A stretch of DNA of 29,693 nucleotides from a virus (IMGVR_UViG_3300005563_000081:1-29693), one strand, 5' to 3'; counted from the stretch's first letter, positions 1-29,693 are shown. Program-made: numbers and translations. Notes: generated by a model from the letters alone, not told the origin.

Positions 1-693
1 GTCGGGGCGCCCGAGCGTTAGCACCGACAGCCGCAGAAAGGAGAGCAGGTTCGTCTTCTCGCCGTCGAGGGCGTAGGCGAACATCTTCGCCAGCGTGTCG
101 ACGTTGGCGCGGTAGAGCGGGGTCCGGTTGACGCTCTTCGCCGGCAGCGGCCGGAACCGGGCGCCGTGGTCGTCGGCGTAGTTGATCGCCGCCGCGAGCT
201 GGAGGACCGAGTTCTCGACGGTGGAGAGGGCGCGCTCGCGCTCGGTGCTGCCAGCGACCACCGGCTTGCCCGACAGCCATTTGCGGAACTTGTCGATCCA
301 CAGCTTGTCGACCTGGTTGGTGAGGATGCCGGTCTGCTCTGTCTCTTCGAGGTAATCGGTGACGTGCTGGAGCCGGTACTTGATCGCGTCGAACCCGACC
401 AGCGGCTCCTTGGCGGTGAGGTAGCTGTCGATCGCCTCTAGGACTTTGGGGCTCCGGGTGCCGTGGACGGGTTGGCCGCAGGTCGGGCAAAAGGTACGAC
501 CTTGCGATTCTTCGAACATTCGATCGACGATTTTGACGGCTTCCCCAACTTCCGCCGTACCCGCGCTAACAGCTCGCTCTCGTCTTCGCTCGGGATCGTA
601 CCAAGTGATGACGAGCGATTCCCGCCCCTCGCGTGGAGGGTCGAGGCGGTACTTGCCCCTCTGGTAGAGTGGCTTTGGTCTTTTTGTACGCAT
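1..693 (-). CDS. Tyrosine-type site-specific integrase, N-terminal 231 residues (cut by window edge)
   Basis: This is a phage integrase that would recombine attP with the host attB site. The reading frame is open from ATG at 693 to base 1. It shows an N-terminal arm-type region (KYRLDPPREGRESLVITWYD, about 14-33), a CPTCGQ zinc-knuckle-like motif (C69, C72), and a SAM-like core-binding region (about 84-165). It ends at FLRLSVLTLGRPD, where R229 sits where the first catalytic Arg of tyrosine recombinases is expected. The rest of the catalytic domain, including the tyrosine, lies outside the window. The start is set by an in-frame TGA 15 bases upstream and by AAGGA four bases before the ATG. 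It is last in the leftward replication operon. Its first 256 bases overlap another same-strand frame (438-854). The family call is confident; activity cannot be judged from a partial gene. Confidence 0.85.
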   Translation of the reverse strand, partial: MRTKRPKPLYQRGKYRLDPPREGRESLVITWYDPERRRERAVSAGTAEVGEAVKIVDRMFEESQGRTFCPTCGQPVHGTRSPKVLEAIDSYLTAKEPLVGFDAIKYRLQHVTDYLEETEQTGILTNQVDKLWIDKFRKWLSGKPVVAGSTERERALSTVENSVLQLAAAINYADDHGARFRPLPAKSVNRTPLYRANVDTLAKMFAYALDGEKTNLLSFLRLSVLTLGRPD

Positions 694-854
694 CGGTTCC
701 TTAGATACTCAACAGCGCTTAGCTGAATGAGCTCGTTCACCCCTATTGTCGCGAGCAAAGCAAGCGACTCGGAGTCTATGAACATACCTTTCCCAAGATC
801 AATTTGTCTAGTTATACGCCTGGCTATCTCGACAATGCGTGACTGGTCGACCAC
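438..854 (-). CDS. Hypothetical protein overlapping the integrase start
   Basis: A GTG-start frame begins three bases after the primase stop, with a strong Shine-Dalgarno sequence (GGAGGGGAG) eight bases upstream, so translation from here is likely. Residues 1-55 look like an ordinary folded helical protein (IVEIARRITRQI, then LALLATIGVNELIQLSAVEYL). From about residue 55 to the end at 138 the frame runs over the integrase in another phase, and it turns Ser/Arg/Pro-rich, as expected for an out-of-frame shadow. The small gene may really end in this tail. It could also be an excisionase-like or directionality factor, given its place before the integrase, but no family is recognised. The first part (694-854) looks less GC-rich than the operon around it. 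Existence of the N-terminal part is fairly sure; the function is unknown. Confidence 0.5.
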   Translation of the reverse strand: MVDQSRIVEIARRITRQIDLGKGMFIDSESLALLATIGVNELIQLSAVEYLRNRCVQKDQSHSTRGASTASTLHARGGNRSSSLGTIPSEDESELLARVRRKLGKPSKSSIECSKNRKVVPFARPAANPSTAPGAPKS

Positions 855-856
855 TT

Positions 857-2728
857 CTAGGACTCCCCTCCCTCTTCCGTGATGTAAGTCTCGTCCCCCT
901 CATAAGTAATTGACACACGGCCATTATCCTTCGCCCACTCAAGGCAGTCCTTGAATGATTTGGCGGCGCTACCCTTCCACGACCGGGCACGTTCCATGAA
1001 GCGCGCCTCCAGCGCTTCCAGCGGGATCGGGTGGAACCGGGTTTCTAGCTTGAGCTCGGCGCGGACATCATCGAAGGCTCCGTCGAAGGCTTCGCGCCGC
1101 GTAGGTGACGGTTCCTTAACCGAGGTTTCATTGCGGAATTGTGAACCGTAAATGACTCTTTGTGTAGTTATGTCGCGACCGCGGCCGGAGAGATCGGGCT
1201 CGACCGTGTAGGGTTCGAGGATGAAGCTGCCCCATGCGCCAACCGGCGCGTCGCGCCCCTTGGTACACTCGACGAACCGCTGGCGGCCGCGCTTCTCCTG
1301 GAAGATTTCCACCACCGTGTCGAACCCCGCGTGGAGGGCGCCGCCGCCTCTCGCGCCGCTGCCGCTCTTGGGCGGGTGGTGTGTTACGACGACAAGGCAC
1401 TCGAAGGCTTCGGCGATGCGCTCCAGCACGCGGATGGCGCGGCCGATCTCGGCGTTGTCGTTCTCGTTCGTCAGCAACCCGGCCGAGTTGAGGGTGTCGA
1501 TAATCACGATCCCGAGACGCGCGCCGAAGCGATCGAGGATTTCCTTCCGAAGCTCCGAAACCGTGTCGATAAGCTCCTGCGCCGCGCGCTCGTCGCCGAG
1601 CAGCGATACGGTGGTGGCAACGACAGGAACCCTCGCCAGCGGCTTCATTCGCGCCGGGAGGCCGCCGATGCCCTCGGCAGAGAGGATCACCGCGCCCACC
1701 TTCTCGTCGCCGGCGCGGCCAAGCCATTCTCGGCCCTCGGCCATCGCCACGGCGAAATCGAGCGAGAGGAACGTCTTGCCGCTGCCCGAAGGCCCGACGA
1801 TCATCGCCGTGCCGATTTTAGGGAATCGGTTGTACATCAGCCACTGTTGGGTGAGGTCGAGGCCCTGGTCGCCCGCCCACATGATCTTCGGCCGGGGGCG
1901 CTTCTTGCGCTCCGGCGGCGGGATGTTCACCGCCCCGAACTCGGCTTCGATCGAGGAGGAGCCGACGGGGTTGAGGCGGTTGCGCCATGCGCTGTCGGCG
2001 ATACGTCGGATAGCTTCTTCTTCGAGTGGCGGGTCGTTCCTTTCGTTGTTCCACTCAAGCACCAGGTCGAAGCACAGCTCGGCTGAAAGGCCGAAGTCGA
2101 TCACCGAGCAGGCGGTCACGTAGGTCCAGTTGTCGCGGTTGCCCTCGGGGGAGCCCTTGCGGTGCTTCAAATATTCGGTCGCCAGTGCCTCGGCTTCGTC
2201 GGTGTCGATCTCGACCGTCACTTCGCCCCGTTCGGACTTACGCCGGTGGCAGTGGTCGACCAGGCTTTGCGGCGCGTCGGCGAGAGGCTTGTCAGACAGG
2301 ATCGTGTAAGGTTTCCCGTCGACCACTGAGCCCGGCGCGACGACGTATCCGAGCCCCGCAGCGCGGATGTCTATGCTCTTCGTGAGCGCCGGCTGTCCGG
2401 TGGCGACAGCGCTGCGGTAGTAGAGGTGCCGGCCGCCGGAGGGCGTCTGGATCGTCAGCGTGTCGTCGGGATATCCGAGCACGCTCCAGTCGGCTGAACC
2501 TGTCTTTCCTTCTTTGTCATCAACGTCGACGATGATGAGGCCGCGGGTGTGGACGCCGATATTGTAGTCATGGCCGTTCCAGACGCGGCGGATGGTCTCG
2601 GGGTCGGTGGTGGCGAGCTCCTGCCAGCCTTCGACGATCGGCTTTTTTCCGCCCCTGCGGAGCGGGAACACGGGGAAGCCTCGTGCTGCCCACGCTAGGG
2701 CGTGGTCGACCATCGGAGGCTGCGCCAC
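857..2728 (-). CDS. Bifunctional primase/polymerase with RepA-like helicase domain
   Basis: A replication initiator-type protein of 623 aa. The N-terminal Prim-Pol (archaeo-eukaryotic primase) domain spans about residues 5-160, with acidic motif VDVDD (D68, D70) and SGGRHLYY (H101), the usual catalytic pair of motifs for making primers. The C-terminal half is a RecA-fold AAA_25/RepA-like ATPase: Walker A GPSGSGKT (312-319), Walker B IVIID (407-411) and a VVVTHH sensor (447-451). Together these suggest a primase fused to a hexameric helicase that unwinds and primes phage DNA. The start is GTG at 2728 with GAGG seven bases upstream; an ATG at 2713 is the alternative. It lies downstream of the DNA polymerase in the same leftward operon. 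Length and domain order are normal for phage Prim-Pol helicases. Confidence 0.92.
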   Translation of the reverse strand: MAQPPMVDHALAWAARGFPVFPLRRGGKKPIVEGWQELATTDPETIRRVWNGHDYNIGVHTRGLIIVDVDDKEGKTGSADWSVLGYPDDTLTIQTPSGGRHLYYRSAVATGQPALTKSIDIRAAGLGYVVAPGSVVDGKPYTILSDKPLADAPQSLVDHCHRRKSERGEVTVEIDTDEAEALATEYLKHRKGSPEGNRDNWTYVTACSVIDFGLSAELCFDLVLEWNNERNDPPLEEEAIRRIADSAWRNRLNPVGSSSIEAEFGAVNIPPPERKKRPRPKIMWAGDQGLDLTQQWLMYNRFPKIGTAMIVGPSGSGKTFLSLDFAVAMAEGREWLGRAGDEKVGAVILSAEGIGGLPARMKPLARVPVVATTVSLLGDERAAQELIDTVSELRKEILDRFGARLGIVIIDTLNSAGLLTNENDNAEIGRAIRVLERIAEAFECLVVVTHHPPKSGSGARGGGALHAGFDTVVEIFQEKRGRQRFVECTKGRDAPVGAWGSFILEPYTVEPDLSGRGRDITTQRVIYGSQFRNETSVKEPSPTRREAFDGAFDDVRAELKLETRFHPIPLEALEARFMERARSWKGSAAKSFKDCLEWAKDNGRVSITYEGDETYITEEGGES

Positions 2729-2737
2729 CGCCGCGCC

Positions 2738-2959
2738 TCAAGAGTAGATGAGTTGGTAGGTGTACGGCTTGCCTGTCGGCTTGACGTTCCCGCCTGTGGA
2801 TCGGAAGAAGCGAGTCAGCGCCGGGCCGATGGCCTGGCTCATTTCGCGGTCTGAGCGCGTCTCAGGGTCGCCGTAGAGCGCCTGATACAATTCGCGCACC
2901 GTCACCGTCTCGCTGAGCAGGAACAGCGCCTCGATTTTCTTTCCCTGCTTACTTGGCAT
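2738..2959 (-). CDS. Small putative winged-helix protein
   Basis: A 73-aa protein between the DUF3268-like gene and the primase. Helices around residues 8-16, 20-28 (TVRELYQALYGD) and 38-53 (EMSQAIGPALTRFF) are followed by a short strand-turn-strand (VKPTGKPYTYQLIYS). This is the outline of a small winged-helix DNA-binding domain, but that is only a structural reading and no family is recognised. The ATG at 2959 overlaps the end of the upstream gene by 11 bases and is preceded by GGGAGG at five bases, so it is well supported as translated. It may help load the replication proteins or regulate the operon; this is inference. Confidence 0.7.
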   Translation of the reverse strand: MPSKQGKKIEALFLLSETVTVRELYQALYGDPETRSDREMSQAIGPALTRFFRSTGGNVKPTGKPYTYQLIYS

Positions 2960-3191
2960 CGCCGCCTCCCGGTATTGACACCCCTTCGAACTCCAGGGCG
3001 GCGCAGAGTTCAGCTAGGATCCGGCACTGTCGTTCGTCGAACAATCCGATGTGACAAGCTTTTCGGGATATTTTCAGTCGCGCAGCGAGCCACCTGTAGG
3101 CTTCTCTTCGTGGCATTATTCCGCTTAACCATAGCTGGTCGAAGGCTTGATGTGCTGCGATGCGGGCAGCTCCTAAGGACTTATTTGGCAT
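2949..3191 (-). CDS. DUF3268-like protein lacking its zinc finger
   Basis: An 80-aa protein that resembles the C-terminal helical part of phage zinc-finger-containing proteins of the DUF3268 type: ARIAAHQAFDQLW, then REAYRWLAARL, then CHIGLFDERQCRIL. Full-length members carry an N-terminal CxxC zinc ribbon ahead of this block; here the gene starts just before the helical block. The ATG at 3191 (MPNKSL) has GGGAGGG eight bases upstream and overlaps the polymerase stop by 11 bases, so the short form appears intact rather than mis-called. An upstream in-frame start at 3212 adds only seven residues and no cysteines. The function is unknown; it sits between polymerase and primase, so a replication role is plausible. 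Confidence 0.65.
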   Translation of the reverse strand: MPNKSLGAARIAAHQAFDQLWLSGIMPRREAYRWLAARLKISRKACHIGLFDERQCRILAELCAALEFEGVSIPGGGDAK

Positions 3192-5172
3192 ACCTCGGTC
3201 CCTCCCACGCACCGACCGCTATCGGGAGCCCTTCGGCCCACTCGACCTCGGGAACCATCAGCTTTTCGAACTCGGCGACACTGCCGAACCCGGTGTCGAC
3301 TTCGGACAGGATTTCATCGTGGACGGTGAGCACGATCGGATAGCCCGCCGCCTCTACCCGGAACATGCCTTCAACCATCAGGTCGTAGGCGGTGCCCTGC
3401 ACCACGTTATTGCACTGGAGGCCGCCATAGAGGCGCTGGACGCCCCACTGCTTCGTCACGGCGTTGACGCCCATGAACGCCACCTGCGGCCGCCCGGTGT
3501 CCTCTTCCTCGCCGTCTTCGTTGACGAACACTCCGTTGGTGATCTTCGGCGACGGGTAGGCGAGGCATCGGCCCGACGGCAGGCGGCACCAGAGGATATC
3601 GTGGTCGACCTTGTAGGCGATACGCCCACTCAGACACTTCACCGCCGCGCCGGGGTACTGAACCGCCTCGATCGCGGCGTCCTGCAACTCGTACCAGCTC
3701 GAAACGATATTCGGATTGGCGTCGCGCCACGCGACTTTCAGGCTCTCGGCGGTGTCGTCGGAGACCACGAGCCCGTAATTGGCCGCCATCTTCTGATAGG
3801 CGCGCTTGCCGCCCTGGTAGCCCATGCTGAGCTCCATCACCTTGCCGCGCTGGCGTAGCGGTCCGGTGATCTTCTCCAGCGGAACGTCGAAGCCGCGGGA
3901 GTAAGCGAGCTTGTACAGGTCGACGCCTTCGCCACGATCGAACGCTTCGAACGCTTTCACCTTCCACGTTTCACCGGCGAACCACGCATTGACGCGGCCT
4001 TCAATGTTGGAAAAGTCACCGCCTATGAGGCGCTTGCCGTCGTCGGCGATGATGGTGGAGCGAAGCGCTTTCGACAGGATCGCCAGCGGGTTCTCAAACC
4101 ACAGTTCGCACTCGCGGAGCGCGTCGGCCTCGGGGTCGGCAAGGATCTCGTGAAGCATCGCCACCTGACGGCCATCCTCGCCGACACGCGGGAAGTTCTG
4201 CGGCTGGATCAGCCTTCCGGACCAGCGACCAGTGCTCGCGCCGTGGTAGCAAAGAGTGCCGCGCACGCGATCGTCCTTGCAGGCGGCGGCGAGCATCGCC
4301 TTGTACTTGGCGACCGAGGATTTGGCGGCGGCGCGGCGAAGCTCGATCACTCGGGAAGCGGTCTCGTCGCTCAGCACCTCGGCGGTCACAACCACGTCGT
4401 CAATGACGCCTTTGCCGAGCGAGGCGCAGGGGACGCCCCGGCTCCGCAGCCAGTCGGCGATGCGCGCGACCTGGGTTGTCCGGGTAACGGCCCCGCCGGT
4501 GAGCCGTTTCACTTCCTTGTCGGCCTTGGCGATGATCTTCTCGGCCAGCACCAGCGCCTTTCCGGCGAAGCGCAGGTCGACCTTCACCCCGCGGGCGTTG
4601 ATCGCCTGGTCGAGCAACCAGGTGCGCCGCTGGAGCGGGGTGAGCTTCGGGAGCACCTTGCCGACGGCGTGCTCGGCGTCGACATCGGTGGCGCAGTACT
4701 GAGACAGACGCTCAAGCTCTTCGGGCGATTCCCTCCACTCGGGAACGCCGTCGACGATCTTCTTTGGCTTGCACATGCGAAGCATCAGCCGGCGGCCTTC
4801 GTCGTCCTTCTGCACGGGCACCTTGAGCGCCTTGGCGGCCTGGTCGAGCGACATCGGCAGCGACAGCGCCGCGCAACGGGCCATCGTGTCGTCGCACTGC
4901 TCGGGCTTGATCTTCGGAGCGCCGATGGCGGGAGCCACCTTCGTGTTCCAGCCTTCGCGATCGAAAGCTATGTTGTGCCCGCCCACCTTGCCGCCCTTAG
5001 CGACGTGCTCAACGAATGGTTCAAGGTTGCCTTGGTCGCCGCGCTGCTCGCCGATGCGCCAGCGCACCACCAGAACCTCGGTCGTGTCGTCTTCGAAGTA
5101 CCGATAGAGGCCCGCCGTCTTCAAATTGACGGCCGAGCGGGTCTCCTCGTCCAAATGGGCGACATCAGGCAT
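3181..5172 (-). CDS. Family A DNA polymerase with 3'-5' exonuclease domain
   Basis: The phage replicative polymerase, 663 aa. Exonuclease motifs: LDEET (D8, E10), HNIAFD (66-71) and YCATDVD (159-165). Polymerase motifs: TGRWSGR with QPQNFPR (about 314-329), motif A GGDFSNIEGRV (D386, E391), motif B-like RQRGKVMELSMGYQGG (440-455) and motif C VHDE (HDE at 618-620). The frame is open further upstream to 5331, but that extension is Ser/Thr/Arg-rich and overlaps the previous gene. MPDVAHL at 5172 with GGAG eight bases upstream starts exactly at the exonuclease domain and is chosen. All catalytic acids are present. The first exo motif reads DEET instead of the usual DFET, which keeps both metal ligands. 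Confidence 0.95.
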   Translation of the reverse strand: MPDVAHLDEETRSAVNLKTAGLYRYFEDDTTEVLVVRWRIGEQRGDQGNLEPFVEHVAKGGKVGGHNIAFDREGWNTKVAPAIGAPKIKPEQCDDTMARCAALSLPMSLDQAAKALKVPVQKDDEGRRLMLRMCKPKKIVDGVPEWRESPEELERLSQYCATDVDAEHAVGKVLPKLTPLQRRTWLLDQAINARGVKVDLRFAGKALVLAEKIIAKADKEVKRLTGGAVTRTTQVARIADWLRSRGVPCASLGKGVIDDVVVTAEVLSDETASRVIELRRAAAKSSVAKYKAMLAAACKDDRVRGTLCYHGASTGRWSGRLIQPQNFPRVGEDGRQVAMLHEILADPEADALRECELWFENPLAILSKALRSTIIADDGKRLIGGDFSNIEGRVNAWFAGETWKVKAFEAFDRGEGVDLYKLAYSRGFDVPLEKITGPLRQRGKVMELSMGYQGGKRAYQKMAANYGLVVSDDTAESLKVAWRDANPNIVSSWYELQDAAIEAVQYPGAAVKCLSGRIAYKVDHDILWCRLPSGRCLAYPSPKITNGVFVNEDGEEEDTGRPQVAFMGVNAVTKQWGVQRLYGGLQCNNVVQGTAYDLMVEGMFRVEAAGYPIVLTVHDEILSEVDTGFGSVAEFEKLMVPEVEWAEGLPIAVGAWEGPRYAK

Positions 5173-5197
5173 CACATAAGCTCCGCAGGAGTGCAGG

Positions 5198-5392
5198 CTA
5201 TTTGGGCAGGTGCTTAGGGCAGAAGTACTCGTTGCGGCGGGTCTCCTCGTTGAACTGGCGCAACCAGCCCATCGCAGTGAGACCCCCGCCGTCCTTGATC
5301 GTCCGGTCGTCGAGTTCGTGCCCGCACGCATCGCAGGAGATCAGGAGGCGTTCGACACGCCCCCTGTCACCATTTACGACTTGCAGGGGCAT
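5198..5392 (-). CDS. Small zinc-binding protein
   Basis: A 64-aa protein between the DUF2815 gene and the polymerase. It has a CDACG pair near residues 20-23 and a second FCPKH ligand set near the C-terminus (about 57-61), so it probably folds around one zinc ion. The ATG at 5392 lies three bases after the DUF2815 stop, which suggests translational coupling. No catalytic motif is seen. It belongs to the large group of phage treble-clef or ribbon mini-proteins with no assigned function; a role in DNA binding alongside the polymerase is a guess. Confidence 0.75.
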   Translation of the reverse strand: MPLQVVNGDRGRVERLLISCDACGHELDDRTIKDGGGLTAMGWLRQFNEETRRNEYFCPKHLPK

Positions 5393-5395
5393 TAC

Positions 5396-6043
5396 TCAGT
5401 TTCCGAACAACTGGTCGGCGTCGACATCGCCGGCGTCGATCTTCACGTTGGCGAACGCCTCGGCGATGTTCTCGCCACCGCCGCCCAGGCTGTCGTCGTC
5501 GGCAACGACCATCACCGACTGGAGGCCGAACGAGACGCCCTTGTTCACGTCCACGTCGTACCAGAAGGGCCGCACCGTGCAGATCGCCCACACGCCGGGA
5601 TAGATTCGGCTCTCGTCGGTGATGAGCTGCTCCTTGATGTCGACCACGATCGGCTTGTTGGTCTTCGAAGTGGCGATGATGTAGCGCCCGCCCTCGGTGT
5701 AACCATCGTACTTGAGCATGTCCTCCTGGTCGAGAAACGGCAGCTTCACCTTGACCTTCTTGCGCGGGTCGGGGGAGAGGGCGTCGGGGCACTTCTCCTT
5801 GAGCACCGCGACCACCGCCGCCTCCAGCGGCTTCAAGTCCGCGCAGGTCGGGAAGAGAAGGTTGGCGCCGTAGCTCGGCGCGATGTTCGCCTTCTTCGGC
5901 CTCGACATGTTTAAGATGTTGGGGAAAGACAGCCGAACGGGGCACGTCCGGTAATTGCCATTGTCGAGAAGCACGATAGGGTTGTCCCGCACCGCCCGCT
6001 CGATCCAGTCATCCGACATCCGGGTATGAGCCATGAGTTCCAT
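5396..6043 (-). CDS. DUF2815 protein, putative single-stranded-DNA-binding protein
   Basis: A protein of about 215 aa matching DUF2815, a family found in phages next to DUF2800 and family A polymerase and generally thought to bind single-stranded DNA. Recognisable segments are VRLSFPNIL, PKKANIAPSYGANLLFP, YPGVWAICTVRPFWYD and GVSFGLQSVMVVADD, then an acidic tail (VDADQLFGN) like the C-terminal tails of SSB proteins. The start could be 6043, one base after the DUF2800 stop with GGAG nine bases before, or 6034; a third ATG at 6061 would overlap DUF2800. The order DUF2800, DUF2815, polymerase is a classic phage replication block. The family assignment is firm; the binding role is family knowledge, not shown here. 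Confidence 0.85.
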   Translation of the reverse strand: MELMAHTRMSDDWIERAVRDNPIVLLDNGNYRTCPVRLSFPNILNMSRPKKANIAPSYGANLLFPTCADLKPLEAAVVAVLKEKCPDALSPDPRKKVKVKLPFLDQEDMLKYDGYTEGGRYIIATSKTNKPIVVDIKEQLITDESRIYPGVWAICTVRPFWYDVDVNKGVSFGLQSVMVVADDDSLGGGGENIAEAFANVKIDAGDVDADQLFGN

Positions 6044-6044
6044 T

Positions 6045-7313
6045 TCAATCCGCTCCTTCAAAAGCGCCGAGATGCACGGAGCCGAACTCCGCGGCGACGG
6101 GCTCGACGGCTGGCCGCTTGTCGCTCTCGGGCGCGGTCGTGAGACCGGCCGATTCCTTGATGGTGAATTGGATGGTGAGCGCCTTCTCCGCGTCGGCGTA
6201 GCGCTCGCGCCCGGCGTAGTCCTTGAGCAGCTTCTTCGCGTCGGTGATCGTCACCAGCGAAGGCGGGCAGGCTTCCTCGCGCGGAACGCCGTACATCAGC
6301 TCCAGCCAGTCGGCGACGGCGCTATCCGCCGCCACCCACTTGCGCCGGGCGATCTTCTCGACGACCTTCCAGCCGGGCACTTCGCCACCGGCCAGCAGAC
6401 GCTCGTCTATCGCGGCGCGAAGGTCTCCGATCCAGGAGCCGAGCGCTTCATAGGCCGCGACGATCCGAGCCATGTGCTCGAAGTCGAGGGTTTCCTTGAT
6501 GTCACCCAACACATCGCCAGCGACTTCCGGAAGCGAGAGGCCCTGGTAGTCTTCCTTTACGGTCGCAAGGAACTGTTGCTCGCGAGCGTGGCAGATGATC
6601 GACGCGGGGCAGAATTGGCAATGCGAGCCGGGGTTTAGCGGGGCGTTCAGCTCCTTGGTCGCCTGAATCGCCTCGTTCAGCTCGTAGGGGTATTCGATGA
6701 TCTCGACCATCGGCATTGACCAGCGCCGGATGCCATCTTCGCCCGCGTTGAAGGCACGGGGCTGAACAACCACCAGCTCCACCTCCCGCACCGTCCATTC
6801 AGGGTGCGCCTGGAGCGCGCCGATGGCGTAGAACTTTAGCTGGTGGTTGTTCTCGACGCCGACGAGAACGCCGGCCCCGTGCTTGTAGTCGAAGATCGTC
6901 AGCTTGTGCCGGTTCGGCTGATACACCAGCGCGTCGTTGGTGCCGAACGCCTCACCCTCGGCGGCCTCGATATCGAGCGTGAAGCTCTGCTCCACCTCGA
7001 TTTCCGAGGCTTCGTCCAGCCCGTACTCACCCCACACCGCGTCGAGATACACGTCGACTGCTTCGGCCATCTCTTTCGTGACGGCCTTCTCGCTGGCGAT
7101 GTGGTCGAGCTTGAGCTTCTGCCCGATGCGCTTCGCCGCGGTGGTCTCTCCGGCGAGCAGGCACTCCTCGGCGAGCTTGTGCGCGAAGGTTCCCTCTTCG
7201 GCGTACACACTGCTCTTTGCCTCCGGCGCCTTCGCGATCAACGAGACGGAGCCGGGGCAGGCGGTGTAGCGATAGACCTGGCTACCGCCGTAGGGTGAGT
7301 GGGCTTTGGTCAC
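6045..7313 (-). CDS. DUF2800 protein, Cas4-like PD-(D/E)XK nuclease
   Basis: A 422-aa nuclease of the DUF2800 group, related to Cas4/AddB-type exonucleases. It shows an N-terminal YTACPGS (C19), an EGTFAHKLAEE helix (H45), the catalytic core GTNDALVY (D127), FDYKHG (D142, K144) and HQLKFYA (Q158), and a C-terminal cysteine set HCQFCPASIIC (C232, C235, C241). With C19 this gives four cysteines, the pattern that holds a 4Fe-4S cluster in this fold. It probably trims DNA ends during replication or recombination. The start is a GTG at 7313 with AAGG about ten bases upstream; no better start is seen. It directly precedes DUF2815. Confidence 0.87.
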   Translation of the reverse strand: MTKAHSPYGGSQVYRYTACPGSVSLIAKAPEAKSSVYAEEGTFAHKLAEECLLAGETTAAKRIGQKLKLDHIASEKAVTKEMAEAVDVYLDAVWGEYGLDEASEIEVEQSFTLDIEAAEGEAFGTNDALVYQPNRHKLTIFDYKHGAGVLVGVENNHQLKFYAIGALQAHPEWTVREVELVVVQPRAFNAGEDGIRRWSMPMVEIIEYPYELNEAIQATKELNAPLNPGSHCQFCPASIICHAREQQFLATVKEDYQGLSLPEVAGDVLGDIKETLDFEHMARIVAAYEALGSWIGDLRAAIDERLLAGGEVPGWKVVEKIARRKWVAADSAVADWLELMYGVPREEACPPSLVTITDAKKLLKDYAGRERYADAEKALTIQFTIKESAGLTTAPESDKRPAVEPVAAEFGSVHLGAFEGAD

Positions 7314-7327
7314 GGGCCGGTTGCCTT

Positions 7328-7819
7328 TCAGGCTGCGAGGTTTTCGAGCTCGGCCATCACCGCGGGGTACTGCTCTTCCTTGAGCGGCCCGAACGCGCTG
7401 ACGCCGAACTTCTCCTTGAGCATCGCCTGGATCGCGCGGCCGTCGGCCTTCCCGCTGTCCATCAGGCCCGACGCGAAAGCGCGAACATCTTCGAACTTCA
7501 CCGGCTCGTCAGAAGGGGATGCATCGGTCGTCGCAGTCGGGCCAGCACCATCCGACGGGCCCGCAGTAGATTCCGGCGTGTCCTGCTTCGCAGTGCCGCC
7601 CCTCTTGGCCCGAGACTTTTTTGCGGGCTTCTCCTCGACAGGAAGCTCGTCGAGCATCTCGCCGTCGCCGGGCTCGACTTCCTTGACGCCGGTGAGAAAG
7701 CCTGGCGCCACTTCAAGCCGCGGGCTCCTAGCCGGGTCCTGCTGCGGCCCAGGGGTGGCCGCGAATATGTGCGCCAGCTCGCCGAGCGAATTGGCCTGGA
7801 TGGTGAGCGTGATGTTCAT
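7328..7819 (-). CDS. Hypothetical protein, first gene of the replication operon
   Basis: A 163-aa protein with three zones: an N-terminal segment starting MNITLTIQANSLGELAHIF, a low-complexity linker rich in Lys, Ala, Pro and Ser (about 60-105, with KKSRAKRGG), and a C-terminal helical domain (KFEDVRAFASGLMDSGK, then LKEKFGVSAFGPLKEEQYP). Similar proteins with a charged linker and this kind of C-terminal helical domain occur just upstream of DUF2800/DUF2815 in other phages without a known function. The ATG at 7819 has AAGGAG eight bases upstream and follows a strong promoter. It may be an accessory factor for the nuclease or the DNA-binding protein. Confidence 0.75.
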   Translation of the reverse strand: MNITLTIQANSLGELAHIFAATPGPQQDPARSPRLEVAPGFLTGVKEVEPGDGEMLDELPVEEKPAKKSRAKRGGTAKQDTPESTAGPSDGAGPTATTDASPSDEPVKFEDVRAFASGLMDSGKADGRAIQAMLKEKFGVSAFGPLKEEQYPAVMAELENLAA

Positions 7820-7851
7820 TTTCAGGTCTCCTTGGGTGAGAGCGAATCGCG

Positions 7852-7867
7852 TTACCGCGACTCACAC
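7852..7867 (+). promoter_or_regulatory. Copy 0 of the TTACCGCG-N4-ACAC element
   Basis: TTACCGCG-ACTC-ACAC on the plus strand. It lies at about +3 to +18 of the leftward replication promoter (expected start near 7870), so here it would act as an operator or an opposing promoter. It is flanked by an imperfect inverted repeat (GCGAATCGCG ... CGCGACTCAC, 7845-7864). Confidence 0.5.
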
Positions 7868-7876
7868 TCGGTTCTT

Positions 7877-7904
7877 GTTATACGCCACGAGTTTACTGCG
7901 TCAA
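7877..7904 (-). promoter_or_regulatory. Sigma70-type promoter of the replication operon
   Basis: Read leftward: -35 TTGACG (7904-7899), a 16-base spacer, and -10 TATAAC (7882-7877). It lies in the only clear gap of this arm, 58 bases before the ATG at 7819, and all genes from 7819 to the left edge follow on the same strand with tiny gaps or overlaps. This is the best sigma70 match seen in the window. Confidence 0.7.
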
Positions 7905-7915
7905 CGGAGTTGACG
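7899..7915. promoter_or_regulatory. Palindromic operator candidate over the -35 box
   Basis: A perfect inverted repeat CGTCAAC-GGA-GTTGACG (7-base arms, 3-base centre). One arm contains the TTGACG -35 box of the leftward promoter, so a dimeric repressor bound here would block RNA polymerase. No repressor gene is seen in the window. Confidence 0.55.
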
Positions 7916-7917
7916 AA

Positions 7918-9234
7918 CTAAATTTCGCTTCCCTGTACTGCGACTATTGCTTCGGTTTTTCGCGCCACCGTGGCGGCGATGTCCGAGTCGATCGACTTCG
8001 AGAGCGAGATGAAACGGACGTGGACCTTTCGGTTCTGGCCGATGCGGTGGACACGCTTGAGCGCCTGGGCGTTTTTCGCCGGCGTCCAATTCTGCTCAAG
8101 CATCACGAGCTGCGAAGCGGCGGTGAGCGTGATTCCCTCATAAGCCGCACTGCTGCCGAGGAAGACCTTGCACTCGGGGTCGGTCTGGAACCGCTCGACG
8201 AGATGCTGGCGCTGTGGTCCCGGCGTGTCGCCGCGCAGGATCACATGGCCGATAGAGCCGAGCGTCTTGCTGAGAATGTCGATCGGGGCCTTGTGCTCGC
8301 AGAACACCACCACCTTATCGAGTCCGCCGTCGAGTTCTTCTACGAGCTGGCGGGCGAACACCGGCGCCTTGGCCTCGCCGACCAGCCGCCGAAGCGTGGC
8401 GATGTGGCCGGCTTCGAGGAACGACAGGCCGCCTTTCTCGACGGCCGCGCGCACCGCGGCGTCGAGCCCGTCATGCTCGGCGAGCAGAGCGCGGACGGCC
8501 GACGTGTCGCCGTCGACCTCCTGCGTGGTGATCCACATTTCGGGAAGCTGGAGGCCGACATCCTTCAAGGTGCGCCGGATGCTGTACTTGCGGATGATCG
8601 CGCGGAGCTCGGGGATCGTTTCCTTGCGCGGCCGGTACTGGCTGGCGAAGGCGCCGGGGATCTCGATGAAATAGCGCGCGGTGAACTGGCGATAGGTGAG
8701 CTGCGTCCCGCCCACGAACCTCAGCCAGGTCCAGATGTCGAGCGGGGTGTTGCTCATCGGCGTGCCCGTCAGCAACCAGGCGTAGGCGCCCCACTTGCCG
8801 TACCCGAACTTGCCGTCGCACTGGTGGCCGAAGGCAGAGCGGGTCCGCCTTGCCGTGTTGCTCTTGAGGTAGTGCGACTCGTCCCAAATGGTGAACTCGC
8901 GGAAATCCTTTTCGAGCTCGCGGTGCCACTTGGTCGCCATCTCGTAAGAGCAGATCAGAATGTCGCTGCGGTAGCGCAGCCAGAGGTTGAGATCGTCGCT
9001 CCTGCGGCCTCTCAGAAGCCGCCTGGGCGCTTTGCTGAACTTTCGGCACTCGGACACCCAAACGTCGCAAACGCTCGCCGGCGCCACGATTACGCCGCGC
9101 TCAAGGCCGTTCTGGTCGAGCGCCATGATCGCCTGCGCGGTCTTGCCCAGGCCCGGCTCGTCGAACAGCCCCGCGCGAGGCATCGCGGCGAGGAACGCCG
9201 CGCCTTCGTGCTGGTAGGGAAGGTCGAGGAGCAT
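7918..9234 (-). CDS. SNF2/DEAD-type superfamily 2 helicase
   Basis: A DNA-dependent ATPase of about 438 aa. From MLLDL: motif I DEPGLGKT (25-32), motif Ia IVAPASV, motif II DESH (118-121), motif III LTGTPMSN (155-162), a long second RecA domain, and motif VI KRVHRIGQ near residue 400. The RVHRIGQ form is typical of the SNF2-like phage helicases that accompany family A polymerases. The frame is open to 9759, but that extension is out-of-phase over the upstream gene and is not protein-like. The chosen ATG at 9234 begins just before motif I, but no clear Shine-Dalgarno sequence is visible, so the exact start is uncertain. It probably remodels or unwinds DNA in phage replication or recombination. 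Confidence 0.88.
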   Translation of the reverse strand: MLLDLPYQHEGAAFLAAMPRAGLFDEPGLGKTAQAIMALDQNGLERGVIVAPASVCDVWVSECRKFSKAPRRLLRGRRSDDLNLWLRYRSDILICSYEMATKWHRELEKDFREFTIWDESHYLKSNTARRTRSAFGHQCDGKFGYGKWGAYAWLLTGTPMSNTPLDIWTWLRFVGGTQLTYRQFTARYFIEIPGAFASQYRPRKETIPELRAIIRKYSIRRTLKDVGLQLPEMWITTQEVDGDTSAVRALLAEHDGLDAAVRAAVEKGGLSFLEAGHIATLRRLVGEAKAPVFARQLVEELDGGLDKVVVFCEHKAPIDILSKTLGSIGHVILRGDTPGPQRQHLVERFQTDPECKVFLGSSAAYEGITLTAASQLVMLEQNWTPAKNAQALKRVHRIGQNRKVHVRFISLSKSIDSDIAATVARKTEAIVAVQGSEI

Positions 9235-9253
9235 CAGGCGGGGAAGGGCGCGG

Positions 9254-9994
9254 TCATTGCCGTGCTGTCCGTTCGAGGGTGGCGCGGAGACGGTTGAACG
9301 CCGCCTCAAGCTCTCGCCGAAAGTCTGCATCGTCTTCGCGCATGAAGTCTGAAGCGGCGGCACCACGCGCTTTGTGGGCCGACCCAATGTCAATCTTGAT
9401 TCTTCGTTCGCGCGAAACGAAATAAGCCCACGCCTCTCGCAACTCCGCGATGGTCGCGGCTTGCTGTTCGAGGAGGGCGACAATGCCGCTCTTTTCGAGA
9501 ATGGCTTTCGCCATTTCATCGCATCCGGCCTCGTGCTTGAACTTGGCATCCAGATGGTCGTCGGCGAAAAGCTGCTTTCCTCCCGGCATCGCGTCATCGG
9601 GAAAACGCTCGTCGAGGAAGTCATAAATCGTCTCGCTGACCCTCTCCACAATCTCCCCTGTTGCGGGTGTGGGTTGGGGGCGGGAGTCGGATTGAATGAT
9701 TGCTGTGAGGGCGCAGGCGTAGCCTTGTGCGCTATCGAACTTGGGAGAACCGTCGTCATTCAGGTTCGCTTCGACGGCCGCATTGGCCCGCTTAATCTGC
9801 GAAGGCGTGGCAGCATCAAGCTCAACCGTTGCGGGTGTCGGGTGGCTGTCGTCGGCCAGATAAGTCTCGTCGTCTCCCGGCTTGTAGTCGGGTAATGGCT
9901 GATGTTGCTCTCCGCAACCGAGACACTTACCGGATGGAAGGTGCATCAGATGGGCGCACCGCACCTCAACTGCCCCTGTCTCACGCGCGGTCAT
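9254..9994 (-). CDS. Hypothetical protein with N-terminal zinc motif and helical tail
   Basis: A protein of about 246 aa with no recognised family. Near the N-terminus the segment RCAHLMHLPSGKCLGCGEQH has three cysteines and several histidines in zinc-binding spacing. A middle region (PSQIKRANAAVEANL) and a long charged helical C-terminus (AILEKSGIVALLEQQAATIA, then FRRELEAAFNRLRATLERT) suggest a coiled coil. The ATG at 9994 overlaps the end of the upstream gene by 14 bases; a TTG at 10018 is the other possible start. The helicase begins 19 bases after its stop, so the two are probably expressed together. Confidence 0.65.
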   Translation of the reverse strand: MTARETGAVEVRCAHLMHLPSGKCLGCGEQHQPLPDYKPGDDETYLADDSHPTPATVELDAATPSQIKRANAAVEANLNDDGSPKFDSAQGYACALTAIIQSDSRPQPTPATGEIVERVSETIYDFLDERFPDDAMPGGKQLFADDHLDAKFKHEAGCDEMAKAILEKSGIVALLEQQAATIAELREAWAYFVSRERRIKIDIGSAHKARGAAASDFMREDDADFRRELEAAFNRLRATLERTARQ

Positions 9995-10160
9995 TGGGAT
10001 GCGACTTTTCGCGCGCAATCACATCGTGATGCAGTGCTTCAAGAGCTTCGTATCGCGGGTCGGCATACTCAACCCGCTCCCCACATCGGTCGCACCGGAA
10101 ATAACAGACCGTTGGGGCATGGCACCACTGGTGCTCATATGGCTTGCAGGGCTTGCTCAT
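9981..10160 (-). CDS. Small zinc-ribbon protein
   Basis: A 59-aa protein with C5, H10, C13, C19, C23 and C26 (HQWCHAPTVCYFRCDRCGER), consistent with a zinc ribbon, followed by a helix (YEALEALHHDVIAREK). The ATG at 10160 has GAGGA nine bases upstream and overlaps the stop of the 34-aa gene before it (ATGA). The function is unknown; such ribbons are common in phage early regions. Confidence 0.7.
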   Translation of the reverse strand: MSKPCKPYEHQWCHAPTVCYFRCDRCGERVEYADPRYEALEALHHDVIAREKSHPNDRA

Positions 10161-10261
10161 TGTGGGTTGTCCTCTTCGGCACACAGCATATACTGTTCGG
10201 CACCCGTCGCCTTCTCGCAGCGCGCAGCAAGCGCAAGCAGGCTTTGGTTACGGTCTGTCAT
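10157..10261 (-). CDS. Very small phage protein, 34 aa
   Basis: A short frame starting MTDRNQSLLALAARCEKATG. It starts at ATG 10261 with GAGGGAG six bases upstream, begins inside the end of the Myb-like gene, and its TGA overlaps the ATG of the next gene (ATGA). The Leu/Ala-rich helix followed by CEKATGAEQ resembles small proteins found in phages of related bacteria. It is too short to assign a function. The coupling on both sides and the strong ribosome site make it a likely real gene. Confidence 0.65.
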   Translation of the reverse strand: MTDRNQSLLALAARCEKATGAEQYMLCAEEDNPQ

Positions 10262-10673
10262 GGGTTGCTCCCTCGATCACCGCCTGTTTTCCGGCGCAAA
10301 AGCTGCTTGGACAAGAGGCGACCTGGCCCTGCGTCACTTTCGTCTCGCATTGCGAGCACCACAGCCTTTGGGCCGCGGGAAGCCGGGCGATGTTCAACAC
10401 TCGGGAGGCGTGCGTGCGGATCGCCATCGCGCTGCGATGGGGCAGCAGCTTCTGGCACGCTGCGGGCCCGAGGATAGCGTAATGCTCGCGAAGCAGCGTG
10501 TCCTCCTCCGCGCTCCAGCCGTTGAGCTTGTGAACCTGAGGCAGTGGCTGCGGTGGCGGCGCGTCGAGCCGCTTCATCAGCGATTCCAGCGCGTCGACGC
10601 TCGCAACCGCGGCTGCGATCTTCTCGCGACAGTCTCGGATGTGCCCGCGCAAAAGCTCCTCGACGGGGTTCAT
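10248..10673 (-). CDS. Myb/SANT-like DNA-binding protein with C-terminal zinc knuckle
   Basis: A 141-aa protein. Residues 1-37 form an amphipathic helix region (DCREKIAAAVASVDALESLM), followed by a Pro/Gln linker. Residues 52-95 match a SANT/Myb-like or GcrA-like helix-turn-helix unit (GWSAEEDTLLREHY, then HRSAMAIRTHASRVLNI). Two cysteine pairs (WCSQC 105-109, then C121 and C126) form a likely zinc knuckle. The start at 10673 overlaps the preceding stop as ATGA; the longer frame upstream is out of phase with a real gene and Cys/Pro/Arg-rich. It is the clearest candidate transcription regulator in the window. Confidence 0.75.
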   Translation of the reverse strand: MNPVEELLRGHIRDCREKIAAAVASVDALESLMKRLDAPPPQPLPQVHKLNGWSAEEDTLLREHYAILGPAACQKLLPHRSAMAIRTHASRVLNIARLPAAQRLWCSQCETKVTQGQVASCPSSFCAGKQAVIEGATHDRP

Positions 10674-10813
10674 GCCACGATCCGGCCGACAGCGGCCCTC
10701 CGGCTCCCCATGGGAGCGATGAAGCTGCGATGGCCGCGCTTGGGCGCGATCCGCTCCACACAGCGCACAGGACTCGTGCGCGCCGGGTCGATGTAGGTGC
10801 GGTGGCCGTTCAT
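10670..10813 (-). CDS. Very small basic protein, 47 aa
   Basis: A frame reading MNGHRTYIDPARTSPVRCVE, then RIAPKRGHRSFIAPMGSRRA, rich in Arg and aromatic residues. It starts at ATG 10813, overlapping the previous stop (ATGA), and ends at 10670, overlapping the ATG of the Myb-like gene (ATGA). It exactly fills an otherwise empty gap in a cluster where all genes are joined this way. No family is recognised; a basic DNA- or RNA-binding peptide is possible. Confidence 0.65.
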   Translation of the reverse strand: MNGHRTYIDPARTSPVRCVERIAPKRGHRSFIAPMGSRRAAVGRIVA

Positions 10814-11001
10814 TTCTTGGCCGCTTTCGGCTGGCGCTCGGCAGGGCACAGGTTAACCCGAAAGCCCCCACTCGACAGGCTTTCGACCCCGCGCACGCGC
10901 AGCTCGGTAAAGACGCCGAAAGAGCAAAGCACCTCGGTGAGCACGCGGCACATATCGGAATCGCACACTTCAATCGAAGCCCAGTCTTTCAAGTGTGTCA
11001 T
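10810..11001 (-). CDS. Small hypothetical protein, 63 aa
   Basis: A protein starting MTHLKDWASIEVCDSDMCRV, then LTEVLCSFGVFTELRVRGVE, ending in a basic tail (ERQPKAAKK). Alternating helix and strand suggest a compact alpha/beta fold. The ATG at 11001 overlaps the RuvC stop as ATGA, and its own TGA overlaps the next ATG. The longer frame up to 11391 is only the shadow of the resolvase gene. The function is unknown. Confidence 0.7.
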   Translation of the reverse strand: MTHLKDWASIEVCDSDMCRVLTEVLCSFGVFTELRVRGVESLSSGGFRVNLCPAERQPKAAKK

Positions 11002-11468
11002 TGCTTCGCTCCGTATTCCCTGAACCAGTAAATCCCGAGCAGCGCCGCTTCGGCCCTGCCGTCGTCCTTGACGCGCCGGAACCAGTCTTCGACCGGCCAC
11101 AGGCCGCGTGCCATTTCGAGGCTTGCCTTCTTGCCGACGCCGCGCAGATTCATCTTCCACTTCCAGGTCGCGGGCGGGATCAGCACCGGGATGACGCCGA
11201 GCCCGACGCACACGCCGATCAGTTCGCCGAAGCCCTTGCCGAAGTTGAAGCTCCCCGGACCTGACTGGCCGGGAACGCCGTTCACCTTCTCGATCACCAC
11301 CGTGACGCGGTGGCGGAAGTCGAGGCAGTCGAGCAACAGGTCGGCGAAGCGCCGGGTGAGCGAGCCGTCGATCGGATCGTGGACCGCGCACAGCTTGCCG
11401 TCCTGAAAAGCGGCAATCGCTCCGGTCTTGCCTGGGTCGACGGCGAGGACGATGTGCGAGGGGATCAT
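10998..11468 (-). CDS. RuvC-like Holliday junction resolvase
   Basis: A 156-aa RNase H-fold nuclease expected to cut four-way junctions made by replication and recombination before packaging. It has LAVDPGKTGA with D11, TVVIEKV with E60, the glycine-rich GPGSFNFGKGFGELIG segment typical of phage RuvC-like proteins, and a C-terminal KDDGRAEAALLG acid motif (D136, E140). The length fits the family. The start at 11468 overlaps the methyltransferase stop (ATGA) and the stop overlaps the next start. All expected catalytic acids are present. Confidence 0.88.
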   Translation of the reverse strand: MIPSHIVLAVDPGKTGAIAAFQDGKLCAVHDPIDGSLTRRFADLLLDCLDFRHRVTVVIEKVNGVPGQSGPGSFNFGKGFGELIGVCVGLGVIPVLIPPATWKWKMNLRGVGKKASLEMARGLWPVEDWFRRVKDDGRAEAALLGIYWFREYGAKQ

Positions 11469-12472
11469 AGAGTCTCCATCACGGCTTCGATGAAGCCTTG
11501 CGCTTGCGCGAGGTTGATCGCGTTACCCGCTCCGCGCAGCGTGCCCACGCGGTTGCGAACGGTCCCAGTTGGAGCCAGAGGGAATGTTCCGGGTGCAACT
11601 GGCCTCCACTTTCCATCCGTGCAGCAGAGCCAGTCAGCATCTTGCCAGAGGCCGTTAATCGGGCCGGGCCGACTGCTTGCGCCTGCATATTGAGCGACAC
11701 GGTCGCCTTCGATCCATCCGGCCGTTTGCCTGTAAGGCTCGCCTCCTTCGCCGCCTGAGAGCCGTCCGCGTTGCCGACTGTCGGAGAGGCCCATCCCGCC
11801 AGCGCCACCGTCTTGCGGCTGCTGTCGTTGTTCCCGGCTTCGTTGTAGCCCTTCTGAGCCGGAGTCCCGGCCATCGGAGTCGGCCAAGCCGCCAGATGCA
11901 CCGCCGTCTGGATGTTCAACCCACCGTCGCGGCCTTGCGATCCGGCTCCCGTGGTCGCGTTCTCGTGAGGCGTCGGCCATCCAGTAGAGCCGCTGCCTGA
12001 TGTGCGGAGCGCCGAAGCCCGCAGCGCAGGTATCTGCCGCCCCGAAGGCGTAGCCCGACGCTTCCAGGTCAGCCGATACAAGGTCGAGCCAAGCAAGGCC
12101 GTCTTTCGATGCAACCTGCTCGCCAAGGACGAGTTCAGGAGCGCATTGTCCAATAAGCCAATGGAACGCGGGCCATAGGTGCCGCTCGTCATCAAACCCG
12201 CCGCCTTTGCCTGCCGCGCTGAAAGGTTGGCATGGGCAACTGCCTGTCCAGATCGGCCGGTCGTCAGGCCATCCGGCTTGTCGCAGGGCGAGGCTCCATA
12301 CGCCGATTCCGGCGAAGAAGTGACACTGAACAAATCCTCCAAGGTCACGAGGCTCAACATCCTCGATGCTCCGCTCGTCGACCTCGCCGGACGCAATGAG
12401 GCCGTCGACGATCAGCTCTCGGAGCCATGCCGCGGCGAACGTGTCGTGCTCGTTGTAGTACGCCCATTGCAT
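11465..12472 (-). CDS. DNA cytosine-C5 methyltransferase
   Basis: A 335-aa enzyme that methylates C5 of cytosine in a specific DNA site using S-adenosylmethionine. It has motif I FFAGIGVWSLAL (52-63), motif IV GSCPCQPFSAAGKG with catalytic C81, a motif VI variant GEQV (117-120, usually ENV), motif VIII QRLYWMA (160-166) and motif X RGAGNAINLAQ near the C-terminus. The target-recognition region is rich in Gly, Asp, Arg and Gln, with repeated ADS/SDS segments (about 168-260). The first 50 residues (AYYNEHDTFAAAWLREL) are a normal extension of this phage subgroup. No restriction enzyme is adjacent, so it probably protects phage DNA or marks its own sites. The start at 12472 has AAGAG nearby. Confidence 0.9.
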   Translation of the reverse strand: MQWAYYNEHDTFAAAWLRELIVDGLIASGEVDERSIEDVEPRDLGGFVQCHFFAGIGVWSLALRQAGWPDDRPIWTGSCPCQPFSAAGKGGGFDDERHLWPAFHWLIGQCAPELVLGEQVASKDGLAWLDLVSADLEASGYAFGAADTCAAGFGAPHIRQRLYWMADASRERDHGSRIARPRRWVEHPDGGASGGLADSDGRDSGSEGLQRSREQRQQPQDGGAGGMGLSDSRQRGRLSGGEGGEPYRQTAGWIEGDRVAQYAGASSRPGPINGLWQDADWLCCTDGKWRPVAPGTFPLAPTGTVRNRVGTLRGAGNAINLAQAQGFIEAVMETL

Positions 12473-12633
12473 CAGCGCTCTTTTCGCGAATCGGTCACGA
12501 CTCTACCCTCTGCTTTTCAAGTGATTCGCGCAAGCACTAATTGACGCGCGGTATAACATTGCCGCGCTCGGGAATTTGCCTGGATGATGACGGGAGGGGT
12601 ATAGAGGCAACGACTCACGGAAGAGGTTGCAAA
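12473..12633. promoter_or_regulatory. Divergent intergenic control region
   Basis: This gap separates the leftward methyltransferase from the rightward small membrane gene. It contains a GATTCGCG inverted pair (CGCGAATC 12485-12492, GATTCGCG 12523-12530), GTATAAC (12551-12557), a TTGCCGCG half-copy of the late element (12559-12566), and a plus-strand promoter candidate TTGCCT (12576-12581), 18 bases, TATAGA (12600-12605). No convincing leftward promoter was found. Confidence 0.4.
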
Positions 12634-12816
12634 ATGAAACCTTATGCAGAGCTCGGCCGGCGCCAGCGAATTGTCCGCGGCATCATCGCCGCGCCGTTCA
12701 TTCCGCTGGCCTGGATATTCGCCGCGGTCGCGGCCGTGCTGTTCGTGTATGCGACGGGAGCCCTGCTATACTCGACAGGGCTCGCCGCCTGGTCACTGCT
12801 CAGGATGATAGTCTAG
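12634..12816 (+). CDS. Small membrane protein
   Basis: A 60-aa protein, the only rightward gene in the leftward arm. A short basic N-terminus (MKPYAELGRRQRIVRG) precedes a hydrophobic stretch (about 17-58) long enough for one or two membrane helices (IPLAWIFAAVAAVLFVYATG, then LLYSTGLAAWSLL). Positive residues before the first helix suggest the N-terminus stays in the cytoplasm. The ATG has AGAGG seven bases upstream. The frame is open to 12541, but those residues are not protein-like. It ends tail-to-tail with the next leftward gene, sharing CTAG as both stop codons. Its isolation suggests separate, perhaps lysogenic, expression; superinfection exclusion is one possibility, not shown. Confidence 0.65.
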   Translation: MKPYAELGRRQRIVRGIIAAPFIPLAWIFAAVAAVLFVYATGALLYSTGLAAWSLLRMIV

Positions 12817-13049
12817 GCAACTACTTTCCACGCCACGCCTTCGCCGCGGAGATATTCGGCAAGGTCGCCGCTCTCGTTGGGTTCGACGATGTAGGCTGGC
12901 CTATCGCCAAGAGGCGCGATCGGGGCCGGAGGCTCGCCGAAGAAGCCGAACAATGCGTCCCGGCCGGCTTTGTTGAGCGGCCACGCCCAACCGCCGCCAA
13001 AGGTATGGTCCGGCTGCACGGCAACGCCGGGCTTGCTTAGATCGAACAT
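12813..13049 (-). CDS. Hypothetical protein, 78 aa
   Basis: An aromatic- and Gly/Pro-rich protein: DHTFGGGWAWPLNKAGRDAL, then FGFFGEPPAPIAPLG, then AEYLRGEGVAWKVVA. The ATG at 13049 has a strong AAGGAGG eight bases upstream. Its stop codon overlaps the stop of the convergent membrane gene. No family is recognised; the beginning resembles small phage proteins that carry an 'AWPLNKAGRDAL' type segment. A compact alpha/beta fold is likely; the function is unknown. Confidence 0.75.
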   Translation of the reverse strand: MFDLSKPGVAVQPDHTFGGGWAWPLNKAGRDALFGFFGEPPAPIAPLGDRPAYIVEPNESGDLAEYLRGEGVAWKVVA

Positions 13050-13079
13050 CGCTTCGTCCTCCTTCTCAGCTTCTAGCTA

Positions 13080-13106
13080 GGCGGGCGTTCCTCCAAGGCG
13101 CCCGCC
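13080..13106. other. Strong hairpin with GGAGG in the loop
   Basis: A perfect 8-bp stem, GGCGGGCG (13080-13087) with CGCCCGCC (13099-13106), and an 11-base loop that reads CCTTGGAGGAA on the minus strand. It lies between the 40-aa gene and the 78-aa gene. It has no T-run, so it is a structured spacer or an atypical terminator. Confidence 0.5.
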
Positions 13107-13121
13107 AGGTTAGGAGCCATG

Positions 13122-13244
13122 TCAGTCGATCAACTCAAAGTGCATCCAGCGGCCGAACTTGTCGGCTTTGCGAAACAGCTTCGAGTTGGCGAAGCCGCCG
13201 AGATCGTAGAACCGGCGCTTCGTAATGCGGCGGGCGCCTTTCAC
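13122..13244 (-). CDS. Very small basic protein, 40 aa
   Basis: A protein with KGARRITKRRFYDLGGFANS, then KLFRKADKFGRWMHFELID. It looks like a family of short phage proteins with an RRITKRxFYxLGGF core seen in phages of alphaproteobacteria. Its GTG at 13244 overlaps the TGA of the upstream gene (GTGA), so translation is probably coupled. The strong basic and aromatic character suggests nucleic-acid binding. It was read directly from the sequence because the frame is too short for usual cut-offs. Confidence 0.75.
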   Translation of the reverse strand: MKGARRITKRRFYDLGGFANSKLFRKADKFGRWMHFELID

Positions 13245-13444
13245 CGCTCGACTCCGCACGCGGCGAGGAACCGCTTGCGATCGAAGCGGGGATTGTCGGC
13301 CGCCAATGTGGCGGATAGGTCAATCGCCACCAGCCGCACACCGTCGACGGCGGCGGCCCGCTTGGTCGCGTTCCTTTCGAGACTCTTCGCCATGCGGCTG
13401 CGATGAAGCGCCGCGGCGATCGCGATATAATCTTTCTTGGTCAC
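13241..13444 (-). CDS. Small conserved phage protein, 67 aa
   Basis: A protein with MTKKDYIAIAAALHRSR at the start and DNPRFDRKRFLAACGVE at the end. This type is common in phages and prophages of many bacteria, always without a proven function; it is helical and basic. The start is GTG at 13444 with AAGGAGG seven bases upstream. The stop overlaps the GTG of the next gene. Its role is unknown. Confidence 0.85.
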   Translation of the reverse strand: MTKKDYIAIAAALHRSRMAKSLERNATKRAAAVDGVRLVAIDLSATLAADNPRFDRKRFLAACGVER

Positions 13445-13503
13445 GGATTGCCTCCTTCTTCCGCACGATGCTGCGTTGCGCTGATGCGGTTAGAAGGGCG
13501 CAT
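13441..13503 (-). CDS. Possible 20-aa leader peptide
   Basis: A short frame MRPSNRISATQHRAEEGGNP starts at ATG 13503 and ends with TGA overlapping the GTG of the following gene. Its last codons contain that gene's Shine-Dalgarno sequence. It has only a weak ribosome site (GAAGA) of its own. It could be a coupling leader, or simply chance. Confidence 0.25.
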   Translation of the reverse strand: MRPSNRISATQHRAEEGGNP

Positions 13504-13544
13504 GTCGTGTCTTCGCACGGCACGGGCGCGCCCCTCAGAGCGCG

Positions 13545-13847
13545 TCAGTATGGTCGATCCTCGTCGTGCTCTTCGAAGCCTGGGGCTGCGCGCGCGGTAG
13601 CGTGCGATTTGGGGAGGACCGCGGCTGTGTGGCGCTCGCCGCCTAGCGTGTCGCCGCACAGGCCGCAGGGACTCCAGCTAAACGGGCCTTCGCAATCAGC
13701 TTTGCAGGCGACGACGACGTGGCCACCTTCGCGCTGGACGGCCGCTGCAATCTCCGCCGCTTTCGTCGGATCAATCGCATCCGGACCGTTGGCGAGAAAC
13801 TGCAAACATTCGACGCAGATGCTAATTTCGATAGCGCTAAAGGACAT
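13545..13847 (-). CDS. Small zinc-binding protein with CVEC and CGLCG motifs
   Basis: A 100-aa protein. CVEC lies near residues 11-14, CKADC near 48-52 and SPCGLCGDTLGGERH near 58-72, so two cysteine pairs can hold a zinc ion. The SPCGLCGDTLGG segment is typical of small phage and actinophage zinc proteins of unknown role. The C-terminal 25 residues are low-complexity and acidic (GFEEHDEDRPY). The ATG at 13847 has GGAGG nine bases upstream and overlaps the upstream stop (TAATG). Confidence 0.78.
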   Translation of the reverse strand: MSFSAIEISICVECLQFLANGPDAIDPTKAAEIAAAVQREGGHVVVACKADCEGPFSWSPCGLCGDTLGGERHTAAVLPKSHATARAAPGFEEHDEDRPY

Positions 13848-14032
13848 TAGAACTTCCCTCCGGTTGCGAGAATGAAACCAATCGCGGCGGACGCGACGGC
13901 GAGGAGGCACAGCCACCAGCCGCCGCCAACTCCGGGCTCAGCCGCAGCTTCGCGCGCCATGCGGCCAGCCAAGGTCTCGGGCTTGCGGTGCAATATGGCG
14001 CGAAGATGCGTGGCGGGGATCGGGGCGCTCAT
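13847..14032 (-). CDS. Small C-terminal-anchored membrane protein
   Basis: A 61-aa protein with a polar, basic N-terminus (HLRAILHRKPETLAGRMARE) and a single membrane helix close to the C-terminus (WWLCLLAVASAAIGFILATG, 39-58). The ATG overlaps the upstream stop (ATGA) and its TAA overlaps the next ATG. The N-terminal basic helix would face the cytoplasm. The function is unknown. Confidence 0.65.
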   Translation of the reverse strand: MSAPIPATHLRAILHRKPETLAGRMAREAAAEPGVGGGWWLCLLAVASAAIGFILATGGKF

Positions 14033-14388
14033 GCGTCGCCGTCAGCGCCGCAATACTCGCAATAGCAGCGGCCTTCCCCGTAGTAGCTGTCGTCATCCCC
14101 ACCATAGGCGGTGCCCGAACAGACCCAACTGTGACCGTTCGGATTGCAGCACCGGGGTTCGTCGTCGGTATCGAGCATGGCTTTACTGTCGAAGTCGTCA
14201 TCGCGCACCGGCGCTTTCACCGCGTCAAAGCCGCGGAAGAACTCAGCTTCATCGGCGTCGCGCGTCGAGCGTGCGCCTGAGTGATGGCCGTAGAAACGGG
14301 CGCCGCCGAGGGAAGCGGCAACTGCACCAGCCGCGAAACAATGGCCGGCGGATTTCAAATCTTCAAGCATTCGCGGGCTTGTCGTCAT
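14029..14388 (-). CDS. Hypothetical protein with cysteine-rich C-terminal zinc ribbon
   Basis: A 119-aa protein. The first half has a small-residue-rich helix (GHCFAAGAVAASLGG), the middle is acidic (RDADEAEFFRGFDAV; DDDFDSK), and the end holds CCNPNGHSWVCSG and GRCYCEYCGADGD. These give about six cysteines and a histidine suited to one or two zinc sites. The ATG at 14388 has AAGGAGG eight bases upstream; the longer form at 14394 would use TTG. It probably opens the coupled block 14388 to 13545. The function is unknown. Confidence 0.72.
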   Translation of the reverse strand: MTTSPRMLEDLKSAGHCFAAGAVAASLGGARFYGHHSGARSTRDADEAEFFRGFDAVKAPVRDDDFDSKAMLDTDDEPRCCNPNGHSWVCSGTAYGGDDDSYYGEGRCYCEYCGADGDA

Positions 14389-14502
14389 GTTCAAAGCCTC
14401 CTTCGGTATAACGAGCGACTCGGCATTGCCGCGCGAATCACTGTGTCCTCGATATCCGCTTATCTGCTCCCCAAAGCAAATTAAAACGTCTAACAGTTGA
14501 TT

Positions 14503-14700
14503 TCATTCGGGAATTAGAGCGATCAGCTTTTCGGCGAGATCAAGCGCTGCGCGTTGCGATTCGCCTAGCGCCGTTTGCTCCAGTCGGCGGTCTGTGAGGT
14601 AGCGGCGAACGTCGATCGCCCGGCCACGGGCTTTGCGCGCCGGGCCCATCAACCAGGTCATTGCATTGTGTTCGAATGCTTCGAGCCAATCCTTATCCAC
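14503..14700 (-). CDS. Small conserved phage protein, 65 aa; first leftward gene
   Basis: A helical protein starting (GTG) DKDWLEAFEHNAMTWLMG, then ARGRAIDVRRYLTDRRLEQT, then AALDLAEKLIALIPE. The GTG at 14700 has AAAGGAG seven bases upstream and marks the domain start. An ATG at 14754 in the same frame would add 18 residues that are not well formed. It is the first gene leftward from the central region and so probably an early gene. No family is named. Confidence 0.65.
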   Translation of the reverse strand: MDKDWLEAFEHNAMTWLMGPARKARGRAIDVRRYLTDRRLEQTALGESQRAALDLAEKLIALIPE

Positions 14701-14750
14701 GTCGGTTCTCCTTTTGATTGCTCCCGCGTATACCACAGTGCTCCACGCGC

Positions 14751-14938
14751 GCATAGGGCACGCGAAACGGCTTTAGCCGTCGCGCTATGCGTTATGTGCG
14801 TGCATAGGGCATGGCGCGGATCAAGGGACCCATTGGAGGTGTCCCTTTGATTGCAGCTTCAGTCACTCGGTTCTCAGGCTCGCCCGCCTTCCGCGGCCGT
14901 GCAGTTCCGCGGGTTGCAGGTGATGAGGTGCATAGGGC
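14751..14938 (+). repeat. Three direct repeats GCATAGGGC
   Basis: Identical 9-mers at 14751-14759, 14802-14810 and 14930-14938, all in non-coding DNA, with a partial inverted copy (GCTATGC, 14784-14790). Two copies extend to GTGCATAGGGC. They may be binding sites for an initiator or regulator. Confidence 0.5.
14820..14851. other. Hairpin in the central region
   Basis: ATCAAGGGAC (14820-14829) pairs with GTCCCTTTGAT (14841-14851), with one bulged base and an 11-base loop CCATTGGAGGT. The loop carries a TTGGAGG core like the hairpin at 13080-13106. It may terminate transcription between the arms or form part of an RNA; no long T-run follows. Confidence 0.45.
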
Positions 14939-15236
14939 GCTCAGGCCCTAACAGCCTAAAAAGCCGTCAATCCTATCCACCCGCTACACACGCGCATTGG
15001 TCCAATAGGTATAACAGCAATAGATCGGCCCAGGCCCGGCCCCTACCAGGCCGCCGAGCCTCCGAGACCGCCGCCCCTTCGAGCTGCCGAGCCTCCGGGG
15101 AGGGATTGCTTGCCAACCTTGGGGCCTTGGGGCCGGGGAGGTATCGACACGAAAATACGCCCCTAACCCCAAAACCGCGCCAATTTTGTAATTTTCCAAG
15201 CCTAACAACCACTTAGCCGACCCCTTGACGCGAGCC

Positions 15237-15252
15237 TTACCGCGTGAGACAC
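15237..15252 (+). promoter_or_regulatory. Late element copy 1, upstream of the holin/terminase unit
   Basis: TTACCGCG-TGAG-ACAC, 31 bases before the GTG of the first rightward gene. No good -10 box follows, so host sigma70 use alone is doubtful. Confidence 0.55.
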
Positions 15253-15283
15253 ATTGCTCCTCAAGCCCATTCGGGGGACGGCC

Positions 15284-15751
15284 GTGACCCAGGACCAATT
15301 CACGCTCGGAGCAAGCTCGCTGATCCGTCACTTGCTGACCGTGATCTCGGGGCTGCTGGTCGCACGCGGCTTCGAGGCCGGTGGCGACCTGGTTTCGAAC
15401 CTAGCCGCCGCCATCGCCGTCTTCGGCGCGACGCTGGCGTGGTCGTTCATCCAGAAGAACCGGCTGCTCTCCGCGCTGGTATCGGGGCTGAACGTCAGCG
15501 CGCTTGAGCAGTTGCTCGCGCAGGCCGCCGAACTTCGCCGGCAGGGCGCCGATCCGCTTCTCGTCGCCCACATGACCGGCACCGCCCTCGCGGTCGCTCA
15601 GTCCGAGCTTGGCTCGCTTCACCCAACCATCTCTGCGGCACCTCCCGGACCTTCGCCAGAAGTTGCCGCCGCAGGGGTGCCGGCTCCTGCTCCGGTCGAG
15701 ACGCCATCCCCGGCCGGGCAGGAGCCGGATGCCGGAGGATCGACCCTATGA
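15284..15751 (+). CDS. Putative holin (Pam3-gp28-like) with Pro/Ala-rich tail
   Basis: A 155-aa membrane protein. Residues 10-60 contain two hydrophobic segments (IRHLLTVISGLLVARGF and LAAAIAVFGATLAWSFIQK) arranged as in small putative phage holins of the Pam3-gp28 type, which form inner-membrane holes at lysis. Unusually the helices are followed by a helical region (VSALEQLLAQAAELRRQG) and a Pro/Ala-rich tail (about 112-155). The start is GTG at 15284 with GGGGGA upstream; a longer frame from 15254 lacks support. It opens the rightward unit and overlaps the next gene by ATGA. The holin role is inferred; it sits far from the endolysin. Confidence 0.6.
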   Translation: MTQDQFTLGASSLIRHLLTVISGLLVARGFEAGGDLVSNLAAAIAVFGATLAWSFIQKNRLLSALVSGLNVSALEQLLAQAAELRRQGADPLLVAHMTGTALAVAQSELGSLHPTISAAPPGPSPEVAAAGVPAPAPVETPSPAGQEPDAGGSTL

Positions 15752-16158
15752 GCGGGATTCCCTCAACGTCCTCGAAGCCTGCCCTGGTCTTCAAGGCCGC
15801 TATCCTGTCGTTTGGTGGGGCGCTCGCCCTTGCGGCTTGCGCCACGCTGACAGGCTCCCCGAGTGTCAGTGCGCAGCGAACGGTCTATCAGGCCGAGAGC
15901 GCCTTCGCCGCGGCGCTGCCGGTGGCGGTGGCCTACGAGGCTCTGCCTGCCTGCTCGGCGGCGCAGGCGTTTCCCTGCTCCGACCCGGCGACGGTTGTCC
16001 GGGTGACGGCGGCGGCTCGTGCCGCTCGGGCGAGCCTGAGCACTGCCGAGGCCGCGGTTCGATCCGGAAGCGACGCAGGCGCGCTGACGACTGCGGCGTT
16101 GCAGGCTCAGAGCGATGTCGAGGCTTTCGCCGCGCTCTCCGCAACCTTGGGGAAGTGA
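15748..16158 (+). CDS. Phage lipoprotein
   Basis: A 136-aa protein with a lipoprotein signal: basic start, hydrophobic core (KAAILSFGGALALAAC) and lipobox LAAC with the lipidated Cys at 31. The mature part is Ala-rich and helical (VRVTAAARAARASLSTAEAA, then LTTAALQAQSDVEAFAAL), with a cysteine pair (ACSAAQAFPC) that could form a disulphide in the periplasm. Membrane anchoring after a holin-like gene suggests an outer-membrane spanin or a related lysis or exclusion role, but it is longer than usual Rz1 proteins. The start overlaps the previous stop. Confidence 0.7.
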   Translation: MSGIPSTSSKPALVFKAAILSFGGALALAACATLTGSPSVSAQRTVYQAESAFAAALPVAVAYEALPACSAAQAFPCSDPATVVRVTAAARAARASLSTAEAAVRSGSDAGALTTAALQAQSDVEAFAALSATLGK

Positions 16159-16159
16159 C

Positions 16160-16363
16160 ATGCCCGAAGTCTTCCTGTTCATCGAAAAGCTTCTCACCCT
16201 CATCCCCACGGCCATCCAGGTCGGCGGCGATGTCGAGGCGATCATCCGGAACGGCAGGGCGGCGCTGGCGGCGATGGAGGCCGAGAACCGCGGCCCGACC
16301 GACGCCGAGTGGTCGAACCTCGACGCCACCATCAACGGCCTGATGGCCCAACTGAAAGGTTAA
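16160..16363 (+). CDS. Small helical protein, 67 aa
   Basis: A protein starting MPEVFLFIEKLLTLIPTAIQ, then IIRNGRAALAAMEAENRGPT, then EWSNLDATINGLMAQL. An amphipathic to hydrophobic N-terminal helix and two helices suggest a small membrane-associated or structural protein. The second half (PTDAEWSNLDATINGLM) resembles small phage proteins found near lysis or packaging genes. The ATG lies one base after the lipoprotein stop. The function is unknown. Confidence 0.65.
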   Translation: MPEVFLFIEKLLTLIPTAIQVGGDVEAIIRNGRAALAAMEAENRGPTDAEWSNLDATINGLMAQLKG

Positions 16364-16366
16364 CCG

Positions 16367-16723
16367 ATGAGCTTCCGCACCCTTACGCTGCTTCACACCG
16401 TGCTGTGCAACGTGCAGACGGCGCTGGCCGTCGGCTCGCCTGTCAACTCCGGAGTGCTTGGAGATTTCAACGCCGGGGTCACCGGCCTCGTGCTCGGCGG
16501 CCGCGAGCCGTCCGACATGGAGCTTTCGGCGCTGACTCAGCTCGGGAGAGCGGTTACGGCCGAAGCATCGGCGGCCGTGGGCGAGGCAGGCGATGTCGAA
16601 GCATCCTCGGCTCAGGTCACGGAGACGAGTGCAGGGGAACCTGCGCCTGCCGAGCCTGCCGCCGAAGGTGAAGCGCTCGATCCCAACGCGCCTGCCGCCG
16701 GCGACGATTCCGACGGCGCGTAG
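16367..16723 (+). CDS. Hypothetical protein with acidic disordered tail
   Basis: A 118-aa protein. Residues 1-60 look folded (MSFRTLTLLHTVLCNVQTAL, then NAGVTGLVLGG). The rest is rich in Ala, Glu, Pro and Asp (ETSAGEPAPAEPAAEGEALD) and likely disordered. It begins three bases after the previous stop. Frames in other phases over the same bases are Arg-rich shadows. It may be a head or packaging accessory; no family is recognised. Confidence 0.6.
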   Translation: MSFRTLTLLHTVLCNVQTALAVGSPVNSGVLGDFNAGVTGLVLGGREPSDMELSALTQLGRAVTAEASAAVGEAGDVEASSAQVTETSAGEPAPAEPAAEGEALDPNAPAAGDDSDGA

Positions 16724-16725
16724 CC

Positions 16726-16941
16726 GTGGCGGTCGAGGAAAGGTCACATCGCTCGTCGCACATCGCGGCCACCAGCTACGACCACGACAGCGGCGACCTT
16801 ACCGTGACGTTCACCGACGGCAGCGAGTGGCTGTACCGGGGGGTCGACCCGAAGACCTACAACCTCCTGGTGTCGTCGCCGTCGGTCGGAAGGGCGTTCA
16901 ACACGTTCGTCCGCGACAGCTTCGAAAGCGAGGAAGTCTGA
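16726..16941 (+). CDS. KTSC-domain protein
   Basis: A 71-aa protein matching the KTSC domain: HIAATSYDHDSGDLTVTF, DGSEWLYRGVDPKTYNLL and SPSVGRAFNTFVRDSF. The domain is named after C-terminal parts of lysyl-tRNA synthetases and is common as a stand-alone phage protein; its exact role is unknown. The GTG at 16726 follows the previous stop after two bases, and its TGA overlaps the next ATG (TGATG). Confidence 0.8.
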   Translation: MAVEERSHRSSHIAATSYDHDSGDLTVTFTDGSEWLYRGVDPKTYNLLVSSPSVGRAFNTFVRDSFESEEV

Positions 16942-17075
16942 TGCCCGCAAAGAGCGAGAAGCAGCGCCGGTTCGCGGCGATGAGCGCCGACCCGAAGGGC
17001 CGCGAAAAGCTCAAGCGCGAGGGCAAGAAGCCTATGCCCGTCAAGGCGGCGAAGGAATATCGGCGGAAGAAATGA
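16941..17075 (+). CDS. Small very basic protein, 44 aa
   Basis: A protein starting MPAKSEKQRRFAAMSADPKG and ending MPVKAAKEYRRKK. About a third of residues are Lys or Arg. It resembles short basic phage proteins starting MPAKS... (DUF3008-like) and probably binds nucleic acid. The ATG overlaps the KTSC stop and its TGA overlaps the next ATG, so the three genes are coupled. Confidence 0.7.
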   Translation: MPAKSEKQRRFAAMSADPKGREKLKREGKKPMPVKAAKEYRRKK

Positions 17076-17281
17076 TCGACGCCGACAGCCTCGACCGCAT
17101 TAACGCGGTGCTGTCCTCGCTTCCGGGGGTGGAGGGCTTTGCGCTCGTGCTCAGCTACGGGGACCGGGCCGAGGTGGCGCTCAACCATATCGACCCCGAT
17201 AACGCTTCCAATGTCATTCTCAGCGTCGCCGACGAGTATCGCAGGGCGCTCGCGGAAACCCCGCCTATCCGGCTGAACTAG
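17072..17281 (+). CDS. Hypothetical protein upstream of the terminase
   Basis: A 69-aa protein: DRINAVLSSLPGVEGFALVL, SYGDRAEVALNHIDPDNASN, then VADEYRRALAETPPI. A small alpha/beta fold is likely. It directly precedes the large terminase, where a small terminase often sits, but it has no helix-turn-helix that would mark one. The ATG overlaps the previous stop (ATGA). Confidence 0.65.
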   Translation: MIDADSLDRINAVLSSLPGVEGFALVLSYGDRAEVALNHIDPDNASNVILSVADEYRRALAETPPIRLN

Positions 17282-17283
17282 CC

Positions 17284-19257
17284 GTGAAACAGGACGCTCA
17301 CGAGGAGCTGTTCGCCCGGCTCTATCGCGACCGAATCCTCGCTCACGAAGTGCTGTTCCCACACCGGCATACCAACCGCACCGAGGACTTTCATCGCCAG
17401 ATGATCCTCGACTGGCACGACACCACCGTTCGCCGCTCGATCGACATGGCGTTCCGCGGCAGCGCCAAGTCGACCATCGCCGAGGAGGCGGTGACGATCC
17501 GCGCGGGATTCCGCGAGTTCAAGAACGCACTGGTCATCGGCGAGACCTTCGAGCGGTCCTGCGAGCGCGTCCATGCGATCAAGAAGGAAATCGAGACCAA
17601 CGAGAACCTGGCGACGGTGTTCGGCGATCTTCGAGGCCCAACCTGGGCCGATGGCGAGCTCGTGCTTTCCAACGGCGCGCGCATCAAGGCGCTCGGGCGC
17701 GGGCAGGCGCTCCGCGGGATCAAGTTCGAGGACATCCGCCCAGACGCGATCTTCTGCGACGACGTGGAGACCGCCGAGAGCGTGGTCGACAAGGACCGGC
17801 GCGAGAAGACCCGGCGATGGTTCTTCGCCGACCTCCTGCCCGCCTGCGACCCGTCGGCGTTCGTCCGCGTCGCCGCCACCCCGCTCGACAATGACGCGCT
17901 GGCGGTGCGGCTGTTGAGCGCGCCCGGCTGGCAGCACAAGATATTCCCGATAGAATATATCGACCCCGACACCGCCGAACGCATGGCGACGTGGCCCGAC
18001 CGATTCCCGTTGTCGGCCGTCGACGAGCTTCGCGACACGTTTATGAAGCAAGGTCTCTTCGCCGACTTCGAGCGCGAGTACATGTGCCTGACGAAGAGCG
18101 TCCGGTCGCGCACCTTCCGCGAAGAGGAAATCCGCATCGAGGCGCGGCCCCGGACGTGGCAGGCGGTCTATGCGATGTTCGACCCTGCCCGCACCACCGG
18201 CGCCAAGTCGGCGACGACTGGCTATGCGAGCTGGTCGTGGATCGGCAACAAGCTGGTGGTGTGGGATGCGTGGGGCCGCCAGCTTCTCCCCGATGGAATC
18301 GTCGACGCCATCTTCGAGTGTGCGACCACCACCGACCTGCCGCCGGTGTGGATAGGGGTCGAGGAGGATGGCCTCAACGAGTTCCTGCTCCAGCCGATCC
18401 GCAACGAGCAGGTCAAGCGCGGCCTCTCGATCCCGTTCCGCGCGATGCGGGCCCCGAAGGGCAAGCTCGACTTCATCGGCGGCTTGCAGCCTTATTTCCG
18501 GGCCAAGCAGGTCGAGTTCGTCAAGGAGTTGCCCGACCTTCGCGACCAACTCCTGAGCTTCCCGACCGGCCGGATCGACGTGCCCAACGCGCTCGCTTAT
18601 GCGCTCAAGCTGAAACCCGGCGCCCCTATCCACGAAAATTTCAACCACGAGCACATCGTCGAAGGGTTGCGGAAGGTTGCCGGCATGAAGCCGTGGCTGC
18701 TCCTGCACGCGATGCCCGGCGGCCTTGGCGGGGCTGTCGTGCAGTGGGGGGACGGCGTGCTCTATGTTCTCGCCGACTGGTTCTACGAGGGCCGGCCGCC
18801 CGAGCTCGTCTCGACCATCGTTTCCGAAGCGCGGCTCGAAGTCGGGCCGATTGCGGTCGCGGTGCTGCCTCCTATCCATTTCATCAAGTACACCAACGGC
18901 GGTGTCGCTCAGATGGTAAGCCGGATGCCGATGGAGGCGCAGCAGGGCGGCGGCATCGAGCAGGGCACGGCCAAGCTGTCGGATCTCCTGGCGCGCAAGC
19001 GAAAGGGCTTCCCGTCCATCCGCATATCGAGCGCCGCGACGTGGACGCTGAACGGGTTGGCAGGCGGCTATTGCAAGTATCTCAGCAAACAGGGGGTGCT
19101 CGAAGCCAAGGCCGAGGACGGACCCTACAAGGTCGTCATCGAAGCGATTGAAAGCTTTCTCGGACTCGCTCTCAGCGACGTGGTCATGGATGACCGCAGC
19201 GAGCTCCGGTATGATACTACCGCTACAGGGCGCCGATATTTGTCGGCGAGGAGATAA
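17284..19257 (+). CDS. terL: Terminase large subunit
   Basis: The packaging motor and DNA-cutting enzyme, 657 aa. ATPase domain: Walker A variant FRGSAKST (57-64), Walker B AIFCDDVE (155-162) and coupling motif VAATP (196-200). Nuclease domain: YAMFDPART with D300 as first acid, then a second acid around VEEDGLNE and later ones in the C-terminal half. The RGSAKST form of Walker A is typical of phage terminases of podovirus type. The start is GTG at 17284, three bases after the upstream stop, with no clear Shine-Dalgarno sequence, which suggests coupling. It is followed after three bases by the portal gene. The small subunit is not recognised in the window. Confidence 0.92.
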   Translation: MKQDAHEELFARLYRDRILAHEVLFPHRHTNRTEDFHRQMILDWHDTTVRRSIDMAFRGSAKSTIAEEAVTIRAGFREFKNALVIGETFERSCERVHAIKKEIETNENLATVFGDLRGPTWADGELVLSNGARIKALGRGQALRGIKFEDIRPDAIFCDDVETAESVVDKDRREKTRRWFFADLLPACDPSAFVRVAATPLDNDALAVRLLSAPGWQHKIFPIEYIDPDTAERMATWPDRFPLSAVDELRDTFMKQGLFADFEREYMCLTKSVRSRTFREEEIRIEARPRTWQAVYAMFDPARTTGAKSATTGYASWSWIGNKLVVWDAWGRQLLPDGIVDAIFECATTTDLPPVWIGVEEDGLNEFLLQPIRNEQVKRGLSIPFRAMRAPKGKLDFIGGLQPYFRAKQVEFVKELPDLRDQLLSFPTGRIDVPNALAYALKLKPGAPIHENFNHEHIVEGLRKVAGMKPWLLLHAMPGGLGGAVVQWGDGVLYVLADWFYEGRPPELVSTIVSEARLEVGPIAVAVLPPIHFIKYTNGGVAQMVSRMPMEAQQGGGIEQGTAKLSDLLARKRKGFPSIRISSAATWTLNGLAGGYCKYLSKQGVLEAKAEDGPYKVVIEAIESFLGLALSDVVMDDRSELRYDTTATGRRYLSARR

Positions 19258-19260
19258 GCC

Positions 19261-21357
19261 ATGGCGCGCGACAGTGAAGTTTCGAACCGGGACGCCGACC
19301 TTTCGAAGCGCGAGAAGATCAGGGAGCAGGCGATCAAGGTGTGCGAGAGCGCCCGTAAGGCGTTCGAAGCTCAGAACGAGCGCAACGAGTCGTCGCTCGA
19401 CCATTGGGACGCCTTCAACACAACCCTTTCCGACCGTCAGTTCTACCACGGCAACAGCACCATTTGCACGCCGTTCGTCCGCGACGCGGTGTTCGCCCGG
19501 CAGACCCGCTTCTCGGGCCAGCTATTCCCCGAGAACCAGAAGCACATCGAGGCAGTCGGCTCCGAAGACACACCCTATGCGACGATCAGCCTGCTTGAGC
19601 ATTACATCCGCCGGTTGAAGCTCAAGACGAACGTGGTCGACCCGCTCATCATCAACGGCGACCTCGAAGGCCAGTACAACCTCTACGTCAGTTGGGAGAA
19701 GCACACCCGCCACGTCACCAGTCGCGTCAAGTCGCCGGTCGAGGCCGACGGCGAGGAAGTGCCAGAGGACATCGCCGAGCCTGTTGACGACATGGAGGAG
19801 GAGCAGGAAGTCGTCGACAGCGGGCCGAGCGTCGAAGTGCTGTCCGACGCCGACGTGGTGATCTTCCCGGCCACCTCGCAGACGATCGAGCAGGCGCTGG
19901 AGAACGGCGGCGGGGTCGCCATCATCCGCCGCTGGACGAAGGGCGAGATCGAGCGCCGGAAGGCCGACAAGGACATTGATCCCAAGGCCGCCGAGGCGCT
20001 GCTCGAAACCATGAGCTCGCTGGAGAAGACCAACAGCGCCGACGTTCCGAAATCGCAGGGCGAAGCGGCCGGGGTGAAGATCCAGCGCGGCTCGAAGATC
20101 GCAGTAGTTTACGAGGTCTGGTGCAAGCTCAAGGTCGACGGCGAGCGCCGCACCTGCCGCATCCTGTGGGCGGGAGAGAAAATCTTCCTGTCGGTCAAGC
20201 GCAACCCCTACTGGTGCGACCGCGTGCCGCTCCTGTCCTGCGCGGTCGACAAGACGAGCGGGGTGTTCAAGGGCAAGTCCCCGGTATCCGCGGTGCTCGA
20301 CTTCCACATCCTCGCCAACGACACCGTGAACGAAGCGGCCGACAGCGGGCACTTCTCGATGCTTCCAATCACCATGACGGACCCGCTCAAGAATCCGAGG
20401 ATCGGAAGCCTGGTGATGGCGCCGCTGGCGATTTGGGAGACCTCGCCGAACGACACGCAGTTCGCCAAGTTTCCCAACATGTGGAAGGACGGCATCGAGC
20501 GCGTTCTCGAAATTCGTTCACAGATATTCCAGACGCTCTCCGTCAACCCGTCGATGATCCCCGGCACCACCGGAAAGAACCGGAAGATGAACCAGGCCGA
20601 GGTGGCGCAGGAGCAGATGGTCGACCTGCTCACCACCGCCGACGCGGTGCTCGTGCTTGAGCAGGGCATATTGTCGCCGCTCCTGACGCTCATCCTTGAG
20701 TTCGACCACCAGTTCCGCGACGAGGCGCTGCTCCTCCGCACGCTCGGTCCTGTCGGCCAGAAGGCGAAAATGGAGGAGCTGGAGCCGCAGCAGGTCGACC
20801 GCAAGGTGGAGTTCCGCTGGTTCGGGGTCGAGGCGGCGAAGACGGCCGCCAAGCTTCAGCAGCAGATTTCCGGCGTCAACGTGCTGCGCGGCATCCCGCC
20901 GCAGGCATACCCCGGCTACAAGCTCAACCTCGCTCCGATCATCAGCCAGATGGTCGAGAACCTGTTCGGGCCACTGCTCGCGCCCGAGGTGTTCAGCCAG
21001 GAGGACATGATATCGGTCGACCCTCAGGTGGAAGACGACATGATGCTGCACGGCTTCGACACGCCGGTTCATCCCTACGACAATGACGCGCAGCATCTCC
21101 AGGTGCATATGATGGCGATGCAGGGCGGCGATCCCCACGGGACGATCCGCAAGCACATCTGGCAACACCAGCAGCAGGCGCAGGCCAAGGCGGCGCAGCA
21201 AGCGGCGAAGCTCCAGTCGGCGCCGCAGGGCGGCCCCGGTGGTCCTCAGATGGGCGGACAGGTCCGGTCGCCGCAGTCGCAGCCTTCGCCTCCGGGGATG
21301 ATTCACCCCGACCAGATGGCCCGCGCCGGCTCTCCGGTTATGCCGCGCAAGGAGTGA
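19261..21357 (+). CDS. Portal protein
   Basis: A 698-aa head-tail connector that forms the DNA channel at the capsid vertex and docks the terminase. The N-terminal half has the pattern of podovirus portals (WDAFNTTLSDRQFYHGNSTI, FVRDAVFARQTRFSGQLFP), then a region RNPYWCDRVPLLSCAVDK, VLDFHILANDTVNEAADSG and FQTLSVNPSMIPGTTGKNRK. The C-terminal 100 residues are Gln/Ala/Pro/Gly-rich (QQQAQAKAAQQAAKLQ). An acidic loop (about 161-186) interrupts the fold and is probably surface exposed. Position between terminase and scaffold and the length agree with portal. Family-level recognition is by pattern, not by a short motif. Confidence 0.85.
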   Translation: MARDSEVSNRDADLSKREKIREQAIKVCESARKAFEAQNERNESSLDHWDAFNTTLSDRQFYHGNSTICTPFVRDAVFARQTRFSGQLFPENQKHIEAVGSEDTPYATISLLEHYIRRLKLKTNVVDPLIINGDLEGQYNLYVSWEKHTRHVTSRVKSPVEADGEEVPEDIAEPVDDMEEEQEVVDSGPSVEVLSDADVVIFPATSQTIEQALENGGGVAIIRRWTKGEIERRKADKDIDPKAAEALLETMSSLEKTNSADVPKSQGEAAGVKIQRGSKIAVVYEVWCKLKVDGERRTCRILWAGEKIFLSVKRNPYWCDRVPLLSCAVDKTSGVFKGKSPVSAVLDFHILANDTVNEAADSGHFSMLPITMTDPLKNPRIGSLVMAPLAIWETSPNDTQFAKFPNMWKDGIERVLEIRSQIFQTLSVNPSMIPGTTGKNRKMNQAEVAQEQMVDLLTTADAVLVLEQGILSPLLTLILEFDHQFRDEALLLRTLGPVGQKAKMEELEPQQVDRKVEFRWFGVEAAKTAAKLQQQISGVNVLRGIPPQAYPGYKLNLAPIISQMVENLFGPLLAPEVFSQEDMISVDPQVEDDMMLHGFDTPVHPYDNDAQHLQVHMMAMQGGDPHGTIRKHIWQHQQQAQAKAAQQAAKLQSAPQGGPGGPQMGGQVRSPQSQPSPPGMIHPDQMARAGSPVMPRKE

Positions 21358-21360
21358 TTC

Positions 21361-21376
21361 TTACCGCGCTTGACAC
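21361..21376 (+). promoter_or_regulatory. Late element copy 2, upstream of scaffold and capsid
   Basis: TTACCGCG-CTTG-ACAC, three bases after the portal stop. The bases CTTGACA give a -35-like box; a weak -10 candidate (TAGCTT) lies 16 bases on. A hairpin CCACCA/TGGTGG follows 22 bases downstream. Confidence 0.6.
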
Positions 21377-21398
21377 AGCGCCCCGTTGTGTTAGCTTC

Positions 21399-21419
21399 CC
21401 ACCACACCTCGACTGGTGG
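21399..21419 (+). other. Leader hairpin of the scaffold/capsid transcript
   Basis: CCACCA (21399-21404) pairs with TGGTGG (21414-21419), loop of nine bases. It lies between late element copy 2 and the scaffold gene; a similar hairpin follows copy 3. It may stabilise or process the 5' end of the mRNA. Confidence 0.4.
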
Positions 21420-21469
21420 CCGTACCTCACCACGACCGTCTTGCCGACGCTATCGGCTAGGAACCGCAA

Positions 21470-22195
21470 ATGGACCCGGAAGACACCGACGACGCTTTCG
21501 ACGAACTCGACGAAAACTTTGAAGAGCAGGAAGCCCCCGAGGGCGAAGAACCCGAAGAGGAAGTCCCGCTAGGCGAAGAGCCCGAAGGGGAAGTCGAAGC
21601 GGAGCCGGCGCGAAGGCCCTCCCGAGCGCAAGCTCGCATCGAGACGCTGGACCGGGAAGTGCGGGAAGCCCGCGAACGGGAAGCCGCCCTACAGCGGCAG
21701 ATCGAAGAAATTCGCAGCGGCCAAACTCGCACCACCCAAGCGGAAGCGGAACGCCAGGAACGTGAGCGCCTTGAGCGCATGGACCCGGTGGAACGCGCTG
21801 AATACCTCGCCCGGACGGTCGAAACGAGGACCAACCAGAGGCTCGATGCGCTCAACCGGCAGATCGCCGACAGCACCGATCGAGCAGAATTTGCCGAAGC
21901 CTGCGCTGCCAACCCGGCGCTGGCGAAGGTGAAGGACCAGGTGGAAGCCGAGCTTCGAAAACTCCGCGAGGGCAACGTGAACGTGCCGCGTCAGACTCTC
22001 GCTGCCTATCTCATCGGGAACCAGGTTCTCGATAAGGCTCCAAAGGCGAGGGAACGCGCGACGAAAAAGGCCGCGGCGAACCTAGATCGGGAGCGCACTC
22101 GGCCCGCAGGTGGGGCGTCTGACGCTCCAAGGTCGGGCAGGGACACGAGCGACAGGTCCGCACGCGACAAGAGGTTGGAGGACTACACCTTCTAG
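21470..22195 (+). CDS. Scaffold protein
   Basis: A 241-aa protein between portal and capsid, where phage scaffolds sit. The first 45 residues are strongly acidic (DELDENFEEQEAPEGEEPEE). Residues about 50-115 are a long charged coiled coil (ETLDREVREAREREAALQRQ, then EAERQERERLERMDPVERAE). The end is basic and polar (RERATKKAAANLDRERTRP), as in scaffolds whose C-terminal basic part binds the capsid protein. The ATG has AGGA seven bases upstream. It would guide head assembly and then leave. No protease is seen. Confidence 0.8.
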   Translation: MDPEDTDDAFDELDENFEEQEAPEGEEPEEEVPLGEEPEGEVEAEPARRPSRAQARIETLDREVREAREREAALQRQIEEIRSGQTRTTQAEAERQERERLERMDPVERAEYLARTVETRTNQRLDALNRQIADSTDRAEFAEACAANPALAKVKDQVEAELRKLREGNVNVPRQTLAAYLIGNQVLDKAPKARERATKKAAANLDRERTRPAGGASDAPRSGRDTSDRSARDKRLEDYTF

Positions 22196-22210
22196 CGCGG
22201 CCGGGTGCCC

Positions 22211-22235
22211 TTGGTCCCCGTTCGCAGGGGACCAA
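22211..22235 (+). promoter_or_regulatory. Hairpin enclosing the capsid gene ribosome site
   Basis: A perfect 9-bp stem, TTGGTCCCC (22211-22219) with GGGGACCAA (22227-22235), and a 7-base loop GTTCGCA. The Shine-Dalgarno sequence AGGGG of the capsid gene lies in the loop end and 3' arm, and the ATG (22238) follows three bases later. Confidence 0.7.
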
Positions 22236-22237
22236 AA

Positions 22238-23584
22238 ATGGCTGGTACAAACACTGCTGGACAGTTCTCGGCTGACATCGAGAGCTTTATCGCCGACAAA
22301 GTTCTGCCGCTCGCTCGCAAGCAGTTGGTGGCTTACCGCTTCGGCGACCCGTTGGAGCTCGATAAGGGGCGCGGCACCACCTACACCGCGACCCGGTTCA
22401 ACCGGCTCCCTTTGCCTTTCCAGGCGCTCACCGAAGGCGTCCCGCCTACGCAGGGCGAAAGCCTGACGCTGCAACAGGTCTCCGCGACCTGCCAGCAGTG
22501 GGGCGACATCGTGAAGATCACCGACGTTGCGGAAATGACCATCAAGCACCCGCTGGTCGCGAAGGCCAACGAGTTGATGGCCCTCCAGATGTCGGAGACC
22601 CTGGAGCGCAACACCTTCAATACGCTCAATGCGGGTACGCAGGTCAACTTCGTCAACAGCCGCGGCTCGCGTGCAGCGCTGGTTGCCGGCGACATCCTCG
22701 ACACCGCGACGGTCAACCGCACGGTGGCGCTGATGGTCAACGCCGGGGCCCCTCGCTTCCTCGGCGACGAGCAGACGGACACCGACAAGGATGTAGATCA
22801 GGGCGGTGGCCGGGCGTCGAACAATCCGCGCCTGATGCCGCACTACGCTGCAATCTGCCACCCATTCATCATCGCGGACTTCGCCAATGCGTCGGACGTG
22901 AAGACGGCGTGGCAGTACAGCGACATCAACCGGCTCTACAACTTCGAAGTCGGCGAGTGGCGTGGTATGCGCTTCTGCGAGAGCAACATGGTCCCGTCGT
23001 GGACCGGCGTTGCCGCCATCACCGGCACCGCCGGCACGGCCGGAAGCCTCGCGACCGGCGGCTACTTCGTCCAGGTCACGGCGTCGGACACGCAGAACCA
23101 GTACGAGAGCCGCGTCTATCAGGTGTCGGGCTCGATCGCCGTCACCGGCCCAAACGGGTCGATCTCGGTCATCCTCCCGGCGCTGCCCGGCTTCACGTTC
23201 AACGTGTACATCGGTACGACTTCGAGCCCGGCGAACCTCGCGCTTACTGCCGCCGGTCCGACCTACGGCCCGCTGTCTGGCAATGCCACGCAGCTCGCTC
23301 CGGGCCAGACGGTCGTGCTCACCGGCACCGGCGTTGCTCAGACCCCTCCGGCGGCTCCGGCCACCGGCGTCAACGTGTTCCCGACCTATGTGTTCGGGCG
23401 CGGCGCCTACGGACAGGTCAAGCTCGACAACGCCAAGTTCGCGCTCCTCAAGGACGCGGACAAGAGCGACCCGATGAACCAGATTCGGGTGCTGAGCTGG
23501 AAGCTCATGTACTCGACGATCTTGCTCAATGTCGCGTTCATGACGCGCATCGAGTCATCGGCCACAGCCTACGCCTTCGGCTAG
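22238..23584 (+). CDS. Major capsid protein, N4-gp56 family, with Ig-like insertion
   Basis: A 448-aa shell protein. The N4-gp56 pattern is clear: ADKVLPLARKQLVAYRFGD (about 19-37), GTTYTATRFNRLPLPFQALT, QQWGDIVKITDVAEMTIKHP, and the end GQVKLDNAKFALLKDADKSD with a hydrophobic C-terminus. Residues about 258-382 are an extra beta-rich domain of Ig-like or fibronectin-like type (VQVTASDTQNQYESRVYQVS, then FNVYIGTTSSPANLAL), bounded by TGTAGTAG and PPAAPATG linkers. This would be displayed on the capsid surface. The ATG at 22238 is preceded by AGGGG seven bases upstream, in a hairpin; an in-frame GTG at 22205 is less likely. Confidence 0.93.
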   Translation: MAGTNTAGQFSADIESFIADKVLPLARKQLVAYRFGDPLELDKGRGTTYTATRFNRLPLPFQALTEGVPPTQGESLTLQQVSATCQQWGDIVKITDVAEMTIKHPLVAKANELMALQMSETLERNTFNTLNAGTQVNFVNSRGSRAALVAGDILDTATVNRTVALMVNAGAPRFLGDEQTDTDKDVDQGGGRASNNPRLMPHYAAICHPFIIADFANASDVKTAWQYSDINRLYNFEVGEWRGMRFCESNMVPSWTGVAAITGTAGTAGSLATGGYFVQVTASDTQNQYESRVYQVSGSIAVTGPNGSISVILPALPGFTFNVYIGTTSSPANLALTAAGPTYGPLSGNATQLAPGQTVVLTGTGVAQTPPAAPATGVNVFPTYVFGRGAYGQVKLDNAKFALLKDADKSDPMNQIRVLSWKLMYSTILLNVAFMTRIESSATAYAFG

Positions 23585-23598
23585 TAGGCTCCTTGGGG

Positions 23599-23630
23599 AC
23601 TAGCGGGGCGGGGAAACTCGCTCCGCTAGT
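23599..23630 (+). terminator. Terminator-like stem-loop after the capsid gene
   Basis: ACTAGCGGGGCG pairs with CGCTCCGCTAGT (12-bp stem with one G-U), loop GGGAAACT. It ends in TAGTTTA, so the T-run is very short. Fifteen bases after the capsid stop and directly before late element copy 3, it would separate the capsid and tail transcripts. Confidence 0.65.
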
Positions 23631-23646
23631 TTACCGCGCTTCACAC
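23631..23646 (+). promoter_or_regulatory. Late element copy 3, upstream of the tail unit
   Basis: TTACCGCG-CTTC-ACAC, starting one base after the terminator stem. The gene at 23709 follows after 62 bases. No clear -10 box is seen at the usual distance. Confidence 0.6.
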
Positions 23647-23672
23647 TTTGCCCCTTTCATGTCATTGTGAGC

Positions 23673-23686
23673 GCGGGCAATCCCGC
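23673..23686 (+). other. Leader hairpin of the tail transcript
   Basis: GCGGG (23673-23677) pairs with CCCGC (23682-23686), loop CAAT. It lies 26 bases after copy 3, similar to the 22-base spacing after copy 2. Confidence 0.4.
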
Positions 23687-23708
23687 CCGATAAACCACAG
23701 GTGCAAGC

Positions 23709-24176
23709 ATGTCCGACCCCAAGGACGAACTGTTCGGAGACGGCACCCCCGCCGACGAACCTCGTGATGAAGCCGAAGAAAGCCTTTCGATCCTCTCCGA
23801 CAAGGAGATATCCGAAGCCAAGCGCGTCGCTCGCGAGCGGGTGCAGAAGGCGCTCCACGACGCGGAGAAAGAGCGCATCATCCGCGAGGAGATGGAAGCT
23901 CTTCGCCGCGAGGAAGGCAAGCGCACCGGCAAGGTCGATCTCGACGAGGCGGTGAAGGTCACGATCGACTGCGCCGAGTTCGCCGACCGCCTCCGCGTCA
24001 ACGGCCAGGAATATTTCCACGGCTACACCTACGATGTGCCGCGCCACGTCTATGACACGATGCGCGACATCATGTATCGGGGCCACCTTCACCAGTCGAA
24101 CCTCGACGGGAAAGACCTCGCAAACTTCTACCGCCGCAAGAATGAGCCCGTGCTCAGCGACAAGGTGGCATCGTGA
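23709..24176 (+). CDS. Hypothetical charged head/tail-associated protein
   Basis: A 155-aa protein. The N-terminus is acidic (DPKDELFGDGTPADEPRDEA), residues about 35-75 form a charged helix (EAKRVARERVQKALHDAEKE), and the C-terminal half is folded, with YFHGYTYDVPRHVYDTMRDI and NFYRRKNEPVLSDK. Its place right after capsid suggests a head completion or minor structural protein. No known family is named. Its stop region overlaps the next gene's GTG. Confidence 0.65.
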   Translation: MSDPKDELFGDGTPADEPRDEAEESLSILSDKEISEAKRVARERVQKALHDAEKERIIREEMEALRREEGKRTGKVDLDEAVKVTIDCAEFADRLRVNGQEYFHGYTYDVPRHVYDTMRDIMYRGHLHQSNLDGKDLANFYRRKNEPVLSDKVAS

Positions 24177-24736
24177 GCCCGGCCGCCGAAGCCCCGGTCG
24201 CGCCGGCTCTTGGCTACTCGATCCTCGCCAACCTTGGCGACGAGAAGCAGATTACCGTCCAGTGCTTTGCCGACAGCGAGGAAGACCTTCCTTCGATCCA
24301 CGCGAAGATCGACAAGGCGATGGCCGTAATCGACCGCCAGAAGTCGTTCTATCGCAAGCGCGACCTGGTGAAAGAAGTCGAGAAGATGGACCGCACGCGG
24401 CGCCAGCTTCACGAAGACCTCGCCCGGCTCGAATCCGACTTCGAAAAGAATCAGGAGGCGATCAACTCAGCCATCGCCGCCAACGTCCAGCGCACGGCTT
24501 CGCTGCTCGACGCGGCCAACGCCAAGGGTAGGGCGAAGCCGGTTGGCGCTGACGCGGCGGCTGTCAACGCGATCCGGCGCGAGAACGAGCAGCTTTCCGA
24601 GCAGAAGGCCAAGGCCGCGGCCGACCGCCAGCAGGCGCGCGATAACATCGCCGTCTCCATCGGCCGGTACAACGAGGAAATCGCCAAGGCCGAAGAGCAG
24701 ATCGCGGAGTGCGACGCGATCATCGGCGGGGGATAG
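24173..24736 (+). CDS. Coiled-coil protein
   Basis: A 187-aa protein. It has a small N-terminal domain (LGYSILANLGDEKQITVQCF) followed by a long, highly charged helical region (RKRDLVKEVEKMDRTRRQLH, LARLESDFEKNQEAINSAIA, ENEQLSEQKAKAAADRQQAR) predicted by eye as two coiled-coil arms. The GTG at 24173 overlaps the previous stop region. It may be an internal head or tail-assembly protein. No family is recognised. Confidence 0.65.
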   Translation: MSPAAEAPVAPALGYSILANLGDEKQITVQCFADSEEDLPSIHAKIDKAMAVIDRQKSFYRKRDLVKEVEKMDRTRRQLHEDLARLESDFEKNQEAINSAIAANVQRTASLLDAANAKGRAKPVGADAAAVNAIRRENEQLSEQKAKAAADRQQARDNIAVSIGRYNEEIAKAEEQIAECDAIIGGG

Positions 24737-24739
24737 GTC

Positions 24740-25435
24740 ATGCCGTTGCAGGCGACGCAGATCGTTTCGCTTGCGACACAGGCCGCAGGTGTGCCCGGCT
24801 TCACGACCCAAGCCGGGCAGCTCCTGAACATGATACTTTCGGACCTCTGCCAGACCTACGACTTCGACATCGCGAAGAAGGTCACCACCATCAACTTGAG
24901 CAACAACTCGGGGCCATACGGCCTCCCGAGCGACTACCTTCGGGCGCTCAAGGACGACCTCTTCTACACGCTCGGCGGTGTTCCCTACCCGCTGGTGTCT
25001 ATCGACCTAGCCGAGTTCGACCGCTACCCGCAGATCGCGGGCTTCAACGCTTACCCGACCGCCTACGCCACGGATATGTCGCAGTCGCCGCCGGCGCTCT
25101 ACGTCTGGCCGCCGGCGAACGGCGTGCTGCCGGTGACGTTGCGCTACTTCTCGCAGATGCCCGACATCTCCACGCCCGAGCAGTCGAGCGTGATCCCATG
25201 GTTCCCGAACCAGGACTATCTAATCACCCGCTTGACCGGCGAGCTGATGCGGCTGGCCGACGACGACCGCTACACGACGTTCCTCGGCGATGGCGACGCT
25301 GGCGCGCAGGGCATCCTGCGGCGCTATCTCGACCTCAAGGACGACCGCGAGACCCGCGCGCAGCGGGTGACGCTCGACCGCCGGTTCTTCCGTGGCGGTG
25401 GCAAGCTCAAGAACACCAAGACGATCGGATTCTGA
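24740..25435 (+). CDS. Head-tail adaptor protein
   Basis: A 231-aa protein whose N-terminus (AGQLLNMILSDLCQTYDFDI) and segments GPYGLPSDYLRALKDDLFY and PPALYVWPPANGVLPVTLRY fit phage adaptor proteins of the P22 gp4/SU10 type, which bind below the portal and connect it to the tail. The C-terminus is helical and basic (GAQGILRRYLDLKDDRETRA). Position between head genes and the large tail protein agrees. The ATG is three bases after the previous stop. The call is moderate because the family is sequence-variable. Confidence 0.7.
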   Translation: MPLQATQIVSLATQAAGVPGFTTQAGQLLNMILSDLCQTYDFDIAKKVTTINLSNNSGPYGLPSDYLRALKDDLFYTLGGVPYPLVSIDLAEFDRYPQIAGFNAYPTAYATDMSQSPPALYVWPPANGVLPVTLRYFSQMPDISTPEQSSVIPWFPNQDYLITRLTGELMRLADDDRYTTFLGDGDAGAQGILRRYLDLKDDRETRAQRVTLDRRFFRGGGKLKNTKTIGF

Positions 25436-25437
25436 CG

Positions 25438-27579
25438 GTGGGCCTGCGCGGAAAAACCCCTGTCATCATCCGGGCCAAGGGGCTCAGCGATGCGCGGGAC
25501 GGCACCAACGCCTTCCCCGGCGCGATGCTGGCGCTCCAGAACCTCGTCCTTTCCTATCACACCGACGGGGTGTTCGTTCCGCGCCCGGCGGCGGTGAAGG
25601 TTATCGACTTCGCCAGCGCACCCGTTGCCAACCCGAACGGCGTCATCTCGGAGATGGTGGTGGTCGGGAGCCGTGCCTACGGCATGATCTCGTCACCGAC
25701 CTACGCCGGAAAAGACGAGCCGTTCTGCTACGATTTTTCGTCGAACAGCTTCATCCCGATCAGCGGGGTGGCGAGCACGCTCCTGCCCCTCTCGCCCAAC
25801 ACCACCGGCGATTGGGTTCCGCCAGTGATGCGGGCGATCAACAATACCTATATCCTCTGCACCCACCCCGGCTTTGCCGGTGGCGCCGTGCCGGGAACCT
25901 ACTTCGGCTGGATCGACACCTCGGGCTATTCGCAGAGCGTCCTCGGCAACACGACGCTCGGCTCCAACGTCATCAGCTCGCTTTACACGACGGTCGGCAA
26001 CAGCGCACCGATCCTGCAAGGCGTGCAGCCGGGCCAGCTTATCGCCAATGCCAACTTCCCGGCCGGAACCTATGTGGTTTCCTGCGCCAACGGCACGTTC
26101 AGCCTCAACACCACCGGCAACACCCACGGCACGACAACGCTCGACGGGCTGGCCTCGGTGGTCGGGGTGACGCCGGGAATGACCGTCACTGGCCCCGGAA
26201 TCGCTTCGGGGACGTACATCACCGCCATCGCCGGATCGAGCGTCACGCTGAGCCAGGCGGCAAGCGCGACCTCCACCGGCGTCGCGATCAACTTCTCCGG
26301 CGGCGGCTCGATCACCGTCAGCGCCAACGCCACGGCGACGGCCAATGGCGTCACCGTCAATGTCACCGGCGGCACGTCAGCGGCTCCGCGATGGGGTGCC
26401 GGCAATTTCAACACCAACCCGATCTCGACGATCCCGAAGACCGTGTATGGCTTCAATAGCCGCGCTTACATGGGCTCGGGGCCGTTTCTGGTCTATTCGG
26501 ACCCGCTAATGCCTTTGCAGGTCTCGGCGGCCTCGCAGGCGCTCCTGGTGGGCGATTCAACCGACATCACGGCACTGGCCGGCGTTCCGCTGAGCTCGCA
26601 GCTTACCGGCGGCGTGCAGCAGTCCATGACCGTCTTCAAGGGCGCCGGCACGCTTTACCAGGTTACGGGCGACGCGGCGGCCGGGAACTTCGCGGTCAAC
26701 GGCACCAGCTACGATGTGACCGGCGGCGGGGGCACCACGGACGGCGGGCTGCTGGTCAATGCGGTGGCGGGTTCCGTCGGGACGCTCGCGCCGCGTTCGA
26801 TCGTCGGAACCCCCGTCGGGACCATGTTTATGTCGGTCGACGGGCTTCGCATCCTGTCGCTCACCGGATCGCTGTCGGAGCCGCTGAATATCGACGGCAG
26901 CGGCGTGGCGATCCCGTTTCTCAACGCTCTCTACCCCTCGCGCATCGTCGCGGCTTACTCCGAGAACATCTATCGGGCGACGGTGCAGGACGGCTCGCAG
27001 CCGGGCAACCCGACCTCCGAATATTGGCTCGACGTTAATACGAAGGTGTGGACCGGCCCGCACACGATCACGGCGCGGGCGGCGCAGGCGTACATTTCGG
27101 GAGCTTCGTTCCTGATCGCTCCGGATGGCGTCAACGGGCAGATATGGCAGAGCGACGCCATTCCCGACTTCACCTCGACCTACACCGAGAACGGGGCGCG
27201 CCTGCAATGCCAGTACCGGACGGTGCTTCTCCCTGACAACCAGGCGGCGCGCTGGAACAAGGTGGTGCAGGGGACGCTCGTGATGTCCTTGAGCAACGCC
27301 GACTTCGCTAACGTGCAGGTCGACGACGACCGGGGGTCCGTGCTCGGGGCCTGCTCCTTCAACGGAGCCGCCGCTGCGGCCTCCATATGGGACAGCTTCG
27401 CGTGGGGCTCGGGGACGTGGGGAGCGCCGGTGTCGCTGTTTCGCGAGTACGCGCTCCAGTGGCCCAACCCGCTCGTGTTCCGCCAGGCACATGTGGCCGT
27501 GACGTTCCCCGCCGCCGCAGGGCAGGCGATCGGCAATCTCTATGTCCCGGTCCAGCCGGTGAACATGAACGACGTGTGA
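25438..27579 (+). CDS. Large tail protein (tail tubular B / P22 gp10-like) with duplicated beta insertion
   Basis: A 713-aa structural protein, the position and size of nozzle or packaged-DNA-stabilising proteins. The N-terminus has the usual start of such proteins (GTNAFPGAMLALQNLVLSYH, VFVPRPAAVKVIDF). Kelch or beta-propeller-like repeats follow (YGMISSPTYAGKDEPFCYDF, FMSVDGLRILSLTG). Residues about 165-315 hold an extra Gly/Thr/Ser-rich beta region with two related units (VQPGQLIANANFPAGTYVV at 196, VTPGMTVTGPGIASGTYIT at 244). The start is GTG at 25438, two bases after the adaptor stop. The frame is open to 24709, but that region overlaps the adaptor gene out of phase. Confidence 0.75.
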   Translation: MGLRGKTPVIIRAKGLSDARDGTNAFPGAMLALQNLVLSYHTDGVFVPRPAAVKVIDFASAPVANPNGVISEMVVVGSRAYGMISSPTYAGKDEPFCYDFSSNSFIPISGVASTLLPLSPNTTGDWVPPVMRAINNTYILCTHPGFAGGAVPGTYFGWIDTSGYSQSVLGNTTLGSNVISSLYTTVGNSAPILQGVQPGQLIANANFPAGTYVVSCANGTFSLNTTGNTHGTTTLDGLASVVGVTPGMTVTGPGIASGTYITAIAGSSVTLSQAASATSTGVAINFSGGGSITVSANATATANGVTVNVTGGTSAAPRWGAGNFNTNPISTIPKTVYGFNSRAYMGSGPFLVYSDPLMPLQVSAASQALLVGDSTDITALAGVPLSSQLTGGVQQSMTVFKGAGTLYQVTGDAAAGNFAVNGTSYDVTGGGGTTDGGLLVNAVAGSVGTLAPRSIVGTPVGTMFMSVDGLRILSLTGSLSEPLNIDGSGVAIPFLNALYPSRIVAAYSENIYRATVQDGSQPGNPTSEYWLDVNTKVWTGPHTITARAAQAYISGASFLIAPDGVNGQIWQSDAIPDFTSTYTENGARLQCQYRTVLLPDNQAARWNKVVQGTLVMSLSNADFANVQVDDDRGSVLGACSFNGAAAAASIWDSFAWGSGTWGAPVSLFREYALQWPNPLVFRQAHVAVTFPAAAGQAIGNLYVPVQPVNMNDV

Positions 27580-27587
27580 GGTAGGCC

Positions 27588-28523
27588 ATGCCCATATCCA
27601 ACAGTCTCGCGATCCCGAACCCCCTCTCCAACGGGACCACCGCCGACGCTACGCAAGTGATGGGCGACCTCAATTACCTGCTCGCCGCCCTTAACCGCGC
27701 GCTGCTCGACAGTGGCGGCGGCGCGGGGATGAACGCGCAGAACACCCAAATCCACAACCTCGTCGCCGGGACATCCCCGAGCGACGCCGTGGCCCTGTCT
27801 CAACTCGGCAGCTATGCGCCGCTCGCGGGAGCGGCGTTCACCGGCGCTGTCAGCTTTGCCGCGGCGACCACTGTGGCGACCCTCACCGCTTCGGGGCTCA
27901 TCACCGCCAATGCGGGCCTCTCGGGGACTACGCTGAATCTCTCGGGCAGCGCGACACTGGCGGGCATCACGGGAACGACGCTCGGGCTGACAGGCAACGC
28001 AACGGTCGGCGGCACGCTCGGCGTCACCGGGGCCTCGACAGTAGCGGCGCTCACCGCCTCGGGGCTCCTCACCGCCAACGCGGGGATCAGCGCCAGCACA
28101 GGCGCCTTCTCGTCGACGTTGACCGTCACCGGCGCCGTAACCATGAACGGCGGCATCACCGCGACCGGCGCCCTCACGCCCGGCAACCTCGCCAACGGCA
28201 TCGGCCAGCTCGGCGTGCCGCAGAACCTCCACACGACCAACTACACGCTGGCGCTCAGCGACATCGGCGATGGCGTCGACTTCAACGGCGCGGGGTTGAC
28301 CTGCACGATCCCGGCCAACGCCTCGGTCGCCTTTCCGGTCGGTGCGGTGATCCTGATTACCAACCTCAACGCTTCGGCCCTGAGCATCGCCATCACCGCC
28401 GACACGCTCACCCTGTCAGGGACCACCACCACCGGAACCCGGACGCTCGGCCAGAACGGCGAGGCGAAAATCCGCAAGGTCACGGCGACCTCGTGGCTCA
28501 TCTCAGGGACGGCGCTCTCGTGA
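27588..28523 (+). CDS. Tail fibre protein
   Basis: A 311-aa protein. The N-terminus (ATQVMGDLNYLLAALNRAL) and AGMNAQNTQIHNLVAGTSPS are typical of podovirus fibres attached to the virion. Residues 85-200 are a Thr/Ala/Gly repeat region in which TLTASGLITANAGLS (98) and ALTASGLLTANAGIS (154) are near copies, also at DNA level, as in trimeric beta-prism stalks. The C-terminal 100 residues (NYTLALSDIGDGVDFNGAGL, TIPANASVAFPVGAVILI) match a common fibre-end domain. It would contact the host surface. Confidence 0.82.
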   Translation: MPISNSLAIPNPLSNGTTADATQVMGDLNYLLAALNRALLDSGGGAGMNAQNTQIHNLVAGTSPSDAVALSQLGSYAPLAGAAFTGAVSFAAATTVATLTASGLITANAGLSGTTLNLSGSATLAGITGTTLGLTGNATVGGTLGVTGASTVAALTASGLLTANAGISASTGAFSSTLTVTGAVTMNGGITATGALTPGNLANGIGQLGVPQNLHTTNYTLALSDIGDGVDFNGAGLTCTIPANASVAFPVGAVILITNLNASALSIAITADTLTLSGTTTTGTRTLGQNGEAKIRKVTATSWLISGTALS

Positions 28524-29083
28524 GTGGGATTCTCCTAGCGGCGAGCAACCTCGGCAGCGGCTTCCAGCCCGTCGTGCATGCTTACACGGCGTCGGTGGGA
28601 ACCGAGACTGTGCCTGTCGGCGCTTCGCAAGTCGTCATCGAAGTGTGGGGCGGCGGCGGCAGCGGCGGGGCTGGAGGCACGAACCTCTCTGGAGGGCAGG
28701 GTGGCGCGGCCGGCTACGCGCGGTCGTCTTACTCCTGCATCGGCGGGCAGACGATTGCGTACAGCGCCGGGAACGCCGGAAGCAATTCTACCGCCAGCAG
28801 CGGAACGCTGGCGATAACCACCATGACGAGCAACGCAGGACAGGGCGGCCTTGCCGGGGACCTGGGTACTGGCGGCTCCGGCGGAACGGCGTCGGGCGGT
28901 AACGCGGCGAACACGACCGGCGCTACCGGCGCGACCAATGGCGGCCCCGGCAGCAACAAGGCTCCGAACGGCATCTACTCCAACACGACGGGGGTAAACG
29001 GTGCCGGTGGCGGGGCCGGGCAGACAAGCGGCGCACCCGGCTCGCCCGGCGGGGCCGGCATGGTCTCGTTCAGGTACTCCTAG
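28520..29083 (+). CDS. Glycine-rich tail tip protein
   Basis: A 187-aa protein directly after the fibre gene. A beta strand region (TETVPVGASQVVIEVWGGGG) opens a run of Gly/Ser/Ala/Asn-rich segments (GGAGGTNLSGGQGGAAGYAR; GDLGTGGSGGTASGGNAANT; GAGGGAGQTSGAPGSPGGAG) ending in MVSFRYS. This is the pattern of glycine-rich caps on fibres, which can form polyglycine-II sheets and bind receptors. The start is GTG at 28520, overlapping the fibre stop (GTGA), so fibre and tip are coupled. Receptor binding is inference from the family type. Confidence 0.75.
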   Translation: MSGILLAASNLGSGFQPVVHAYTASVGTETVPVGASQVVIEVWGGGGSGGAGGTNLSGGQGGAAGYARSSYSCIGGQTIAYSAGNAGSNSTASSGTLAITTMTSNAGQGGLAGDLGTGGSGGTASGGNAANTTGATGATNGGPGSNKAPNGIYSNTTGVNGAGGGAGQTSGAPGSPGGAGMVSFRYS

Positions 29084-29093
29084 GAGGTGGCGG

Positions 29094-29348
29094 GTGACGG
29101 ACGCAGCCACTCTCATCCACGCGCTCTCGGACTTCGGCGGGCTCGGGATCGTCGTCGGCTTCCTCATCTGGTGGAACGTCTGGACCGAAAAATGCCGCCA
29201 GACGATCGACGAGCAACGCCGGGCCGAGAGGGCCGTGGCCGATGAGAAGCGGCTTCAATTCGACAAGGAGCGCCTGGCGATGGACAAGGAACTCGCGGCC
29301 AACTTCGCCGCGCTCACCGCCGTCATTCAGAACCTGGTCCGCCGATGA
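29094..29348 (+). CDS. Membrane protein with coiled coil, possible lysis protein
   Basis: An 84-aa protein. One membrane helix (DFGGLGIVVGFLIWWNVW, 13-30) is followed by a long charged helix (QTIDEQRRAERAVADEKRLQ, then KERLAMDKELAANFAALTAV). This one-helix-plus-coiled-coil design fits an inner-membrane spanin or a holin-type accessory. The GTG at 29094 has AGGAGG six bases upstream. It sits two genes before the endolysin, so a lysis role is likely; which one cannot be told. Confidence 0.65.
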   Translation: MTDAATLIHALSDFGGLGIVVGFLIWWNVWTEKCRQTIDEQRRAERAVADEKRLQFDKERLAMDKELAANFAALTAVIQNLVRR

Positions 29349-29530
29349 TTACCGAAGAGCACTTCGACGCGCTTCGGGAGCTTCGCCAGTCGGTGCGGGA
29401 GATGACGGTTGCGTGCGTCAACGTCCTCGGCCCGGCGGCGCTCATCCACGAAGCTTTCGACCGCGGCGCGCAGACGGTTCTAACCCGCGATGAGCGCGAC
29501 CTCCTCGGCAAGCTGCGGAGGGTCAAATGA
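29345..29530 (+). CDS. Small helical protein before the endolysin
   Basis: A 61-aa protein: MITEEHFDALRELRQSVREM, then ALIHEAFDRGAQTVL, then DERDLLGKLRRVK. It is mainly helical and soluble. The start overlaps the previous stop (ATGA) and its stop overlaps the endolysin ATG, so three genes form one coupled lysis-type block. The function is unknown. Confidence 0.65.
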   Translation: MITEEHFDALRELRQSVREMTVACVNVLGPAALIHEAFDRGAQTVLTRDERDLLGKLRRVK

Positions 29531-29693
29531 TGTACGATTTCCCCCCGAGCCTGGCCTACGTCTTGCAGAGCGAAGGCGGCCTCGTGGACGATCCGCGCGA
29601 TCCCGGCGGCCGCACCAATGCAGGTGTGACGCAGCACACCTACGACCACTGGCGGGTGACTCGGGGACTTCGGCTTCGCGATGTCGCCGACAT
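29527..29693 (+). CDS. Endolysin, glycoside hydrolase 108-type, N-terminal part (cut by window edge)
   Basis: About 55 residues are visible: an N-terminal helix ending LAYVLQSEGGLVDD, then PRDPGGRTNAGVTQHTYDHW. The EGG motif with its Glu (about residue 16) and the DPGGxTNxGVTQ block match the start of GH108 muramidases, which cleave cell-wall glycan in lysis. There is no signal peptide, so export would need a holin. The start is either ATG 29527, overlapping the previous stop, or ATG 29530. The rest lies outside the window. Confidence 0.85.
   Translation, partial: MMYDFPPSLAYVLQSEGGLVDDPRDPGGRTNAGVTQHTYDHWRVTRGLRLRDVAD

Follow-up and report, generated by a model that had tools for sequence, protein, structure and literature searches.

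A conserved asymmetric 24-bp element at early and late transcription units in a group of putatively temperate phages

The repeated element and its places

The window analysed here is the whole 29,693-bp record IMGVR_UViG_3300005563_000081, which is probably a fragment of a phage genome. It carries leftward early genes, the cut end of an integrase gene, and rightward units for holin and terminase, scaffold and capsid, and tail. The pattern TTACCGCG-N4-ACAC occurs exactly four times, at 7852, 15237, 21361 and 23631, always on the plus strand, and the N4 bases are ACTC, TGAG, CTTG and CTTC, respectively. Shuffling gives an expectation of 0.01 copies, and none of 100 shuffles contains four. All four copies lie outside called genes (gene starts were taken from a simple gene caller), and the non-coding share of the window is 14%. 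This recount agrees with a preliminary description of the same DNA in number, positions, N4 bases and non-coding placement. The preliminary description was also concerned that many copies might lie inside genes at chance rate; at three mismatches the window holds 31 matches against 26 expected, which is no excess, and therefore there is no cloud of decayed gene-internal copies.

The 16-base pattern is real, but the unit conserved in relatives is longer. Alignment of the late sites, relatives included, gives TTACCGCGNNNSACACWTTGNYCC, an element of 24 gapless positions and 24.3 bits. A weight matrix built from the late sites only was then applied to the early sites and recovered eight of them in the window and relatives (p = 2e-6 to 4e-9), so that early and late copies are one motif. 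When each promoter class was left out in turn, the element was still recovered (p = 1e-7 to 2.5e-12). The window contains two further, weaker copies on the plus strand, at 14426 (p = 1.5e-6) and 14721 (p = 1.1e-6); these two and the copy at 38806 of relative G002 are weak singly, with 0.1-0.2 chance matches expected per genome, and it is their position that carries them. The features of the window are as follows, with the counterparts in related contigs.

1..693, minus strand: 5' part of a tyrosine integrase gene, cut by the window edge; attP lies beyond the edge (L126, L127)
2738..2959, minus strand: second candidate binder, a 73-aa winged-helix protein, between the polymerase and primase genes
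7852..7875, plus strand, antisense to the gene: element in the leader of leftward early gene 7328-7819; counterparts G002:38806 and L134:2541
7877..7904, minus strand: putative leftward sigma70-like promoter TTGACG-16-TATAAC, as read from the sequence, ending one base before the element
10248..10673, minus strand: candidate binder of 141 aa, with a Myb/SANT-like helix-turn-helix and CX2C-X11-CX4C
14426..14449, plus strand: weaker element in an early leftward leader, TTGCCGCGCGAATCACTGTGTCCT; nearest in form and place G002:3204 and G036:4806
14721..14744, plus strand: weaker element preceding leftward gene 14503-14700, CTCCCGCGTATACCACAGTGCTCC; the equivalent place in G036 (5041) has a stronger copy
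15225..15230, plus strand: -35-like TTGACG, 6 bp 5' of the element; in G002, G036 and the element-less G034 the hexamer reads TTGACA
15237..15260, plus strand: element of the holin/terminase unit, TTACCGCGTGAGACACATTGCTCC; counterparts G002:3871 and G036:5566
21361..21384, plus strand: element of the scaffold/capsid unit, TTACCGCGCTTGACACAGCGCCCC; orthologous copies G002:10357, G001:2208 and G036:11803
21370..21375, plus strand: consensus -35 TTGACA within the element; TTGACA also at the equivalent place in the element-less G034
23631..23654, plus strand: element of the tail unit, TTACCGCGCTTCACACTTTGCCCC; orthologous copies G002:12641 and G027:830
23640..23668, plus strand: weak extended sigma70-like promoter, TTCACA-17 bp-CATTGT, with TG one base before CATTGT

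A fourth late place, before a gene of 49-51 aa, is found at G032 8618, G002 21332 and G027 9770; the first of these corresponds approximately to window position 31962, just past the window end. This copy lies mid-operon, just 5' of the ribosome-binding site. The early copies stand directly downstream of putative host-type promoters, in the leaders of leftward operons, and in the window, G002, G036 and L134 they are on the plus strand while the genes run leftward, so the element is antisense to the early operons. The element had been proposed to mark the start of each late unit. Copies do precede the late units, and they are conserved there; the 24-mer is nevertheless not a late-unit marker, because it also occurs in early leaders (7852, 14426 and 14721).

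Conservation, host and candidate binding proteins

Querying with the capsid protein returned 77 related viral contigs, and within these the element is confined to close relatives, namely G002, G001, G027 and G032. A DNA pattern scan added G036 as a carrier, and a helicase scan added L134; the terminase and helicase scans yielded few extra relatives. G032 matches the window across their overlap and extends past the window end. G002 (41.8 kb) is probably a complete genome, since it has a 110-bp terminal repeat. L134, G027 and G036 come from the same metagenome and were treated as probably one phage.

Scanning of related phages, as the preliminary description had advised, found the element conserved at the same places: it occupies equivalent positions in relatives whose capsid or portal is 76-88% identical. 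It is absent from more distant relatives, for example G034 (58% terminase identity) and G004, both of which look complete, and a de novo search of the more distant relatives gave no equivalent repeat of comparable strength. In the early leaders of G004 there seems to be a separate repeat. Invariant columns make up 71-88% of the element and 21-46% of the flanks at the holin, scaffold, tail and 51-aa-gene sites, with 88% versus 21% at the holin site; at the early helicase-side site, element and flanks are equally conserved, at 46% each. The N4 bases are constant inside the holin, scaffold and tail classes and differ from class to class.

In sibling contigs, the attP beside the integrase carries the 3' half of a tRNA, and matches to this sequence come mostly from Sphingomonadaceae genomes. 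In terms of genetic potential, the phage appears to be temperate and its host a sphingomonad. Within its conserved motifs, the integrase retains R, K, R, H and Y (by inspection). In a comparison of complete or long relatives, the element was limited to genomes in which a tyrosine integrase, a tRNA attP and a Myb-like zinc protein are also present, a co-occurrence that spans three element-bearing lineages only. A custom integrase profile, used for the negatives as the phrog_1 search had overlooked the known integrase of G002, detected at maximum sensitivity no relative in G034, G004 or other element-less contigs. Two other relatives have different recombinases. With the Myb-like protein as query, no prophage of this clade was detected in 398 host-family genomes, and a capsid-based prophage search likewise found no copy of the clade. 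A host regulon site was rejected, as sphingomonad genomes are not enriched in the motif over control: 18 of them contain 5 matches, about the level of a reversed-pattern control, and the extended motif occurs in 12 of 398 family genomes, below control. Being conserved in relatives and absent from host genomes, the copies before the late units support the view of a phage-specific regulatory element.

No repressor gene is recognisable by family, and we infer the candidate binder from its distribution: the Myb-like zinc protein (135-141 aa) is exclusive to the three element-bearing lineages and was not found in G034 or G004. Its profile matches c-Myb repeats (c-Myb repeat 3, E=3.7e-4), and residues 6-93 only of the G002 copy match PHROG 323, 'transcriptional regulator, D5-like' (E=0.0025), a weak likeness to T5 D5 at a marginal E-value. 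No D5 relatives were found by tblastn in annotated phages. The gene lies inside the early leftward operon with no obvious promoter of its own; the AlphaFold model is mediocre (pLDDT 70) and its fold search weak. The model of the 73-aa protein has a pLDDT of 83, with winged-helix structural matches of which none is significant. It is less clade-specific than the Myb-like protein, because it has a faint counterpart (E=0.017) in the element-less G034.

The element against promoters and other signals

The element covers sigma70-like hexamers in varied registers: over the -35, over the spacer and -10, or from +1 to +24. At the scaffold and tail sites, element positions 10-15 read TTGACA or TTCACA, the N4 bases completing TTSACA. 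A CATTRT-like hexamer stands 17 bp after the embedded TTSACA in five sites and 16 bp after it in G036; in the scaffold site of the window, TAGCTT stands at 16 bp instead. The earlier statement that no consistent -10 follows therefore holds only in part, since in relatives a weak CATTRT does follow TTSACA. Tail sites retain TG one base 5' of the hexamer, and TGYCAT is conserved in three genomes. At holin sites, TTGACR lies 6-8 bp 5' of the element. G034, without the element, retains TTGACA at its holin and scaffold promoters; the element therefore seems to have been added to host-type promoters that are older than it. At early sites, the end of a -10-like hexamer on the opposite strand lies at most one or two bases from the element. 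For the 49-51-aa gene, no -10 fits downstream of the element, and AAATCTARTAC is conserved just upstream. None of these sigma70-like promoters scored in a strict consensus promoter scan, in part since the scan requires T at -10 position 6; TTGACG-16-TATAAC was missed because that position is C. Past element position 24, no conserved bases were seen in the aligned sites.

These registers bear on whether a phage-specific transcription machine (a single-subunit polymerase, an unusual sigma factor or an appropriated host polymerase) uses the element as its own promoter, starting at the 3' end of the element or just after it. The constant, gapless 24-bp length would suit such a promoter, as would the orientation toward late genes in all late units and the mid-operon copy that stops a few bases 5' of the ribosome-binding site. 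However, nothing is conserved after position 24, the early-leader copies would drive antisense transcription of the early operons, and TTSACA and CATTRT of the late sites would be left unexplained. The window had been described as lacking a gene for RNA polymerase or a sigma factor, and this extends to G002 with its 110-bp terminal repeat: the best 25 Pfam and 25 PHROG families listed for its 48 proteins include replication, lysis and virion genes, and none is a recognisable polymerase or sigma factor. A separate PF00940 search had no working positive control and carries no weight. We regard a promoter of this general kind as distinctly unlikely. The phage-polymerase promoter suggested in the preliminary description is disfavoured on the grounds of no polymerase gene, no conservation after the element and overlapping host-type hexamers, and a T7-type promoter is disfavoured for lack of a gene and of start conservation.

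Acting as RNA, the element would be a leader hairpin or an antitermination or processing signal. In four of the six early leaders, its antisense copy can form a stem at their predicted 5' end, and one pair is preserved between orthologs through a change from G-U to U-G (by inspection). The late transcripts, however, carry the other strand, with no common fold (none of the late leaders fits the hairpin); the conservation pattern does not track the stem; late copies over a -35 would not be transcribed from the promoter they overlap; and Rfam gave no match. Because the element strand is opposite in early and late transcripts, the antiterminator site put forward earlier is unlikely, and a role as RNA in general seems very improbable.

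In G027, L125 and L126 the attP core is flanked by element-like copies on the opposite strand (p = 1e-7 to 6e-7), which would fit an arm-type attachment site of the integrase or another DNA-maintenance site, such as a replication or packaging mark. The corresponding copy in G002 is degenerate. A recombinase-fold protein acting on a repeated element is known from the SP-beta repressor MrpR (PMC10516654). Against such a site, the conserved copies are at promoters and gene starts, neither spaced nor paired, and the catalytic residues expected of an active enzyme are retained in the integrase (by inspection); we give this explanation hardly any credence. Further candidates were rejected by inspection. 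A sigma54 site has a similar 7-N4-5 spacing and different letters, and CII-like, lambda Q-like and MerR-like geometries each suit a single promoter class.

The main rival explanation, possible though rather unlikely, is an early-to-late switch, in which an early protein, with the Myb-like protein as candidate, would block the leftward promoters at +1 to +24 and activate weak late promoters near -35. The copies are at early and late promoters alike, the late -10 hexamers are weak, and the candidate is an early leftward gene that matches PHROG 323 (E=0.0025) and c-Myb repeat 3 (E=3.7e-4). In the light of T5 D5, a D5-like match favours a switch over a repressor. On the other side, the holin element would lie at -23 to +1 and the mid-operon copy has no fitting -10, so that no single activator geometry emerges, and the same TTGACA occurs at late promoters of the element-less G034. 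The activator site of the preliminary description thus survives as a live rival, but no one geometry fits all late sites.

Dispersed operators as a proposed explanation

From sequence comparison, we infer that the element binds a protein and that this protein may act as a repressor. The best explanation, though a tentative one, is that the copies are dispersed asymmetric operators of a phage repressor in a temperate sphingomonad phage. The site is non-palindromic and present in several copies spread through the non-coding DNA of the genome, as dispersed operators are. Repressor operators are favoured because the registers vary by unit and N4 varies by class while the recognition sequence stays fixed, because the element tracks the integrase, the tRNA attP and the Myb-like protein, and because the mid-operon copy suits a block and leaves no room for a downstream -10. 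Several observations count against a repressor: none is recognised by family, no prophage was seen, the sigma70-like hexamers are weak, and there is the D5-like match.

In a system of dispersed operators, one phage-encoded protein would recognise an asymmetric site of about 24 bp, with operators across nearly all transcription units. The bound protein would cover the -35 in the scaffold and tail units and the spacer and -10 in the holin unit; in the early units its position would be approximately +1 to +24 relative to the leftward promoter; at the mid-operon late gene it would lie between the -10-like AAATCTARTAC and the ribosome-binding site. Bound in this way, a repressor would prevent host RNA polymerase, with the main sigma factor, from transcribing the lytic genes in a lysogen and also upon re-infection.

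Dispersed-operator systems exist in P1 (C1), L5 and SP-beta, and may serve as precedents. The C1 operators of P1 are asymmetric, 17 bp long and scattered over the genome at 22 sites (PMC8546580). The element shares the asymmetry and the dispersal, but differs in sequence and host, with about seven copies on putative early and late promoters here; no relative of C1 was identified in this phage. In L5, operators and stoperators are dispersed asymmetric sites bound by repressor at promoters and in short intergenic gaps, and stoperators run with transcription and lose their function when reversed (PMC9283540, PMC6550527). The likeness lies in the dispersal of asymmetric sites over putative promoters and short intergenic gaps. 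However, the early copies here are antisense to their operons, unlike the L5 orientation rule, the element has 24 bp versus 13 bp in L5, and no repressor with a stoperator domain was identified in this phage. The SPBRE of SP-beta is a promoter-region repeat bound by the master repressor MrpR, which has a recombinase fold (PMC10516654). The element is likewise repeated in promoter regions, whereas SPBRE has 15 bp and an unrelated sequence, and the recombinase of the present phage keeps its catalytic residues and adjoins attP. The SAS of Cluster K phages are short asymmetric repeats near gene starts, found in one phage group and not in the host (PMC3203893), and the element resembles them in being confined to one phage group with none in the host. 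SAS differ in that they include the ribosome-binding site; the element stops before it and lies mostly over promoters.

It is unlikely, though conceivable, that one Myb-like zinc protein from an early operon, reading the asymmetric 24-bp site in several registers and on either strand, silences the early promoters and permits or drives the late ones, which would combine, genome-wide, the lysis/lysogeny decision with the early/late switch in a new protein class.

The element makes available a 24-bp probe of defined sequence, a few candidate binders and target promoters that are conserved, in a phage group without any studied gene control, whose capsid relatives among annotated phages have less than 28% identity. 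If the copies are repressor operators, they would provide a dispersed asymmetric operator system from phages of Alphaproteobacteria; if they serve an early-to-late switch, they would show in what way early and late transcription is ordered here without a phage polymerase.

Leaders of the leftward early operons

RNA folding predicts a 5'-terminal stem-loop immediately upstream of the ribosome-binding site in four of the six early leaders, including the two window leaders listed below.

Early-leader stem-loops
Window 7839-7875, - strand RNA, predicted fold
Window 14410-14449, - strand RNA, predicted fold

A separate repeat, around GTGTCAC-N-GTCTA, appears to be common to the leftward early leaders of G004 (24933-26580), a more distant relative without the element, and lies 5' of the ribosome-binding site.

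parS-like sites in relatives

Absent from the window, a ParB parS-like site, TGTTCCACGTGAAACA, lies between the -35 and -10 of the scaffold promoter in three element-bearing relatives; in a second group of relatives, a perfect palindromic parS occurs close to the terminase gene (G014 1393-1408).

parS-like site, scaffold promoter
G002 10375-10390, exact match to TGTTCCACGTGAAACA
G001 2226-2241, exact match to TGTTCCACGTGAAACA
G036 11820-11835, one mismatch to TGTTCCACGTGAAACA

The attP region and integrase

The attP core is flanked by element-like copies on the strand opposite to that of the late copies.

Element-like copies flanking the attP core
L126 3213, (-)
L127 670, (-)
L125 1368, (-)
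G027 18216, (-)

In L126, a sibling contig of the window phage, the integrase (1814-3149) is broken into two reading frames, either as a pseudogene or through an assembly error.

Cytosine methyltransferase gene

Window 11465-12472, (-), cytosine methyltransferase gene

This gene shares ~76% DNA identity with Xanthomonas and Erwinia phage genes and has no counterpart in the close relatives; it is probably a recent acquisition.
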